Source: Litorilituus sp.
GTDB taxonomy: Bacteria; Pseudomonadota; Gammaproteobacteria; Enterobacterales; Alteromonadaceae
DNA: 64,000 nt
Direction: 5' to 3'
Assembly (NCBI GenBank): GCA_030754235.1
Contig: JASMAS010000046.1
Location: forward strand, 24,065-88,064
The position numbers and the translations under genes were made by a program. Shown piece by piece: positions 1 through 64,000 of this stretch. Position 1 is the first letter of the stretch; the number at the start of each line of letters is the position of its first letter. The notes below the pieces were generated by a model. That model was given only the letters and a program-made list of their open reading frames with translations, made no database searches and was not told the origin of the DNA.

Positions 1-170
1 AAATTCATATCTAACAAAATTAGCGATATCTCATGTTCAGCAGCTTTAAGCTTTATTTGCGCAACCTGCGGATTATCAGCTTCAATACATTCATAGCCAT
101 TATCTTCAAATAATATTGAAAGACTTAAACGAACATCTTTGCGATCTTCGACAACTAATATAGCACTCAT
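1..170 (-). CDS. Response regulator receiver protein (5' part only, cut by window edge)
   Basis: Reverse-strand start ATG at 170, preceded by an AAGGAAA ribosome-binding site; the frame stays open to the window edge (56 codons). The translation begins MSAILVVEDRKDVRLSLSIL and reaches LILLDMN. This is the first half of a CheY-like receiver: the acidic pocket is VVED (E8-D9), and the LLDMN end supplies the phospho-acceptor Asp at about residue 55. The output domain lies outside the window, so the type of regulator cannot be told. It is divergent from lexA across about 300 bases. Confidence 0.8.
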   Translation of the reverse strand, partial: MSAILVVEDRKDVRLSLSILFEDNGYECIEADNPQVAQIKLKAAEHEISLILLDMN

Positions 171-466
171 AAATTGGAAATTTCCTTATACTCAATGAAA
201 TAATACTTTTACTACTAGGGCACAGAGCAACATTAGTGAATTACGCAAAGACATTACTAGAATCTTATAAAAACAACAAGCCCTTAAATAAGTGATGCGA
301 ATAGTGTATTAACCTTCATTGAAATGGTTATATTGAGAAAGAGACTCACTGAATCTCAAACCACACACTCTCCAAAAAAATATGCCTAGACTTGCGTTTA
401 TTCTGTAGCTGTATATACTGACAGTTGTAAATAAACACAGCACTTTACCTCATTAAGGAAAAGCAA
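171..466. promoter_or_regulatory. Intergenic region between response regulator and lexA; lexA promoter
   Basis: No gene is visible in these 296 bases. The right end holds a likely sigma70 promoter for lexA: TTGCGT at 392-397, a 16-base spacer, and TATACT at 414-419, with the -10 lying inside the LexA operator. AT-rich sequence to the left presumably holds the promoter of the reverse-strand response regulator, but I cannot pin it down. Confidence 0.6.
409..424 (+). promoter_or_regulatory. LexA operator (SOS box) of lexA
   Basis: The sequence CTGTATATACTGACAG fits the gammaproteobacterial SOS box CTG-N10-CAG exactly, with the AT-rich core typical of strong sites. It overlaps the -10 TATACT of the promoter and sits 42 bases before the lexA start, so it should give autorepression. 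Only one box is visible here; many enterobacterial lexA genes have two. Confidence 0.92.
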
Positions 467-1102
467 ATGTCTACCATGAATGAATTAAAACCATTAACCA
501 ATAGACAACAACAAATCTTCGATCTCATCAAAGAAAATATTCATGACACGGGCATGCCGCCAACGCGTGCTGAAATTGCAGGTTTTTTTGGCTTTAAATC
601 AGCCAATGCAGCAGAAGAGCATTTAAAAGCACTTGCAAAAAAAGGCTATATTGAAATGCTACCGGGAACTTCTCGTGGTATTCGCCTAGCAGAGCAATTT
701 ATTGACGTTGAAGCAGGTTTACCACTAATTGGTAGAGTCGCTGCTGGTGAACCTATTCTTGCTGAAGAGCATGTTGAAGATCACTATCAAATGGACGGCA
801 ATTTATTTCACCCTGCTGCTGATTATTTGCTACGTGTTAATGGCGAAAGCATGAAAGATATCGGCATTTTAGACGGCGATTTATTAGCGGTTCACCAAAC
901 AACTGATGTACAAAACGGTCAGGTCATTGTAGCTAGAGTTGAAAATGATGTCACCGTGAAGCGCTTTAAACGAGATGGCAATCTTGTCTATCTACATGCT
1001 GAAAATGAAGCATTTTCACCTATTGAAGTTGATTTAAGTTGCCAAGAGTTTACTGTTGAAGGTATTGCGGTGGGTATTATCCGAAATGGCAGTTGGATGT
1101 AA
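467..1102 (+). CDS. lexA: LexA repressor, SOS response regulator
   Basis: LexA represses DNA-damage genes and cleaves itself when RecA filaments form. The 211-residue protein has the winged-helix N-terminal domain (about 8-72, with [15 protein letters not shown] as recognition region) and a C-terminal S24 peptidase domain. The scissile Ala-Gly is A93-G94 in RVAAGEP, the catalytic serine is S128 (GESMK) and the catalytic lysine is K165 (VTVKR). The length is a little above the 202 residues of E. coli LexA. The chosen ATG follows AAGGAAAAGCAA; a second ATG three codons later (MNELK) is possible but has worse spacing. An SOS box lies just upstream. All key residues are present, so the protein should be active. 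Confidence 0.97.
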
Positions 1103-1190
1103 ACCTTAGCCCTAATTCAATAACTAAGTGGTTAAAGCTATCATAGGCTTGAGCTGCTTATTTAATGCCTATTGTAAATCATTTCAACAG

Positions 1191-2252
1191 CTATAAGTGA
1201 TACCAACTACCATCAGCTTTTAAAACAAACCAAGGCTTAGAATACCAGTAGTAATGACCCGGTTGACTAATGCTCGCGGCGGTACAATTACATCTGACTC
1301 GCCCTACGGGTAAATCATCACTAAAATCAATAGTAAAGCTGTTTTCTCCCTGCCATTGGATTTGTTGCTTTCCTAAACCTGAAATATAGCAATTAAGTTG
1401 TGACTTATAAAAATCATCAGTTTCTACCGTAAAGGTAATACTTCTGGCCTGCTGATACTTAACAATAGTTTCAGCATGAGCACCCTGTAATTGAATATTA
1501 AAGGGAAGTGAATTGAGTTTATCACGTAAACCTGAAATTTGATCATAAGGCATAGAGGCCGGAAAACGCGGCACAATACTTAAATCAGTATAAAGGCCTA
1601 CCGCTCCCGATTGCTGCGAAAAGCCAACAAAGTTATGTGCGTTCACCCAATCTTGAATACTTGGATCATATTCACCATAAGGATAAGCCAGATAACGCCA
1701 ACTTTGCCCTGTTTTTTCTTTAATAATAGCTTCTGCTTTAAGCAATAACTCTGTTTGTTTATCTAACCATTGCGTTTGATCTAGCCCTTCATTTATTCTC
1801 ACCATGGAATCATGTTCAAAGCCATGGTTAGCAATGGTCACACCTTCATCTGCTAACGATTTTAATTGCGACCATGATAAATACGTCGACTTTTTCTTTT
1901 TTTCTTCACGGTTTATCAAACCCGGGTTCACAAAAATGGTATAAGGGTAATTAAATTTATCGAGCAGTGGCTTTGCTTGAACAAGCAGGTCAATATATGC
2001 GTCATCAAACGTAATAGCGACAGTTTTATTGGGTAAAGTTTTTTGCTGTTCAATAGCAACAATGATTTGTGATAAGGCAACAACATGAAAGTGATTATCT
2101 TTTAAATATTGTAAGTGCACCTCAAATTGCTTAGGGGTAATACTAGTACTTTTGGGCGTACTATTGCTAACATGATGATATTGTAAAATGACAGCGGCAA
2201 AACTGGAAACGTGAAAAGCGCATAAAAATAAAGCCAGAATGCCAAATCTCAT
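1191..2252 (-). CDS. Secreted polysaccharide deacetylase (NodB domain)
   Basis: The 353-residue protein begins with a hydrophobic signal peptide (about 1-20, cleavage near SFAA) and so acts in the periplasm or outside. The NodB fold is seen in ITFDDAY (81-86, catalytic base and metal Asp pair), NHGFEHDS (metal ligands H143 and H147) and YLAYPYGEYD (187-196), in the standard order. The family removes N-acetyl groups from amino-sugar polymers such as chitin, peptidoglycan or biofilm poly-GlcNAc; the substrate cannot be read from the sequence. A roughly 110-residue C-terminal extension after the NodB domain has no motif I recognise. The gene lies on the opposite strand between lexA and the MATE gene, interrupting the lexA-dinF order of enterobacteria. 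Confidence 0.88.
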   Translation of the reverse strand: MRFGILALFLCAFHVSSFAAVILQYHHVSNSTPKSTSITPKQFEVHLQYLKDNHFHVVALSQIIVAIEQQKTLPNKTVAITFDDAYIDLLVQAKPLLDKFNYPYTIFVNPGLINREEKKKKSTYLSWSQLKSLADEGVTIANHGFEHDSMVRINEGLDQTQWLDKQTELLLKAEAIIKEKTGQSWRYLAYPYGEYDPSIQDWVNAHNFVGFSQQSGAVGLYTDLSIVPRFPASMPYDQISGLRDKLNSLPFNIQLQGAHAETIVKYQQARSITFTVETDDFYKSQLNCYISGLGKQQIQWQGENSFTIDFSDDLPVGRVRCNCTAASISQPGHYYWYSKPWFVLKADGSWYHL

Positions 2253-2304
2253 AATTATTTCCTATTTAAAATTGAATATCTTAAAATAGCTTTTTTTTGA
2301 CGAT

Positions 2305-3687
2305 ATGCCTAGTGATAAGGAAGAGTTTTTGCTAAAAATTGCCGACCTAGATCAACATAAACAGCTATTGTTGCTAGCTTTTCCCATGATACTCTCTAAT
2401 ATAACCGTGCCTTTACTCGGTTTAGTCGATACCGCTGTCATCGGCCACTTGCCTCACGCTTATTTTTTAGGTGGCAGCACTATTGGTGCAATGATAATTA
2501 CCTCAATAACTTGGCTATGTGGCTTTCTGCGCATGTCGACTACGGGCTTAAGTGCACAAGCCTATGGTTTCAATGATATCCAGCAAAATTTATTAGTACT
2601 ATTACGCGGTATCTTAGTTGCTTTTGCTATTGGCTTTAGCTTTGTTTTGCTACAGGTTCCCTTTATTGATATTGCCCTAAATGTAGCAGGTGGCTCAGAT
2701 CAAGTGCAATTATATGCTAAACAGTACAGTGAAATACGTATTTGGGGTTTACCCGCTGCATTGGCAAATTTAGTGATTCTCGGTTGGTTATTAGGTAACC
2801 ACCAAGCCAGCGTAGTCATGTGGCTGCTTATTGCTACCAACCTTATTAATATTTGCTTAGATTTACTGTTTGTTTTTGGTTTTGGCTGGCAAGTAAAGGG
2901 GGTTGCTAGTGCTACCATCATTGCTGAATACTCAGGATTACTTGCCGGATTAACCATTATTTTTCTGCGTTATTACTCATCGGTTAAGCAATTTTTGACG
3001 GATCAGACAGCACTATTCGCATCATTGTTTGAGCAAAATAGTTTGTTCTGCTATTTCAAGCTAAACCGTGATATTCTAATTCGCACTTTATGTTTAGAAG
3101 CCTGTTTTCTTTTTATTACCTTTCAAGGGGCAAGATTAGGTGATGAAGTGGTTGCCGCCAATGCTATTTTAATGAATTTTCTGTTACTTATTTCTTTTGG
3201 TTTAGATGGCATCGCCAATGCAGCAGAGGTTATGGTAGGTAAAGCCTACGGTGAAGAGGATAATAAAAAACTGCACTCAACTGTAAAAATAGGGTTGTTT
3301 TGGACTGCCATTTTCGCCCTGGCTTATGCCTTGCTGTTTGCTCTAGCAGGACAATGGTTACTGTCACTTATTTCAAACATTAACGCCGTTATTGATTTTG
3401 CCCAACACTATTTAGTGTGGATGATAATCCTGCCTCTAGTTGCCTGTTGGTGTTATTTGTTTGATGGCGTATATATTGGTTTAATGAAAGCAACAGCCAT
3501 GCGCAATAGCATGATGATAGCCACATTTGCTGGTTTTTTTCCATTATGGTTTTTACTCAAAGATTACGGTAACCACGGTTTATGGGCTGCACTGTTATGT
3601 TTTATGCTCATAAGAGGAGTTACCTTAGCATGGCACTACAAGTGTAGAGTACTTAACACTATTCCTATTGATCCGGCTTCAAGTTAG
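2305..3687 (+). CDS. dinF: MATE family efflux transporter, DinF type
   Basis: This inner-membrane cation-coupled multidrug antiporter of the DinF branch has up to 460 residues and about 12 hydrophobic segments. The N-terminal LLAFPMILSNITVPLLGLVD stretch and the following TAVIGHL are almost diagnostic of DinF. The ATG at 2305 has no ribosome-binding site; TTG at 2329 is preceded at five bases by AAGGAAG and would give a protein starting MLKIADLDQHKQLL, closer to known DinF N-termini, so the true start may be 2329. In E. coli dinF is in one SOS operon with lexA; here a reverse-strand gene separates them and I see no SOS box before it. Its 3' end overlaps the next reverse-strand gene by 23 bases. 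Confidence 0.9.
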   Translation: MPSDKEEFLLKIADLDQHKQLLLLAFPMILSNITVPLLGLVDTAVIGHLPHAYFLGGSTIGAMIITSITWLCGFLRMSTTGLSAQAYGFNDIQQNLLVLLRGILVAFAIGFSFVLLQVPFIDIALNVAGGSDQVQLYAKQYSEIRIWGLPAALANLVILGWLLGNHQASVVMWLLIATNLINICLDLLFVFGFGWQVKGVASATIIAEYSGLLAGLTIIFLRYYSSVKQFLTDQTALFASLFEQNSLFCYFKLNRDILIRTLCLEACFLFITFQGARLGDEVVAANAILMNFLLLISFGLDGIANAAEVMVGKAYGEEDNKKLHSTVKIGLFWTAIFALAYALLFALAGQWLLSLISNINAVIDFAQHYLVWMIILPLVACWCYLFDGVYIGLMKATAMRNSMMIATFAGFFPLWFLLKDYGNHGLWAALLCFMLIRGVTLAWHYKCRVLNTIPIDPASS

Positions 3688-3913
3688 GCAAACTGGCGTT
3701 ACTCATGGCACTTAACACCACGCCGATAGCAAAACCAATAAAAGTAATTGCCCCCATCGCTGCTTTATATTCTTCTGTTACCTCAGCAGCATAAATCAGG
3801 GTTAACACCACACCCATTGCCGCGCAAACAAAACTAATTTTAGCTATCACTCCGATAATTTTTTGCCAAAAATGTTTAGGTTGGTGTTTAGCTGGTTGCA
3901 TAGATATCACCAT
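3665..3913 (-). CDS. Small two-helix membrane protein of unknown function
   Basis: An 82-residue protein with two likely membrane segments (about 18-43 and 52-70) and a short basic N-terminus (KHQPKHFWQK). I recognise no family. The start is uncertain: ATG at 3913 has no clear ribosome-binding site, while ATG at 3901 (MQPAKHQ) follows a weak GGTG. The last 23 bases overlap the 3' end of the MATE gene on the other strand. The hydrophobic pattern favours a real gene, but it rests on composition alone. Confidence 0.5.
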   Translation of the reverse strand: MVISMQPAKHQPKHFWQKIIGVIAKISFVCAAMGVVLTLIYAAEVTEEYKAAMGAITFIGFAIGVVLSAMSNASLPNLKPDQ

Positions 3914-3968
3914 TAAAAAGTTATGATCTATATTCTAGCTATTGATCAGCAAAGCGCTTTGACAGGTA

Positions 3969-4334
3969 TCAAGTTTTGAACAATTTTTGAGAATAAGAAC
4001 TTGCTAGTTTCGCTAATATAAAACCAAAAAATAATCCCAGTGCATTAGCGCCCATATCTAACCATTCACCATAACGGTTAACATAAGGCTGTATAAGTTC
4101 AATAGCACCACTAAACACCAAAAAAGCGATGATAATTAATCGATAATAGCGAGGTTTTCTCAAGGCAGTAGGTAAAATCAATGCTGCATAAGCAATAAAG
4201 TGATGAGTTTTATCTGTGCCCGGTACAACGGGCAAATTTGCAGCAGGCCAAAGCGAGAGAGTCGCAATGGCAGCTAATAGCAACAAGGTTAAGCTTATCC
4301 AATATTTTTCCATAAAACGAATAACATAAAGCAT
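3969..4334 (-). CDS. VanZ-like family membrane protein
   Basis: A small membrane protein of the VanZ-like family, whose molecular role is unknown in most bacteria. The family pattern is present: DKTHHFIAYAAL after the first long helix, then ELIQPYVNRYGEWLDMGAN, then a final GLFFGFIL helix, giving about four membrane segments. The reading frame is open further upstream to 4442, but that would overlap the upstream gene by over 100 bases. I place the start at ATG 4334, one base after the upstream stop; ATG 4313 (MEKYWISL) is the other candidate. Coupling to the upstream small membrane gene is likely. The name gives no evidence of vancomycin resistance. Confidence 0.75.
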   Translation of the reverse strand: MLYVIRFMEKYWISLTLLLLAAIATLSLWPAANLPVVPGTDKTHHFIAYAALILPTALRKPRYYRLIIIAFLVFSGAIELIQPYVNRYGEWLDMGANALGLFFGFILAKLASSYSQKLFKT

Positions 4335-4335
4335 A

Positions 4336-4611
4336 CTAATTATCTTTATCATTTTTTGCCGACAAGCTTTGATTGACTTGAGTACGATTGAGAATAGTAA
4401 ACCAACGATTAGCAAAAATACCAACATAGCCCCATATTGCAATAATGCTCGCTAGGGCTATTACCACTAGCCCTACCAACTGCCATAGGTGATGATAATA
4501 ATAACCAAGAGCAATACATAATAGCCCGAAAACAAAAAGGCCAAGACCACGCAAAAAAATAGCTAAACTGCGACGGGGATCTTGACCTAAAAAAGCAAGC
4601 AAGTTGTTCAT
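4336..4611 (-). CDS. Small membrane protein of unknown function
   Basis: A 91-residue protein with two hydrophobic segments (about 18-38 and 44-67) followed by a polar, lysine-rich tail ending KNDKDN. The ATG at 4611 is preceded by AGGT at good spacing. Its stop is one base from the likely start of the VanZ-like gene, so the two are probably co-translated. I do not recognise the family. Confidence 0.65.
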   Translation of the reverse strand: MNNLLAFLGQDPRRSLAIFLRGLGLFVFGLLCIALGYYYHHLWQLVGLVVIALASIIAIWGYVGIFANRWFTILNRTQVNQSLSAKNDKDN

Positions 4612-4658
4612 ATTAACCTGACTGCTCTGTGCTTATGATATTTTAGCACGGGGAAAAA

Positions 4659-5237
4659 TTAATAATATGAATGTTCACCACGATTATGCTCAGTGACATC
4701 TTTCACGCCCTTGATTTCATCACCCATGATATCAAGTAGCTGCTTTTCAATGCCATCTTTTACGGTCACATCAATTTGACTACAACCATTACAGCCGCCA
4801 CCAAATTGCAATACTACAAAGCCATCTTCGGTGATTTCTATTAAAGTACATTCACCACCATGACCCGCTAATTGCGGGTTAACTTCTGCTTGTAAAAAGT
4901 AGTGAACACGATCAAACAGTGGGGCATCACCAGCGACTTTGCGTAATTTGGCATTGGGTGCTTTTAAGGTTAACTGAGAGCCCATTTGGTCAGTCACAAA
5001 ATCAATCTCAGCTTCTTCAAGAAAACTTTTACTATCGCCATCTACCATGGCAGAAAAACCCTCGAAAGGTAATTCTAGATCATCAGGCTCTACCGCATCT
5101 GCTGGACAATAAGAAACGCCACATTCCGCTTTAGCTGTCCCAGGGTTAACAACAAATACTCTAATATGTGTGCCTTCGGCTTGCTGTGATAATAACTTAA
5201 CAAAATGCTCTTGAGCGCTTGGTGAAATAGTGATCAT
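4659..5237 (-). CDS. nfuA: Fe-S biogenesis protein NfuA
   Basis: NfuA carries a 4Fe-4S cluster at a dimer interface and passes it to apo-enzymes, especially under oxidative stress or iron shortage. The 192-residue protein has the degenerate A-type (IscA-like) N-terminal domain starting [16 protein letters not shown] and a C-terminal Nfu domain with the cluster-binding CxxC in [10 protein letters not shown]. The frame is open to 5291, but the start at 5237 matches the family N-terminus and follows GAGAG; the longer version would run into the IscR-type palindrome at 5294-5318. E. coli has bioH, gntX/comF and nfuA together; here an M14 peptidase gene has entered that group. Confidence 0.95.
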
Positions 5238-5293
5238 AATACTGAAACTCTCTAACTTAGTGTCCACGGTACACTGACTGGTAGTAAACAAAC

Positions 5294-5318
5294 ATACTTG
5301 AGTAATTTACTCAAGTAT
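5294..5318. promoter_or_regulatory. IscR-type (type 1) operator upstream of nfuA
   Basis: A perfect inverted repeat: ATACTTGAGTAA, a central T, then TTACTCAAGTAT; the symmetry extends to 5291-5321 (31 bases). Compared from memory with the IscR type 1 consensus (ATASYYGACTRWWWYAGTCRRSTAT), 23 of 25 positions fit, the two exceptions being a symmetric C/G swap. It lies 57 bases upstream of the nfuA start. IscR control of nfuA makes biological sense, since IscR represses Fe-S assembly genes when clusters are plentiful. Confidence 0.82.
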
Positions 5319-5407
5319 GTTCATTTTACCCGCCAATTCGCTGATGTGCTAATGATTTTTACGCTTTTATTTGTTATTTTAATCTAAATCAATAAAAGGA
5401 AAGTGTA

Positions 5408-7975
5408 ATGTTTGCTGTTCATCGTTTAATTTCATTATTTTTACTGTTAATTTCACTATCGGCTCAAGCATTGCCTGTTAATGGCTACCTGCCCAAAAAA
5501 ATTAATTATGACCCATCCATTTCACGCCCTAGTACCAGTTTAGGCTTTGAAATTGGCCAACGACACATAAGACACGATCAATTAATAAAGTATTTTTCCA
5601 CCTTAGCCAAACAAAGCAGCCGGCTGCAATTAACCACTATAGGTAAAACAGCGCAACAAAGAGATCAGTTTTTAGTTACTATTTCAAGTCCCGATAATTT
5701 AGCGAAGTTAGATAATATTTTAAACAAAAGGCATATTCCACTTAACCATACTCACCCCCAAGATGAACCACTGGTTATTTGGCTTGGTTATAGCATTCAT
5801 GGCGATGAAATCAGTGGTGCCAATGCGGCCATGGTGGTTGCCTATTACTTAGCTGCCAGTCAAGAAGAGTCAATAGAAACTATACTGGCTAATACTATTA
5901 TTGTATTAGAGCCAAGCATGAACCCCGATGGTATGGACAGATTTGTTAATTGGGTAAGCACTTTTAGAGGCTCAGCAGATAATAGCGATGCGAATCATAT
6001 TGAACACCATCAAGACTGGGTAAGTGGCAGAACGAATCATTTTTGGTTTGATTTAAATCGTGATTGGTTATTGCTAACACAATCAGAAAGTCGTCATAGA
6101 TTACGCTATTTTCATCACTATCAACCTCATGTGCTCGGCGACTACCACGAAATGGGCCCCAACAGCAGTTACTTCTTTCAGCCGGGCATCATCAGTAGAA
6201 CGAATCCCTTAACACCCAAGAAAAATGTTTCTTTAACTCAGGCTTTAGCTAAATATCATGCCAAGGCGTTAGATGGTGCACAACGCTTATATTACAGTGA
6301 AGAAAGCTTTGATGACTTTTATTATGGTAAAGGCTCAACCTATCCCGATATTAACGGCGGCATTGGTATTTTATTTGAGCAAGCTAGTTCCCGAGGTATG
6401 CAGCAAAAAACCATTAATGGCTTACTTACCTTTGAGTATGGTATTCAAAATCATGTGTTAACTTCTCTCTCTACTATAGAAGGGGCTTGGCACAATAGAG
6501 AAGCATTAAAACAATATCGCCATGAGTTTTACCAGCAATCGATCAAGCAAGCTAAAAAAGATAACATTGAAGGCTACTTAGTTTCCGAAGCTAAAGATAA
6601 ATTTCGTTTACATGCCCTACTGTCAACTTTATCGCAACATCAAATAAAGGTTTATCCACTCACGAAAGATTTTGCGTATAATGACAACAACTATGCTAAA
6701 GCTGACAGTTACTTTATCCCCACTGAACAAGCACAATATCGATTGATCCAAGCGTTATTCACTCAAGCTACCGATTTTCCTGATAATACCTTTTATGATG
6801 TCTCAGGTTGGACCATACCACTTGCAATGAATATAGGCTTTCAAGCACTTGATAGCACTTGGGGTATTGAGCATGCGAAAAAAGCTTGGTCTAAGGCAGA
6901 TATAATCTCGATAGAAAATACAGTTTCAGAACAAGAGAGCTATGCCTATGCTTTTGAGTGGCACCATTATTTAGCGCCTAAATTATTAAACCAATTACTG
7001 GCTAGAGATATCAAAGCCAAGGTTGCCACCAGTGCTTTTATCAGTCAAGTAGCCAACAAAGACTACACATTCAAAGCCGGCACTATTATTGTGCCCGCGG
7101 CAATTCAAACTCAACTGCATTGGCGCAAAACGCTAATAACACTAGCCAACCAGGTTAACCTCCCCGTTAAGCCACTTAATAGCGGCTTAACTAGCTCAGG
7201 GATTGATTTAGGCAGTAGCTCTTTTCACAAGGTAACACCACCTAAAGCATTACTATTAGGTGGTGAAGGGGTTTCTCAATATGAGGCAGGAGAAGTTCGT
7301 TATTATCTTGATGAAACCTTAGCAATCCCTGTGAGTATTGTTGACCATAAACACTTAGACAAACTTAATTTATCCCACTATAGCCATGTGATTTTAGTTA
7401 ACGGCAACTACACTAAAGTAAGCGATAAAAGCAAAAACAAGCTCAAAGATTGGCTTCAACAAGGCGGTGTAATCATTGGTCAAAAACGTGGTGCTAAATG
7501 GCTTTCTCAACAAGAAATACTAGCGGTTGACTTTGTTAGCAAAGAGCAAATAGATCAGTTATTTGATAGCTCCACATTAACATATCTAGAGAAAGAAAAA
7601 TTAGCGGCAAGAAAACGTATCGCTGGCGCTATATTTAATACCCAACTCGATATATCTCATCCGTTAGCATTTGGTTTTGACACAAACACTTTACCCCTTT
7701 TTCGTAACAGCACCTTAATCATGAAAGCGGGTCAACAACCATTCATCACCTTAGCTAAATACACACCAAAACCATTGTTAAGCGGTTATAGCGATAAAAA
7801 CTTAGTTAATCAGTTAGCACATCATGCGGCGATTGTTGCGCATAATGTTGGCACCGGTCGAGTGATAGCTACCACAGACGTACTAGCCTTTAGAGGTTAT
7901 TGGCTTGGTAGCTCTAAGCTCTTAGCAAACAGCTTATTTTTTGCTAAGGCCTTTAACACACCTATTGGGGATTAA
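5408..7975 (+). CDS. Secreted M14-family zinc carboxypeptidase, large form
   Basis: The 855-residue protein has a signal peptide (about 1-22, cut after AQA) and acts in the periplasm or outside the cell. The peptidase domain occupies about residues 50-370: zinc ligands H131 and E134 in SIHGDEISGANA, substrate-binding region PSMNPDGMDR (169-178), and probably H247 in GDYHEMG. The LFEQASSRG segment further on may hold the catalytic Glu. The remaining about 450 residues are unassigned; they include a run around residues 650-700 (HVILVNGN, then GGVIIGQKRGAKWL) that resembles an amidotransferase-like Rossmann fold. The family cleaves peptides; this long architecture is common in marine protein-degrading gammaproteobacteria. 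A good AAGGAAAG ribosome-binding site precedes the ATG. Confidence 0.85.
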   Translation: MFAVHRLISLFLLLISLSAQALPVNGYLPKKINYDPSISRPSTSLGFEIGQRHIRHDQLIKYFSTLAKQSSRLQLTTIGKTAQQRDQFLVTISSPDNLAKLDNILNKRHIPLNHTHPQDEPLVIWLGYSIHGDEISGANAAMVVAYYLAASQEESIETILANTIIVLEPSMNPDGMDRFVNWVSTFRGSADNSDANHIEHHQDWVSGRTNHFWFDLNRDWLLLTQSESRHRLRYFHHYQPHVLGDYHEMGPNSSYFFQPGIISRTNPLTPKKNVSLTQALAKYHAKALDGAQRLYYSEESFDDFYYGKGSTYPDINGGIGILFEQASSRGMQQKTINGLLTFEYGIQNHVLTSLSTIEGAWHNREALKQYRHEFYQQSIKQAKKDNIEGYLVSEAKDKFRLHALLSTLSQHQIKVYPLTKDFAYNDNNYAKADSYFIPTEQAQYRLIQALFTQATDFPDNTFYDVSGWTIPLAMNIGFQALDSTWGIEHAKKAWSKADIISIENTVSEQESYAYAFEWHHYLAPKLLNQLLARDIKAKVATSAFISQVANKDYTFKAGTIIVPAAIQTQLHWRKTLITLANQVNLPVKPLNSGLTSSGIDLGSSSFHKVTPPKALLLGGEGVSQYEAGEVRYYLDETLAIPVSIVDHKHLDKLNLSHYSHVILVNGNYTKVSDKSKNKLKDWLQQGGVIIGQKRGAKWLSQQEILAVDFVSKEQIDQLFDSSTLTYLEKEKLAARKRIAGAIFNTQLDISHPLAFGFDTNTLPLFRNSTLIMKAGQQPFITLAKYTPKPLLSGYSDKNLVNQLAHHAAIVAHNVGTGRVIATTDVLAFRGYWLGSSKLLANSLFFAKAFNTPIGD

Positions 7976-7982
7976 CGCTCTT

Positions 7983-8702
7983 TCATTTGGGTAAAGTTAA
8001 ACAAACCGTCACCACAGTGACGGTTTCAACACCTTGTGATTTTAATAATTTACAAATTTCATTCACTGTACTGCCTGTGGTCAATACATCATCAATCAAC
8101 ACCACCTGTTTACAGTGTTTAATCAGGTGTTTATCAACAGTGAAGGCTTTGCTTAAGTTATTACGTCTTTGCTCTCCTGTTTTACCAACTTGACTGGCAT
8201 TCTTTTTTACACGTTGTAATGCTAACGCTTGATAGGGTAATTGCACTTTTTGAGCAAATCGCTTAGCAATAAGGTGCGCTTGGTTATAGCCACGTATTTG
8301 CCATTTACTGCTATGAAGTGGCACACTCAAAACTATATAATCAGGTTTTTTAGTCTGACGAGGTTCTGATGCTAGCCATTGCTCTGCCAATAAGTTGGCA
8401 AAAATAGTCGCTAGCTCAAATCGACCATTATATTTAAATGTTGTTAACCAGTGAGTGAAGGGGGGTAAGTAAGGGGATAAAGAAAATAAGCGATCAAAAT
8501 TCGCTCGAGGTAAACCTTTGCTCACTGCGGGCCAGTTAAGTAAATCTCCCTGAATTAAATCCTGATTAAATAGTGGTAAAGCCTCAAAGCAAGTAGAGCA
8601 CAACAACGGATACTTTTGTGTAGCATTGCCACAGAGATCACATTGTCCAAGTATTAACTGTAGCTTATGAAAATATCCACGAATTATTGTTTGCCATTCC
8701 AT
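7983..8702 (-). CDS. comF: ComF family protein (phosphoribosyltransferase-like, GntX/ComF)
   Basis: The 239-residue protein has an N-terminal zinc ribbon (C21, C24, C35, C38 in CDLCGN and CSTCF) and a C-terminal phosphoribosyltransferase fold with the PRPP loop VVLIDDVLTTGST. The family takes part in DNA uptake in competent bacteria and in use of DNA as nutrient (GntX in E. coli); the biochemical reaction is not firmly known. It is divergent from bioH, as in E. coli. Its 3' end holds a perfect 10-base-pair hairpin that probably terminates the convergent M14 peptidase transcript. Confidence 0.88.
   Translation of the reverse strand: MEWQTIIRGYFHKLQLILGQCDLCGNATQKYPLLCSTCFEALPLFNQDLIQGDLLNWPAVSKGLPRANFDRLFSLSPYLPPFTHWLTTFKYNGRFELATIFANLLAEQWLASEPRQTKKPDYIVLSVPLHSSKWQIRGYNQAHLIAKRFAQKVQLPYQALALQRVKKNASQVGKTGEQRRNNLSKAFTVDKHLIKHCKQVVLIDDVLTTGSTVNEICKLLKSQGVETVTVVTVCLTLPK
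8003..8026 (+). terminator. Hairpin terminator inside the comF 3' end
   Basis: Perfect stem AAACCGTCAC / GTGACGGTTT with a CACA loop. It lies 28 bases after the stop of the forward M14 peptidase gene and within the last codons of reverse-strand comF. The T-tract is short (TTT, then CAAC), so it is a probable rather than textbook terminator. Confidence 0.5.
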
Positions 8703-8767
8703 TATAAATATCCCTTAGGTACACTAGCTTTAACTTTTTTCTCGTAACTTGTGAAGTACACATAAGC

Positions 8768-9601
8768 ATGGCAGAAACATTATATTTTTCCAGTTATGGC
8801 AACAACAAACAATCCTCAACGCCATTAGTATTACTTCATGGTTGGGGGTTAAATTCCGCCGTTTGGCAACCTTTTATTAATTCATTAGCTGAAAATTTTA
8901 CTGATGACTTTCAGGTCATTACTGTTGATCTTCCTGGTTTTGGCTTAAATAGAGATAACACCATTGAGCCCTATTCTTTAGCCAACATAGTCACACAGCT
9001 TAATCACACTATTAGTCAGCCTGCTATTTACTTAGGTTGGTCGTTAGGTGGTTTAGTGGCTACAGAAATGGCCTTAACCCACCCTGAAAAAGTACTAGCA
9101 CTAGTGAGTGTGGCAAGTTCACCATGTTTTATTGAGAAATCTCCATGCTCGCAAGAGGTTAATAGTCATTGGCCAGGCATTAAGCCTCATATCTTGCATA
9201 ATTTTCATCAACAATTAAAAGAAGATACTCAAAAAACAATTACTAATTTTTTGAAAATACAGGCAATGGGTAGCCCACATATTCGTCAAGACATTAAACA
9301 AATCACCCACTTAGTGATGCAGCATGACATGCCAAGTAAAGCCACACTAGATCAATCACTAGCTCTGCTTGAAACAAGTGATCACAGAAAACAATTAACT
9401 TTAATACACCAGCCTTTTCTACGTTTATACGGGAGCAATGACAGCTTAGTCCCTAAACGAGCGATTGAGCAAATAGCCAAGCTAGCAAACCAAAGTGAAC
9501 AGCATGTTTTTTCACCAGCATCACATGCGCCTTTTATTTCACACCTTGATGAGTTTAATCAAGTGGTAACAGCATGGCTTTTAGAACATTTCAGCAACTA
9601 G
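8768..9601 (+). CDS. bioH: Pimeloyl-ACP methyl ester carboxylesterase BioH
   Basis: BioH removes the methyl group from pimeloyl-ACP methyl ester and so ends the pimelate phase of biotin synthesis. The 277-residue alpha/beta hydrolase has the oxyanion motif LLHGWGLNS (22-30), nucleophile S92 in GWSLGG, acid D225 in YGSNDSLVP and H253 in SPASHAPF. The triad, the length and the position divergent from comF all fit BioH. It is cytoplasmic, with no signal peptide. A general esterase is the only real alternative, made less likely by the context. Confidence 0.92.
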   Translation: MAETLYFSSYGNNKQSSTPLVLLHGWGLNSAVWQPFINSLAENFTDDFQVITVDLPGFGLNRDNTIEPYSLANIVTQLNHTISQPAIYLGWSLGGLVATEMALTHPEKVLALVSVASSPCFIEKSPCSQEVNSHWPGIKPHILHNFHQQLKEDTQKTITNFLKIQAMGSPHIRQDIKQITHLVMQHDMPSKATLDQSLALLETSDHRKQLTLIHQPFLRLYGSNDSLVPKRAIEQIAKLANQSEQHVFSPASHAPFISHLDEFNQVVTAWLLEHFSN

Positions 9602-9702
9602 ACATTTCGCCCATTCACGCTATTTTTACTCAACGCTAAGGTTTACTTTTTTGTGTTTTTGGTCAATAATCAAACAGAATACTTAAAGTTTAAGGGGCTG
9701 TT

Positions 9703-9975
9703 ATGGAGATCCAATCAGCATTTAACTCTGGCGTACAAGGCCTTCAAAGAGCAAATGAAGAAGCAAATAAAGCTGCTGAAAATATTGTGGCAGAAACAAC
9801 CGCGCCTAACGAAGCGGTCAACCTTGAAACATCGAACATTGATGAAAAGAGTATACCCGATTTGAATCAGTCAATTGTCGATTTGAAAGTTGCTGAATTT
9901 CAAGCAAAAGCATCTGCTCAAGTCATTCAAAGTGCCGATGAAAGTTTGGGCACCTTAATTGATGTGACGGTTTAA
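9703..9975 (+). CDS. Small helical protein, partner of the downstream HExxH protein
   Basis: A 90-residue, mostly helical, acidic protein without signal peptide or membrane segment. The start MEIQSAFNSGVQGLQRA and the end SIVDLKVAEFQAKASAQVIQSADESLGTLIDV resemble the terminal coiled-coil segments of flagellar rod and hook proteins (FlgB/FlgC/FlgG type), which pair N- and C-terminal helices. No flagellar gene lies nearby. ATG at 9703 follows GGGGCTGTT. It is followed after 18 bases by the SprA-like gene, so the two probably form an operon. The function is unknown; the flagellar resemblance is my reading by eye. Confidence 0.65.
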   Translation: MEIQSAFNSGVQGLQRANEEANKAAENIVAETTAPNEAVNLETSNIDEKSIPDLNQSIVDLKVAEFQAKASAQVIQSADESLGTLIDVTV

Positions 9976-9993
9976 AAAGCACCGTTTAAAATT

Positions 9994-10971
9994 ATGAATA
10001 TCACCCCGCAAGCACCCAATTTATTTACCCCTACCGTGTTAAACCCAAACACGGAGACCTTGCGTCGAGAAAATCATCAACGAGAAATTATCACTCAACC
10101 TGCAGCCTTAAATCAGTCAGCCGCAGAAAAAGGCGTAGCTTCAGACAAAGAACGAGGCAGAACGCCCGCACAAAATAATGAAAATATTGATTTTGCTAGC
10201 TTAAAAGAAAAAGCAGAACAAGCAAATCAAGCCATCTCTGAACAAAAGGGTGAACATGGCAATGGGCAAAACTCACACCAGCACCAAGATCATCAGCAAG
10301 AGCAAGCGGCTAAAAAAGATGAGCAACAAGACTCCAACCAGGCTAACGAGCAAGACGGCAATATCAGTGAGCAAAAAGCACAAGCACTTGAAATTAGTCA
10401 GTTACAACGCAGAGACCAAGAAGTTAAAGCACATGAGTTAGCTCATGCAACCATAGGCGGCTCAGTAACAGGAGCACCTAGCTATACTTTTGAAACGGGC
10501 CCCGACGGTAAAAGATATGCAGTAGAAGGCGAAGTCTCTGTAGATCTTTCTATCGTAAAGGGCAACCCTGAAGCTACTATTGCTAAAATGCAAAAAGTGC
10601 ATGCAGCCGCTTTAGCGCCAGCAAACCCGTCGGTGCAAGATGCTAAGGTTGCCGCCAATGCTGCGCAAATTATTTTACAAGCTCAATCAGAATTATTAAC
10701 AGCCCAACATGAGCACATAACTCAAGCACAAATAGCCACTGAAAATACAAATTATTCCGTAGCAAAAGAGACATCAAATACTTTAAGCAATAGTAACAGT
10801 GAACGCGATTTTGATACGTTAATTAATCAAACCATTGAAGCTCAAGAGCAAGTTGCACCAACTCGTTCTGAAGATGTTATTCAACGCGCAGGTAGAATTG
10901 AGAGTTTTTATCAAGACATAAGCCAGGCTTATAACAAACCTGCAACTCACCAGTTTGAACTAACTGCTTAA
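9994..10971 (+). CDS. Putative HExxH metalloprotease (SprA-related / CJM1_0395 family)
   Basis: The 325-residue protein has a low-complexity, Gln/His/Glu-rich first third (about 80-130), then a conserved core QLQRRDQEVKAHELAHATIGG with the zinc-protease motif H147-E148-L-A-H151, followed by GAPSYTFETGPDGKRYAVEGEV. This core is typical of the SprA-related family of putative metalloproteases. No signal peptide is visible, so cytoplasmic action or type III/flagellar-type export is possible. The third zinc ligand and the substrate are not known to me. It sits directly downstream of a small protein with flagellar-rod-like ends. Confidence 0.75.
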   Translation: MNITPQAPNLFTPTVLNPNTETLRRENHQREIITQPAALNQSAAEKGVASDKERGRTPAQNNENIDFASLKEKAEQANQAISEQKGEHGNGQNSHQHQDHQQEQAAKKDEQQDSNQANEQDGNISEQKAQALEISQLQRRDQEVKAHELAHATIGGSVTGAPSYTFETGPDGKRYAVEGEVSVDLSIVKGNPEATIAKMQKVHAAALAPANPSVQDAKVAANAAQIILQAQSELLTAQHEHITQAQIATENTNYSVAKETSNTLSNSNSERDFDTLINQTIEAQEQVAPTRSEDVIQRAGRIESFYQDISQAYNKPATHQFELTA

Positions 10972-11040
10972 GAGCATTAACACAATATATACTGCTTCTA
11001 TGTAAACTTTCGAGGGCTTAGCGCTTAAGACAAGCAGTTA

Positions 11041-11057
11041 TACTAATGACATTAGTA
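11041..11057. repeat. Short perfect palindrome between metalloprotease and pyrE
   Basis: TACTAATG, a central A, then CATTAGTA, in the 165-base convergent gap. A second small hairpin (TTTTGC-TGA-GCAAAA, 11063-11077) follows directly. They may mark transcription ends or a protein-binding site; neither has a long T-tract. Confidence 0.35.
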
Positions 11058-11136
11058 GCCGTTTTTGCTGAGCAAAAGGTACGAATAGTCAAAGTAAATC
11101 TACTCAGCCCTCATGCCCAACATAAAAAAGAAAACG

Positions 11137-11790
11137 TTAAACCCCGTAATCTAAACGATACTGCTTAATACTCGCCAAACTTTCACTTAACTCTGGCTGG
11201 TCAGCTAACTTCTCTTCAAGGTAAGTGACAACATCAGCAAGGGTTACAATTGAAATGACATGTGTATCAAAATCTCGCTCTACTTCCTGAATAGCAGATA
11301 ACTCACCTTGACCTTTTTCTTGGCGATCTAAAGCAATGAGTACACCTGATAACTTCGCATCGTGAGCTTTAATAATTTCCATGGATTCACGAATTGCTGT
11401 GCCAGCGGTGATAACATCATCTACTAACATCACTTTACCATTAAGTTCGGCCCCCACTAAACTGCCGCCTTCACCGTGAGTTTTTGCTTCTTTACGATTA
11501 AAGCAATAAGGTACATCAAGGTTGTGCTGATCAAATAACGCCACTGTTGTAGTCGTTGCAATAGGAATACCTTTATAAGCAGGGCCAAATACTAAATCAA
11601 ATTCAATATTAGCATCCACTAAAGCTGCCGCATAAAAGCGGCCTAAACGAGCTAAATCACCACCGGTTTTAAATAAGCCCGCATTAAAAAAATAAGGGCT
11701 AGTACGGCCTGACTTTAAGGTAAACTCACCAAAACGTAATACTTGTTTCGATAAAGCAAAATCAATAAATTCGCGTTGATAATCTTTCAT
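11137..11790 (-). CDS. pyrE: Orotate phosphoribosyltransferase
   Basis: PyrE joins orotate and PRPP to give orotidine 5'-monophosphate in pyrimidine synthesis. The 217-residue protein starts [13 protein letters not shown] and carries the substrate loop [13 protein letters not shown] and the PRPP motif [13 protein letters not shown]. The frame extends four codons further to a TTG, but those codons are the GGAGAG ribosome-binding site of the ATG at 11790. The gene follows rph by 21 bases, the conserved rph-pyrE operon. In E. coli expression is tuned by translation-coupled attenuation in rph; I see no U-rich attenuator in the short gap. Confidence 0.96.
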
Positions 11791-11811
11791 CTTTCTCTCC
11801 AAATTTATTAA

Positions 11812-12525
11812 TTAGCTTAATGCCGCTTTTTGATGATCAAATAATTCATTGATAGCATCTTTTGATAGCTGCATCATGGCTTGCATCTCTTCAAAACTGA
11901 ATGGCTCTTCTTCTGCAGTACCTTGCACTTCAATTAACTTACCGGTGTCGGTCATAACAACATTCATATCTGTTTCAGCATTTGAGTCTTCATCATAATC
12001 TAAATCGGCAACAGGCTCGCCTTGATAAATACCCACAGAAATAGCGGCAATCATGTGCTTAAGCGGGTTAGTTTTGATAATATCTTTAGCGCGCATGTAA
12101 TTCAGTGCATCCACTAAGGCCACACAGGCACCGGTAATAGAAGCAGTACGCGTGCCACCATCAGCCTGTATAACATCACAATCTACCGAAATAGTATTTT
12201 CACCTAATGCTTTTAAATCAACTGCAGCACGTAAGGCGCGAGCAATTAAACGTGAAATTTCTAATGTACGGCCGCTTTGCTTACCAGCTGCGGCTTCACG
12301 GCGCATGCGAGTATGGGTTGAACGTGGCAACATACCATATTCAGCCGTTACCCAACCTTTACCTTGGCCTTTTAAAAAGCGCGGTACACCTTCATCAACC
12401 GAGGCAGTACAAATCACTTTGGTATCACCAAATTCAATCAATACTGAACCTTCTGCATGGGCAGTAAATTGACGAGTGATGGTTACAGGGCGAATTTGCC
12501 CTAATGTTCTGCCGCTTGGACGCAT
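11812..12525 (-). CDS. rph: Ribonuclease PH
   Basis: A phosphate-dependent 3'-5' exoribonuclease that trims tRNA 3' ends. The 237-residue protein is full length: start [16 protein letters not shown]-binding arginines in [23 protein letters not shown], catalytic region [20 protein letters not shown], and the C-terminal helix ending DHQKAALS. It has no frameshift of the kind known from E. coli K-12. It is the first gene of the rph-pyrE pair. In E. coli yicC is its direct divergent neighbour; here three oxidoreductase genes lie between. Confidence 0.96.
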
Positions 12526-12666
12526 AGCAAGATCCTTTATGTAAATACAAGAAAATAATTGCCGCTATTATAATGCTTCATCACTTTTTTTGAAATATAG
12601 TTAAGATAATAAAGGTCATCTTGTCGGTAGATTGTAATTTTAGTTTAACTAAATAGTGAGAAAAAA

Positions 12667-13188
12667 ATGAAGCCAGTGTTAATATTTGCCATAAGTAGCT
12701 TGTTATTTTTCGTTAATAGCGCGTATGCAAACACAAAAAATAGCCAATCAAGCCTTCAATCAATCAAAGCAAAGTTACCTGAATATTCCAAAGTATATGA
12801 TGATAAACGTGATCCATTTAAAGATGCCAATGCGGCGTTAGCACTTGCTAGCGCAACTAATAGAAATGTACTCATTGAAATTGGGGGTAATTGGTGTACT
12901 TGGTGTCATAAATTGGATGCATTCTTATTAAAAAATCCTGAAGTTTACAATGTGCTACACAGTCAATATGTATTACTGAAAGTTAATGTCAGTGACTCTA
13001 ATGAAAACGAAGACTTTATGAAATCTTTACCACCTGTATTAGGTTATCCTCATATCTACATCTCTACAGGGAATGGTAAAATGCTGCTTTCTAAAGATAC
13101 TGCTCAATTACAACACGAAAACGACTATTCAACTGAGTATTGGCTAACTTTTCTTGAACAGTGGCAAAGCAAGCAGCCAAGCTCATAG
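12667..13188 (+). CDS. Secreted thioredoxin-fold protein with CTWC motif
   Basis: The 173-residue protein has a signal peptide (about 1-21, cut near AYA) and one thioredoxin-like domain of the thioredoxin_7/DUF255 kind: VLIEIGGNWCTWCHKLDAF with C77 and C80, then LLKVNVSDSNEN and the cis-Pro region GYPHIYIS. It should act in the periplasm as a disulfide reductase or a metal/cofactor handling protein. It is followed by a gluconate dehydrogenase subunit 3-like gene (9 bases) and a GMC flavoprotein gene, so it may assist maturation of that enzyme; this is inference from the operon. The ATG follows GTGAGAAAAAA. Confidence 0.82.
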   Translation: MKPVLIFAISSLLFFVNSAYANTKNSQSSLQSIKAKLPEYSKVYDDKRDPFKDANAALALASATNRNVLIEIGGNWCTWCHKLDAFLLKNPEVYNVLHSQYVLLKVNVSDSNENEDFMKSLPPVLGYPHIYISTGNGKMLLSKDTAQLQHENDYSTEYWLTFLEQWQSKQPSS

Positions 13189-13197
13189 GAAGGAAAG

Positions 13198-13893
13198 ATG
13201 AAATCTTTTTTCAGTCAACAATATCAAACACCCGCTTGGTTTAAAGAAAAACAACTAAAAAGTAAAATTTCTCGACGTGCGTTATTAAAATCAGCTGCGG
13301 GGGCAAGTGCGATGACCGCGGTTCCCGTAGCAGCTTACACACTAAAAAAATCAATTAGTATCGAAGAATTATCTAAAACCGATCCTTGGTTAACCTTAGA
13401 TGCCACCTTGCTACATTTGTTACCAGAGTCAAACGTTGGCCCTAGTGCAAAAGACATTAACGCTACAACATATTTGTATCAGGTGATAACGGTACAACCA
13501 ACACACCAAGATGAAAAAGACTTTATTATCAAAGGTGTTGGTTGGCTTAATGGCTTCTCACAAAGTAAATTAACCAAACCCTTTGTGCAATTACCCACAA
13601 ATGAAAAAGAGTTTGTTTTACAAAGCATCAGTAATTCACGCGCGGGTAGTAACTGGTTAACAACGTTATTAAGCTATATTTTTGAAGCTATGTTAGCGCC
13701 ACCAGCTTACGGTGGTAATCCTCATGGTATTGGTTGGCAATGGTTAGATCATAAAGCGGGCTTTCCCCTGCCCCAAGAGGGTCAACGTTTTTTTGAATTA
13801 CCACCAAGAGCTCTAGCTAAAAATGAAACTGTAGTGCAAAAGCTGCACTCTTATCAAACTATGCCGCCAATAAAGAGCATTATTAAAGCATGA
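13198..13893 (+). CDS. Gluconate 2-dehydrogenase subunit 3-like protein with Tat signal
   Basis: The 231-residue protein has a twin-arginine export signal (SRRALLKSAAGASAMTAVPVAAYT, about residues 23-46) and the helical body of the gluconate 2-dehydrogenase subunit 3 family, with a C-terminal region YGGNPHGIGWQWLDHKAG that is typical. Such small subunits accompany membrane-bound GMC-type dehydrogenases and help export or stabilise the flavoprotein, which lacks its own signal. The stop overlaps the start of the GMC gene (ATGA), indicating coupled translation. The substrate of the complex is unknown. Confidence 0.85.
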   Translation: MKSFFSQQYQTPAWFKEKQLKSKISRRALLKSAAGASAMTAVPVAAYTLKKSISIEELSKTDPWLTLDATLLHLLPESNVGPSAKDINATTYLYQVITVQPTHQDEKDFIIKGVGWLNGFSQSKLTKPFVQLPTNEKEFVLQSISNSRAGSNWLTTLLSYIFEAMLAPPAYGGNPHGIGWQWLDHKAGFPLPQEGQRFFELPPRALAKNETVVQKLHSYQTMPPIKSIIKA

Positions 13894-15620
13894 AAAAAGT
13901 AGATTATGATATTTGTCTTGTTGGCAGTGGTGCGGGTGCTTCACCCGTAGCTTATACACTCGCAAAAGCTGGCGCCAAAGTACTGGTATTAGAAAAAGGC
14001 CCATGGCTTACGGAAAAAGAATTTTTTAAAGATGAATTAACCATTAGTATTCATGATGCCTACAACCCCAAACTTACCGATGAACAACATGTTATTGAAG
14101 AAGAATACCAAGATGAAGAGGGAAAAAGCTTTTGGCAAGGTGAAGCCACAAGTGAATCAGGCTGGACATGGTGGAATGGTTCAGTCGTTGGCGGCTCGTC
14201 TAATTTTATGAGTGGCTATTTTCACCGCCTTAAACCAATTGATTTTCGTCTCAAAACTGAGTTTGGTGCTATTTCGGGTGCAAATATAGCCGACTGGCCA
14301 ATTAGCTATGATGAGCTTGAGCCATACTATGCCATGGTTGAGCGTGAAGTGGGGGTATCTGGCCGGGTGGTAGAACACCCTCATCAAGAACCTAGATCGT
14401 CTAGCTTTCCTTATCCTCCCGTTGCTGAATTACCCATATCATCATGGATAGATAAGGCCGCAACTCGTATGGGTTATCACGCGATACCCGTACCAAGAGC
14501 CATATTATCACAGCCAGCAATGGGGCGAAGAAGTTGCGAATATTCAGGTTATTGCAGTAGTTATGGCTGTGCTTCTGGCGCTAAGGGCAGTGGTAGAGCG
14601 GCGTTGTTAAATCATGCTGTTGCTACAGGCAACTGTACAATTAGGGCTAATTCAAAAGTGCATAAAATTGCCACTGATAGCCAAGGTGATATTTCTGGTG
14701 TGCACTACTACGACAGCGTGGGGCGTAAAAAAAGTGTTAGTGCAAAAATTTATGTTATCGCTTGCCAAGCTGTGGAAACTTCACGGCTATTATTATCGTC
14801 AACCGGTGAAAAATTTCCTCATGGTTTGGCCAATAACAGCGGCCAGGTAGGAAAAAACTTACTCTTTAGTGGCGGAGGTACTGGCCGTGGTGATTTTATC
14901 TTTGATGAGCTCAACAATAAGCAAGTGAATGAGTTAAAACACGTAGGCCCTTTTATTAATAGAGCACTACAAGATTGGTACACAATATCTGACAAAAACT
15001 TTACTGGCACTAACAGCAACGGCCAAGCAAAAGGTGGCACCATCGATTTTTTATTCCATCAAAACCCCATTGCTCGCGCTAGTGGAACACAATGGGGGCT
15101 AGATGAGCAAGACAATGGTAAATTACTGTGGGGCGATGCCTTAAAACAAAGCATGAAAAATGAGTTCACTACCTATAAAACTCTACGCTTTGAAGTGTTT
15201 AATGATTGGCTACCCACTGATAACTGCTTTGTGACATTAGATGATGAAGTAACTGATAAATGGGGGGACCCAGTAGCAAAAGTACGTATTGGTTATCATG
15301 AACATGATCTTGAAGTAGGTGCTTACTTAAGCCAAAAAGCAGAAAAATTATTAGAGGCGTTGGGCGCCAAAAATATCTCATCTTCTGTAAGTGGATATCC
15401 AGCAACTAATTTAATGGCGGGTGGTTGTCGTTTTGGTCATGATCCCAAAACATCGGTGTTAAATAAACACTGTCAAGCCCATCAAGTAGAGAACCTATAT
15501 GTCACTGACGGCTCATTTATGCCCACAGGTGGTAGTGTGCCCTATACCTTTACCATTTATGCTAATGCCTTTCGTGTTGCAGAGCATATAAAACAAAAAT
15601 GGAGAAAAATGATCTCATAG
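13890..15620 (+). CDS. GMC family oxidoreductase (gluconate/sorbitol dehydrogenase-like flavoprotein)
   Basis: The 576-residue flavoprotein has an N-terminal FAD-binding motif VGSGAGASPVAYTLAKAG with LVLEKG at the end of the second strand, the GMC signature region WNGSVVGGSSNFMSGYFHRL, and a C-terminal DGSFMPTGGSVPYTFTIYANA segment. The cysteine group SCEYSGYCSSYGCASGAKGS (about 211-230) is shared with membrane-bound gluconate/2-ketogluconate dehydrogenases. The family oxidises sugar or polyol hydroxyls in the periplasm and passes electrons to the respiratory chain. There is no own signal peptide, so it is probably co-exported with the Tat-bearing upstream protein. The usual cytochrome c subunit gene is not present here. 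Confidence 0.87.
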   Translation: MKKVDYDICLVGSGAGASPVAYTLAKAGAKVLVLEKGPWLTEKEFFKDELTISIHDAYNPKLTDEQHVIEEEYQDEEGKSFWQGEATSESGWTWWNGSVVGGSSNFMSGYFHRLKPIDFRLKTEFGAISGANIADWPISYDELEPYYAMVEREVGVSGRVVEHPHQEPRSSSFPYPPVAELPISSWIDKAATRMGYHAIPVPRAILSQPAMGRRSCEYSGYCSSYGCASGAKGSGRAALLNHAVATGNCTIRANSKVHKIATDSQGDISGVHYYDSVGRKKSVSAKIYVIACQAVETSRLLLSSTGEKFPHGLANNSGQVGKNLLFSGGGTGRGDFIFDELNNKQVNELKHVGPFINRALQDWYTISDKNFTGTNSNGQAKGGTIDFLFHQNPIARASGTQWGLDEQDNGKLLWGDALKQSMKNEFTTYKTLRFEVFNDWLPTDNCFVTLDDEVTDKWGDPVAKVRIGYHEHDLEVGAYLSQKAEKLLEALGAKNISSSVSGYPATNLMAGGCRFGHDPKTSVLNKHCQAHQVENLYVTDGSFMPTGGSVPYTFTIYANAFRVAEHIKQKWRKMIS

Positions 15621-15697
15621 CTTTTTCTGGCTAGATTTAACTAGCTCAGGCATAATCTCTGCCTTCATTCTTATAACACTATTACATAGGAAAGATT

Positions 15698-16561
15698 ATG
15701 ATCCATAGTATGACGGCATTTGCTCGTTTTGAAGTAAAAGGCGACTGGGGCAATGCAGTTTGGGAAATTCGCAGCGTTAATCAGCGCTTTTTAGAAACCT
15801 ATTTTCGATTACCCGAGCAGTTTCGCAGTATTGAACCCTTATTAAGAGAGCGTTTTCGCAAGCAACTGAATCGCGGCAAGGTAGAATGTCAATTACGTTT
15901 TAATGCCAACCCCGGCGCAAAAAGCGAATTAACTCTCAATGAAAAATTAGCACTACAACTAATACAGCATGCTAACTGGGTTAACGAACAAACCTTAAAT
16001 AGCCAAGTAAACCCGTTAGAAGTGATGCGTTGGCCCGGTGTGATGGAAGCTGCAGAAGAAGATATGTCGGCAATTCAAGCACAGCTATTAACTGGCTTTG
16101 ATAGCGCATTAAACGACTTTATCCAAGCTCGCGCAAGCGAAGGCGAAAACCTAAAAAACCTGATAGAGCAGCGATTAAATGCGATCACCGTTGAAGCAGA
16201 CAAAGTTCATGCCTTTATGCCTGAAGTGATAGAATGGCAACGCAAACGTATTACCGACAAGTTTACCGATGCCAGTATCGACTTAGACTCAACTCGCGTT
16301 GAGCAAGAGCTAGTTTTGCTTGCCCAAAAAATGGACGTTGCCGAAGAGCTAGACCGATTAAACTGCCATGTTAGTGAAACAAGAAAAATCCTCAAAAAAG
16401 GAGGCGCACAAGGTCGTCGTTTAGACTTTATGATGCAAGAATTTAATCGTGAAGCTAACACCTTAGGTTCTAAATCGATTAATACCGATGTCACCACCAG
16501 CGCAGTAGAATTAAAAGTCTTAATCGAACAAATGCGCGAACAGATTGCGAATATAGAGTAG
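15698..16561 (+). CDS. yicC: YicC family endoribonuclease
   Basis: The 287-residue protein starts with the hallmark MIHSMTAFAR and ends in the conserved block GRRLDFMMQEFNREANTLGSKS followed by VVELKVLIEQMREQ-like residues. The family cleaves RNA endonucleolytically and is linked to stationary-phase RNA control in E. coli. Length and start fit the family. In E. coli it is divergent from rph; here a three-gene oxidoreductase cassette separates them while the relative orientation is kept. Confidence 0.94.
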   Translation: MIHSMTAFARFEVKGDWGNAVWEIRSVNQRFLETYFRLPEQFRSIEPLLRERFRKQLNRGKVECQLRFNANPGAKSELTLNEKLALQLIQHANWVNEQTLNSQVNPLEVMRWPGVMEAAEEDMSAIQAQLLTGFDSALNDFIQARASEGENLKNLIEQRLNAITVEADKVHAFMPEVIEWQRKRITDKFTDASIDLDSTRVEQELVLLAQKMDVAEELDRLNCHVSETRKILKKGGAQGRRLDFMMQEFNREANTLGSKSINTDVTTSAVELKVLIEQMREQIANIE

Positions 16562-16577
16562 TTGTTATTAACACCCT

Positions 16578-16621
16578 TTTAATAAGTCATAGTAACACCA
16601 TGCTATCTATGACTTATTAAA
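16578..16621. repeat. 15-bp inverted repeat (possible terminator) after yicC
   Basis: Perfect arms TTTAATAAGTCATAG (16578-16592) and CTATGACTTATTAAA (16607-16621) around a 14-base loop. It starts 16 bases after the yicC stop and is probably its terminator, although no T-run follows; the A/T ends of the stem could serve in both directions. Confidence 0.5.
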
Positions 16622-16703
16622 GAGACAGTAACCTAAAATCACATCGTAAAACGCTGTTTGCATAGCATAACAAGCCGAATAATTTGTATAAGGATGACTT
16701 CAA

Positions 16704-17384
16704 ATGATTTCACTATCCCAAGAGCAATGTCGCGTCATTGGCGTTATGCTAGAAAAAGAAACCACTACACCTGAACAATATCCCTTGTCGATTAATAGTT
16801 TAGCCAGCGGCTGTAACCAAAAAAGTAATCGAGACCCTGTCATGTCATTATCCGAAACAGACATACAAAATACAGTGGATGAGCTGGTGCACAAGAATCA
16901 GTTGATGGTAGATCACAAAGCTTCAGGGCGAGTAAACAAGTACTTCCACCGGTTTTGCAATACCGAGTTTGGCAATTTGCAATTCAGCCCACAGCAAAGA
17001 GCTATAATTTGTGTGCTATTACTAAGAGGCGCACAAACGCCCGGCGAGTTAAGAACTCGCACTAACCGCTTAGCTGATTTTAACGATGTAAATGAAGTTG
17101 AGCACACATTAACTGAGCTGCAAGAATTGAATGGTCTAACTCTGGTTAAAAAACTTGCTCGCGAACCAGGTAAACGCGAATCACGCTATGTACACTTGTT
17201 CTCAGATGTTGATGAAGAGAATTTGATTGAAATACATTGCACAGACACTGACTTAGCCCCCTCAAAAGAAGCAGCTCAACTTAGCCAAAGAGTGGATGAT
17301 TTAGAGGAGCAGGTATCTTCACTAATGACGCAAGTAAGAATTTTATCTGAACAAGTACGTAAACAGATCCAAAACATAGAGTAG
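16704..17384 (+). CDS. YceH family protein (DUF480)
   Basis: The 226-residue protein belongs to the YceH/DUF480 family: LSQEQCRVIGVMLEKETTTPEQYPLS, SLASGCNQKSNRDPVMSL and LLLRGAQTPGELRTRTNRLADF are the conserved blocks of two tandem winged-helix domains. The tail (about 190-226) is a predicted coiled coil (QLSQRVDDLEEQVSSLMTQVRILSEQ in outline). The role is unknown; the fold suggests DNA or protein binding. No neighbour gives a strong clue. Confidence 0.9.
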   Translation: MISLSQEQCRVIGVMLEKETTTPEQYPLSINSLASGCNQKSNRDPVMSLSETDIQNTVDELVHKNQLMVDHKASGRVNKYFHRFCNTEFGNLQFSPQQRAIICVLLLRGAQTPGELRTRTNRLADFNDVNEVEHTLTELQELNGLTLVKKLAREPGKRESRYVHLFSDVDEENLIEIHCTDTDLAPSKEAAQLSQRVDDLEEQVSSLMTQVRILSEQVRKQIQNIE

Positions 17385-17497
17385 GAATTCTGTAACCTTT
17401 ATAAGAAGTTACAAACCTTCATTTACCGTCATAAGTATTTACCTAAATGCTTTGCAGGGTCAAACTTTTTTAAAATATCTATCCAAATATACAATTC

Positions 17498-17515
17498 TTG
17501 TTATTTAAATAACAA
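17498..17515. repeat. Perfect 18-bp palindrome TTGTTATTTAAATAACAA
   Basis: Two exact 9-base half sites with no spacer. The right half also lies next to CAACAAAA, which can pair instead with TTTTGTTG about 20 bases on, so two mutually exclusive RNA hairpins are possible. It could be a regulator site or the end of the yceH transcript. Confidence 0.4.
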
Positions 17516-17665
17516 CAAAATCGAAACGTCATTGGTTTTGTTGTATTTTCTTCTATTTTCTATCCCTTTGTCACTCAAATGAACGTTTTTCTCTTTCATT
17601 TGAATAAATAAATCGCCAATTTATGAACTATTTATCTTAATGTATTAAATTACTTGATCTGGCAC

Positions 17666-17685
17666 AAACGATAACCATTTTTATT
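17666..17685. promoter_or_regulatory. Weak Fur-box-like site before TonB receptor gene
   Basis: AAACGATAACCATTTTTATT; its reverse complement agrees with the stronger Fur-like site upstream of the second receptor (61193-61211 plus one base) at 14 of 20 positions by my count. It is 77 bases before the receptor start. Suggestive only. Confidence 0.35.
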
Positions 17686-17761
17686 CACATTCGAATAGAG
17701 TAGTACGCTAGAATGCCGCTCAAAATTAGTTAAGTGTTTAAATTATCAAGGTAACCGTTTT

Positions 17762-19900
17762 ATGAATAAGTTTTCTTCCCTATATCTAGCAATGTTTTAT
17801 ATACCAACATTAGTGCTAGCCAATCCACAATCAGATGCCAATAGTAACGCTACACAAGACGATGATATTGAAGTTATCCAAGTCATCAATTTACGCAGTA
17901 AATTAGAACAAGCAGGTCGTTTAAAAGATGTTATTCAGCAAACAGAAATTTTGGACTCTTTGCTGATTGAAAAGAAAAATGCTCTTAACTTAACCGCGGC
18001 TATTAACAATGAGCCTGGCGTTAATGTGTCAAATGAGTGTTCTATGTGTGGTGTAAAGCGCATTATGCTAAACGGCATGAAAGGCGAGCATACCACTATT
18101 CTTGTTGATGGTTTGCCAACTCACACTTTAATTTCTGGCTTTTACGGTGTTGATGCTATTGCTACTACCGGTGTAGACAGAATTGAAGTAGCGCGCGGTG
18201 CTGGTGCATCTTTAATTGCTCCTGAAGCAATTGGTGGTACTGTTAATATTGTTACTCGTCAAGCCTATGAAAATACAGCAAGTTTTGATTACGCAAAAGG
18301 ATCTCATGACTTTACTGCTTTTAAAGGTATGGGAACAGGTGTCTCTGAAGACGGCAAAACAGGGCTAACTTTTGTTGCTCAATATGATAAACAAAATCAA
18401 GAAGATCATGATAACAATGGTGTAAGTGAAGCCCCTTTCATGGAAAATGTTTCAATTACTGCTTTAGTTAGTCACGATATTAACGACAGTAACAATATAC
18501 AAGTAAGACTGTCGAATATTCAATCAGAAATTTTTGGTGGCCCTATTATTGGTGAAAATGCTATATCTATTGGTCAGGCATTAGGCACTTATGATGGTAT
18601 AGAGTCTGACTCATTATTTGAAGATAATGATGTAAGAAAGCAATTTATCGGTAAAGCATGGGAAACCACCGAATGGATTAATACTGCACGTGATGAAGCT
18701 TACCTTAAATGGTTAACAGAATTATCAAATTACACAACGTCTGAATTTGCCATCAGTTATGCCAAGCATAATCAAGATTCATTTTATGAAGGGATTGATT
18801 ATCAAGCAGAAGATACCATGGTTTATTTTCGTGCTAAATTCGATACCGAATTAAATGATGAGCATTTTATTACTTACGGCATCGACTCTCGCTCAGAAGA
18901 AATGCGTTCTTCAACTGACGCACTAGAAGCGGTTGAAGCATATCAAAGCGATGCATTTAATTACGATACTTTCGGCTTTTTTGTTCAAGATACTTGGACA
19001 CCTTCAGACAAACTAGAAGTAGCACTAGCCTTACGATTAGACAAAGTTACTGCTGATTTCATTGACCCAGAAAAAGTGGGTACTGAAATCGAACAAACCT
19101 TTTTTGCACCACGTGTTGATATGCGTTATTTCCATTCAGATGAACTTACATCACGTTTATCTGTTGGTCGTGGCTATCGAGCACCTTTATCATTTTTTGA
19201 AACCGACCATGGTATTTTAGATGCTGAATTAGGTTATCAAATTGATATCAGCAGCTTAGAAGAGTCTGTCTCGTTAAGTTACTCTTTAAATTACGATACT
19301 GAGACACTTGCGGCAACCTTTTCATTGGCACATTCAAAAGTTGACAACCTTGCCAGTTTAGAAGAAACGCCAGCGGGTGTGCCTTTTTTAACACAACTTC
19401 AAGAACAAGCTGACGTGACCACTGTCGACTTTACTACGGGTTATAATCTAACCGAGAACTTCACCGTAAACTTCAGCGCTGAAAAATTCTTCTATGATGA
19501 CAATTTTAAATCATCCTACGCTATTGCTCCTATTGAAGAACGTGCCTCACTTGAGTTTGATTACAGCATTGGTAATGTGAATATTTTCTGGAGTACGGTT
19601 TGGTTTGGCTCTAAAGATTTAAATGAGTTTGGTTATGAAGGTTATAACCGCTTGGGTGATCCTAGCTCAATTAAAACCACTAAAGGTTCAGCATTTTCAT
19701 CGTCAGATTTAAAAATTCAATACAAAATGTCTAAAAGCATGAAGCTTTATGCTGGTCTATCTAATGTGTTTGAATACACGCAAATTGAAGAAGGCGATAC
19801 ACCATTGTTTTATGATGCTAACGGTGGATACGATGTTGCCTATATCTACAGCTCACTACATGGCCGTGAATTCTATGCCGGCATAGAGGTTAAGCTATAG
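17762..19900 (+). CDS. TonB-dependent outer-membrane receptor with CSMCG plug motif (copy 1)
   Basis: The 712-residue protein has a signal peptide (about 1-20), a TonB-box-like stretch (IEVIQVINLR, about 37-45), a plug domain (about 50-170) and a beta-barrel ending in GREFYAGIEVKL with the terminal aromatic/hydrophobic pattern of outer-membrane proteins. The plug contains NECSMCG (C93, C96) directly before KRIMLNGMKGEHT, then LVDGLP and GTVNIVT, the usual plug landmarks. The Cys pair would face the periplasm or the barrel lumen. A closely related receptor lies at 61318-63456. The stop codon overlaps the GTG start of a secreted thioredoxin-fold gene. The substrate is unknown; iron or another metal chelate is inferred from the second copy. 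Confidence 0.9.
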   Translation: MNKFSSLYLAMFYIPTLVLANPQSDANSNATQDDDIEVIQVINLRSKLEQAGRLKDVIQQTEILDSLLIEKKNALNLTAAINNEPGVNVSNECSMCGVKRIMLNGMKGEHTTILVDGLPTHTLISGFYGVDAIATTGVDRIEVARGAGASLIAPEAIGGTVNIVTRQAYENTASFDYAKGSHDFTAFKGMGTGVSEDGKTGLTFVAQYDKQNQEDHDNNGVSEAPFMENVSITALVSHDINDSNNIQVRLSNIQSEIFGGPIIGENAISIGQALGTYDGIESDSLFEDNDVRKQFIGKAWETTEWINTARDEAYLKWLTELSNYTTSEFAISYAKHNQDSFYEGIDYQAEDTMVYFRAKFDTELNDEHFITYGIDSRSEEMRSSTDALEAVEAYQSDAFNYDTFGFFVQDTWTPSDKLEVALALRLDKVTADFIDPEKVGTEIEQTFFAPRVDMRYFHSDELTSRLSVGRGYRAPLSFFETDHGILDAELGYQIDISSLEESVSLSYSLNYDTETLAATFSLAHSKVDNLASLEETPAGVPFLTQLQEQADVTTVDFTTGYNLTENFTVNFSAEKFFYDDNFKSSYAIAPIEERASLEFDYSIGNVNIFWSTVWFGSKDLNEFGYEGYNRLGDPSSIKTTKGSAFSSSDLKIQYKMSKSMKLYAGLSNVFEYTQIEEGDTPLFYDANGGYDVAYIYSSLHGREFYAGIEVKL

Positions 19901-20409
19901 TGCCAACGTTTAGCCACTGTGTGTCTGTTATTTTATTGCTAGTAACATTGGTTGCTGGCAAGGCGTTAGCCTCAGATTTTTCAGACTCAATTGTTAATCA
20001 ATACCAGCTTAAATCATTAGCTAATAGTGACAACTTAGCAACAGTTACTGGTGATAAAGTAACTATTGCCATGCTCTATCAGCCTGATTGCAAATGGTGT
20101 AAAAAACAAGGGCAGTGGCTAGCTAAAGCACAAAACCAATGTAATAAAGACATAAATATTGTTTTAATTGGTAATAATGGTAACAAGCAACAGCTTAAGC
20201 GTGAATTAAAACACTTTCATCAAAAAATCCCTGCTTTTCAAGCAAATAGAAAGCTATTAACCGCTATAGGGGGCATTAAAGCTTCTCCTACTACACTGGT
20301 GTTTGATCAAAAAGGTAACCTTATTGCTAAAAGAAGAGGCTTTATCACTAATAGTAAATTAACGGATGTGGCTAATCTCATTACCCAAGGAAAATGTAAT
20401 ATAGCTTAG
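19900..20409 (+). CDS. Secreted thioredoxin-fold protein coupled to TonB receptor (copy 1)
   Basis: The 169-residue protein starts at GTG 19900, which shares its first base with the receptor's TAG stop; AGAGGT lies 10 bases before. A signal peptide (about 1-24, cut after KALA) sends it to the periplasm. The thioredoxin-like domain has LYQPDCKWCKKQ (C64, C67) and the cis-Pro region KASPTTLVFD. Two further cysteines (C81 and C166) align with those of the second copy at 63446-63949. Likely roles are reduction of a disulfide, perhaps the receptor's plug Cys pair, or binding/reduction of the imported metal; both are inference. Confidence 0.85.
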   Translation: MPTFSHCVSVILLLVTLVAGKALASDFSDSIVNQYQLKSLANSDNLATVTGDKVTIAMLYQPDCKWCKKQGQWLAKAQNQCNKDINIVLIGNNGNKQQLKRELKHFHQKIPAFQANRKLLTAIGGIKASPTTLVFDQKGNLIAKRRGFITNSKLTDVANLITQGKCNIA

Positions 20410-20470
20410 GTATGTACATTGATTGTTAGCCGTACTAAATAGCTAGCTAAGATTCGTTGAAATTAAAATA

Positions 20471-20506
20471 AAGGCGATTATTATCTACATCGATAATAAT
20501 CGCCTT
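20471..20506. terminator. Bidirectional terminator between receptor module and TRAP operon
   Basis: Perfect 15-base stem AAGGCGATTATTATC / GATAATAATCGCCTT with a 6-base loop, T-rich on the forward side (TTTTC) and on the reverse side (TTTATTTT). It lies between convergent genes and should end both transcripts. Confidence 0.85.
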
Positions 20507-20537
20507 TTCATTGTTCATTCCATTGAAATAATATGAT

Positions 20538-21815
20538 TTATAAAATCAATTTATCGGGAAAAGCAAGCACCAGCAACAAGACCATTATTTGTATTAAAAT
20601 AAAAGGAATAACACCTTTATAAATGGTGGTGGTTTTCATAGCTTTAGGCGCAACCCCTTTAAGATAAAACAAGCTAAATCCAAAAGGTGGCGTTAAAAAT
20701 GAGGTTTGTAAATTCATTGAAATTAATATAGCAAACCAAATCAAATTGATGTCTAGTGCCATAGCAACTGGTGTTAAAATCGGCACCACTAAAAAGGCAA
20801 TTTCAATAAAATCGATAAAGAAACCTAAAATTAAAATGGCCACCATCGCAATAAGAATAAATGTCCATTTATCTCCCGGTAACTCGATAAAAAATTCTTC
20901 AATAAGATACTCACTACCCGAGTAACTAAATACCATAGCAAAGGCTGTTGCACCTAAAAGCACCGCAAAAACCATTGAGGTAACTTTCACTGTTTCAATA
21001 GAAATACCATGTAAGTTTTTTACAGAAAAGCCTCCATAAAAAACGGAAAGTATTACTGCACCAACAGCACCAATGGCTGACGATTCGGTCGGTGTTGCTA
21101 TGCCGGTAAAAATCGAACCCAGTACCGATACAATAAGCACTAAAGGCGGCACAATATCTTTTACTGCTTGCAGCCAAAGTTCTCTTTTATTCTCGTTGAC
21201 CACCATGGCCGGACAATATTGAGGTTTTATTTTTCCTAAAATTAAAATATAAGCGGTATAAGCCACAACAAGCAACATACCTGGTATGACAGCCGCTTTA
21301 AATAAATCACCAACAGGCACTCCCATTACATCACCTAAAATAATCAAGATAATAGATGGTGGAATAATTTGCCCTAAAGTACCCGAAGCACAAATAACAC
21401 CGGTAGCGGTAGGTTCATGATAATTATTTTTTAACATTACTGGTAATGAAATAACCCCCATAGCCACAACGCTAGCTCCCACTACGCCGGTTGATGCCGC
21501 CAATAACGCGCCCACAACAATCGTCGAAATAGCAACCCCGCCAGCAGTGCTGCCAAAAAGCTTAGCTGAAGATTCTAACAAGCGCTCAGCTAGTCCTGTA
21601 CGTTGTAATACTATGCCCATAAAAATAAACATCGGAATGGCCATTAAGGTAGTATTTTCCATGATGCTCATAATGCGATAGGGCATAAACGCAAATAAAT
21701 CTAAGCCTAAAGCATAAATACCTACAAGTAGCGAAACACCGGCAAAAGTAAAAGCAACAGAATAACCAAAAAATAAGAAACAAAGCGCAATGCCAAAAAG
21801 AATGATACCCGTCAT
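20538..21815 (-). CDS. dctM: TRAP transporter large permease (DctM type)
   Basis: The 425-residue inner-membrane protein has about 12 membrane segments and the DctM family landmarks: AIPMFIFMGIVLQRTGLAERLL, the GALLAASTGVVGASVVAMGVI loop and GTLGQIIPPSIILIILGD. TRAP systems import carboxylates with the sodium gradient. It overlaps dctQ by four bases (ATGA) and is the last gene of the dctP-dctQ-dctM operon. A strong bidirectional terminator follows. The substrate is set by DctP, see there. Confidence 0.94.
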   Translation of the reverse strand: MTGIILFGIALCFLFFGYSVAFTFAGVSLLVGIYALGLDLFAFMPYRIMSIMENTTLMAIPMFIFMGIVLQRTGLAERLLESSAKLFGSTAGGVAISTIVVGALLAASTGVVGASVVAMGVISLPVMLKNNYHEPTATGVICASGTLGQIIPPSIILIILGDVMGVPVGDLFKAAVIPGMLLVVAYTAYILILGKIKPQYCPAMVVNENKRELWLQAVKDIVPPLVLIVSVLGSIFTGIATPTESSAIGAVGAVILSVFYGGFSVKNLHGISIETVKVTSMVFAVLLGATAFAMVFSYSGSEYLIEEFFIELPGDKWTFILIAMVAILILGFFIDFIEIAFLVVPILTPVAMALDINLIWFAILISMNLQTSFLTPPFGFSLFYLKGVAPKAMKTTTIYKGVIPFILIQIMVLLLVLAFPDKLIL

Positions 21816-22360
21816 TTTTCATTATCCTTCTTTGCTACCTTCGTTGGCGACACTAACACCTGTACCTGTGTTAATACTACATGAGCAATACAAAGGATAA
21901 GAAAAGCTGCCGAACTGGGGATAACCGCTCTTATAATCCAGCGATGAGGAAGGCCGCCGGGATCGGCACTCCCCTCACCCATTTCATAAGCTTCATAGGT
22001 ATAATCCAAACTAAAATATAAAATCAATACCGTGAAAGGCAATGCAAATATTAGTGAACCCAGAATATTAATAATGGCTTGTTTTTTCAGTGACAATTGA
22101 TCGTAAAACACATCAACCCGTACATGAGCATCACTCATTAGGGTGTAGCCAATACCAAACATAAACATAGCGGCAAATAAGTGCCATTCTAATTCCTGCA
22201 TGGCGATACTTACGTCATTAAAAAAATAACGCATGATAACGTCATAAAATACGTTAATAATCATCAATATCATCAAAGCACTACATAAGTGCCCAACACC
22301 ATCAATTATTTTTTTGAGTGAATTTATTAAAAGCTGCATAAAAATTTCCAAGTGGCTCAT
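21812..22360 (-). CDS. dctQ: TRAP transporter small permease (DctQ type)
   Basis: The up-to-182-residue protein has four membrane segments and the DctQ pattern MQELEWHLFAAMFMFGIGYT and DAHVRVDVFYDQLS; the insert GSADPGGLPHRWIIRAVIP is typical of the subgroup with keto-acid or lactate-type binding proteins. It forms the permease with DctM. Two starts are possible: ATG 22360 after GGAT, or ATG 22339 (MQLLINSL) after GGAAA at good spacing. It sits between dctP and dctM in one operon. Confidence 0.9.
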   Translation of the reverse strand: MSHLEIFMQLLINSLKKIIDGVGHLCSALMILMIINVFYDVIMRYFFNDVSIAMQELEWHLFAAMFMFGIGYTLMSDAHVRVDVFYDQLSLKKQAIINILGSLIFALPFTVLILYFSLDYTYEAYEMGEGSADPGGLPHRWIIRAVIPSSAAFLILCIAHVVLTQVQVLVSPTKVAKKDNEK

Positions 22361-22390
22361 GTGAATCCAATAAACACATGCGCTAGTTGT

Positions 22391-23470
22391 TTACTCCTCA
22401 ATAGGATCAAAGTTATCTAAATAAGCACGATCTGAAAAGTTTGTCCATGCTCTAATTTGTCGCTCATATTGATATAAAGAATCTAATATTTCTTTTGTTA
22501 GCGGATCTTTTTCGGCAAATTCATTCAAAATTTCTGTATTGGCCATTTGAATTTTTGACATTAGCTTACGCGGGAATGAACGAATTTTAACATTCGGATA
22601 CTCTTTTTGAATTTGCGCTAAATTCTTACCACTTTCATGCATAGATTGTGCATACATATCATAAGCTGCCGCTTTCATGGCAACGGTAAGAATCTTTTGC
22701 AAATCTTTCGGTAGCTTATTATAAGCTTTTTCATTCACCATAAACTGAAGTTCAGTGGCAGGCTCATGCCAGCCCGTATAATAATAAGGTGCTATTTTAT
22801 GAAAACCCATGCGTAAATCTAATGATGGGCCAACCCACTCTAGTGCATCAATGGTATTACGCTCTAGCGCAGTATAAAGCTCGCCTGATGGGATATTGGT
22901 TGGCTTTGCGCCTAAACGAGCAAGTACTTCACCCGCAAAGCCTGGAATGCGCATTTTTAAGCCTTTAAGGTCTTCAATAGTGTTAATTTCTTTTTTGAAC
23001 CACCCCCCCATTTGGTTACCTGTGTTACCCCCTGGGAAAGATAAAATACCATATTGATCATACACTTTTTTCATCAATTCCATACCACCGCCGTAATAGA
23101 ACCATGCATATTGCTCTGGCGCAGTCATACCAAAAGGTAGTGTAGTGAAAAATTGGGTATTAAAGTTTTTTCCTTTCCAGTAATAAGACGCTGAATGCCC
23201 CATTTGATAACGACCTGTTTTAACAAAATCAAAAATACCTAAAGCAGATTTATGCTTGTTAGCAGAATCAATTTTGATAATGAAGCGACCATTAGACATT
23301 TCTTTAACCATTTTGGCCATATTTTTAGTGGCATCACCAAAAATGGGAAAATTGGGTCCCCATGTTTCAGCTAAACGCCAACGTATTTTTTTATTACCGT
23401 CTGCACTAGCAATACTCGTAAATGCTATTGAAATGATTAACATAAGTTTAATAAACAGAGCTTTTTTCAT
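22391..23470 (-). CDS. dctP: TRAP transporter substrate-binding protein (DctP/TakP-like)
   Basis: The 359-residue periplasmic protein has a signal peptide (about 1-23, cut after ASA) and the DctP fold. KGLKMRIPGFAGEVLARLGAKP holds the conserved arginine that binds the substrate carboxylate; GELYTALERNTIDALEWVGP is the second landmark. The region around MGHSASYYWKGKNFNTQFFTTLPFG and WVGPSLDLRMGFHKIAPYYY resembles TakP-like proteins that bind 2-oxoacids or lactate. The exact substrate is inference. The ATG is preceded by AGGAAGGA. It is divergent from a Cache-domain histidine kinase, with a candidate operator (23589-23604) between. Confidence 0.9.
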   Translation of the reverse strand: MKKALFIKLMLIISIAFTSIASADGNKKIRWRLAETWGPNFPIFGDATKNMAKMVKEMSNGRFIIKIDSANKHKSALGIFDFVKTGRYQMGHSASYYWKGKNFNTQFFTTLPFGMTAPEQYAWFYYGGGMELMKKVYDQYGILSFPGGNTGNQMGGWFKKEINTIEDLKGLKMRIPGFAGEVLARLGAKPTNIPSGELYTALERNTIDALEWVGPSLDLRMGFHKIAPYYYTGWHEPATELQFMVNEKAYNKLPKDLQKILTVAMKAAAYDMYAQSMHESGKNLAQIQKEYPNVKIRSFPRKLMSKIQMANTEILNEFAEKDPLTKEILDSLYQYERQIRAWTNFSDRAYLDNFDPIEE

Positions 23471-23588
23471 TCTTCCTTCCTCATTTATGATAAATAACGC
23501 TGACGCGTTGTCATTATAGTTTTTCTATCCTAACAAAGAATAAGTGACAAAGGGCAGTTTCGCTATTCGTATGAATACCCACATCAGC

Positions 23589-23604
23589 TAGGTAGATATA
23601 CCTA
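23589..23604. promoter_or_regulatory. Candidate response-regulator operator in the TRAP/two-component gap
   Basis: Perfect palindrome TAGGTAGATATACCTA (6-4-6), followed at once by a further ACCTAG half site (23607-23612). It lies 118 bases before dctP and 87 bases before the histidine kinase gene. LuxR/NarL-type regulators bind such short dyads, so this is the best candidate site for the adjacent regulator. Confidence 0.5.
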
Positions 23605-23691
23605 TGACCTAGAACATAGTCATTATCTTAATTTGCGTGTTCTACTTTAATGCTATAACGTAAATAAATTATTAATAAGTCATAGCCTCAT

Positions 23692-25086
23692 ATGTTTTTT
23701 CCTAAACAACTATTTTTTATCGCTATCGTACAGGTTTTCCTTACTTGCTTTGTCATTTTTATCTTTATCTCTCAAGAGTATCGAGAATTATCAGAACAAA
23801 GCCTAGTAACATTAGAAAAGTTTTTAATTGAACAAAAAAAGCAAGAGCTTGTGAATTACACCACCTTAGCCGTATCCGCTATTAGTCCCACCTACAATAA
23901 AACAGATATACCTTTAGCACAGGCAAAACAAAACGTAGCACAGATGATAGATAATATGCTTTACGCTGGAAAAGATGGCTATTTCTTTGCTTACGACAAT
24001 AAAGGCAATGGTATTTCTCACCCAAAAGAGCCTTTTCGAGTTGGCAAAAATTGGTGGGAATTAGAAAGTAGTAATGGTGATAAAATTATTCAAATACTCA
24101 TAGCCAACGCCCAGAAAGGTGGTGATTTTTACCGTTATACTTGGTCGAAACCTTCAGTCAATAAACCGCTAGATAAAATTGGTTACTCGGTATATCTCAA
24201 AGATTGGGATTGGATGTTAGGCACAGGCGTTTACTTAGATGATGTGAATAATCAGCTCAATAAGCTGCAACAATCAATAGACTCTCACATCTATAAAACT
24301 CAAAAAATTATTCTCTTTATCGCCATCTTATCAATTTTCACCCTTTTTACTTTTGGGCTGATTCTCAATCTAAGCCAAAAGAAAAAAAGTGACTTGAAAA
24401 TCAATGAATTAAGCCAGCGTATTATAGATATGCAAGAAGAAGAGCGACGCAGAATTTCACGAGAACTACACGATGGCATAGTACAAATTTTAGTCTCAAT
24501 TAAATATTCACTTGAAGCAACAGACCTTTATTTAATGCAGTGTAAACAAAGCAAACCACAACCATTAGTGGATTCCCAAGCAAACTTAGACGGGGCAATA
24601 AAAGAAATAAGGCGTATTTCACATCATTTGCACCCTCGTATTTTAGATGAGTTAGGACTATCTTCAGCCCTAGAAACTCTTGCGGTAGAATTTCATCAAC
24701 ACACTGGCATCCAAGTATCTGTAAAAAAACCAGCGGTCAGAAAATTATTATCCGATGAAATAAATATAACCCTCTATCGAGTAGTACAAGAGTCGCTAAC
24801 TAATATTGAAAAGCACTCACATGCCACGCAAGTTAACATAGGCATACTCATTGAAAAAAAAGGCTTAAAATTAACCATAGCAGATAATGGCCAAGGCTTT
24901 AATGCCAAAGTACAGGCCAACATAAAACAATGTGGTATTGGGCTTAGAAACTTAGCTGAGCGTGTTGAATATCATAATGGAACTTTTGAGTGTACCTCTT
25001 CAGGTAAGGGCACAAAAATAGTTGTTAACATTCCCAAATTACATTTTCATAGCCAAAAAGCAAAAATAATAGAGGACATTGCATGA
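23692..25086 (+). CDS. Cache-domain sensor histidine kinase (NarL-type, HisKA_3)
   Basis: The 464-residue membrane kinase has a first membrane helix (about 6-27), a periplasmic single-Cache domain (about 40-195, with GKDGYFFAYDNKGNGISHP and WDWMLGTGVYLDDV), a second helix (about 204-227), a HisKA_3 dimerisation domain with phospho-acceptor H260 in RRRISRELHDGIVQIL, and an ATPase domain with N box ESLTNIEKHSHA and G box DNGQGF. Cache domains of this kind bind small organic acids. It overlaps the response regulator gene by four bases. Being divergent from the TRAP operon, it probably senses the TRAP substrate and controls its uptake. Confidence 0.92.
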   Translation: MFFPKQLFFIAIVQVFLTCFVIFIFISQEYRELSEQSLVTLEKFLIEQKKQELVNYTTLAVSAISPTYNKTDIPLAQAKQNVAQMIDNMLYAGKDGYFFAYDNKGNGISHPKEPFRVGKNWWELESSNGDKIIQILIANAQKGGDFYRYTWSKPSVNKPLDKIGYSVYLKDWDWMLGTGVYLDDVNNQLNKLQQSIDSHIYKTQKIILFIAILSIFTLFTFGLILNLSQKKKSDLKINELSQRIIDMQEEERRRISRELHDGIVQILVSIKYSLEATDLYLMQCKQSKPQPLVDSQANLDGAIKEIRRISHHLHPRILDELGLSSALETLAVEFHQHTGIQVSVKKPAVRKLLSDEINITLYRVVQESLTNIEKHSHATQVNIGILIEKKGLKLTIADNGQGFNAKVQANIKQCGIGLRNLAERVEYHNGTFECTSSGKGTKIVVNIPKLHFHSQKAKIIEDIA

Positions 25087-25736
25087 CAAATACTCAAGCC
25101 CATGAAAATAAGGTTATTACCGTTTTACTCGTGGATGATCACCCTATGGTACAAAGCGGTTTAAGCGCCTGTTTGTCTTTTTATCATGATGTGAAAGTGA
25201 TAGGCAACGTTAACGATGGTCAATATGCATTAGAAAAAGCCGTTGAACTGCAGCCCGATGTTATTTTAATGGATATCAGCATGCCAACATTAAATGGTAT
25301 TGATGCCACTGAAATTATCACTGAACAGCTTGAAAACTCTAAGGTATTAATTTTTAGCATGCATAACAACCTAGAATTTGTCACTAGTGCTATTCAAGCA
25401 GGTGCCAGTGGTTATATATTAAAAGACACTAGTTCAGAAGAAGTGTATTACGCGATTAAAGCCGTTGCCAGTGGCAAAAAACACTATAGTAGTTCTATCA
25501 CGCAAATGTTGATTGAAAACCCGGTAAGAGAAGGGTCAGCTAAGCTCACAACTAGAGAGCAACTTGTTCTTGCTTATATTGCTAAAGGGTTATCTAGTAA
25601 AGAAATAGCAAATGAATTATTTATTAGTTTTCGTACCGTAGAAGCGCATCGTCGTAATATCAAATCCAAATTGAAAATTGATACTTTAGCTGCGCTGATT
25701 CGTTACGCCGTTAATTATGGCTTAGAGGGTAATTAG
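25083..25736 (+). CDS. LuxR/NarL-family response regulator
   Basis: The 217-residue protein has a receiver domain (DDH at 18-20, phospho-acceptor D64 in ILMDISMP, K114 in YILKD) and a C-terminal LuxR-type helix-turn-helix (about 155-205, LTTREQLVLAYIAKGLSSKEIA, then FRTVEAHRRNIKSKL). It is the partner of the overlapping histidine kinase gene. Likely targets are the divergent TRAP operon and its own operon through the palindrome at 23589-23604. Confidence 0.94.
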   Translation: MTNTQAHENKVITVLLVDDHPMVQSGLSACLSFYHDVKVIGNVNDGQYALEKAVELQPDVILMDISMPTLNGIDATEIITEQLENSKVLIFSMHNNLEFVTSAIQAGASGYILKDTSSEEVYYAIKAVASGKKHYSSSITQMLIENPVREGSAKLTTREQLVLAYIAKGLSSKEIANELFISFRTVEAHRRNIKSKLKIDTLAALIRYAVNYGLEGN

Positions 25737-25826
25737 CTCAGTAACACATCATCAAAAAAAAGTATTGTGCTTGTTAAAGTATTATACCAGACACTGTAAT
25801 CTCATGCTGTTTAGCACGGTTTTCAT

Positions 25827-26879
25827 CTACCTGAAGCTTTCATTAATTCCAGATAACACTCGATTTCCTGGGCATAAAACCTCTTGTTCGAGTTTATTTA
25901 AAGCCGTATCACAAGTATCATTAATGTCATGAAAATCACTCGCTGTTGGCTCTAAATAAAAAAGCCCAGTTAAAATTTCACCTTGGGATTTATGTTGTTC
26001 AATAGCCATAATGGCTTTACTGGCATTATGGCTATTGTAATCTTCATTGAGTTTTTTAATGCGCATGATAGAGCCATCATGTAAACAGACATCTTCACAA
26101 TCCCCCTCTTGAGCGTTACTGGTTATTTCCGTTTTTACTGGTACAAAATCCGCCACAGCTCCTGTGGTTATGTGATCGTGTACATAGTCATATGAACGCG
26201 TAGAACCATTGTGATTATTGAAAGTAACACAAGGCGATACAATATCAATAAACGCAAAACCTTTATGGCTTATTGCCGCTTTAATCAAAGGTACTAATTG
26301 TTTTTTATCCCCTGAAAAGCTGCGCGCAACAAAGGTTGCCCCCAGTTGCAATGCCATCACGCACAAGTCTATATCTGAAAACAAACTCAAATCACCTGCT
26401 TTATTTTTTACTCCTTTATCTGCCGTCGCAGCAAGCTGACCTTTAGTTAAGCCATAAACCCCATTATTGGCAACCATATAAACCATATTCAACTGTCTAC
26501 GAACCACATGGGCAAATTGACCAAAGCCAATTGAGGCACTATCACCATCGCCAGACATGGTTAAATAAAGCAACTCTTGATTAGCCAAATTCGCCCCCGT
26601 AGCCACAGAAGGCATTCTGCCGTGTACTGAGTTAAAACCATGTGCTTTACTAAGAAAATAATTCGGCGCTTTTGAGGAACAGCCTATACCCGAAATCTTG
26701 GCCACTTTGTGAGGCTCAATAGATAATTCATGACAGGCCTGTACTATGGCAGAAGTCAGTGCATCATGACCACAACCAGCACACAAAGTTGATAGCGCCC
26801 CCTCATAATCTCGATAAGTTAAGCCCAAATCATTTTTCGGCAGACGAGGGTGCTTAAAGGTCGATTTAATAAAACTCAT
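25827..26879 (-). CDS. korB: 2-oxoacid:ferredoxin oxidoreductase, beta subunit
   Basis: The 350-residue subunit binds thiamine diphosphate. LCAGCGHDALTSAI near the N-terminus and SGIGCSSKAPNYF carry conserved cysteines of the 4Fe-4S cluster, and MSGDGDSASIGFGQF with NNGVYGLTKGQ is the TPP/Mg motif. The enzyme decarboxylates a 2-oxoacid to the acyl-CoA and reduces ferredoxin; 2-oxoglutarate is the common substrate of this subunit type, but pyruvate or other acids cannot be excluded. It is the last gene of a three-gene operon, 9 bases after the alpha subunit gene. The C-terminal about 60 residues are not typical of the core family. Confidence 0.9.
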   Translation of the reverse strand: MSFIKSTFKHPRLPKNDLGLTYRDYEGALSTLCAGCGHDALTSAIVQACHELSIEPHKVAKISGIGCSSKAPNYFLSKAHGFNSVHGRMPSVATGANLANQELLYLTMSGDGDSASIGFGQFAHVVRRQLNMVYMVANNGVYGLTKGQLAATADKGVKNKAGDLSLFSDIDLCVMALQLGATFVARSFSGDKKQLVPLIKAAISHKGFAFIDIVSPCVTFNNHNGSTRSYDYVHDHITTGAVADFVPVKTEITSNAQEGDCEDVCLHDGSIMRIKKLNEDYNSHNASKAIMAIEQHKSQGEILTGLFYLEPTASDFHDINDTCDTALNKLEQEVLCPGNRVLSGINESFR

Positions 26880-26888
26880 ATCACGCTC

Positions 26889-28787
26889 CTAGCCTACTTT
26901 CTTATTAATTGATTTATCTGAATTTTTTTTAGCGAAATGCCTTAGCACCCCTTGCACAACTTGATAGCTTGTCATTGACAGGCCATCATAGTTAAGAATA
27001 CTGATTAACTTTTTCGGTTCAAGTTGTAGCTCATTGACCAATAATGTTTTCATTTGACCATCTCGGTTTTGTTCAATTACAAAAACCTCTTTATAGGCTT
27101 GAATAAACGCTGCTATGTCATAGTGAAATGGAAATGCTTTTATACGTAACGTATCTGCGGTGATGCCTTGGCTATTGAGTTCATCAATCGCCTCATTCAT
27201 AGGGTGACTGGTCGTGCCAAAATATAATAATGCAATTTGCGCTTTTTTCTTGTCTTGATTGATTTCAGGCTTAGGCAAATAATTAACTGCAGTTTTAAAT
27301 TTTTGACTTAAACGGTCAACATTATCGACATAGTGCTCTGGCTTTTCAGTGTAGCGAGCATAGTGGTCACGTGAAGTACCACGATTAAAGTAGGCACCTT
27401 TTTCTGGGTGAGTGCCAGGCACAGTTCGATAACAAATCCCATCACTGTCCACATCTAAATATCGACCATATGCTTGCAGCTCATCTAACTGCTCTCTATT
27501 TAGTATTTTACCTTTTTGATAAGCATGGCTGTCCTGCCAGACAAACTCGTCAGTTAAATGGTCATTCATACCTAAATCTAAATCAGACATTATAATCACT
27601 GGGGTTTGACATTGATCCGCAATATCAAATGCTTGTGCCCCCATTTCAAAACATTCAGTTGGGTTTGCTGGGAACAAGAGTATTTGTTTGGTATCACCGT
27701 GAGAGGCATAAGCACAACTTAAAATGTCTGACTGCTGAGTACGCGTTGGCATGCCTGTTGATGGCCCCGCCCTTTGCACATTTATTAATACCATGGGAAT
27801 TTCAGTAAAATAGGCCAAACCAAGAAACTCTGTCATGAGTGAAACACCTGGGCCACTGGTTGCGGTAAAAGCACGAGCACCATTCCACCCAGCGCCTATA
27901 GCAACACCTATTGCAGCCAATTCGTCTTCTACTTGTACTATGGCATAATTTTTCTTGCCCGATGCGGGATCAATTCTTAAACGATTACAGTAACTAGCAA
28001 ACTTTTCAATAACCGATGTTGAGGGCGTAATAGGATACCAACCCACCACAGTAGCACCACCGTATACGGCGCCTAAACCTGAGGCGGTATTACCATCCAC
28101 CATAATACGATTTTTCGCTAAATCACGCCCTTGAACTTGAATAGCCAAAGGACACATAAAGTGCTTATTGGCATACTGGTACCCTAACTCTAAGGCATAA
28201 ATATTAGGAGTAATAAGCTTCTCTTTACCCTTAAATTGATCTCTAACTAACCCTTTAAGAACCGTAAAGTCCATATTGAGTGATGCCGCTAGTGCACCGA
28301 CATAAATCACATTCTTAAAAAGTTGTCGTTGGCGTGGATCGCTATACTCTTTTAAGCAAATATTTGAAATAGGTATGCCTAAATAGTTAATATCTTCTCT
28401 TATTAGTCTATCTGGTAGATTTTTACTCGAATCATATAAAAAGTAACCTCCTGCCATAACGCTATTCACGTCTGCATCAATGCTTTGCGCATTCATGGCG
28501 ACCACCATTTCTGATTTTCCACCACGTCGGCCTAGATAGTTTTTTTCAGACACTCGCACTTCATACCAAGTGGGCATACCTTGTATATTAGATGGGAAAA
28601 TATTCTTTGCTGAAACAGGTATTCCCATACGGAGAATAGCTTTAGCAAACATATTATTGGCACTTGCAGATCCAGTCCCATTAGTATTAGCAAAGCGAAC
28701 GACAAAGTCATTAACCAAAGTCTTTACATCAATCATTTTCTGATAACATTTTTGGCTTTCAGTTGAAGAAGTTACTTCTATATTCAT
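26889..28787 (-). CDS. korA: 2-oxoacid:ferredoxin oxidoreductase, fused gamma-alpha subunit
   Basis: The 632-residue subunit is a fusion: an N-terminal gamma domain (about 20-215, GTGSASANNMFAKAILRMG) and an alpha pyrimidine-binding domain starting near GNTASGLGAVYGGATVVGWYPITPSTS, followed by GPGVSLMTEFLGLAYFTEIPMVLINVQRAGPSTGMPT, a family hallmark. It forms the heterodimer with the downstream beta subunit and holds the site for the pyrimidine ring of TPP and for CoA. The start codon overlaps the stop of the GltD-like gene (ATGA). Such fused subunits are usual for bacterial KorA-type enzymes. Confidence 0.91.
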   Translation of the reverse strand: MNIEVTSSTESQKCYQKMIDVKTLVNDFVVRFANTNGTGSASANNMFAKAILRMGIPVSAKNIFPSNIQGMPTWYEVRVSEKNYLGRRGGKSEMVVAMNAQSIDADVNSVMAGGYFLYDSSKNLPDRLIREDINYLGIPISNICLKEYSDPRQRQLFKNVIYVGALAASLNMDFTVLKGLVRDQFKGKEKLITPNIYALELGYQYANKHFMCPLAIQVQGRDLAKNRIMVDGNTASGLGAVYGGATVVGWYPITPSTSVIEKFASYCNRLRIDPASGKKNYAIVQVEDELAAIGVAIGAGWNGARAFTATSGPGVSLMTEFLGLAYFTEIPMVLINVQRAGPSTGMPTRTQQSDILSCAYASHGDTKQILLFPANPTECFEMGAQAFDIADQCQTPVIIMSDLDLGMNDHLTDEFVWQDSHAYQKGKILNREQLDELQAYGRYLDVDSDGICYRTVPGTHPEKGAYFNRGTSRDHYARYTEKPEHYVDNVDRLSQKFKTAVNYLPKPEINQDKKKAQIALLYFGTTSHPMNEAIDELNSQGITADTLRIKAFPFHYDIAAFIQAYKEVFVIEQNRDGQMKTLLVNELQLEPKKLISILNYDGLSMTSYQVVQGVLRHFAKKNSDKSINKKVG

Positions 28788-30574
28788 GAGTTAACTCCTC
28801 CTTTAATGGTGGCATGGGTATTATTAAGCTTCAATTTTTTCATATCCCAAGCCCCTGTTGGACATCGTTCGGCACATAAACCGCAATGTAAGCAAACATC
28901 TTCATCTTTCACCATAACATGACCTGTTTTTAGTGGTGCCGATATTAAAAGCGGCTGCTCCTTATTTAACTCAGCGACTTTAAATTGTTTTACCATTTGA
29001 CCATCATTAGCTTCTTCAATAAAATTGATACAGTCCATTGGGCACACATCTTCACAGGCTGAGCATTCGATACAGGTACTTTCGCTAAACACGGTGTGAA
29101 TATCACAATTCAAACAGCGACTTGCTTCTTCTAAGGCTAACTTCTCATCAAAGCCTAACTCAACTTCAGTGGACAACTGTTTTACTGCCTCTTCCCAAGC
29201 AACATGAGGGACTAAATTACGTTGTTGATGATCAATCACACTTTGATAACTCCAATCATGAATACCCATCTTTTGGCTAACCAAGTTAAAAGAGCTATCA
29301 CTTCTTTCATCCACCGGATCGGCATTTTGGCAAAACAAGTCAATTGAAATGGCCACTTGATGACCATTCGCCACAGCAGAAATGATATTTTTAGGTCCAA
29401 ACGCGGCATCACCACCAAAAAACACTTTCGGGTGAGTAGACTGTAATGATTTTTTATTCAGTTGAGGTAACTGCCATTGATTAAACTCAATGCCAATATC
29501 ACGCTCAATCCAAGCAAAGGATGTATCTTGCCCAACAGCAACCAAGACTAAGTCACCGTCAACAATCAATACTTCGCCCGTAGGTTGCAAACAACGATTT
29601 CCCATGTTGTCATAGACTGACTCAACTTGTTCAAACTTCATGCCCGTTAACTTGCCATCGGTAATAATATATTCAAGCGGGCTGTAGTTAGGTAGAAGAG
29701 CAATGCCTTCTGCAACGGCATCGTCTTTTTCCCATGGCGAAGCTTTCATGGCTTCATAACTTGAACGAACTATGACATTAACTTCTTTAGCACCAAGGCG
29801 CTTGGCCGTTCTACAGCAATCCATCGCTGTATTACCTCCACCAAGTACAATAACTTTATCTGGCACACCTTTGATATGTTCAAAGCTAACATTGGCTAAA
29901 AAATTAATGCCTGTTTGAATTTTATCACCACCTTGTTCATGGCCAGGAATTTTAAGCCAACGACCATTGGGCGCACCAGTGCCAACAAAGATAGCGTCAA
30001 AGTTGGCTTGCAACAATGTCTCTAAACTACTAATTTCTTCTCCAAAGTGACATTCCAAGCCCATCTCAATAATATAATTAAGCTCTTCATCAAGTACGGT
30101 TTCAGGCAAACGAAACGCGGGGATTTGACTGCGCATCATGCCACCCGCTTTACTATCTCGCTCAAAGAGCACTACATCGTAACCTAAGGGTAATAAATTT
30201 CGCGCTACCGTCATTGAAGTAGGTCCTGCACCAATCAAGGCAACTCGCTTCCCATTTTTATTACGGGGAATTTTCGGCAAAAATGGACTAATGTCTTCTT
30301 TATGATCACTGGCAACACGCTTTAATCGACAAATTGCAACGGGGCTTTCTTCTACCCTACCACGTCGACACGCGGGTTCGCAGGGTCGATCACAAACGCG
30401 GCCTAAAACGCCAGGAAACACATTAGAATGCCAATTAACTAAATAAGCATCGGTATAACGTTTTTCAGCGATTAAACGAATATATTCTGGCACAGGAGTG
30501 TGAGCAGGACAGGCTTGCTGGCAATCAACCACATTAAGAAAATGCTGGTAATGACTCGTATCAGTTTTCTTCAA
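28784..30574 (-). CDS. GltD-like FAD/NAD(P)H oxidoreductase with N- and C-terminal Fe-S regions
   Basis: The 596-residue protein has an N-terminal GltD-type Fe-S domain (C18, C22, C61, C65, C69, C82), an FAD site VALIGAGPTSMTVA (111-124), a NAD(P)H site VIVLGGGNTAMDCC (about 245) and a C-terminal two-cluster ferredoxin domain: CIECSACEDVCPMDC (501-515) and CLHCGLCAERCP (561-572). It resembles the small subunit of glutamate synthase and NfnB-type proteins, but no large glutamate synthase subunit is present. As first gene of the oxidoreductase operon it probably links the 2-oxoacid enzyme to the NAD(P)H pool, acting as its ferredoxin and ferredoxin:NAD(P) reductase in one; this is inference. 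Confidence 0.85.
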   Translation of the reverse strand: MKKTDTSHYQHFLNVVDCQQACPAHTPVPEYIRLIAEKRYTDAYLVNWHSNVFPGVLGRVCDRPCEPACRRGRVEESPVAICRLKRVASDHKEDISPFLPKIPRNKNGKRVALIGAGPTSMTVARNLLPLGYDVVLFERDSKAGGMMRSQIPAFRLPETVLDEELNYIIEMGLECHFGEEISSLETLLQANFDAIFVGTGAPNGRWLKIPGHEQGGDKIQTGINFLANVSFEHIKGVPDKVIVLGGGNTAMDCCRTAKRLGAKEVNVIVRSSYEAMKASPWEKDDAVAEGIALLPNYSPLEYIITDGKLTGMKFEQVESVYDNMGNRCLQPTGEVLIVDGDLVLVAVGQDTSFAWIERDIGIEFNQWQLPQLNKKSLQSTHPKVFFGGDAAFGPKNIISAVANGHQVAISIDLFCQNADPVDERSDSSFNLVSQKMGIHDWSYQSVIDHQQRNLVPHVAWEEAVKQLSTEVELGFDEKLALEEASRCLNCDIHTVFSESTCIECSACEDVCPMDCINFIEEANDGQMVKQFKVAELNKEQPLLISAPLKTGHVMVKDEDVCLHCGLCAERCPTGAWDMKKLKLNNTHATIKGGVNS

Positions 30575-30625
30575 AGTTAACTCCTTTTACAAGAAAAGTA
30601 AGCAGATAATATAAATGTTTGTTTG

Positions 30626-30639
30626 AGACAAACTTGTCT
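30626..30639. promoter_or_regulatory. Palindrome upstream of the 2-oxoacid oxidoreductase operon
   Basis: AGACAA-AC-TTGTCT, a 6-2-6 perfect dyad, 52 bases before the first gene of the reverse-strand operon. It could be the operator of an unknown regulator; it does not resemble the TAGGTA/TACCTA site of the TRAP region. Confidence 0.35.
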
Positions 30640-30711
30640 GTAGTTAATCTAAAGCGTTTACTGTAACTTGTTATTCACTCAATTGATTTAAGACCTTAGT
30701 GCTATCTTAGC

Positions 30712-31191
30712 TTAAAGTAATAGCGATTGTTCTATTTGACAGTACGTATCGGCAGCATTAATGAGGGAATTAGCCGTTAAACCCGATACTCCGTAAACGA
30801 TAGTCTTTACGCCATACTGCATTTTGACATGGTTAAGCAACATATCAAAATCACCGTCTCCAGATAAAAGAACAATAGTATCAACTACTTGACTTGCCGC
30901 CGCGTTGATAATATCAATGGTAATGCCAACATCCCAGTCTCCCTTAGCTGAACCATCTGCACGTTGAATATAGGGTTTTAATTTGACATTAAACCCTATG
31001 TGTTTCAATGCTTTTTGAAATTTATGCTGTTGATCATCACTGCGTTGAATAGCATAAGCATGGGCATGAACAATATCATTTTGAGCAGAAAGATCACGCC
31101 AAAGCTGGCGATAATTAAATTGGCGCTGATAAGCATCTCGTGTGGTGTAATAAATATTTTGTACGTCGACAAATATGGCTACTTTAGACAA
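30712..31191 (-). CDS. NYN domain protein (LabA/DUF88 family)
   Basis: The 159-residue protein is a single NYN (PIN-like nuclease) domain. The acidic active-site residues are seen in VAIFVDVQNIYY, KGDWDVGITIDI and LLSGDGDFDMLL, the three family blocks. It is thought to act on RNA; targets are unknown. The start is a TTG at 31191, five bases after GGAA, because no ATG is available upstream of the first conserved block. It is transcribed away from the following GGDEF gene. Confidence 0.87.
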   Translation of the reverse strand: MSKVAIFVDVQNIYYTTRDAYQRQFNYRQLWRDLSAQNDIVHAHAYAIQRSDDQQHKFQKALKHIGFNVKLKPYIQRADGSAKGDWDVGITIDIINAAASQVVDTIVLLSGDGDFDMLLNHVKMQYGVKTIVYGVSGLTANSLINAADTYCQIEQSLLL

Positions 31192-31336
31192 GAGAGTTCC
31201 TTATTAATAACTTTTGAGCCACAAAATATACTGACAAACGCGTATTTATCATATAAAAGCTTGTTTCTATTAAATGATGCCGTTAGAATATTTAACAAAT
31301 AAATCACAGGCTCACCAGTCTTTTGAGGGGTAAGAT

Positions 31337-32338
31337 ATGCCTTTTAAAGATAACTATCAAGTCACTTCGACATTTAGTGAATATACACATGATTTTTTAT
31401 CCTCTCATCTTATCCCCCCTTCACCTGTAAATTATTCTGCTGTCTATCTGTATATTAGTAATGAAAATGAAATGTTAACGGCTGCGATAGACAAGAGGTT
31501 GCAAAAGGGTGATGCCATCACCGAAGATTTTCTTGCCGATTTATTTTCTCGTTATGTCTCTTTTAGTCAAGAAATTGAGAAGTCAGTATTACAACCTTTT
31601 CAAGAAACATTAACAAAAACACTAGCGAATATTAGCGAGCAATTAAGCAACGAAAAAAAAACAAGCATTAACTTAAACAAACTGGACAAAATGCTTGCTA
31701 ATACAACACTTAATTCTTCATTAGAAGGTGTAGTAAATTACCTTGTCAGCACTATTGATAAAACAAAGTCTCAACACCAAGCGCTATCTAAAAAGCTTAA
31801 TGCCACCCAACAAGAAATGAATATGCTTAAGAACAAGTTAGCCTCATCCAGACAAGAAGCACTGGTTGACGCGTTAACAGGCCTGCTAAATAGACGTGGA
31901 TGTGATGAAAAGCTGCAACACTTGAGCTTAGAAGACACTCACTCTTCATTGGCAATAGATATTGATCATTTCAAAAAAGTTAATGATACTTTCGGTCACT
32001 TTATTGGCGACAAAGTAATACAACGAGTTGCGAAAGCCATTGAAGACCACATTGATAATGAAGATATAGCAGTGCGTTTTGGTGGTGAAGAATTTGTGGT
32101 GATAATGGTGAATAAAAACAGAAAACAAGCCAAAGTGATTGCAGAAAAAATCAGAAAGAGCATCGCTAACCTAAAATTAATTCAGCGCGAAACTAATACA
32201 TACCTTCCGCCAATATCCGTTTCTATTGGTGTGGCACAAAATAAAGGAATAACTGACTGGATTACCTTGTTTAATCAAGCTGACCAAGCTTTATATCAAG
32301 CAAAAAATACCGGCAGAAATTGCTGTGTTTGTGCATAA
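31337..32338 (+). CDS. Diguanylate cyclase (GGDEF) without product-inhibition site
   Basis: The 333-residue cytoplasmic protein has an N-terminal helical region with a coiled coil (about 80-175) and a C-terminal GGDEF domain (about 176-333). The active site is GGEEF (249-253) with AIDIDHFKKVND as metal-binding segment, so it should make c-di-GMP. The inhibitory I-site RxxD, five residues before the motif, reads DNED, so product inhibition should be lost. The N-terminal half resembles the domain found in some cytoplasmic diguanylate cyclases, but I know no ligand. ATG follows GAGGGG. Confidence 0.9.
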   Translation: MPFKDNYQVTSTFSEYTHDFLSSHLIPPSPVNYSAVYLYISNENEMLTAAIDKRLQKGDAITEDFLADLFSRYVSFSQEIEKSVLQPFQETLTKTLANISEQLSNEKKTSINLNKLDKMLANTTLNSSLEGVVNYLVSTIDKTKSQHQALSKKLNATQQEMNMLKNKLASSRQEALVDALTGLLNRRGCDEKLQHLSLEDTHSSLAIDIDHFKKVNDTFGHFIGDKVIQRVAKAIEDHIDNEDIAVRFGGEEFVVIMVNKNRKQAKVIAEKIRKSIANLKLIQRETNTYLPPISVSIGVAQNKGITDWITLFNQADQALYQAKNTGRNCCVCA

Positions 32339-32558
32339 CCTCCTTATTTGTTCAGCGAAAAATTAATTTTTTTAACCCTTCAATAGCACGAAGGCGTTTG
32401 AACTTTAGAGAGTATTTTTGCCGTGAATTCGACTAAAATACTTTTACCTCAAACAAAATTCGCCCTGAGAAAGTCCCCCCGCTAGATACGCTTTTGAAGT
32501 AACAAAATTAAAGTGCTAAACTCCTGCCTTTGATCAACTCAAACAAAACTTTTTCATT

Positions 32559-34994
32559 ATGATGACTTCGCTGCGCACCTTTTTTTACTTCTTTTTAAAA
32601 TTCCCTATACGTTTACTAGTGCGAAGCAAAATTGTTGTTGACGCTAATAACCCAGCAGAAACAAAATCAAAACCTATTTTTTATGTTACTCGCCATCAAT
32701 CTGCGAGCGACTTGTTAGCCCTTCAAAGGGTCTGTAAAAAACAACACTTACCTGATCCACTTTCCACAGTAATCATTGGAGGTAAAAGTTTTGAGCGCAC
32801 CCTATGCCTAGCAAAACCCACTTCTATTTTGGGTAGAACGCCTAAAAAAACAATAGCATTAAGTCAAGGTCTGGCAATGCTAAACGAACATAACAAAGAC
32901 AAAAACCTAGACGTACAACTCATTCCCGTCAATTTGATTTGGGGGCGCATACCCACAAAAGAAAAAAACAACGCTAATGTGGCCTCATTACTTGCTGAGC
33001 AAAACTCCCCAACCTGGCTTCGTAAATTTTTTATTATTTTATTCTTAGGTCGCGATAGCCTTATACGTTTTAGTGAAGCTCTATCATTAAGATATATGTC
33101 TGATAATCATGGTAACGATGAATCCACTGCACATAAATTATTACGCGTAGCCCGCTTTCATTTTCATCGCCAAAATATTGCCGCAAAAGGGCCTAGACTT
33201 ATTCATCGTGAGCAAATGTTTACCGCTCTTTTTGCCAATCCTTCGGTAAAGCGCACGATAAAAGAAGAAGCAAAAAATAAAAATATCAGCGAGGAAAAAA
33301 TAAAAAAACAAGCACTTGGTATGATGAAAGAAATTGCTGGTGATTATAGCGTTTCTTTAATTTATCTTGGTGAAAGAATTTTAGCTTGGCTATGGAAGCG
33401 CCTATACAGTGACATCAAAGTAAATAACTCTAAAGTACTTAGGGAGCTAGCTCATGACGGTCACGAAATTATTTATGTACCATGCCATCGCAGCCACATG
33501 GACTACTTATTGCTCACCTATATCATTTTACAAGAAGGTCTAGTTACACCGCGTATTGCTGCTGGTATTAACTTAAACTTCTGGCCTGCCGGCCCTATTT
33601 TTAGAAAAGCTGGGGCGTTTTTTATTCGCCGAAGCTTTGCTGGTAATCGTTTATATTCCACTATTTTTAGAGAATACTTAGGACTTTTATTTGAGCGCGG
33701 TTACTCTGTTAAATACTATACAGAAGGTGGTCGTAGCCGAACAGGTCGTTTATTAGCACCTAAAACGGGTATGTTAGCCATGACCATTCAAAGCTTATTA
33801 CGTGGCATCAATCGTCCGTTAACTTTAGTGCCTGTATATCTAGGGTACGAACATGTTATGGAAGTAGGTACCTATCACAAAGAACTTAGTGGTAGTGAGA
33901 AAAAGAAAGAATCTATCTTTGGCGTCTTAAAGGCCATCAAAAGCTTGCGTAATTACGGTAATGGTTATGTCAACTTTGGTGAACCAATCAATGTTAACGA
34001 TTACTTACAACAAAAAGTACCTGAATGGAAAGAATCCATCGACCCTATTGAGCCGAAAAAACCAAATTGGTTAACACCAACTGTTAACGATATGGCCCAT
34101 CAGCTTATGTTAAATATCAACCAATGTGCAGCGCTCAATGGTGTAGCACTTGTGGCATTAATTCTTCACGCCAGCGAAAACAAAGCGCTCAGTAAAGTTG
34201 ATTTAGAAAATCAATTAGACTTTATGCTCACCATTCAACGACAAGCCCCATATAGCGTTCACATGACAATCCCTTCAGAAAGCGGAGCAGAGATTCTTGC
34301 CCACGTTATTTCGCTTAATAAAGTCACTGTCTGTGAGGATAGCTTCGGCACGATTATTTCACTCAATGATTCTGCTAGTCTAGAGATGCGTTATTATCGC
34401 AATAACATTCTCCATACTTTTGCGCTCATCGCTTTAGTTTGTCAACAATTAGCACATCACAATAATGTTACTTATCAACAGCTCATTGAACAAACAATCA
34501 ACTTACTTAGTACGTTAAAAGATGACTTGTTTTTATGGCAAACATCTGAGCAAATTACTTTACAAGTTCAGCAGGTATTAACAGCATTAGAGGCCGGTCA
34601 CTTTGTTAAACAAACCACTGCTCATTGTTGGTCACTCACTACTGATACTGAACTTCTAGGGCAAGTAAATCTTTTAGCTGAATGCATGAATGAAAGCTTG
34701 CAACGCCTTGCAATTATTAGCACCTTGGCTACACGTTTAGCACCAGTAACTAGGCGAGATTTAGAGGTGAAAGTGGTTGCCATTGCCAAACGTTTAGCCG
34801 TGTTAAATAATATTACCGCACCAGAGTTTATTGATAAGAAAGCACAGGCAACGCTTATCAACACAATGCGTGAGTTAGGTTATATTGGTTCAGATGATGG
34901 TGGCCTATTGATTGCCACAAACAATATGGCTAAATTGAAAAAAACAATCAACAGCCTTGTGTCCATTGAAGTACTACAAAGTATTGCTCGGTAA
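32559..34994 (+). CDS. plsB: Glycerol-3-phosphate 1-O-acyltransferase
   Basis: PlsB acylates position 1 of glycerol 3-phosphate at the inner membrane, the first step of phospholipid synthesis. The 811-residue length fits the large gammaproteobacterial form. The catalytic HX4D motif is H310-RSHM-D315 in VPCHRSHMDYLLL, followed by INLNFWPAGPIFRKAGAFFIRR, then YTEGGRSRTGRLLAPKTGML and a TLVPVYLGYEHVMEVGTY segment, the four acyltransferase blocks in order. In E. coli plsB lies between ubiA and lexA; in this window these genes are tens of kb apart. A strong terminator follows. Confidence 0.97.
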   Translation: MMTSLRTFFYFFLKFPIRLLVRSKIVVDANNPAETKSKPIFYVTRHQSASDLLALQRVCKKQHLPDPLSTVIIGGKSFERTLCLAKPTSILGRTPKKTIALSQGLAMLNEHNKDKNLDVQLIPVNLIWGRIPTKEKNNANVASLLAEQNSPTWLRKFFIILFLGRDSLIRFSEALSLRYMSDNHGNDESTAHKLLRVARFHFHRQNIAAKGPRLIHREQMFTALFANPSVKRTIKEEAKNKNISEEKIKKQALGMMKEIAGDYSVSLIYLGERILAWLWKRLYSDIKVNNSKVLRELAHDGHEIIYVPCHRSHMDYLLLTYIILQEGLVTPRIAAGINLNFWPAGPIFRKAGAFFIRRSFAGNRLYSTIFREYLGLLFERGYSVKYYTEGGRSRTGRLLAPKTGMLAMTIQSLLRGINRPLTLVPVYLGYEHVMEVGTYHKELSGSEKKKESIFGVLKAIKSLRNYGNGYVNFGEPINVNDYLQQKVPEWKESIDPIEPKKPNWLTPTVNDMAHQLMLNINQCAALNGVALVALILHASENKALSKVDLENQLDFMLTIQRQAPYSVHMTIPSESGAEILAHVISLNKVTVCEDSFGTIISLNDSASLEMRYYRNNILHTFALIALVCQQLAHHNNVTYQQLIEQTINLLSTLKDDLFLWQTSEQITLQVQQVLTALEAGHFVKQTTAHCWSLTTDTELLGQVNLLAECMNESLQRLAIISTLATRLAPVTRRDLEVKVVAIAKRLAVLNNITAPEFIDKKAQATLINTMRELGYIGSDDGGLLIATNNMAKLKKTINSLVSIEVLQSIAR

Positions 34995-35002
34995 AAAAGC
35001 TA

Positions 35003-35033
35003 AAAAGATAGACTTTGTTCAAGTCTATCTTTT
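35003..35033. terminator. Bidirectional terminator between plsB and mlaC-like gene
   Basis: Perfect 13-base stem AAAAGATAGACTT / AAGTCTATCTTTT with loop TGTTC, and T/A tracts on both sides. It lies between convergent genes. Confidence 0.88.
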
Positions 35034-35059
35034 TGATAACATTAAAAAACGTAAGCTTT

Positions 35060-35680
35060 TTATTTCGCCAGCGCGGCAAGCTCCTTAGCAACGTGTTCAA
35101 CACCTTCATTCACTATTTTTTTCCCTAGCTCTGCTTTTTTACTGCTTAATAGTGAAATACCTTCCACCACTAAATCAAAGGCTTTCCATTGACCTGTTTT
35201 CTTGTTTTTACGCATTTTAAAAACAACATCAATCGTTGGTTTGTTCATTTCAATAATTTGTGTTTTGACTGCTACAATACGCTTATTTTTAGTAGGCTTC
35301 TCTGTTTCAAAGATGACCTTTTGATTGTTATATTGCTTTAAAGCGCTTGCATAAGTTCGTACTAAATAGCTTCGCATAGATAAAGCAAATTGAGCACGTT
35401 GCTCTTGAGTGGTTTTTTGTAAATGCTTACCCAAAATGCGATACGCAGCATACTTATAATCAATCGCAGGCATTAATTCTTCCTCAACAATCACATTCAC
35501 AAGGTTTGGAAACTTTGTTATTTCTTGTTGGTTAGCCGCTAAGCGCGTAAATAACCGATTACCTACACTTTCTAACACACTATAAGGTGATATTTTAGGT
35601 ATTACCGCAGTTTGCCCTAAGAAAGAGAGTATCAGTAAAAATGCCATTAACAAGCGGGTAAGTACGTGCATAGTATTCAT
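35060..35680 (-). CDS. MlaC/Ttg2D family periplasmic phospholipid-binding protein (orphan)
   Basis: The 206-residue protein has a signal peptide (about 1-26) and the MlaC fold. Conserved blocks are the PAIDYKYAAYRILGKHL segment, QRAQFALSMRSYLVRTYASALKQYNNQ and the central TQII-type strand followed by KAFDLVVEGISLL. MlaC carries phospholipid between the outer-membrane lipoprotein MlaA and the inner-membrane MlaFEDB complex. No other mla gene is present here, so this may be a paralogue with another partner. Its start is either ATG 35680 or ATG 35671 (MHVLTRL). Confidence 0.85.
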   Translation of the reverse strand: MNTMHVLTRLLMAFLLILSFLGQTAVIPKISPYSVLESVGNRLFTRLAANQQEITKFPNLVNVIVEEELMPAIDYKYAAYRILGKHLQKTTQEQRAQFALSMRSYLVRTYASALKQYNNQKVIFETEKPTKNKRIVAVKTQIIEMNKPTIDVVFKMRKNKKTGQWKAFDLVVEGISLLSSKKAELGKKIVNEGVEHVAKELAALAK

Positions 35681-36104
35681 CCTATTTAAAAATCAACAGT
35701 GCCACATAAAAACCAACCGCTCGGTTTGTTGCAAGCAGGCGCTGATATTTGTTTAATGATCACAAGTCCAGCTATGATTAAATGGTTTTCCCCATTTAGA
35801 AATAAATACTCGTCAAAAGTTAGTCGACATTAGATACATACTTCAACTAATTTATTCATAAATTTTCTATTTTCTATTACTTTTTTGGTCAGATGATCGA
35901 AACATAGTCGTAGAATTAGTAATTAAATCAATAAAATAATTTTTTTTTCAAATTGATGGAAATTTAGTCATTTATAATATCTGCAAATAGCTATATTCTA
36001 CTCTTATTAATGTGAATAATTCATAACGTAGCTTGACTGATTTAGATAATATACAATTTACGTGCATTGGTTTGTTTTATTTGATTAATATATATGGAGG
36101 GGTC
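35681..36104. other. AT-rich intergenic region, no gene seen
   Basis: This 424-base region lies between divergent genes. It contains T-runs (for example around 35940) and the GGAGGGG ribosome-binding site of the next gene (36096-36102). I see no clear palindrome, small reading frame or RNA structure. Confidence 0.5.
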
Positions 36105-38390
36105 ATGACCGAAATAGATAATAAAGAGCAACAACTACTAAATGATATTGAAAAATTACGTTCAACCCTTGCTGTCGCTCATCAGCCTAAAGACATACTA
36201 GCGACCCAGCTATTTAACAGTGAAGAGCGCTTTGCTCGAGCTATGCGTAATTCTAGAGATGGATTGTGGGATTGGGATTTAGTCACAAATGAAGTTTACT
36301 ATTCCCCGCGCTGGAAAAGTATGTTGGGTTATGCAGAGCATGAACTTGAAAATAACTTAGACACATGGACTAAGCTAGTCCATCCCGAAGACAAAGAATT
36401 TGTTCTAATAAATGTTCAGAAATACTTATCCCAAGAGCAAGATTCATTTGAAGTTGAAATGCGCATGATTCACAAGGAAGGGCACGAAGTCTATGTACGA
36501 TCACGAGCATTTAAAGTAACTCAAGGTTCAAGTTCTAAACCGATACGTTTAACAGGGACTCATGTCAATATAACAGATCAAAAAAAAGCTGAGCTGTTTG
36601 ATAAAAGAAATACTAAAATTTTAGAGATGATTGCCAAAGGAAAGCCTGCATCCGAAATCTATAATGAAATCGCTTTATTGTATGAAGAACGTCATGCTGG
36701 ATTACGCTGCTCAATGCTCGAATTAGAGGGAGATAAACTACTTCATGGTGGCGCACCTAGCCTTCCAAAATCCTATTGCAAGGCAGTACATGGGCTTAAG
36801 AATGGCCCTGAAGTTGGCTCCTGTGGAACATCTACCTATACTGGAAAACGTGTTCTCGTTGAAAATATTGAAACGGATCCTAAATGGGCCGATTTAAAGG
36901 AGGTTGCTCTCCCACATGGTATGCGCTGCTGTTGGTCTGAACCCATTAAAAATTCTCATGGCAAAGTGCTAGGGGCTTTTGGTATGTATTATGATCAACC
37001 TAGATTACCTAACGAAAAAGAGTCAAAAGATCTGACATCAGCAGCTCAACTTGCTGGCATTGTTATGGAACGAGAACAAAATCAAAAACGCATTCGAGAT
37101 TTAGCCTATACCGATAACCTCACACACCTTTCCAGTCGTACTCTATTTTACTTAAATGTTGATGAATTAATAAAAATTTCAGCTCGCAAAAAACAAAAGT
37201 TTGGTTTGTTATATATCGACCTTGATAACTTTAAGAGTGTTAACGACAGCCTCGGACACAGCGCTGGTGACATACTCCTGATAGAAGTGGCAAAACGGTT
37301 AAGCAAAGCATGCCGCGATATTGATTATATTGCTCGCCTCAGTGGTGATGAGTTTTGTATTGCCGTCAATGATGTAAAGGATGATTATGGTGCTGCTCAT
37401 GTTGCTAAGCGCTGCCTAAGCCTAATATCTAAACCATTAGAGTTAGGAGGAAGAAACTTCACCCCGAGCTGTAGTATAGGGATTGCACATTATCCCGATG
37501 ATGGAAGTGACCGGCAAACAATACTAAAAGTAGCAGATACGGCACTATATGAAGCAAAAGAACTGGGCAAAAATCGATATACGTTTTATAAGAAAGAGTT
37601 GTCTCAAAAAGCTGAATATCGTTTCAAAATTGAGCAATACTTAAAAGAAGCGATAGAAAAACAACAATTGTCACTGGTTTATCAACCCAAAATAGATATT
37701 AATACTGGCATCATTATAGGTGTTGAAGCCTTATCACGTTGGGATCACCCTATGCTCGGCCAAGTTAACCCAAGCGAATTTATCGAAACAGCCGAACAAA
37801 TAGGTATGATGAAAGGGCATACTGAGTGGGTTTTAAAAACAGCTTGCCAACAACTTGCATTATGGAAAAAGGATGGTTTTTCTCCCATTCGTATGGCCGT
37901 TAATATTTCTCCCCATCATTTCCTCGATCGCGACTTGGTGCCTCTGATCCAAGGTGTCATTAATGAATCAGGAATAATGCCAAGTGAGCTTGAATTAGAA
38001 GTGACTGAGGGTATAGTACAAATTAACCAAAAAAACCATCTCCTTTTTGAGCAGTTAAAAGAGCTCGGCATATTATTAGCAATTGATGACTTCGGTATAG
38101 GTTACTCATCTCTAGCCTCTCTTAAACACCTTAATGTTGACTTCTTAAAAATTGATAAATATTTTATTAATGACATGCTTGCCGACCCTAAAGCAAAACT
38201 TTTAGTTGGTTCGATGATTGACATAGGGCACAATCTTGGCCATAAAATAACCGCAGAAGGTATTGAAAGCGAGCAACAGCTTAGCATGCTTCAAGACCTT
38301 GGTTGTGACTGTGCCCAGGGCTATCTCATTAGCAAACCCGTCTGTGCTGATCGAATTTTAGCCTTGTATGGTAGTAGCTTACTCAACTAA
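36105..38390 (+). CDS. PAS-GAF-GGDEF-EAL protein, probable c-di-GMP phosphodiesterase
   Basis: The 761-residue cytoplasmic protein has a PAS_3 domain (about 40-160, RDGLWDWDLVTNEVYYSPRW), a GAF domain (about 165-325, EVGSCGTSTYTGKRVLVENI), a GGDEF domain (about 330-495) and an EAL domain (about 505-755). The cyclase motif is SGDEF (413-417) rather than GGDEF, so synthesis is probably lost. The EAL domain keeps EALSRW (541), LEVTEG, AIDDFGIGYSSL and ITAEGIE, so hydrolysis of c-di-GMP is likely. The frame is open from 36033, but ATG 36105 follows GGAGGGG. PAS and GAF suggest redox, light or small-molecule input; the ligand is unknown. Confidence 0.92.
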   Translation: MTEIDNKEQQLLNDIEKLRSTLAVAHQPKDILATQLFNSEERFARAMRNSRDGLWDWDLVTNEVYYSPRWKSMLGYAEHELENNLDTWTKLVHPEDKEFVLINVQKYLSQEQDSFEVEMRMIHKEGHEVYVRSRAFKVTQGSSSKPIRLTGTHVNITDQKKAELFDKRNTKILEMIAKGKPASEIYNEIALLYEERHAGLRCSMLELEGDKLLHGGAPSLPKSYCKAVHGLKNGPEVGSCGTSTYTGKRVLVENIETDPKWADLKEVALPHGMRCCWSEPIKNSHGKVLGAFGMYYDQPRLPNEKESKDLTSAAQLAGIVMEREQNQKRIRDLAYTDNLTHLSSRTLFYLNVDELIKISARKKQKFGLLYIDLDNFKSVNDSLGHSAGDILLIEVAKRLSKACRDIDYIARLSGDEFCIAVNDVKDDYGAAHVAKRCLSLISKPLELGGRNFTPSCSIGIAHYPDDGSDRQTILKVADTALYEAKELGKNRYTFYKKELSQKAEYRFKIEQYLKEAIEKQQLSLVYQPKIDINTGIIIGVEALSRWDHPMLGQVNPSEFIETAEQIGMMKGHTEWVLKTACQQLALWKKDGFSPIRMAVNISPHHFLDRDLVPLIQGVINESGIMPSELELEVTEGIVQINQKNHLLFEQLKELGILLAIDDFGIGYSSLASLKHLNVDFLKIDKYFINDMLADPKAKLLVGSMIDIGHNLGHKITAEGIESEQQLSMLQDLGCDCAQGYLISKPVCADRILALYGSSLLN

Positions 38391-38460
38391 AAGTCATTAA
38401 CGTTTTTTGAAAAAAAAACGAAGCCCTATGACGCGTGGTTATCTAGAGCTGTTTACTAAG

Positions 38461-38497
38461 CATTGTAATAATGGGGCTTAGCCCTATTATTACAATG
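38461..38497. repeat. Long inverted repeat (17-bp arms, 3-base loop)
   Basis: Arms 38461-38477 and 38481-38497 (CATTGTAATAAT-GGGGC against GCCC-TATTATTACAATG) pair with one mismatch that a G-U pair can bridge in RNA. No T-tract follows. It lies 71 bases after the EAL gene stop and could terminate it or be a dispersed palindromic element. Confidence 0.5.
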
Positions 38498-38586
38498 ACA
38501 CTTGTGGCATTGTTAGCCTTTATATAATACCTGCCTGTATCAGTTCTCATCTAAGCATAAGAAAATTGTGGTAAAGGAAATCAATA

Positions 38587-39285
38587 ATGTTTCATTTTAT
38601 TCATCGCTATAGCGCACTATGTACTATTGCTTTATTTGTTCTACTGCTTCCTTTAAACGCTTGGCCACATAATGTCGATGAAAACACGCGTGCTTTTATA
38701 CACAACAATACTGGCGTGCAGTTCATCCCATTCTTATACATTGGTGCAAAGCACATGGTCACGGGATACGATCATTTATTATTCTTAGTGGGTGTTTTAT
38801 TCTTTTTACAAAAAAACCGAGATGTTCTGCTATATGTTAGCATGTTCACACTAGGCCATAGCTTAACATTACTCTTTGGTGTTATTGGTAACATTCAAGC
38901 CAATGCGTATTTAATTGATGCCATCATTGGGCTTTCTGTTGTTTATAAAGGTTTTGATAATTTAGGCGGTTTTAAGCACACCATTGGGTTTACACCTAAC
39001 CCAAAAACTGCAGTACTTATTTTTGGGCTTTTTCATGGTTTTGGATTAGCGACTAAACTTCAAGAGTTTCAATTACAAAACGAGGGCTTAATAACCAATT
39101 TAATTGCCTTTAATATTGGTGTTGAATTAGGTCAATGTAGTGCACTCGTCTTTATTCTTTTACTGATCAATTATTGGCGAAAACACACCAGTTATGTTGA
39201 ATTTGCGACAAAGACTAACGGCTTATTAATGAGTGCAGGTTTTATGTTAATAGGTTTTCAATTAACAGGTTACTTCAGCAACTAA
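38587..39285 (+). CDS. HupE/UreJ-2 family membrane protein
   Basis: The 232-residue protein has a signal-like first helix and about six further membrane segments. The family blocks are present: FLYIGAKHMVTGYDHLLFLVGVL, MFTLGHSLTLLFG, FGLFHGFGLATKLQ and FNIGVELGQ, with conserved His and Asp that could bind metal. HupE and UreJ proteins are thought to move nickel or cobalt for hydrogenase or urease; no such enzyme is in this window, so the metal is open. It is followed after 12 bases by a single-span anchor protein. ATG follows GTAAAGGAAATCAATA. Confidence 0.87.
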   Translation: MFHFIHRYSALCTIALFVLLLPLNAWPHNVDENTRAFIHNNTGVQFIPFLYIGAKHMVTGYDHLLFLVGVLFFLQKNRDVLLYVSMFTLGHSLTLLFGVIGNIQANAYLIDAIIGLSVVYKGFDNLGGFKHTIGFTPNPKTAVLIFGLFHGFGLATKLQEFQLQNEGLITNLIAFNIGVELGQCSALVFILLLINYWRKHTSYVEFATKTNGLLMSAGFMLIGFQLTGYFSN

Positions 39286-39297
39286 ACCCAATAAACA

Positions 39298-39864
39298 ATG
39301 AGACAAACCATGCCACACACTAACCCCAAAAAGCCCAATAATCACGAACTAACATTAACGAGTCAAAAGTTGCTTAAGTGCACCCTCTTTAGTCTTGCCT
39401 TTGCAGGCATTGCCTTAATCACCATAATTTTGCCGGCAGAATATAATATCGACCCGACAGGTTTAGGCAAAAAATTAGGGTTAACTGTATTCAATAATGA
39501 AAAAACTACCGCGACAAGTGAAAGATTAACTAATACAACAAAAAAAACCACTGAAACTATTGCTGTTATTGTGCCACCAGGCAGAGGCGTTGAATATAAA
39601 TTTACCATGGAGCAGTACCAAAAACTGACCTATGAATGGCAAACCGACAGTGCTAGTTTATATTTTGATCTTCATGGGGAGCCCAAAGGGGACACCACGG
39701 GATATTTTGAAAGTTACGCCATTGCCACGTTAAATGAAATGAAAGGCAGCTTTACTGCACCATTTTCCGGTTCACATGGCTGGTACTGGAAAAACAATTT
39801 GGATACTCAAGTTACCGTGCAACTCACCGTCATTGGAGAGTATACTGATCATGGTCTTAAATAG
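39298..39864 (+). CDS. Transmembrane anchor protein accompanying HupE-like gene
   Basis: The 188-residue protein has one membrane helix (about 29-46) and a periplasmic domain. The segment PAEYNIDPTGLGKKLGL just after the helix and the C-terminal block GSHGWYWKNN followed by QVTVQLTVIGEY are features I associate with small 'transmembrane anchor' proteins found beside HupE/UreJ-type genes. The molecular role is unknown. The start may be ATG 39298 or ATG 39310 (MPHTNPKK); neither has a clear ribosome-binding site, which fits coupling to the gene before it. Confidence 0.7.
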   Translation: MRQTMPHTNPKKPNNHELTLTSQKLLKCTLFSLAFAGIALITIILPAEYNIDPTGLGKKLGLTVFNNEKTTATSERLTNTTKKTTETIAVIVPPGRGVEYKFTMEQYQKLTYEWQTDSASLYFDLHGEPKGDTTGYFESYAIATLNEMKGSFTAPFSGSHGWYWKNNLDTQVTVQLTVIGEYTDHGLK

Positions 39865-40004
39865 GTAACATCAAAAAGCCTTCATTAACGGTATCCATAA
39901 TCAATAAAATTGACACAAAAAATTCGTTTGAATAGTGCTGTTTAGGCAAAGTTCTGGTAGATTAAAAAGAAGCGTCAAAAAAAGCCAACTCTAGGAGAAT
40001 TATA

Positions 40005-40550
40005 ATGGCATTTGAAGTTACTTTTGAATTAAAAGAATCAGATCTTGATCACTTTCGTGATGTAATGAGGAAAGCTCAATCAGGAGCAGAAACATTAAAC
40101 GAGCAACAGATATTAGAGAATGCAAAAAAGCTTAGCCAAGACATCAGTGTTGAATTACCTGCTTTTGTCACCGCACGTATTGTCAAGCTAAATACCTTGG
40201 TTGCCATGATTGAAGATGATGAATGGAAAATACCTGACGAAGAACGAAGCGATGTATTAAGTGCCTTAGCTTATTTTAGCGACCCTGAAGATTTAGTACC
40301 GGATCATATTCCAGTATTAGGCTTTTTAGATGACGCTATAATGATCGAGCTTGTTGCTGAAGAGCTAAAAGATGACATTGAAGCATTTGAAGACTTTTGC
40401 GCCTACCGTGAGCGAGAAGAAGGCCGTTCAGATACCACCATAACAAGAGAAGAGTGGTTAGGCGCAAAGCGCAGAGAATTACATAGCCGAATGAGAAACC
40501 GACGCTCTACCCGACGCAGCGGACGCTCATCATTTCGCTCTATTTTTTAA
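40005..40550 (+). CDS. YkvA/DUF1232 family protein
   Basis: The 181-residue protein contains the DUF1232 core, ERSDVLSALAYFSDPEDLVPDHIPVLGFLDDA (about 82-113), which in other proteins forms a short hydrophobic hairpin. The first 80 residues are charged and helical. The C-terminus is very basic and serine-rich (RMRNRRSTRRSGRSSFRSIF in outline) and may bind nucleic acid or lipid; this is a guess. AGGAG lies at good spacing before the ATG. The function is unknown. A terminator-like hairpin follows. Confidence 0.82.
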   Translation: MAFEVTFELKESDLDHFRDVMRKAQSGAETLNEQQILENAKKLSQDISVELPAFVTARIVKLNTLVAMIEDDEWKIPDEERSDVLSALAYFSDPEDLVPDHIPVLGFLDDAIMIELVAEELKDDIEAFEDFCAYREREEGRSDTTITREEWLGAKRRELHSRMRNRRSTRRSGRSSFRSIF

Positions 40551-40573
40551 TGTAGTGAATCAATTATCTGCAC

Positions 40574-40600
40574 AAAGGCGACCTAATCGTGGTCGCTTTT
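40574..40600 (+). terminator. Rho-independent terminator after DUF1232 gene
   Basis: Stem AAAGGCGACC / GGTCGCTTTT with a 7-base loop (TAATCGT) and one G-U pair, ending in T4. It lies 24 bases after the stop and faces convergent ubiA, so it may serve both. Confidence 0.8.
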
Positions 40601-40657
40601 ATCAATACTGACAATGCATATAATAAGACTTTTATATCACAAGCCACTCATTAGTGA

Positions 40658-41521
40658 TTAAAGGTACTCAATAAAGATACCGATAAAAATAACCATACCA
40701 ACCCAATGATTGTGCAAAAATGCTTGGAAACATTTCTCACGTTCCCGTTCGCCTATCAGCATTTGCTGATAAACAAACATACCCGCCACTACCACTAAGC
40801 TTAATTGATAAGGCCAACCAAAGGCAAGAATGTCACCTACACTAAGCAATAGCGCCAACATCATTAGCTGTAAAAAACCAATGATGCGTTTATCATTTTC
40901 TCCAAATAAAATTGCAGTAGATTTGACACCAATTGTTAAATCATCATCTCTATCCACCATGGCATACATAGTATCGTAAGCAACAGTCCATATTAAGTTA
41001 GCCATAAAAAGCAACCAAGCAAAAAATGGGATGCTGCCTTGTACTTCACTAAAAGCCATGATCATCCCCCAACTAAATGCTGCACCTAATACGACCTGCG
41101 GCAAATGCGTATAACGCTTCATAAAAGGATAAGACGAAGCCAAAAGCAAAGCCACGACAGAAAGAAAAATCGTGTGCCAATTCAACGTCAGCACTAAACC
41201 CAACGCAATACCAATAAGCACACCAAAGAGCATAATCGCCTCTTCTTTACTCATTATGCCAGACACTAAGGGTCTATTTTTAGTACGCTCTACTTGATCA
41301 TCGATGTTGCGGTCGGCAAAATCATTAATAACACAGCCAGCACTGCGCATAATAAAAACACCTAACCCGAAAACCACCAACAAATGAATACTTGGCCAAC
41401 CATCACTTGCTATCCAAAGCGCCCAAAATGTCGGCCAAAGTAACAGATAAGTGCCAATAGGTTTATCCATGCGCGTGATTAGCTTAATGGCTTGGCATTT
41501 AGCCTTGAATGTTTCAAACAT
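40658..41521 (-). CDS. ubiA: 4-hydroxybenzoate polyprenyltransferase
   Basis: UbiA attaches the polyprenyl chain to 4-hydroxybenzoate in ubiquinone synthesis, in the inner membrane. The 287-residue protein has about eight membrane segments and both Asp-rich motifs of the prenyltransferase: NDFADRNIDDQVERTKNRP and DTMYAMVDRDDD. It overlaps ubiC by eight bases, the common ubiC-ubiA operon, so the product of chorismate lyase is passed directly to the next step. Confidence 0.96.
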   Translation of the reverse strand: MFETFKAKCQAIKLITRMDKPIGTYLLLWPTFWALWIASDGWPSIHLLVVFGLGVFIMRSAGCVINDFADRNIDDQVERTKNRPLVSGIMSKEEAIMLFGVLIGIALGLVLTLNWHTIFLSVVALLLASSYPFMKRYTHLPQVVLGAAFSWGMIMAFSEVQGSIPFFAWLLFMANLIWTVAYDTMYAMVDRDDDLTIGVKSTAILFGENDKRIIGFLQLMMLALLLSVGDILAFGWPYQLSLVVVAGMFVYQQMLIGEREREKCFQAFLHNHWVGMVIFIGIFIEYL

Positions 41522-42101
41522 CGTAACGCCTTACCGCTGATGGTTGCTGATAAGCAATTGCTCTAGGTAAAAAGACTTCGGCCACCATTAAAGGTTTATT
41601 TTCTACCACAAACACAGACCTTCTTCCCCACAGCTCGTCTTGACTAACTAAGTTAAGTTGTTGTGCCATTTTTACCACTGTGCTATTGAGATCAAACAGA
41701 GCCACTTCAATAGTCTCTCTTTTAAGCGAGGGATTATTAAACAATACCTGACCTAATGATTGTGTACCTAAATTTGCCAGTGCTTGCTCTGCACCGGTAA
41801 GACTAGATAAAGGCAATAAGCTTCGTGCAAACACTTGCGGTTTTTCATCACAGTACAGAAGAACTTCTCGCACTAAAACTTTCTCTCCTGCTTTAATATT
41901 GGCAAATGTCTCATGTTGATGGCAAGCCTCAATACTTTGTCCAAGCAATTCAACCCGAAACCGCTGACAATGGCTTTTTAAGCGCGCAGTGAGTGAATTG
42001 CTATCAAGCAACCAGCTCAGCAAATAATCGGGCAAATTACAGTGTTTAGGCGATTGCCAATGGTTAGATAACGTGACGGGAAAGAGTGACTGCAAGTTCA
42101 T
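41514..42101 (-). CDS. ubiC: Chorismate--pyruvate lyase
   Basis: UbiC converts chorismate to 4-hydroxybenzoate and pyruvate, the first step of ubiquinone synthesis. The 195-residue protein has the UbiC pattern: SWLLDSNSLTARLKSHC near the N-terminus, VLVREVLLYCDEKPQVFARSLLPLSSL in the middle and ELWGRRSVFVVENKPLMVAEVFLP at the end, including Arg and Glu of the active site. It is cytoplasmic and first in the operon with ubiA. Confidence 0.94.
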   Translation of the reverse strand: MNLQSLFPVTLSNHWQSPKHCNLPDYLLSWLLDSNSLTARLKSHCQRFRVELLGQSIEACHQHETFANIKAGEKVLVREVLLYCDEKPQVFARSLLPLSSLTGAEQALANLGTQSLGQVLFNNPSLKRETIEVALFDLNSTVVKMAQQLNLVSQDELWGRRSVFVVENKPLMVAEVFLPRAIAYQQPSAVRRYDV

Positions 42102-42280
42102 AGTTTAAAAATCTGGTTAACATCACAACCATAATAACATGTTTTAATTAGATCTCATTTTGCCAATGAGGCAAATTCCAAAATAATTCAAATTTATTCA
42201 AGCAAAGTTTTAAATTCAGGTTATGATAAGGGGTATAAGCTTACTTTGATAGTTATGATTTGAATTCAAGAAGAATACCT

Positions 42281-42658
42281 ATGTTTAAATACTTAATAAT
42301 TTTATCTTTTTTAATCGCGCCACTGAGCACTAAAGCAAGTGAATATGCCTATTTTGGCTTTGAGCCCGATATCATTACGAACTATGTTGCGGTTAAAAAG
42401 AAAATGGGTTACGTACGTCTAACGGTAGAATTAATGGTTGCAGGAGAAAACCTAGAAATTGTTGAGCACCATTCACCACTTTTACGCGATGCTATTATTA
42501 GCATTATCGGTAAGCAAAACGAAGCTAAAGTAAAATCCATTAAAGGTCGCTCTGAAATTCAATTATTGTGTGAAGAGCAAGTCAAAGAGTTACTCACCCA
42601 AGAGACGGGTCAGCCATTAATCAAAAAACTATTATTTACTCAATGGTTAGAAAATTAA
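42281..42658 (+). CDS. Secreted FliL-like protein (not in a flagellar cluster)
   Basis: The 125-residue protein has a signal peptide or anchor (about 1-19) and a FliL-type domain: YAYFGFEPDIITNYV, YVRLTVELMV and SPLLRDAIISIIGKQ, followed by a block rich in Lys and Glu. FliL binds the flagellar stator in the periplasm; this short paralogue lies between ubiC and glpG with no flagellar gene near it, so another role is possible. The frame extends seven codons upstream to a TTG, but ATG 42281 has AAGAAG at good spacing. Confidence 0.78.
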   Translation: MFKYLIILSFLIAPLSTKASEYAYFGFEPDIITNYVAVKKKMGYVRLTVELMVAGENLEIVEHHSPLLRDAIISIIGKQNEAKVKSIKGRSEIQLLCEEQVKELLTQETGQPLIKKLLFTQWLEN

Positions 42659-42668
42659 GGATATTTCT

Positions 42669-43565
42669 TTAATCAGTTCGGTAAACTTTGACGCTAAACA
42701 CCGCCAATAAACATCCAGAAATTAAGCCGATTAAATGGGCTGTATTAGCCATATTAATCGGTAACAGCTCAGTAAAGCCTAATACCAACCAAAACAGCAA
42801 AAAACCAACGATAGGTTTAGATAAGGATAAGCCTTTTTCTGGTGCCAAATAACCATACCACCACACAAATCCCATGAGTGCATATACAACACCTGACAAG
42901 CCGCCAAAGTTTGCTCCCGAGACAAAAAACTGCCCCAAGTTCGAGAAAACAGTCGAAACAAGTAAAATATTAATCAATGTGGATTTGCCTAATATTTTTT
43001 CGATACTACCTCCTAATTGCCACCACCACATGGTATTAAAGACAAGGTGCAGCCAAGAAAAATGAAAAAATGCGGGACCCACTAACCGTAGCGGCTCAGT
43101 AATAAAAGCATCAAAAGACAAGTACGAATAAAACTTCAGCTGAGCAAAAACACTCTGTGACCATCCTAAATAACTAGCAAGAAAAACTAACCAACATAAG
43201 ACGAATACCGTTAATGTCACGATGCCAGCATGAGCTAAAAAATTATCTTTAAAACTAACCAGTAAATGTAATTCATGACGATCCACATCAACCGTATCAC
43301 CATGTTGCCAAGCTGCCTGCTGATACCTCTTGTGATATGGCTCTTTAATAAACAGTTCAAACTCATGCTTAGCTTGTTCAAATTTATGGTATTGACAAAA
43401 AACGGTATACGTAAATTTTGGCTTATCAATGACAGGCTGCTCTTGCTTTGCAACAACTTTCGCCTCAATACCTTGTGTCATTAAATAATTAGCAAACAGG
43501 TGAGCAATATTCTTATGCTCTATTTGCACTAAAGGTGACAGTTCATTACTTGCTTGTTTAGTCAT
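42669..43565 (-). CDS. glpG: Rhomboid intramembrane serine protease GlpG
   Basis: GlpG cleaves membrane proteins within the bilayer. The 298-residue protein has the cytoplasmic N-terminal domain (about 1-90) and six membrane helices. The catalytic serine is in NFGGLSGVVYALMGF and the catalytic histidine in MANTAHLIGLISG; WWWQLGG after FNTM in the second core helix is also typical. The frame is open to 43613, but ATG 43565 (MTKQASNEL) fits the family start. It follows glpE by 11 bases, as in E. coli, but glpR is missing and tdh-kbl come upstream. Confidence 0.94.
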   Translation of the reverse strand: MTKQASNELSPLVQIEHKNIAHLFANYLMTQGIEAKVVAKQEQPVIDKPKFTYTVFCQYHKFEQAKHEFELFIKEPYHKRYQQAAWQHGDTVDVDRHELHLLVSFKDNFLAHAGIVTLTVFVLCWLVFLASYLGWSQSVFAQLKFYSYLSFDAFITEPLRLVGPAFFHFSWLHLVFNTMWWWQLGGSIEKILGKSTLINILLVSTVFSNLGQFFVSGANFGGLSGVVYALMGFVWWYGYLAPEKGLSLSKPIVGFLLFWLVLGFTELLPINMANTAHLIGLISGCLLAVFSVKVYRTD

Positions 43566-43576
43566 TTTACCAGAGT

Positions 43577-43921
43577 CTAACGAGAAACTTTGTCTGGATA
43601 TTGTAACTGCCACAGGTTAAAGCCACCATCAAGAGAATAAACCTGTGTAAAGTCTTGGCTTACCAGAAATTGTGCGGCTTGTTGACTGGATTGACCAATA
43701 TAACAACAAACCACCACAGGAGCATCGGGATCAGCTTCACGTAAAAAATCAGCTAAACTCTCATTAGTTAAATGAATAGCACCACTAATATGCCCACTAG
43801 CAAAAGCACTGGTATCACGAATATCTACAACCACATGGGTATTAGCATCAAGTACCTGTGCCAACTCATCAATTTGCAAATGTGTGAACGTATTTTCATT
43901 CACTGCTCCATTGTTAGGCAC
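43577..43921 (-). CDS. glpE: Thiosulfate sulfurtransferase GlpE (single rhodanese domain)
   Basis: The 114-residue cytoplasmic protein is one rhodanese domain: [23 protein letters not shown] and the active-site loop [17 protein letters not shown], where the second Cys carries the persulfide. It moves sulfur from thiosulfate to acceptors such as cyanide or thioredoxin. The start appears to be GTG 43921 after AAGG, four bases beyond the tdh stop, so translation is probably coupled. Confidence 0.93.
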
Positions 43922-43925
43922 AGCC

Positions 43926-44954
43926 TTACTCCCAATTTAAAATAACTTTACCTGACTGGCCTGAACGCATTACGTCAAAGCCTTGTTGAAAATCATCAAT
44001 ATTAAAATGATGAGTAATAATTGGTGTCAGATCCAAACCCGATTGTATCAAGCTTGCCATTTTATACCAGGTTTCAAACATTTCGCGACCATATATACCT
44101 TTTATTGTTAAGCCTTTAAAAATCACTTGGCTCCAATCAATAGCCATATCTTTACCTGGAATACCCAGCATGGCGATTTTGCCACCATTATTCATGTTAT
44201 CCAACATGCTCGTAAAGGCCATAGGCACACCAGACATTTCTAGCCCAACATCAAAACCTTCCGTCATCCCTAACTGAGTCATCACATCGGCCAAGTTTTC
44301 TGTCGATACATTCACCGCATGGGTCGCCCCCATTTTCTTGGCTAACTTAAGTCGGTATTCATTAATATCGGTAATCACCACATGACGAGCACCCACATGT
44401 TTGGCTACTGCCGCTGCCATTATACCAATAGGACCCGCTCCCGTGATCAGGACATCTTCCCCCACTAAATCAAAAGATAACGCTGTGTGTACAGCATTAC
44501 CAAAAGGATCGAAAATTGCCGCTAAATCATCTGAAATTTCATCGGGTAATTTAAAGGCATTATAAGCAGGAATAACTAAATATTCTGCAAAAGCCCCTGC
44601 GCGATTTACACCAACGCCAACAGTATTACGGCACAAATGTGTACGTCCACCACGACAATTGCGACAATGACCACAGGTAATATGGCCTTCACCTGAAACT
44701 CGGTCACCTATAGTAAAACCTTTAACTTCTTGGCCGATACCAACCACTTCACCAGCATATTCATGACCAACAACCATAGGTACAGGAATAGTGTTTTGCG
44801 ACCATTCGTCCCAGTTATAAATATGGATATCGGTGCCACAAATGGCCGTTTTTTTTATTTTAATTAATAAATCGTTATGACCTACTTTCGGTCGTTCTGT
44901 ACGAGTAAGCCAAATACCTTGCTCTGACTTTAATTTTGATAGTGATTTCATCAT
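43926..44954 (-). CDS. tdh: L-threonine 3-dehydrogenase
   Basis: Tdh oxidises L-threonine to 2-amino-3-oxobutyrate with NAD. The 342-residue zinc-dependent medium-chain dehydrogenase has the catalytic zinc residues in [13 protein letters not shown] and GHEYAGEV, the structural zinc cysteines in [15 protein letters not shown], and the NAD fold in [20 protein letters not shown]. It follows kbl by five bases; the pair converts threonine to glycine and acetyl-CoA. Confidence 0.97.
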
Positions 44955-44959
44955 AACTC

Positions 44960-46165
44960 CTAAATCACACCCATCTGTCTTCCAATACGCGTAAAGGCTT
45001 CAATAGCTTGATCTAGCTGTGCTTGGGTATGTGCGGCTGAAATTTGAGTGCGAATACGTGCTTGTCCTTTAGGCACAACCGGAAAAGAAAAACCAATCAC
45101 ATAAATCCCTTCCGCCAATAACTTATTGGCCATATCGCTAGCGACTTTAGCATCGCCTAACATCACAGGTACTATGGCATGATCAGCGCCCGCGCAGGTA
45201 AAACCAGCAGCTTCCATTTGTGTGCGAAAATAACGAGCATTATCTTTTAAGGTTTTACGAAGATCATCACCATCTGCCAGTAACTTCAATACTTGTATTG
45301 AGGCATTTACAATCGCTGGCGCAAGAGAGTTTGAAAACAAGTAAGGACGCGAGCGCTGACGAAGCCATTCAATCACTTCTTTTTTAGCTGATGTATATCC
45401 CCCTGAGGCACCCCCCATGGCTTTACCCAACGTACCGGTAATAATATCCACTCTATCCATGACTTGGCAGTATTCATGACTACCTCGTCCTTGTTCACCA
45501 ACAAAACCAACCGCATGAGAATCATCTACCATAACCATGGCATTATATTTTTCGGCTAAATCACACACTCCTTTTAAGTTAGCAATAACACCGTCCATTG
45601 AAAACACACCGTCTGTGGCAATCAATTTGAAACGAGCTCCCGCTTCATCAGCCTCTATTAAACATTGCTCTAAGGCTGCCATGTCATTATTGGCATAACG
45701 AAAACGTTTCGCTTTACACAAACGTACACCATCAATAATAGAAGCATGATTTAAGGCATCACTAATAATGGCATCTTCTGTACCTAATAGGGTTTCAAAT
45801 AAACCGGCATTGGCATCAAAGCATGATGAATACAAAATGGTATCTTCCATACCTAAAAATTGACTGATCCCTTGTTCTAATTCTTTATGGATATCTTGAG
45901 TTCCGCAAATAAAGCGTACCGAGGCCATACCAAAACCATGCTCATCTAAGCCAGTTTTAGCCGCTCTAATCAGCTCAGGGTGATTGGCTAAACCTAAATA
46001 GTTGTTAGCGCAAAAATTGATCACTTGCTCACCCGTATTTACAGCTATTTGTGCTTGCTGAGCAGTCGTAATAACACGTTCAGCCTTGTACAAGCCTTCT
46101 TCTTTAACGTGTACTATTTGATCTTGAATATGAGTATAAAAATTTACAGAGCTAGTTTCTGACAT
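44960..46165 (-). CDS. kbl: 2-amino-3-ketobutyrate CoA ligase (glycine C-acetyltransferase)
   Basis: Kbl splits 2-amino-3-oxobutyrate with CoA into glycine and acetyl-CoA. The 401-residue PLP enzyme of the alpha-oxoamine synthase family has [17 protein letters not shown] near the N-terminus, [11 protein letters not shown] with the Asp for the pyridine nitrogen, and the PLP lysine in [16 protein letters not shown]. It is the first gene of kbl-tdh-glpE-glpG on the reverse strand. In E. coli kbl-tdh is under Lrp; no site is recognised here. Confidence 0.97.
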
Positions 46166-46287
46166 GACAAAGCCTCAACACTAAAAGGGTAGTAATTCCA
46201 ATCAGACTAATTAATCCGTTTGGTATAAATAATATTTTCGCTATTGTACGCATTTAATTTAATTCGTACAGGTAACTGCCGAACAGC

Positions 46288-46306
46288 AGTTAGTTAAAAA
46301 CTAACT
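46288..46306. repeat. Hairpin upstream of kbl, overlapping a second one
   Basis: AGTTAGTT-AAA-AACTAACT, a perfect 8-base stem. The left arm overlaps a second possible stem AACTGC/GCAGTT (46274-46279 and 46286-46291), so the two exclude each other. It lies between the hydrolase gene and kbl, both on the reverse strand. Confidence 0.4.
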
Positions 46307-46350
46307 TTTCGTAAAATTATTCTTACTTTTAGACCTTCAGCAAGGTGCAT

Positions 46351-47166
46351 TCATTTATCTACCGTTGATTTTATCCAATGCGCGATATCTTTTATCAAAT
46401 CTTTTTTCCGTGCAATTAAACGATAAGCATAGCTATCACCTTTAAAAGTTTGGATTTTTGAGCGCTTATCTCCATTCCAAGCAAACAGTTCTTGAGCGAT
46501 TTGATAACTTTCTTGGTGATGATAAGAGGTAACAAAATAACTGGGGATATCAATTAAATTTTTATAGCGCTCTTTATCGTTATAGCTCATTTTTGGCGTG
46601 ATAATAACCATTGAATTCAGTAAAATCTTCTCTGCCAAGGCTACGGCATGAATACTACCGCAACCACTAGCAACAATAGAAATGCCTTGATTACCCTCTA
46701 ATTTAGATCGTAAAAATTGATAAGCGGCTAATAAATCATCTTGCCAATAAGTGGTTAATAAGGCCATTTCGCTCTGATACTCAACAATATTGACAGACTT
46801 TTTTTTAATTTGTTTGCGTGAAAAACCTTCTGCAATGCTTTCACCATAACCTCTAAAGTCAAGCAGTAAGGCATGCAACCCTTGCTCGGCCAAGCTGCTC
46901 GCTATTTTTTTATAGCTTCTACGATCATTGTGACAATCGTGTAACACTATCACACCGCCACTACGTTTTTTTCCAAGATAATAATCTCCAGCTAATAAAA
47001 GATCATGTTCATCTCCCGTTTTAATTTTCACCGGTTGGGTTAAAATCTCTACATTTTCTATGGCCTGCTGTGCATTAACATGTACTGCCAGTAATAATGC
47101 CGGTAGATAAAAAATGATGGCAAAAATATTATTGCGTTTTGACAATATGGTTCGCAGAGTTAACAT
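46351..47166 (-). CDS. Secreted alpha/beta hydrolase-like protein lacking the nucleophilic Ser
   Basis: The 271-residue protein has an N-terminal signal or anchor (about 14-32, cut near VNA) and an alpha/beta hydrolase fold: VIVLHDCHNDRRS for the oxyanion strand, ALLLDFRGYGES, and the nucleophile strand ISIVASGCGSIHAVALA (162-178). In the last one the usual GxSxG elbow reads ASGCG, which puts Gly at the serine position (G168), with C169 beside it. It may therefore be inactive as an esterase, use another residue, or bind a ligand. The surrounding genes give no clue. Confidence 0.72.
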   Translation of the reverse strand: MLTLRTILSKRNNIFAIIFYLPALLLAVHVNAQQAIENVEILTQPVKIKTGDEHDLLLAGDYYLGKKRSGGVIVLHDCHNDRRSYKKIASSLAEQGLHALLLDFRGYGESIAEGFSRKQIKKKSVNIVEYQSEMALLTTYWQDDLLAAYQFLRSKLEGNQGISIVASGCGSIHAVALAEKILLNSMVIITPKMSYNDKERYKNLIDIPSYFVTSYHHQESYQIAQELFAWNGDKRSKIQTFKGDSYAYRLIARKKDLIKDIAHWIKSTVDK

Positions 47167-47236
47167 AATATTTCTAACTGTATGTATTTGATGAAACTTA
47201 GGTATAATCTACCATAAAATAACTATAGAGCAATTT

Positions 47237-48532
47237 ATGCGTGCGCTACTACTTTATCGAATAATTTTTTTGCTGCTTTTGCCGATATTATTATTGGCTT
47301 TATTTATTCGCTCAATCAGCAACACACAGTATCGCCAACGATTAAATGAGCGCCTTGGCTTTTTCCCAAAGCCTTTCACACAAGGAGGCATTGTTGTTCA
47401 TGCCGCTAGTGTCGGCGAAGTGATTGCGTTAACGCCTTTTATTGAAAAATTATTAACGCAATATACACTTTTACCCATTACTGTCACCACGTTTACTCCT
47501 ACAGGCTCAGCCCAAGTACATAAGCAATTTGGTTCACGGGTACAACATAGCTTTCTCCCCATAGACATATGGCCTTGCACACAACTATTTCTCTCTCGTT
47601 TACAGCCTAGATTAGTTATTTTTATGGAGACAGAGTTATGGCCAAATTTAATTGCTATGTGTACCCAAAAAAATATTAAGCTTTTGCTTATTAATGGACG
47701 GTTATCAAGACAATCTCTAAAGAGTTATCAAAAAATTACTCCGTTGATCACACCTGCCCTCAACCGTTTTGATAAAATACTCTGTCAAAGTCATGAAAGT
47801 TATGAGCATTTTATTCAGTTAGGTGCACAAAACCATCGTACTGAAATCTCTGGCAACCTAAAGTTTGATTTAAGTGTTAATCAAACAGCATTAAATAACG
47901 CCGCGCAATTACAACAACTATTGCCTAGCAATCGAAGTATTTGGCTCGTTGCCAGTACACATGAAGGCGATGAGGCAATCGTACTCAGTGCTTTTAAAAA
48001 GCTTAAAGCGCAGTTTCCTCAACTATTATTAGTGCTCGTGCCAAGACACCCGGAACGTTTTAACTCGGTCGCTAGCTTATGTAAAAGTCATTATTTCACG
48101 CTAGTTAAGCGAAGTGAAAAAGTACAAGTGACCACAGAGGATATTTGGCTATTAGATACTTTAGGCGAGTTAATGGCAGCCTTCTCCCTTGCAGATATAG
48201 TTACCATGGGTGGCAGCTTTAGTCACATTGGTGGCCATAACCCGCTTGAACCCGCACTATTTAAAAAACCTATTATTGTTGGCCATAATATGAGTAATTT
48301 CACCGAAATTATGCAACAACTACAGCAAGAACAAGCGGTTGCTCAACTGCCTTCACCAACAACCTGTGGTGAGAATAAGTCAGCACAATTACTTGCTAAA
48401 AAGGTAAACTTATTACTAAAAGATCAACCCAAAGCAGAGTTGTTAGGTAACAATGCCCATAAAGTAGTGTTAGCTAATCAAGGAGCAAGCGCCAAAGCAT
48501 TAGCTCAAACTCAGACATTAATCAGCAGCTAA
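47237..48532 (+). CDS. waaA: 3-deoxy-D-manno-octulosonic acid transferase
   Basis: WaaA adds Kdo from CMP-Kdo to lipid A precursor at the inner face of the inner membrane. The 431-residue protein has an N-terminal anchor helix (about 7-24), the catalytic base E61 in VVHAASVGEVIAL, the acceptor-side METELWPN motif, and the C-terminal donor-binding block MGGSFSHIGGHNPLEPALF. It is followed after seven bases by the Kdo kinase gene. A Kdo kinase neighbour fits a mono-Kdo inner core as in Vibrio, Haemophilus and Shewanella-type lipopolysaccharide. Confidence 0.96.
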   Translation: MRALLLYRIIFLLLLPILLLALFIRSISNTQYRQRLNERLGFFPKPFTQGGIVVHAASVGEVIALTPFIEKLLTQYTLLPITVTTFTPTGSAQVHKQFGSRVQHSFLPIDIWPCTQLFLSRLQPRLVIFMETELWPNLIAMCTQKNIKLLLINGRLSRQSLKSYQKITPLITPALNRFDKILCQSHESYEHFIQLGAQNHRTEISGNLKFDLSVNQTALNNAAQLQQLLPSNRSIWLVASTHEGDEAIVLSAFKKLKAQFPQLLLVLVPRHPERFNSVASLCKSHYFTLVKRSEKVQVTTEDIWLLDTLGELMAAFSLADIVTMGGSFSHIGGHNPLEPALFKKPIIVGHNMSNFTEIMQQLQQEQAVAQLPSPTTCGENKSAQLLAKKVNLLLKDQPKAELLGNNAHKVVLANQGASAKALAQTQTLISS

Positions 48533-48539
48533 AATAACA

Positions 48540-49259
48540 ATGATAAAAATACTCCAACAAGGTAACATTTACTGTCAATACGACCAAAATGAAATAAAAG
48601 ATTTTTCTCCTGTTATGCTAAATGCAGACTTTTGGCTGCAACAAAATGCTGTTACAGGCAAAGCTCAAGGGCGAGGCACCACTTGGTTTATTTGTTATCA
48701 AAGTACTAAACATTGGGTACTTCGCCATTATTATCGTGGTGGATTAATTGGTAAACTTATCCATGACAGTTATTGGTTTAGCTCACAAAAAAATACACGA
48801 GCAGCCAAAGAGTTTGCTTTGTTGGGTACTATGCAACAACTTGGCTTACCTGCACCTAAACCCATTGCTTATCGCGTTAAAAAGCAAGGAGTATTGTATC
48901 AGGCTGATTTACTCAGTAGTCGCATAGAAAATGCTCAAGACTTAGTCGCAATATTATCGAAACAAACATTAACAGATAATGTATGGAAAAAAGTAGGCGA
49001 GACTATCAAACGTTTTCATGATAATGGCATATATCACCACGACCTAAACGCTCACAATATTTTAATAAATAGCAATCATGAGGTCTTTGTTATTGATTTT
49101 GATCGCGGAGAAATAAAAGCTAACAACAACAAAAGTTGGCAACAAGCCAATATAGCAAGGTTACAGCGATCCTTTTTAAAAGAATTCAATCAACTGCCAA
49201 CATTTCATTTTAACCAAGACAACTGGAAATCACTGTTAAAAGGTTACTCTGAACAGTAG
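48540..49259 (+). CDS. kdkA: 3-deoxy-D-manno-octulosonic acid kinase
   Basis: KdkA phosphorylates the single Kdo residue of the inner core of lipopolysaccharide. The 239-residue protein is an atypical protein-kinase fold: RGTTWFI and WVLRHYYRGG with the ATP lysine/arginine region, the catalytic loop YHHDLNAHNILIN and the metal-binding VIDFDRGEI. It directly follows waaA, which makes its acceptor. Length and motifs fit the family well. Confidence 0.93.
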   Translation: MIKILQQGNIYCQYDQNEIKDFSPVMLNADFWLQQNAVTGKAQGRGTTWFICYQSTKHWVLRHYYRGGLIGKLIHDSYWFSSQKNTRAAKEFALLGTMQQLGLPAPKPIAYRVKKQGVLYQADLLSSRIENAQDLVAILSKQTLTDNVWKKVGETIKRFHDNGIYHHDLNAHNILINSNHEVFVIDFDRGEIKANNNKSWQQANIARLQRSFLKEFNQLPTFHFNQDNWKSLLKGYSEQ

Positions 49260-49368
49260 AACACACATATCTCATTTAGTTTTACACTTCACTGCACCAT
49301 AAGTATTGACATGGTCATGGGTATAAATAGAGTAAATATGAGCGAGTAAAATTTATACCTTGGCCGAC

Positions 49369-50025
49369 TTACGCAACATCTAAGGCGTCTTGATAACGTT
49401 GTTGGTACATGTCTCTTGCTTTTATTAGTTCAGGTAAAGCTTCTTGTGTTGTATAAGGACGTAAAATAGCTAATATTTTTAATACACCTTGATAAAATAC
49501 CGAGTCATTAATTTCAGTGACAATATTTTGCGTTTGATAAAAGCTTAACCAAAAGGTATTGATTAAACGTAAAATACTCACCATATCAGTAAGCTCTTCA
49601 TCAGCAAAATCAATAATATTAGCTCTTCGTAGCGAAAGCAGAAGCTGGCTTACACGTTCAGCAATGGAGTGTTGAACCTCAACATATTTTTCACGTAAGC
49701 TTGGGTTTTTATCCAGTAATACAGGTAGGTTGCTATAAAAAAAGCGAAATTTCATCATCATCTGAAATACCGCATCCATATATAAAATAATGGTATCCAG
49801 AGGTTTTACTTCGCTGGTAACCTTTGGAATAGTATCTAGCAGTAAATTACGCGCGTATTCTTCATAAATAGACAGAATAATGTCTTCTTTATTGCGAAAA
49901 TGATAATACAAATTTCCCGGACTAATCCCTAAATAAGCAGCAATATGATTGGTCGTTACATTGCGCTCTCCCTGCTCATTAAATAATATAATACTAGCTT
50001 GAATGATCTTATCGCGGGTCTTCAT
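49369..50025 (-). CDS. TetR/AcrR family transcriptional regulator
   Basis: The 218-residue protein has an N-terminal TetR helix-turn-helix (about 8-55): IIQASIILFNEQGERNVTTNHIAAYLGIS, then PGNLYYHFRNKEDII. The C-terminal ligand domain (about 70-215) is helical and not like SlmA, also encoded in this window. It is divergent from coaD and convergent with kdkA. Neither ligand nor target can be told; I see no clear palindrome in the 239-base gap before coaD. Confidence 0.9.
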   Translation of the reverse strand: MKTRDKIIQASIILFNEQGERNVTTNHIAAYLGISPGNLYYHFRNKEDIILSIYEEYARNLLLDTIPKVTSEVKPLDTIILYMDAVFQMMMKFRFFYSNLPVLLDKNPSLREKYVEVQHSIAERVSQLLLSLRRANIIDFADEELTDMVSILRLINTFWLSFYQTQNIVTEINDSVFYQGVLKILAILRPYTTQEALPELIKARDMYQQRYQDALDVA

Positions 50026-50249
50026 ACAAATAACTTCTTTCCTTTACTAGAGGTAAACCAAGAGGAACTTGACTTCCGAGGCTTCTATCATACTATCAAA
50101 AATCATTAAACTTAAAGCTTTTTGAGTAAATACTTTAACAAATGTTGTCAACTAGTTATGCATTTACTATCACTTTTTAACCCCACTCCCTGTCAAAACG
50201 ATGACCAAGTCAGTACAATATTAAAATCTTTTGTAAATAAAATAGATAA

Positions 50250-50738
<489 letters not shown>

Positions 50739-50742
50739 ATGA

Positions 50743-51558
50743 TTAAGCTTGCTGACAAGTTAGACAATATACAGAGCTGCGGCTTGCTTGTCTGACTTCT
50801 TTTAGTATCTCTCCACAGACAAAGCAAGCATCTCCTGCTCGCCCATAAACCAACAATGATTGTGCAAAATATCCTGGGCGACCATCAGCTTGAGTAAAAT
50901 CTTTTAGCGTCGTTCCCCCCTGTTCAATAGCAGCGCTTAATATCTGCTTGATGATGTCTGTTAATTTGTCAAAACGTTTCGCTGAAATATCGCCTGTCAC
51001 TGCAGTCGGTAAAATACCTGCTTGAAATAGTGCCTCATTGGCGTAAATATTGCCCACCCCAACAACAATTTGGTTATTCATTAAAAAGGTTTTAACCGCT
51101 AATTTTCTATTTTTTGCTTTAGAAAATAAATAACCATGACAAAACTCTTCGCTTAATGGCTCTGGTCCTAATTTACTTAATACTCCCTGTTCGTCTTTAT
51201 GTTGTTCAAACCAGAGAACAGCACCAAAACGACGTGGGTCATTTAACCGTAATACCTTGCCATTTTTAAAGACTAAATCAAAATGATCGTGTTTAGCAAC
51301 AGGGGTTGACTGGTCAATCACTCGGATAGTTCCTGACATACCTAAATGCAATAACAAGGTGCCTGCACTAAAGCGTATCAGCAAATATTTAGCACGTCTA
51401 TCAACAGCCAGCACGGTTTGCTTAGTAAGCTGCTGCACGGCTTCAGGTATTGGCCACCTTAACTGGGCTTTTCTCACGATAACATCACTCACTTCAACAT
51501 CAATAATATGAGGGCTAATTCCTAATCGACATACTTCTACTTCGGGTAATTCGGGCAT
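50743..51558 (-). CDS. mutM: Formamidopyrimidine-DNA glycosylase
   Basis: MutM removes 8-oxoguanine and other oxidised purines. The 271-residue protein starts MPELPEVEV, where P2 is the nucleophile and E3 is catalytic, carries the lysine in RRAKYLLIRF, the helix-two-turns-helix around QIVVGVGNIYANEALF, and a C-terminal zinc finger with ACFVCG and YCLTCQ cysteines. All catalytic parts are present. It is convergent with coaD, four bases apart. Confidence 0.97.
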   Translation of the reverse strand: MPELPEVEVCRLGISPHIIDVEVSDVIVRKAQLRWPIPEAVQQLTKQTVLAVDRRAKYLLIRFSAGTLLLHLGMSGTIRVIDQSTPVAKHDHFDLVFKNGKVLRLNDPRRFGAVLWFEQHKDEQGVLSKLGPEPLSEEFCHGYLFSKAKNRKLAVKTFLMNNQIVVGVGNIYANEALFQAGILPTAVTGDISAKRFDKLTDIIKQILSAAIEQGGTTLKDFTQADGRPGYFAQSLLVYGRAGDACFVCGEILKEVRQASRSSVYCLTCQQA

Positions 51559-51575
51559 ATTCTACTCAACAGAAT

Positions 51576-52067
51576 TTAAAAGGTTGGGATAAGCTGATAC
51601 GCTAATGCTGCTGGCATAGCTAACCATATTGCTTTTTGATGATTAAACACCAAGAGTTGATCCCCAAGCGGATATAAAGTGAAAGCCTGCTCTGGCTCAA
51701 CGCCAGCTAGCGCAATAATAACCTCAACTCCCTTGGTACTATCAATGAGTATTTCAGCCGCTTGTACTAAGCCACTACTGTGTTGCCATGAAAACATAAC
51801 TTGCTCAATTTGTTGATTAGTTAATTCAGCTAATCGTCCCTGACTAGTCATTTGCCAAGCTTTCCCTATACGCTCAAAAGCAATGGTTGACTGTTCGGGA
51901 AAGAGCACAGTGAATGTTAAAATAACACTATGCTCAGGCAATAATAGTTTATTATTTACGGTTTCTCCTTCTGGAAAAAGGCGATCATTGGTGGTATTGA
52001 TCAGTAAGATAATTATCATTACTGAAAAGATAATAACGTTATTCCAAGCAGAACGAGATAATTTCAT
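51576..52067 (-). CDS. Membrane-anchored protein of unknown function
   Basis: A 163-residue protein with one N-terminal membrane helix (about 10-24, NVIIFSVMIIILLIN) and a soluble domain, probably periplasmic, with alternating strands (IAFERIGKAWQMTSQ, then LYPLGDQLLVFN). I recognise no family. It sits 17 bases upstream of mutM on the same strand and may be co-transcribed with it. The reading frame agrees with the strand and codon use of its neighbours, so it looks real. Confidence 0.7.
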   Translation of the reverse strand: MKLSRSAWNNVIIFSVMIIILLINTTNDRLFPEGETVNNKLLLPEHSVILTFTVLFPEQSTIAFERIGKAWQMTSQGRLAELTNQQIEQVMFSWQHSSGLVQAAEILIDSTKGVEVIIALAGVEPEQAFTLYPLGDQLLVFNHQKAIWLAMPAALAYQLIPTF

Positions 52068-52117
52068 AGTGCGAACATCAAAAGGGTTTGAGTGTATAAT
52101 ACTGATTTTTTCGCATA

Positions 52118-52145
52118 AAAAAACCCAGTGAAAACTGGGTTTTTT
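52118..52145. terminator. Rho-independent terminator after rpmG
   Basis: Perfect 12-base stem AAAAAACCCAGT / ACTGGGTTTTTT closed by a GAAA loop (TTTC on the reverse strand), with A/T tracts on both sides. It lies 28 bases after the rpmG stop and should end the rpmB-rpmG transcript. Confidence 0.9.
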
Positions 52146-52173
52146 ATTAATGTACTGTTAGAAGTAAAAATAA

Positions 52174-52329
52174 TTACTTAATTTTAGCTTCTTTGTACAT
52201 TACGTGTTTACGTGCCTTTGGATCAAACTTTTTGATTTCCATTTTTTCAGGCATAGTCTTTTTATTCTTATCTGTAGTATAAAAATGACCAGTACCGGCA
52301 CTAGAAACTAAACGAATTTTATCGCGCAT
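52174..52329 (-). CDS. rpmG: 50S ribosomal protein L33
   Basis: The 51-residue protein reads [17 protein letters not shown], then [20 protein letters not shown] and ends MYKEAKIK, the usual L33. It lacks the two CxxC zinc pairs found in some L33 forms, so it is the cysteine-free type, as in E. coli. The start ATG at 52329 follows AAGGAAATTAT. It is 36 bases downstream of rpmB in the conserved rpmB-rpmG operon. Confidence 0.96.
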
Positions 52330-52365
52330 AATAATTTCCTTACTGTTTTAAAAGTTAACGCGTGG

Positions 52366-52602
52366 TTAAACTTTTTCGCCACGGGCACGGATATCAGTTA
52401 ATACTGCATCAATACCTTTTTTATCGATAATACGCATTCCTTTCGGAGTTAAACGTAATTTAACGAAACGATTTTCACTCTCTACCCAAAAACGGTGAGA
52501 TTGAAGGTTAGGTAAGAAACGACGACGTGTCGCGTTTCTTGCGTGAGAACGGTTGTTCCCTACGACTGGCTTCTTGCCTGTTACTTGGCAAACTTTAGAC
52601 AT
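52366..52602 (-). CDS. rpmB: 50S ribosomal protein L28
   Basis: The 78-residue protein starts [20 protein letters not shown] and carries the basic block [20 protein letters not shown], the L28 hallmark. The frame is open three codons further, but ATG 52602 is the family start and follows GGAGTGACTCAA. It is the first gene of rpmB-rpmG. Confidence 0.96.
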
Positions 52603-52984
52603 TTGAGTCACTCCAAAATTAATTTCAGCTCGAGCTATATTTCCCCAAGACCGTCGCCTCAGGATCCTGAAAAAGGTGGCATATTATAGTGAAAGTGAAT
52701 AATGAATGCTACCTTTAATAAAAAAAAGCAGGCTTTTTTACCTTACCCATTAAAAATCAATAAGTTAAGGGAACAGCAACAAGAAGAAAAGTAAGCAACG
52801 TGTGGTTTATTTACCTGCAGGTTGGTCATATTACCTCAAACAACCGAGCAAAAACCGCACAACAGGCGAGTATATAACCTAATTTTTAATGCAAATCATT
52901 GCTCAGTTTACTCCTGGTGTTTTTGGTTAAATAGCGCATCCAAGAATATTACGTTAAAGGGTGGCCGCATCTAATATACACAAC
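52603..52984. promoter_or_regulatory. Promoter region of rpmB-rpmG; no gene seen
   Basis: This 382-base gap between radC and rpmB holds no visible reading frame. On the reverse strand a perfect -10 box TATAAT lies at 52683-52688, giving a leader of about 75 bases; no good -35 is present. A 12-base palindrome TCAGGATCCTGA (52659-52670) lies within the leader and could be a regulatory RNA element or operator. Confidence 0.45.
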
Positions 52985-53713
52985 CTATCGCGATAATATT
53001 TCACCATTTTCAGCAAAGGAATAACACTGATTTCCTGCCACTATCATATGATCAAGCACCCTTACATCAATAAGTTGCAAGGCTTGTTCAAGCCTTTGGG
53101 TAATTTTTTTATCGGCAAGACTCGCCTTTGCAACACCTGAAGGGTGATTATGAGCGAGTATGACTGCAGCGGCATGAAATTTTAAAGCCTGCTCTACTAC
53201 TATGCGGGGATAAACGGTCGCGGCATCAATTGTGCCAAAAAAGAGTCGTTTAAACTTTAGAATTTGATGTTGGTTATCAACAAATAATACCGCAAACACT
53301 TCTCGGCTTTCATGACGCAACTCGCCAATTAAATAATTTCGCGTTGCCTGTGAGGAAGTTAGTACGCTTCCCTGCTGAACTAATTGTTCACCAAGATAAC
53401 GTTTAGACATTTCTAAACAAGCTTGTAATTGCACAAATTTAGCTTTTCCCAAGCCATGATGTTGGCAAAATTCATCTTCGCTAGCGCGATAAATATTGGC
53501 TAAACTACCAAATTTATTGAGTAATTTTCTGGCTAAATCGACAACATTACAGCCTTGTACACCTGTTCTTAAAAAAATAGCTAACAGCTCTGCATCACTC
53601 AAACTTTGTGCACCAAGATGCAATAACTTTTCTCTTGGCCGCTCCATTTCCGGCCAATACTTCAAACTCAGGTTTAGCTCATTTTTACCTTCTAGTGATC
53701 GCGCCGGTAACAT
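52985..53713 (-). CDS. radC: RadC family protein (JAB/MPN domain)
   Basis: The 242-residue protein has an N-terminal helix-hairpin-helix region ([41 protein letters not shown]) and a C-terminal JAMM domain with [18 protein letters not shown], whose His and Asp residues should bind zinc. RadC was first linked to DNA repair, but its true role is unsettled. The frame is open to 53767, but ATG 53713 (MLPARSLEG) follows AAGGAGG at ideal spacing. It is divergent from coaBC, as in E. coli. Confidence 0.94.
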
Positions 53714-53827
53714 AAGTTGCCTCCTTGCTTTATTTTCGATCAGATTTTCCTTCACTATATTTTTCAATATTGATAATAAATGCTATCTTACTGCCACAAT
53801 TATTTACATCATTAAGATTAGCAGCTT

Positions 53828-55045
53828 ATGCAAATTTTACAGGACAAAAAAATTGTTCTTGGTATCAGTGGTGGCATTGCTGCCTATAAAACTCCCGATT
53901 TAGTACGTCGCCTCAAAGAGCAAGGGGCTGATGTACGGGTGGTTATGACAGAAGGTGCTAAGGCCTTTATTACCCCACTCACTCTTCAAGCGGTGTCTGG
54001 CAACCCTGTTTCCGATAGCTTGCTTGATACGCAAGCAGAGCTAGCTATGGGTCATATTGAATTGGCTAAATGGGCTGATATTATTGTTATTGCACCAGCA
54101 ACTGCGGATATTATTGCCCGAATAGCTTGTGGTATGGCTAATGATTTATTATCAACACTGTGTTTAGCAACCACAGCGCCAGTTGCCATAGCACCTGCGA
54201 TGAACCAGCAAATGTGGCACGCTCAAGCAACCCAAGAAAACATTGCTAAGCTCACAAGTCGTACTTACCACATTTGGGGGCCTGGCGCAGGCGAACAAGC
54301 CTGCGGCGATATTGGCTTAGGTCGTATGCTTGAAGTAAGCGAGTTGGTCACTTTATGTAATGATTTTTTTGCTGAGAAATATTTAGAAAATCAACATTGG
54401 GTCATTACGGCGGGCCCAACACGTGAGGCCATAGACCCTGTACGCTATATATCAAACCATAGTTCAGGAAAAATGGGCTATGCCATTGCACATGCTGCCG
54501 TAAGTGCCGGAGCTAAAGTGACCTTAATTTCGGGCCCTGTCGCTATTACTCCTCCCATAGGTTGCCATGTAATTCAAGTAAACAGCGCCGAAGAAATGCA
54601 TCAACAAGCCTTGAAGTATGCTCCTGACGGCACCACCTTTGTCGCGTGTGCCGCAGTCGCTGACTATCGAGTCGCCAATGTATCCGCACAAAAAATCAAA
54701 AAAAATAATGACGCAATGCAACTTGATCTCGTCAGAAATCATGATATTGTCGCCGATGTCGCCAGCTTAGCTAACAAACCTTTTATGGTTGGCTTCGCAG
54801 CTGAAACACAAGACGTTGAACAATATGCTCGTGGTAAACTGGTGCGTAAGAATTTAGATCTCATTGCCGCCAATGATGTCGCTAAATCAGGCCAAGGCTT
54901 TAATAGCGACAACAATGCCCTGACGTTATATAGCACAATAGATAAAACGGATATTCCATTAGCAAATAAACAACTGGTTGCAAACCATTTAGTGTTATTG
55001 ATTAATCAGCACTACACCGCTAAAAATTCAATAAAGAAACAATAA
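53828..55045 (+). CDS. coaBC: Bifunctional phosphopantothenoylcysteine decarboxylase/synthetase
   Basis: CoaBC joins 4'-phosphopantothenate with cysteine (CoaB) and decarboxylates the product (CoaC), two steps of CoA synthesis. The 405-residue protein has the FMN-dependent CoaC domain (1-190: [19 protein letters not shown]76 in [20 protein letters not shown]160 in GEQACGDIG) and the CoaB domain (190-400: [25 protein letters not shown] and the KIKK motif). The dut and slmA genes follow it in E. coli; here slmA follows directly after 15 bases and dut is absent. Confidence 0.96.
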
Positions 55046-55060
55046 CTTAAGAGTAAAAAC

Positions 55061-55660
55061 ATGATGACCACAAGCGAGAAAAAAAACGCCAAACCCAATC
55101 GTAAAGAACAAATTTTGCAATGCTTGGCGCTAATGCTTGAAGACTGTCCCGGCCAACGTATCACTACAGCTAAATTGGCCGGTGAAGTTGGTGTTTCAGA
55201 AGCCGCTTTATATCGTCACTTTCCCTCAAAAGCTCGTATGTTTGAGGGTTTAATTGATTTTATTGAAGAGTCTATTTTTACGCGAATTAATTTAATACTC
55301 AGCGATCACAAAGAAACATTAGTACGTTGTCATCATATTTTACATGTATTACTCGTGTTTTCTGAACGTAACCCAGGCATGTGTCGCATTTTATCTGGTG
55401 ATGCGCTGATGGGCGAAAATGAACGACTGCGCACGCGCGTACATCAGTTTTTTGAAAAACTTGAATCTCAATTTAAACAAGTTTTACGTGAACGAAAATT
55501 AAGAGAAGGCAAGGCATTTTCAATTAGTGAGCAAGCGCTAGCCAATATATTAGTCTCTTTTGCTGAAGGTAAAATAAGTCAATATGTTCGCTCTGGCTTT
55601 GAAAAGAAACCTAGTGAGAGTTTTAATGAACAATGGCAATTTTTAATGGCAAGCAAATAG
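55061..55660 (+). CDS. slmA: Nucleoid occlusion factor SlmA
   Basis: SlmA is a TetR-fold DNA-binding protein that blocks FtsZ ring formation over the nucleoid. The 199-residue protein has the helix-turn-helix [31 protein letters not shown] and the conserved C-terminal half, including [21 protein letters not shown], that separates SlmA from other TetR proteins. It follows coaBC by 15 bases. The DNA-binding and dimer regions are intact. Confidence 0.95.
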
Positions 55661-55707
55661 CCTTACAACCAACTTCAGAATATCAAGATCAAAATAAAGG
55701 ACACCTC

Positions 55708-57180
55708 ATGAACACATTATCACAACTACAACCAAACAGTTTATGGCAATTATTTGAAAAAATTTGCAGCATTCCACATCCCTCTAAGCATGAACAAAAA
55801 ATCTCTCTTTGGATTCAGGATTGGGCGAAAGATCTTGGTTTAGCGGTCAAAGAAGACGACGTAGGCAACCTTGCCATAGCAAAACCGGCTACCAAAGGCA
55901 TGGAAGATAGAAAAGGCATTATATTACAAGCCCATATGGACATGGTTCCACAAAAAAACAATGACACTAACCATGATTTTTTAGTTGACCCTATTCGCCC
56001 TTATATAGTAACAGAAAGTGACGGTGACTGGGTCACTGCCCAAGGCACCACGTTAGGGGCAGATAATGGTGTAGGCTTAGCCTCTGCACTTGCAGTCTTA
56101 GCCAGTGATGAAATTCCCCATGGCCCGCTTGAGGTTTTAGTCACCATTGATGAAGAAGCAGGTATGACAGGTGCTTTTGGTTTACAACCTAACTGGCTTG
56201 AGGGAGATATTTTAATTAATACCGACTCAGAGCAAGAAGGCGAAGTATACATGGGCTGTGCTGGCGGCATTGATGGCTCAGCCACATTTGACTTAAATTT
56301 TGATGAGGTACCGTATAACTACCAAGCTTTTAATCTATCTATCTCAGGATTAAAAGGTGGACACTCAGGTGTAGATATTCACACCGGACGCGCAAATGCT
56401 AACAAATTATTAGTGCGTTTTTTATTAGATGCCAGTAATGAATTTGATATTCGTTTAACTGAGCTTAATGGCGGCAGCTTACGCAATGCTATTCCACGTG
56501 AGGCGAATGCTAGTTTTGTTGTTAGCAACACACATGTAGAACCACTAAAAGCAGCTTTAACACAATATTTAACCACGATAAAAACCAATTTAAGCGCCAT
56601 TGAAACTGATATTGATATGCTATTAATATCACCAGAGAACTTCGAGCAATGTTGGCAAAAAAGCATACAAAGCCGAATATTGCGTGCATTAAATGCTTGC
56701 CCAAATGGTGTAATTCGCATGAGTGATGACATTGAAGGCATTGTTGAAAGCTCCCTTAACTTAGGTGTTGTTCAAACACGAGGCAGTAAATTCAACGCAC
56801 TTGCGCTAATTCGTAGTTTACATGACGATGGCCGTGTAGAGACTCAGCGAACCGTACAATCAGTATTTGAATTAGCAGGTGCTGACATAACATTTTCAGG
56901 GGCGTATCCGGGTTGGAAACCCAATACAGATTCAGCCATTATGCAAACCGTCAGTGAAACTTACCAAGAATTATTCGACAAAACACCTGCGGTTATGGTC
57001 ATTCATGCGGGGTTAGAATGTGGTTTATTTAAAACAGCATACCCGCACTGGGATATGGTATCCATTGGGCCAACAATAAAATTTCCTCACTCGCCTGATG
57101 AAAAGATCCAGATCAGCACCGTAGAGCAATATTGGCAGTTATTAACGGCAGTGTTAGCCAAAGCACCTAAAAAATCATAA
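55708..57180 (+). CDS. pepD: Cytosol non-specific dipeptidase (aminoacyl-histidine dipeptidase)
   Basis: PepD is an M20-family zinc dipeptidase. The 490-residue protein has the metal-binding motifs LQAHMDMVPQK, TTLGADNGVG and TIDEEAGMTGAFG, then NTDSEQEGEVYMGCAGG, and HAGLECGLF near the C-terminus. The frame is open from 55633 and would overlap slmA; ATG 55708 (MNTLSQLQ) follows AAAGGACACCTC and matches family starts. It is cytoplasmic. The link to slmA is probably only positional. Confidence 0.95.
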   Translation: MNTLSQLQPNSLWQLFEKICSIPHPSKHEQKISLWIQDWAKDLGLAVKEDDVGNLAIAKPATKGMEDRKGIILQAHMDMVPQKNNDTNHDFLVDPIRPYIVTESDGDWVTAQGTTLGADNGVGLASALAVLASDEIPHGPLEVLVTIDEEAGMTGAFGLQPNWLEGDILINTDSEQEGEVYMGCAGGIDGSATFDLNFDEVPYNYQAFNLSISGLKGGHSGVDIHTGRANANKLLVRFLLDASNEFDIRLTELNGGSLRNAIPREANASFVVSNTHVEPLKAALTQYLTTIKTNLSAIETDIDMLLISPENFEQCWQKSIQSRILRALNACPNGVIRMSDDIEGIVESSLNLGVVQTRGSKFNALALIRSLHDDGRVETQRTVQSVFELAGADITFSGAYPGWKPNTDSAIMQTVSETYQELFDKTPAVMVIHAGLECGLFKTAYPHWDMVSIGPTIKFPHSPDEKIQISTVEQYWQLLTAVLAKAPKKS

Positions 57181-57266
57181 CCTTGATAATTTACTTGCGT
57201 TCATGCTTGCGCTAGTGTTGATAACAAAACAAATCAACCCTAGCGCTAATCAGCTAACACACCCCA

Positions 57267-57285
57267 AATAAGAACTGTTATCATT
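57267..57285. promoter_or_regulatory. Fur-box-like site upstream of fbpA
   Basis: AATAAGAACTGTTATCATT, a 9-1-9 dyad with 7 of 9 half-site pairs matching, and close to the consensus around GATAATGATAATCATTATC. It lies 76 bases before fbpA, and matches the site at 61193-61211 at most positions. Iron-dependent repression of fbpABC is expected. Confidence 0.68.
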
Positions 57286-57361
57286 TACTTTGTGGTGTAT
57301 TTACGATATTCTTTTCTCTATTATCAATATTACTGCCTGATATAAGGCTAAAGTAGGTTTA

Positions 57362-58384
57362 ATGCTCCAAAAATTAATAAATTTTTTTTCTAAGACCATC
57401 ATATCTATCTCGTTAATCATAACAACATTCTCTGCTTCAGCGATTGACGAAGTTAATGTGTACTCATACCGACAAGCCTTTTTGGTTGAACCTTTATTTG
57501 AACAGTTTACTAAACAGTCAGGTATCAAAGTCAATGTGGTTTTTGCCAAAAAAGGGATGGCTGAACGCCTAGCCCGCGAAGGTCAATATAGCCCTGCCGA
57601 CATTTTACTGACTACAGATATCAGTCGTTTAATTGAACTACGCGATCGTGATTTATTACAAGCAAACAACGCTGAAGTCTTGATTGATGCCATTCCTAGC
57701 CAATACCGTTCTACAGACAATACTTGGTTCGCCTTAACAACCCGTGTTCGTAATATCTATTCTTCTAAACGTTTAGGTGATATAAATATTAGCTATGAAG
57801 ATTTAGCGGACAGTCAATATAAGGGTCGTATTTGTACCCGTAGTGGTAAACACCCTTATACCGTAGCATTAGTTGCCTCAATGATAGCTGAACATGGTGA
57901 AACAAAAACACTCGCTTGGTTAGAAAGCTTTAAAGCTAATTTAGCACGAAAACCACAGGGCAATGATAGAGGTCAAGTACAGGCCATTCATCAAAACCTA
58001 TGTGACATATCGTTAGGTAACAGCTATTATTTTGGCAAAATGCTTAAAGATAAAAATCAAAAAGTTTGGGCCGATGGGGTTAATATCAACTTTCCTAATC
58101 AAAATAATCGCGGAGCTCACGTTAATATTTCAGGTATTGGTTTAGCAAAACACTCTCCAAATTTAGACAATGCCAAAGCGTTGATGGCATTTTTAGTTTC
58201 CAAGCCAGCACAACAACTGTATGCTGAAACGAATATGGAATATCCTGTACGTCCCGGTGTAGCACCCTCAAAATTAGTCGCGTCATGGGGTGACTTTAAA
58301 GCCGATACTTTATCATTAGAAACAATTGCGAAAAATAGAAAATTAGCATTAAAATTAATAGATAAAGCTAGGTTTGACCTATAA
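57362..58384 (+). CDS. fbpA: Fe(3+) ABC transporter, periplasmic binding protein
   Basis: The 340-residue protein has a signal peptide (about 1-27, cut after ASA) and the ferric-binding FbpA/FutA fold. NVYSYRQAFLVEPLFEQFTKQSGIKVNVVFAKKG is the first conserved block; NSYYFGKML holds the tyrosine pair that binds iron in this family. The protein is not a lipoprotein. The ATG follows TAGGTTTA. It is the first gene of fbpABC, behind a Fur-like site. Confidence 0.91.
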   Translation: MLQKLINFFSKTIISISLIITTFSASAIDEVNVYSYRQAFLVEPLFEQFTKQSGIKVNVVFAKKGMAERLAREGQYSPADILLTTDISRLIELRDRDLLQANNAEVLIDAIPSQYRSTDNTWFALTTRVRNIYSSKRLGDINISYEDLADSQYKGRICTRSGKHPYTVALVASMIAEHGETKTLAWLESFKANLARKPQGNDRGQVQAIHQNLCDISLGNSYYFGKMLKDKNQKVWADGVNINFPNQNNRGAHVNISGIGLAKHSPNLDNAKALMAFLVSKPAQQLYAETNMEYPVRPGVAPSKLVASWGDFKADTLSLETIAKNRKLALKLIDKARFDL

Positions 58385-58412
58385 ATTATTTCAAATAATT
58401 AGATGATTCTTT

Positions 58413-60083
58413 GTGACAAAAATAGTCAAAAACAAACGTGGGCGAAAAGCGCTATTACGTAGCCCTATATATATAACATCATTATTACTGATGATACCTG
58501 TATTGGTGATGTTAGCCGCTGGCGTAAGTGTTTCAACAGATTTATTTAGCCATCTATGGCAAACAGTATTGCCTGACTATATTGCGAACACCTTATTACT
58601 AGGTGTTTTTGTCGTCATATTATCGATAATATTTGGAGTGATTAGTGCCGCGTTAATTGTTCATACCAACATTAAAGGTAAAGCCGTGCTACGCTGGCTT
58701 TTAATGTTGCCACTGGCAATGCCCGCCTATTTAGTTGCTTACCTTTATACCGATCTATTTGATTATGCCGGGCCTGTACAACGTACTATGCGTGCTTGGT
58801 TTCAATGGCAGTCACCCAGTGATTATGTTTTTTTTGATATTCGCACCTTAGGTGGCGCCAGTATTATTATTGCCTTAGTCCTTTTTCCTTATATCTATAT
58901 GTTGGCACGAACCGCCTTTGAACAGCAAGATCAAAACCTATTGCGAGTAAGTCGGTTATTGGGCTTAAGCGCAACACAGAGCTTTTATAAGGTTGCGCTG
59001 CCATTAGCTAGACCTGCTATTGCCGTGGCTGCAAGTTTGGTCTTAATGGAAACCTTAGCTGATTTTGCCACCGTACAATATTTTGCTGTAAACACCTTAA
59101 CCACGGCTATTTATGATACTTGGCTAGGGTATAGTGACTTAGCTGCGGCCAATGCCTTAGCCAGCGTGTTGATGTTGTTTATTTTTTTCACCCTAGTAAT
59201 AGAGCAACGCGCACGGGCTGGCCAAGCACACCAATCAAATCGAATTAATAAAAATCATCAACTGATAAACCTCTCTATCTCTGCACAGTTTTTTGCCAGC
59301 AGTTTTTGCTGGTTGCTTGCCATTGCTGGCTTTATTTTACCTTTTATTCTGTTAGTTATTATGGCTTGGCAACACAGTAATTTTGAACAGTTTTTATTGC
59401 TTGTGCCAACAGGTATTAACAGCATTGAAATTGCAGTTTGGGCAGCAAGCCTGACCACTATTTTGGCTATGCTTTTCACCTTATTTAAACGATTAACCAC
59501 CGGAAAATGGCGCAGCCTACCCATGCAAATTTCAGGTTTCGGCTACGCTATTCCTGGTACAGTATTAGCCATGGCAATGTTATCAACTTTCGCACCTATC
59601 GATTATTTCATTAATGACATTGCTCATTTGCTAGGGTTAAAAAGACCTGGGTTATTATTGTCTGGTTCAATCTTTGCGATTATTTTTGCGTATATAGTGC
59701 GTTTTGCCGCAATTGCCAATGGCACTATTGATAGCGGTATTAAACAAATCCCAAAATCTCTTGATTATGCCCCGGCCAGTTTAGGCGCTAGTTTAATAAA
59801 AACATTAACTAAAATTCATATTCCCTTACTAAAGTCATCCATTTGGGTTGCCTGGCTATTAGTCTTTGTTGAAGCAATGAAAGAATTACCGGCAGTATTA
59901 TTATTAAGACCTTTTAATTATGAGACCTTAAGCACCCACATCTATCAACTTATTTCTGATGAAATGTTAGAGCAAGGAGCCTTAGGCGCCATATTCATTG
60001 TTTTACTAGGTTTATTACCTATTGTGTGGCTTAATCAACATAAAAATGACAGCCATAATAACAACACTGAGGAACAACCGTGA
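58413..60083 (+). CDS. fbpB: Fe(3+) ABC transporter permease
   Basis: The 556-residue inner-membrane protein has about 12 membrane segments in two halves, each with an ABC permease loop (EAA motif; SRLLGLSATQSFYKVALPLARPAI in the first half and ASLGASLIKTLTKIHIPLLKSS in the second). The fused two-half form is usual for FbpB. The start is GTG 58413. Its stop overlaps the GTG start of fbpC by four bases. It forms the channel that FbpC drives. Confidence 0.92.
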   Translation: MTKIVKNKRGRKALLRSPIYITSLLLMIPVLVMLAAGVSVSTDLFSHLWQTVLPDYIANTLLLGVFVVILSIIFGVISAALIVHTNIKGKAVLRWLLMLPLAMPAYLVAYLYTDLFDYAGPVQRTMRAWFQWQSPSDYVFFDIRTLGGASIIIALVLFPYIYMLARTAFEQQDQNLLRVSRLLGLSATQSFYKVALPLARPAIAVAASLVLMETLADFATVQYFAVNTLTTAIYDTWLGYSDLAAANALASVLMLFIFFTLVIEQRARAGQAHQSNRINKNHQLINLSISAQFFASSFCWLLAIAGFILPFILLVIMAWQHSNFEQFLLLVPTGINSIEIAVWAASLTTILAMLFTLFKRLTTGKWRSLPMQISGFGYAIPGTVLAMAMLSTFAPIDYFINDIAHLLGLKRPGLLLSGSIFAIIFAYIVRFAAIANGTIDSGIKQIPKSLDYAPASLGASLIKTLTKIHIPLLKSSIWVAWLLVFVEAMKELPAVLLLRPFNYETLSTHIYQLISDEMLEQGALGAIFIVLLGLLPIVWLNQHKNDSHNNNTEEQP

Positions 60084-61144
60084 GCGAGTTATTAACGATC
60101 AGTAAACTGTCTGTCGAGCTACAAAAAAAGCAAATTTTATCGGGAATTGAACTTAGGCTCTGTGCGGGTGAAATTCTTGGTTTGGTTGGTTCTAGCGGTT
60201 GCGGAAAAACAACCCTATTAAACACCATTGCCGGCTTTATTGAACAAAGTCATGGGCAAATTCAAATAGCCAATAATCCCGCGATTACTCCTGAAAACAT
60301 TACCGCCCCAGAGCACAGAAATATTGGCATGATATTTCAAGATTATGCACTATTTCCCCATTTGACCGTTGAGCAAAACATTTGTTTTGGTATCAATAAA
60401 CTGGCTAAAACTGAACAACAAACGCGAATAATACAACTGCTAGCGCTACTCGAACTTTCAGGGTTAGAAAAACGCTTTCCCCATCAACTCTCAGGTGGTC
60501 AACAGCAGCGTGTTGCTATCGCGAGAGCACTCGCTCCGCAACCAAAATTATTATTGTTAGATGAACCTTTTTCTAATATAGACGCCCGACTACGTAATGA
60601 ACTTATGCTAGAAATGCGTCTATTATTGAAAAAGTTAGAGATGACGGCAATTTTTGTTACCCACAACAAAGACGAAGTATTTACCTTTGCCGATAAAATA
60701 GCACTAATGCACCAAGGAAAAATTTTACAAACGGGTTCACCAGCTCATGTTTGCCAACAACCCAAAAACTGGCAAGTCGCTGACTTTCTACAGCTGGGCA
60801 GCTGGATCCCTGTTCAAATAAAGCAGATCAACACCCATAAAGTTCAATATATCACGGCCATCGGCAGCTTTTATTCAAACTCAATTGCACAGATTACCCA
60901 AGAGAACCAACAACTGTTATTAAAAAATAAACATATTGAGCTCATTGAACAAGGCAAGGCTAACGTTCAAGTTGACTACATTCAAGTTACTGAGCAAGGC
61001 TATCATTACGATTTAAGTAGTTTAGATAATACCGACAACTTAGCATTTCACAAACTTAGCTTTTATAGTGAAACCTTACTTCATCTTGGACAGCAAATTT
61101 CTCTGCAAATAAAATCCCACCAAGCACTCACCTTTATCAAATAG
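60080..61144 (+). CDS. fbpC: Fe(3+) ABC transporter ATP-binding protein
   Basis: The 354-residue ATPase has Walker A GSSGCGKT (37-44), the signature LSGGQQQRVAIARAL, Walker B LLLLDEPFSN and the switch histidine in IFVTHNKDE. A C-terminal domain of about 110 residues follows, as usual for FbpC. It is in the iron-transport operon with fbpA and fbpB, four-base overlap with fbpB. The start is GTG, within a GTGA overlap. Confidence 0.93.
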   Translation: MSELLTISKLSVELQKKQILSGIELRLCAGEILGLVGSSGCGKTTLLNTIAGFIEQSHGQIQIANNPAITPENITAPEHRNIGMIFQDYALFPHLTVEQNICFGINKLAKTEQQTRIIQLLALLELSGLEKRFPHQLSGGQQQRVAIARALAPQPKLLLLDEPFSNIDARLRNELMLEMRLLLKKLEMTAIFVTHNKDEVFTFADKIALMHQGKILQTGSPAHVCQQPKNWQVADFLQLGSWIPVQIKQINTHKVQYITAIGSFYSNSIAQITQENQQLLLKNKHIELIEQGKANVQVDYIQVTEQGYHYDLSSLDNTDNLAFHKLSFYSETLLHLGQQISLQIKSHQALTFIK

Positions 61145-61192
61145 GAACCTTGATTTAGCACAACAAAACGGCAAACTCCCATTGTAATCTCA

Positions 61193-61211
61193 AATGAGAA
61201 CCATTATCATT
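61193..61211. promoter_or_regulatory. Fur box upstream of second TonB receptor
   Basis: AATGAGAACCATTATCATT, a 9-1-9 dyad, is close to the Fur consensus and contains the full ATTATCATT half site. It lies 106 bases before the receptor start. The receptor should be induced when iron is short. Confidence 0.78.
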
Positions 61212-61317
61212 TACACTGCATTGTTAGATCTACTTGTTTACAAGTAGTCAATATTTCATCAACGAAAATTATATTGCTGAAATTATCAGTATTCTAATTC
61301 CAAGGTTAAAAAATTCT

Positions 61318-63456
61318 ATGAGAATAAAATCCAGTGTTTTTTGTGCATTGTTGTGCGCTCTTTCCAGCTATGCCGTTGCTAATGGTGACCAAAAAAACCA
61401 AACAGAACAAATCATCGAAGAAAATATTGAAAAAATTGAAGTGTTCGGTGTACGCCGCCGTTTAACCAGTTCAGGTGCCTTAAAAGACAATATTGCTAAA
61501 ACTGAATTACTCACTGATGAATTTATCGAAAATACCCAAGCGGCTAGTTTGGCAGATGCTATTCAAAACGCCATTGGCATTCGAGTTTCTAACGAATGTT
61601 CCATGTGTGGTGCCAAACGCATCATGATCAACGGTATGAAAGGTGAGCATACCAATGTGTTAATAGATGGCATTCCAATGCACACCATGATTTCAGGCTT
61701 TTATGGTATGGACTCGGTTGCCGCCACTGGCATAGGCGCAATAGAAATTGCTCGCGGCGCAGGAGCCTCATTAACCGCACCGGAAGCTATTGGTGGTACA
61801 GTAAATATGGTCACCAAAGATGCCACAGAAAGAGAAGTACAAGTTAACTTATCTGCTGGTGAACTAGGCTACAGAAAAGCCTCTATTATGGCGATGGGAG
61901 TCAGTGAAGACAATAATAGCCATATTACCTTAGTAGGTCAGTACGATAACAGAGATCAATTTGACGGTGATAACAATGGTGTAAGTGAAAATCCAGTCTT
62001 AACCAACTCATCGATGACCATTTATTTTTCCCACGATTTTAGCCACACCGACAATATACGAATTCGTTACAACCAAAGTAACTCAGAGGTTTTTGGTGGC
62101 CCAGTATTAGGTGATACTGTACACAGTATATCAGACGCATTATCTAGCGTAGCTTACGGTGAGGCTGATAATCTTTTTGTAGATAACGACGTACGCAAAA
62201 CCTACATTGGTAACCCATGGGAAACGGCAGAGTGGGTAAAAACAGACCGAGAGGAAGTCTCTATCAGCTGGTTACATGAAATCAACAGTGATTTTAACAT
62301 TACCACTAGCCTAGCCTCCATAAATCACATTCAAGACTCTTTCTACGAAGGCGTAGATTATTACGCTGAAGATACCATGCTCTATGCTAGCATTCGTGCA
62401 AACTATTACCTCAATGACAGTCACTTACTCACTTTTGGTAGTGATATTCGTCATGAACAAATGCGCTCCGACTCAAGAGCCTTAGAGCTATTAGACAACT
62501 ACGTAGAAGATAGCTTTGACTACATTACCAAAGGCATTTTTATTCAAGATACCTGGACACCACATGAAGATTTTGAACTAGCAACAGCAATTCGTATTGA
62601 TAATATTCAAGCAAATTTTGTTGATAGCTCAAAGCCCGGCACAGAAATAAACAAAACCTTGTTTTCACCACGTATTGATATGCGTTACTTACATAACGAA
62701 CAATTCACATCACGTTTATCTTTTGGTCAAGGCTACCGTGCGCCACTGTCTTTTTTCGAAAGCGATCACGGCATACTTGATTCGGGCAAAGGGTACTTAG
62801 TTGAAGTTGACCAACCTGAACGTTCAAACAGCGCCACTTACTCACTAAACTACGATAACAACAAACTGACCTCAACCTTATCTTTTGCTTATACGCAAGT
62901 AGATCACTTAGCCACATTAGAGCATACCGAAGAAGGCACACCAGTACTAACACAATTAGAGAAGGCTGCTTCAGTAACCGCTATTGATCTGGCAATAAAT
63001 TATCAAATCTTTGAAGAATTAGCACTATCAGCCATTATTGAGCAATACAACTATGACGAAACCTTCAAAGAGTCTTTCGCCATTGCACCAGCAGAACAAC
63101 GAATAACCTTAAGTTCAGACTGGGATTATCAAGGTTGGGATATCATCACATCGGCAACTTGGGTAGGTAGTCGTGATTTAAGTGATTATGGTTATGATGG
63201 TTACAATCGCAACGACGCCACTGAAAAGAAAAGCACCATGGCACCCTCATATTTCACTGTTGATTTAAAAATAGTCAAAGCCCTAAGTAAAGCTTTGAAA
63301 GTCTATATTGGGGCAACAAACTTACTCGACTATAACCAAGCTGATGATATGCAAAGCCCTATCATGTTCGATGCAGAAGGTAACTATGATGTGGTCTACA
63401 TTTATGGTCCATTACGGGGAAGAACCGCCTACGCTGGACTCAAATATGAATTCTAG
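61318..63456 (+). CDS. TonB-dependent outer-membrane receptor with CSMCG plug motif (copy 2)
   Basis: The 712-residue protein has a signal peptide (about 1-22, cut near VANG), a TonB-box-like IEKIEVFGVR stretch (about 37-47), a plug with NECSMCG (C94, C97) and a barrel ending GRTAYAGLKYEF. In the plug region of 75 residues 57 are identical to copy 1 by my count, and both mature lengths are the same. The frame is open to 61234 but only ATG 61318 gives a proper signal peptide. It lies downstream of fbpABC behind its own Fur box, so iron or an iron chelate is the best substrate guess. Its stop overlaps the thioredoxin-fold gene by 11 bases. Confidence 0.91.
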   Translation: MRIKSSVFCALLCALSSYAVANGDQKNQTEQIIEENIEKIEVFGVRRRLTSSGALKDNIAKTELLTDEFIENTQAASLADAIQNAIGIRVSNECSMCGAKRIMINGMKGEHTNVLIDGIPMHTMISGFYGMDSVAATGIGAIEIARGAGASLTAPEAIGGTVNMVTKDATEREVQVNLSAGELGYRKASIMAMGVSEDNNSHITLVGQYDNRDQFDGDNNGVSENPVLTNSSMTIYFSHDFSHTDNIRIRYNQSNSEVFGGPVLGDTVHSISDALSSVAYGEADNLFVDNDVRKTYIGNPWETAEWVKTDREEVSISWLHEINSDFNITTSLASINHIQDSFYEGVDYYAEDTMLYASIRANYYLNDSHLLTFGSDIRHEQMRSDSRALELLDNYVEDSFDYITKGIFIQDTWTPHEDFELATAIRIDNIQANFVDSSKPGTEINKTLFSPRIDMRYLHNEQFTSRLSFGQGYRAPLSFFESDHGILDSGKGYLVEVDQPERSNSATYSLNYDNNKLTSTLSFAYTQVDHLATLEHTEEGTPVLTQLEKAASVTAIDLAINYQIFEELALSAIIEQYNYDETFKESFAIAPAEQRITLSSDWDYQGWDIITSATWVGSRDLSDYGYDGYNRNDATEKKSTMAPSYFTVDLKIVKALSKALKVYIGATNLLDYNQADDMQSPIMFDAEGNYDVVYIYGPLRGRTAYAGLKYEF

Positions 63457-63949
63457 CCTTATTAAGGTACTACTTTTAATTTGCTTATCACCATTAGCGT
63501 TTTTCGCTAGTGGCGAAAGTATTTACCAGCAATCCATGTTACGCCTTAATAGTAACAACCACGAAAAACCAGTTAAGCAAACACTGGCTAACTTTCAAGG
63601 AAAGCCCTTAATAACGGCCTTTTTTATGCCTAACTGTCGCTGGTGCCAGCGCCAACATAAAGCCCTAAAAAAACTACATCAACACTGCCCTAACATACAA
63701 ACTGTTATGCTCGGCGTACAGGGTAGCAAACAAAAACTACGCAAAGCATTACAACGAGAAAAAAACACTTTCCCCGCCTATGTAGCCAACAACACAATTA
63801 TTAAAGCTATAGGTAGCAAAAGTCCTGTGCCCATGATGCTATTTTTTAATACTCAAGGCACTCTCGTATTTAAAACAGTGGGTTACACACCCGAACCTAA
63901 ATTAACAGCGCTGTTCACACAACATAACATTAACGTTTGCAGCGCCTAG
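63446..63949 (+). CDS. Secreted thioredoxin-fold protein coupled to TonB receptor (copy 2)
   Basis: The 167-residue protein has a signal peptide (about 1-23) and a thioredoxin-like domain with FMPNCRWCQRQ (C64, C67) and cis-Pro region SPVPMMLFF. Two further cysteines are C81 and C165. CxxC and C81 fall at exactly the same positions as in copy 1, and the fourth is one residue apart. The ATG at 63446 lies inside the last codons of the receptor gene (11-base overlap), so the two are made together. The frame is open to 63308 but that would run deep into the receptor gene. Redox service of the receptor or of the imported metal is inferred. Confidence 0.84.
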   Translation: MNSSLIKVLLLICLSPLAFFASGESIYQQSMLRLNSNNHEKPVKQTLANFQGKPLITAFFMPNCRWCQRQHKALKKLHQHCPNIQTVMLGVQGSKQKLRKALQREKNTFPAYVANNTIIKAIGSKSPVPMMLFFNTQGTLVFKTVGYTPEPKLTALFTQHNINVCSA

Positions 63950-63974
63950 GACAATATTACCTAAAGGATTACTG

Positions 63975-64000
63975 ATGAAAAATTTCACGCGACCTGTGGT
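63975..64000 (+). CDS. Start of a gene cut by the window edge
   Basis: ATG 63975 follows AAAGGATTACTG and opens a frame reading MKNFTRPV to the end of the window. It begins 25 bases after the thioredoxin-fold gene and so is probably the third gene of that operon. Nothing can be said of its product. Confidence 0.55.

What the first reader, a model, noticed from the sequence alone, without database searches (positions are those of the whole stretch)
61318..63949. Two-gene module, TonB receptor plus secreted thioredoxin-fold protein, present twice in the window
17762-20409 and 61318-63949 carry the same pair in the same order: a 712-residue receptor followed by a roughly 168-residue secreted CxWC protein. 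In both, start and stop codons overlap (one base in copy 1, 11 bases in copy 2). Keeping both genes fused in translation through a duplication implies that the two proteins work together. I know no characterised system in which a TonB receptor has its own dedicated thioredoxin-like partner.
Basis: partly seen in the sequence, partly recalled or inferred. Interest (0 to 1): 0.82.

Follow-up and report, generated by a model that had tools for sequence, protein, structure and literature searches.

The report
Thiol-plug receptor with its own thioredoxin
A predicted bacterial outer-membrane uptake receptor, likely for iron or manganese, has only two cysteines beyond its predicted export signal, both in the plug that closes its pore, and in nearly all relatives examined it is encoded next to a thioredoxin-like gene whose product is predicted to keep those two cysteines reduced; our paper searches found one such pairing in print, in another bacterium and with other motifs.

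Summary
Confirmed: the window has two copies of a pair, a 712-residue TonB-dependent receptor followed by a 167/169-residue exported CxWC thioredoxin-fold gene, with starts overlapping stops by 1 and 11 bases. The link is real. The gene follows the receptor in 79 of 79 assessable named loci and 13 of 13 family loci; one clear exception exists. No other gene is broadly shared, and receptor and thioredoxin trees largely mirror each other. The copies belong to two deep clades (47% and 26% identical), so they are not a recent duplication. The kind is not wholly new: a 2026 paper describes a CQNC-plug receptor plus CAPC thioredoxin-fold pair in Stenotrophomonas, MntR-controlled. The pair here is a relative with other motifs and often Fur-type operators. 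Likely mechanism (inferred): a periplasmic TlpA/CcmG-like reductase keeps the plug thiols reduced for Fe/Mn uptake.

The parts
61318..63456 (+). TonB-dependent receptor, copy 2 (712 aa)
   Evidence: Plug and barrel Pfam above cut-off; AlphaFold2 model mean pLDDT 86.6, pTM 0.85; TonB-transporter fold, BtuB, FecA, OprC, Cir among the listed matches
61597..61608 (+). plug CxxC, Cys94-Ser-Met-Cys97, in the loop between plug strands 88-92 and 100-104
   Evidence: both Cys invariant in 46 of 46 aligned receptors and the only Cys from residue 41 on in 45 of 46; loop placement from the model and the PDB alignments
62758..62781 (+). barrel motif with Glu481, His484, Asp488, candidate hard-metal ligands
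   Evidence: these three invariant in 46 of 46, one CSIC and one CQNC relative included; ligand role inferred
63446..63949 (+). exported thioredoxin-fold protein, copy 2 (167 aa), 11-base overlap with the receptor
   Evidence: model pLDDT 92, pTM 0.83; nearest folds ResA, further down CcmG and TlpA in mixed disulfide with a cytochrome oxidase subunit II
63635..63646 (+). active-site CRWC (Cys64-Cys67)
   Evidence: both Cys in 79 of 79 partner genes, the Trp in 78; further conserved Cys81 and Cys165
61190..61208 (+). Fur-like box upstream of copy 2
   Evidence: 14 of 19 matches to the recalled consensus, shuffle p 0.005
17762..19900 (+). TonB-dependent receptor, copy 1 (712 aa)
18038..18049 (+). 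plug CSMC of copy 1
19900..20409 (+). exported thioredoxin-fold protein, copy 1 (169 aa, GTG start, 1-base overlap)
20089..20100 (+). active-site CKWC of copy 1
17664..17682 (+). weak Fur-like site upstream of copy 1
   Evidence: 12 of 19 matches, shuffle p 0.455, not significant
57362..61144 (+). substrate-binding protein, permease and ATPase genes (ABC importer) directly upstream of copy 2; context only, also upstream in L025 but not widely conserved

Best explanation
Each pair is a stand-alone two-gene cassette in which the thioredoxin-fold protein likely works in the periplasm as a TlpA/CcmG-like reductase that keeps the receptor's plug cysteines (Cys94 and Cys97 in copy 2) as free thiols, which the receptor likely needs to bind and import an iron- or manganese-containing substrate. 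Shown by sequence: the gene pairing, its recurrence in unrelated gene neighbourhoods, a plug CxxC as the only cysteines past the signal region, and Fur-type sites before many receptors. Predicted by model: a thioredoxin fold nearest to ResA. Inferred: that the plug CxxC is the thioredoxin's substrate; that the direction is reduction; that the thiols (perhaps with barrel Glu481, His484 and Asp488) bind the metal or its carrier; and that the redox partner meets the plug either before barrel assembly or when TonB pulls the labile half of the plug into the periplasm.
For: Linkage: 79 of 79 assessable of 80 named loci (the 80th contig ends 55 nt past the receptor stop); 13 of 13 family loci, the two window copies included (five of the 13 are places also in the named set). 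Only the receptor (80 of 80 loci) and thioredoxin (77 of 80) clusters recur broadly; the next cluster reaches 15 loci. Target: the plug CxxC are the only Cys from residue 41 on in 45 of 46 receptors. Specificity: 2 of 2 plug-CxxC receptors of this genome have the gene, 0 of 31 assessable others. Other branches: CSIC-plug receptors carry a CPPC thioredoxin (2 of 2 loci), CQNC-plug receptors a CAPC one (2 of 2, same genus); plug-CxxC receptors fall on one side of a branch (SH-aLRT 88). Reductase side: nearest folds are ResA; CcmG and TlpA are also listed. Metal: Fur-like box of 14 or more of 19 before 45 of 81 receptors against 38 of 874 control ORFs; a DtxR/MntR-family gene is divergent from the receptor in L045, and two TAGCN4GCTA sites lie upstream in each of L045 and L047. 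Precedent: OprC binds copper through a plug cysteine (PMC8610252, passages). Access: simulations of FpvAI show the N-terminal plug half unravelling under pull (PMC10994204, passages); by offset from the FpvA alignment CxxC would fall in that half.
Against: G710 has a CSMC receptor and no partner gene beside it or elsewhere at E<=1e-3, so the partner is not always needed. No experiment. The CxxC loop is predicted to face outward, away from a periplasmic protein in the closed state. The fold list also holds mycobacterial secreted DsbE/DsbF-type proteins (recalled to be oxidising), so the fold alone does not fix the direction of the reaction. Copy 1 has no significant Fur box, and 36 of 81 receptors do not reach 14 of 19. 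Oxidation state, substrate and metal are unknown. One of the two search patterns contains NECSM, so the survey was in part selected for the plug motif (L028-L032, with NECAM, were found without it).
Confidence: 0.55

Rival explanations
1. The thioredoxin-fold protein is a metal or substrate acceptor (Sco-like): it takes the metal from the plug through its own CxxC and hands it to an inner-membrane importer.
For: Plug CxxC and partner CxxC would form a relay; no periplasmic binding protein recurs with the cassette.
Against: The nearest folds are thiol oxidoreductases and the proline expected in cis before the active site is invariant (P129); an extra metal site in the partner was not sought; an ABC importer is adjacent in copy 2 and L025 among the neighbourhoods listed.
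Confidence: 0.15
2. The partner reduces the imported substrate (a disulfide- or thiol-type metallophore, or ferric iron) after import; the plug CxxC recognises the same ligand.
For: Fur-type sites; a redox step for metal release in the periplasm is a familiar need (established knowledge).
Against: No further gene family, so no metallophore synthesis set, travels widely with the cassette; of 33 assessable plug receptors in this genome only the two with CxxC have the partner.
Confidence: 0.15
3. The partner oxidises or isomerises a structural plug disulfide during receptor biogenesis (DsbA/DsbC-like).
For: A CxxC in an exported protein is a normal DsbA target; gene overlap would give co-production; secreted oxidising DsbE-type proteins are also in the fold list (their direction recalled).
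Against: A purely structural disulfide would be served by general Dsb enzymes and need no dedicated gene; the best fold matches are ResA.
Confidence: 0.1
4. The two genes merely travel together without working together.
For: One receptor without the partner.
Against: 79 of 79 and 13 of 13 loci across varied neighbourhoods, three plug motifs each with a thioredoxin gene, largely mirrored trees.
Confidence: 0.05

Closest known systems
TBDR-pTFP locus orf2357-orf2358 of Stenotrophomonas maltophilia Sm18 (PMC13217887; outline with abstract, passages and sections 21, 23, 28 seen)
   Same: Bicistronic TonB receptor plus periplasmic thioredoxin-fold gene; plug CxxC; metal-starvation control; the authors also suggest the partner may reduce the plug motif. 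Its likely counterparts here, L117 and L200, join the CxxC receptors in the tree.
   Different: CQNC plug and CAPC partner against CSMC and CxWC here; L117 is 24% identical to copy 2; MntR box and mntR/mntH neighbours there, no TAGCN4GCTA site upstream of either window copy, Fur-type sites in many relatives; the CAPC partners L186 and L200 are not close to ours.
OprC, copper TonB-dependent transporter (PMC8610252, passages)
   Same: TonB-transporter fold; a plug cysteine plus barrel residues bind the metal.
   Different: OprC uses CxxxM-HxM with one plug Cys; here CxxC, and no thioredoxin partner is known to us for OprC (recalled, not searched).
TlpA, CcmG/DsbE, ResA (reducing extracytoplasmic thioredoxins)
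   Same: Fold and CxxC; TlpA and CcmG reduce thiols of metal or heme sites in exported proteins (recalled; 4txv and 1kng).
   Different: Sequence far below the DsbE and ResA model cut-offs; here tied to an outer-membrane receptor gene.
BtuB, CirA, PfeA receptors
   Same: Plug similarity in sequence.
   Different: The CirA and PfeA loop that aligns with CSMC has no CxxC; all NCBIfam receptor models listed score below cut-off.

Membership tests
TonB-dependent transporter superfamily | Plug domain plus barrel | tested here: met
S. maltophilia TBDR-pTFP module | Receptor directly followed by a periplasmic thioredoxin-fold gene | tested here: met
   export read from the sequence only
S. maltophilia TBDR-pTFP module | CQNC plug motif | tested here: not met
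   CSMC in both copies; both Cys columns shared with the CQNC row
S. maltophilia TBDR-pTFP module | CAPC active site in the partner | tested here: not met
   CRWC and CKWC
S. maltophilia TBDR-pTFP module | MntR box upstream | tested here: inconclusive
   No TAGCN4GCTA upstream of either window copy (core recalled from E. coli and present before L117 and L200), but the paper's own 25-bp motif was not available to test
Common ancestry of CSMC and CQNC receptors | Plug-CxxC receptors on one branch | tested here: inconclusive
   one side of a branch, SH-aLRT 88, long branches present, outgroup from one genome only
One origin of the three partner thioredoxins | Partners form one clade against generic thioredoxins | tested here: inconclusive
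   free tree does not group them; grouped tree not rejected, p-AU 0.062; four generic rows only
OprC copper receptor | CxxxM plug motif | tested here: not met
   no Met four residues after Cys94 or Cys97
DsbE/CcmG or ResA families | NCBIfam cut-off score | tested here: not met
   20.0-26.3 bits against cut-offs 123.15 and 170
Fur regulon | Fur binding upstream | not testable with these tools
   only consensus matches: copy 2 14 of 19, copy 1 12 of 19

The most novel reading that the evidence does not exclude
Thiol-plug receptors are a general class of outer-membrane importers whose transport cycle is coupled to periplasmic thiol redox: each TonB pull draws the labile plug half with its CxxC into the periplasm, where a dedicated thioredoxin-fold protein, recruited separately in at least two of the three branches (CSMC/CxWC, CSIC/CPPC, CQNC/CAPC), recharges the thiols for the next Fe or Mn cargo.
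Probability: 0.25. Interest if true: 0.82.

Novelty: new variant of a known kind. Interest (0 to 1): 0.56.

Why it matters
If true, some outer-membrane importers depend on thiol chemistry that a periplasmic reductase must maintain, which links iron or manganese hunger to periplasmic redox state. It also carries a one-paper observation in Stenotrophomonas over to marine Gammaproteobacteria and, through the CSIC branch, to Betaproteobacteria, and narrows the question to two cysteines that can be tested directly.

Tried and rejected
Recent duplication in the window: rejected. Larger conserved operon: rejected, only narrowly shared neighbours. Siderophore, heme or B12 receptor family by NCBIfam: all listed models below cut-off. 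Plasmid-borne cassette: no match at E<=1e-30 in 72,556 plasmid records with receptor copy 1 or with L109. Viral contigs, queried with thioredoxin 2: 12 pattern matches, none a relative. Separate recruitment of the three partner thioredoxins: suggested by profile scores (CSIC and CQNC partners 14.1 and 12.9 bits; three generic ones 55.9, 38.5, 27.7) but not shown (p-AU 0.062); the row generic_L193 was a wrong-strand ORF and is not used. Copper: CrtA (PMC12914433, passages) is said to have no conserved Cys, and the word thioredoxin does not occur in its text; TccA (PMC12617631, passages) shows no such partner in the passages seen. S. oneidensis SO_1482 is listed in an iron-acquisition module and with a predicted Fur motif (PMC2667191, PMC12442407, passages), but whether it belongs here was not tested; PMC5603553 (passages) had nothing on a thioredoxin. 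Bacteroidota could not be sampled: the genome behind L045, titled Flavobacteriaceae, drew as its phylum a set that holds a place identical to that of G238. Distances between plug Cys and barrel residues could not be measured because no coordinates are returned.

Full report
What is there. The window holds two receptor-thioredoxin pairs: 17762-19900 with 19900-20409, and 61318-63456 with 63446-63949. Both receptors are 712 residues with plug and barrel domains over the Pfam cut-offs. Their partners, 169 and 167 residues, have N-terminal hydrophobic signal-like segments (seen in sequence; no signal predictor was available) and CKWC or CRWC active sites. The window ends at the end of its contig, so the gene that begins after copy 2 cannot be read.

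Is the pairing real? A survey of 147 genomes of the family found receptor matches at E<=1e-60 in 12 genomes, 13 places in all, the two of the window included; all 13 are followed by a CxWC gene. A scan of named species genomes found 144 relatives and kept the best 80. In 79 of 80 a CxxC thioredoxin-like ORF follows; the 80th contig stops 55 nt after the receptor. One of the scan's two patterns contains the plug motif, so the sample is in part selected for it; L028-L032, with CAMC, came in without it. The other 64 relatives were not seen. Among four further CSMC loci from phylum and class searches, three have the gene and one, G710, does not, neither in the 14 kb fetched nor elsewhere at E<=1e-3. 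In the tree that receptor pairs with one that has a partner (SH-aLRT 87), which fits a loss. Neighbourhood clustering of the 80 loci shows no other gene broadly shared: the receptor cluster covers 80 loci, the thioredoxin cluster 77, the next 15. The cassette is patchy: 12 of 147 family genomes, 7 of 398 phylum genomes at E<=1e-50 (both counts include the window's own genome).

Matching histories. For 58 receptor-partner pairs (thinned at 12% receptor distance from 80: 78 named loci and the two window copies), pairwise distances correlate with r 0.83, against at most 0.125 in 2000 permutations. The trees agree in most small and middle groups, including Shewanella rows that fall in several separate places in both. 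They disagree for the P. luteoviolacea group, for the deep order of the main clades, and for a few long or weakly placed rows (L050, L095, L100). Copy 1 is sister to Thalassotalea loyana L094 in both trees; copy 2 groups with L024, L025, L026 and then Pseudoalteromonas L028 and L029 in both. So the window does not show a recent duplication but two old lineages in one genome. The MAG behind L024 also carries L101, a copy-1-type pair.

Why a thioredoxin? All 46 aligned receptors carry a CxxC in the plug, and in 45 of 46 these are the only cysteines from residue 41 on. Against PDB sequences the motif falls in the loop just before the plug strand that leads to the conserved Gly in CirA and PfeA, and in the model of copy 2 it lies between strands 88-92 and 100-104. 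This genome has 36 plug receptors. The two with plug CxxC have the partner; of the 34 others none has CxxC in the first 330 residues of its frame, and of the 31 whose downstream side is held none has a thioredoxin-like gene there, judged from the listed ORFs of 100 aa or more. A CSIC-plug relative (L109, 30% identical to copy 2) is followed by a CPPC thioredoxin, as is its relative L202; 120 of the 120 listed of 675 protein hits of that receptor carry a plug CxxC, with named hosts such as Achromobacter, Variovorax and Methylobacillus. A CQNC-plug relative (L117, and L200 at 99%) is followed by a CAPC thioredoxin, and L117 has a DtxR/MntR-type gene in the same locus. All 16 plug-CxxC receptors put in a tree fall on one side of a branch against 17 other receptors of this genome (SH-aLRT 88).

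Which metal? Fur-like sites of at least 14 of 19 bases lie before 45 of 81 receptor starts (79 of the 80 named loci plus the two window copies) and before 38 of 874 control ORFs of the same loci. Related loci are counted singly, so these are not 81 independent cases. Copy 2 has such a site (p 0.005); copy 1 does not. In L045 a DtxR/MntR-family gene is divergent from the receptor, and L045 and L047 each have two TAGCN4GCTA sites upstream of the receptor (2 of 81 receptors; 10 of 874 controls); the same core precedes the CQNC receptors L117 and L200. In S. maltophilia the reporter of the related locus was detected only under joint Mn and Fe limitation (PMC13217887, section 23). Three residues of one barrel motif, Glu481, His484 and Asp488, are invariant in all 46 receptors, the CSIC and CQNC rows included. 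I take Fe/Mn as most likely, not shown. Of the neighbourhoods listed, the ABC genes upstream of copy 2 recur in L025 alone.

How it most likely works. The partner model (pLDDT 92) is closest to ResA, with CcmG and TlpA in mixed disulfide with a cytochrome oxidase subunit also listed, mostly extracytoplasmic reductases; mycobacterial DsbE/DsbF-type proteins, recalled to be oxidising, are in the list too, so direction is inferred. OprC shows that a plug cysteine can be a metal ligand (PMC8610252, passages). I therefore infer that the partner keeps Cys94 and Cys97 reduced. It could act on the unfolded receptor in the periplasm, or on the mature receptor when TonB pulls the plug: in simulations of FpvAI the N-terminal plug half unravels first (PMC10994204, passages), and by offset from the FpvA alignment the CxxC would fall in that half. 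This offset is an estimate. Rivals are a Sco-like acceptor, a substrate reductase, and a disulfide-forming enzyme.

What is known. PMC13217887 describes the same kind of locus in S. maltophilia with the suggestion that the partner may reduce the plug motif, and reports synteny in Lysobacterales, Sphingomonadales and Opitutales. The pair here shares the architecture but not CQNC or CAPC, and no MntR core was found upstream, so I call it a variant, not a member. Eight paper searches showed no other description of a TonB receptor with a dedicated thioredoxin; only the listings (capped) and the passages named were seen, and most subscription papers are not held.

Verdict. A real, recurrent, dedicated pair with a clear candidate target; the kind was described once, months ago; the mechanism is untested in both.

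Noticed in passing
L185 (G710:C19), receptor 4591-6720: CSMC-plug receptor with no partner thioredoxin nearby or in its genome at E<=1e-3; a natural test case for whether the partner is dispensable.
   Followed up: partly
L045 3366-3830, and upstream of the receptor in L045 and L047: An MntR/DtxR-family gene divergent from the CSMC receptor in L045, and two tandem TAGCN4GCTA sites upstream of the receptor in both loci: a link to manganese within the CSMC branch.
   Followed up: partly
L045 record title: Titled Flavobacteriaceae, but the phylum search centred on its genome drew a place identical to one of G238, a genome of the window's own class, so the title is probably wrong.
   Followed up: partly
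L027 2194-4347: Receptor reading frame interrupted: the plug start with NECSMCG lies in one ORF and the rest in the next; whether error or real break is unknown.
   Followed up: no
window 57362-61144: ABC importer (SBP_bac_6 type; below the cut-offs of the NCBIfam models shown for 2-aminoethylphosphonate, thiamine or iron) directly upstream of copy 2; also in L025.
   Followed up: partly
window 25827-30574: Three adjacent genes: TPP-binding and POR subunits of a 2-oxoacid:ferredoxin oxidoreductase and a GltD-like FAD/4Fe-4S protein.
   Followed up: no
window 20538-25736: TRAP transporter genes (DctM, DctP) divergent from a Cache-domain histidine kinase, just downstream of copy 1.
   Followed up: no
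residues 216-224 of the copy 2 receptor (A1, A3): Strongly conserved DxDxNGVSE-like stretch in CSMC receptors, calcium-loop-like in look; not tested.
   Followed up: no
trees: The partner seems to evolve about three to four times faster than the receptor (median end branch 0.43 against 0.12; the two trees used different models, so a rough figure).
   Followed up: partly
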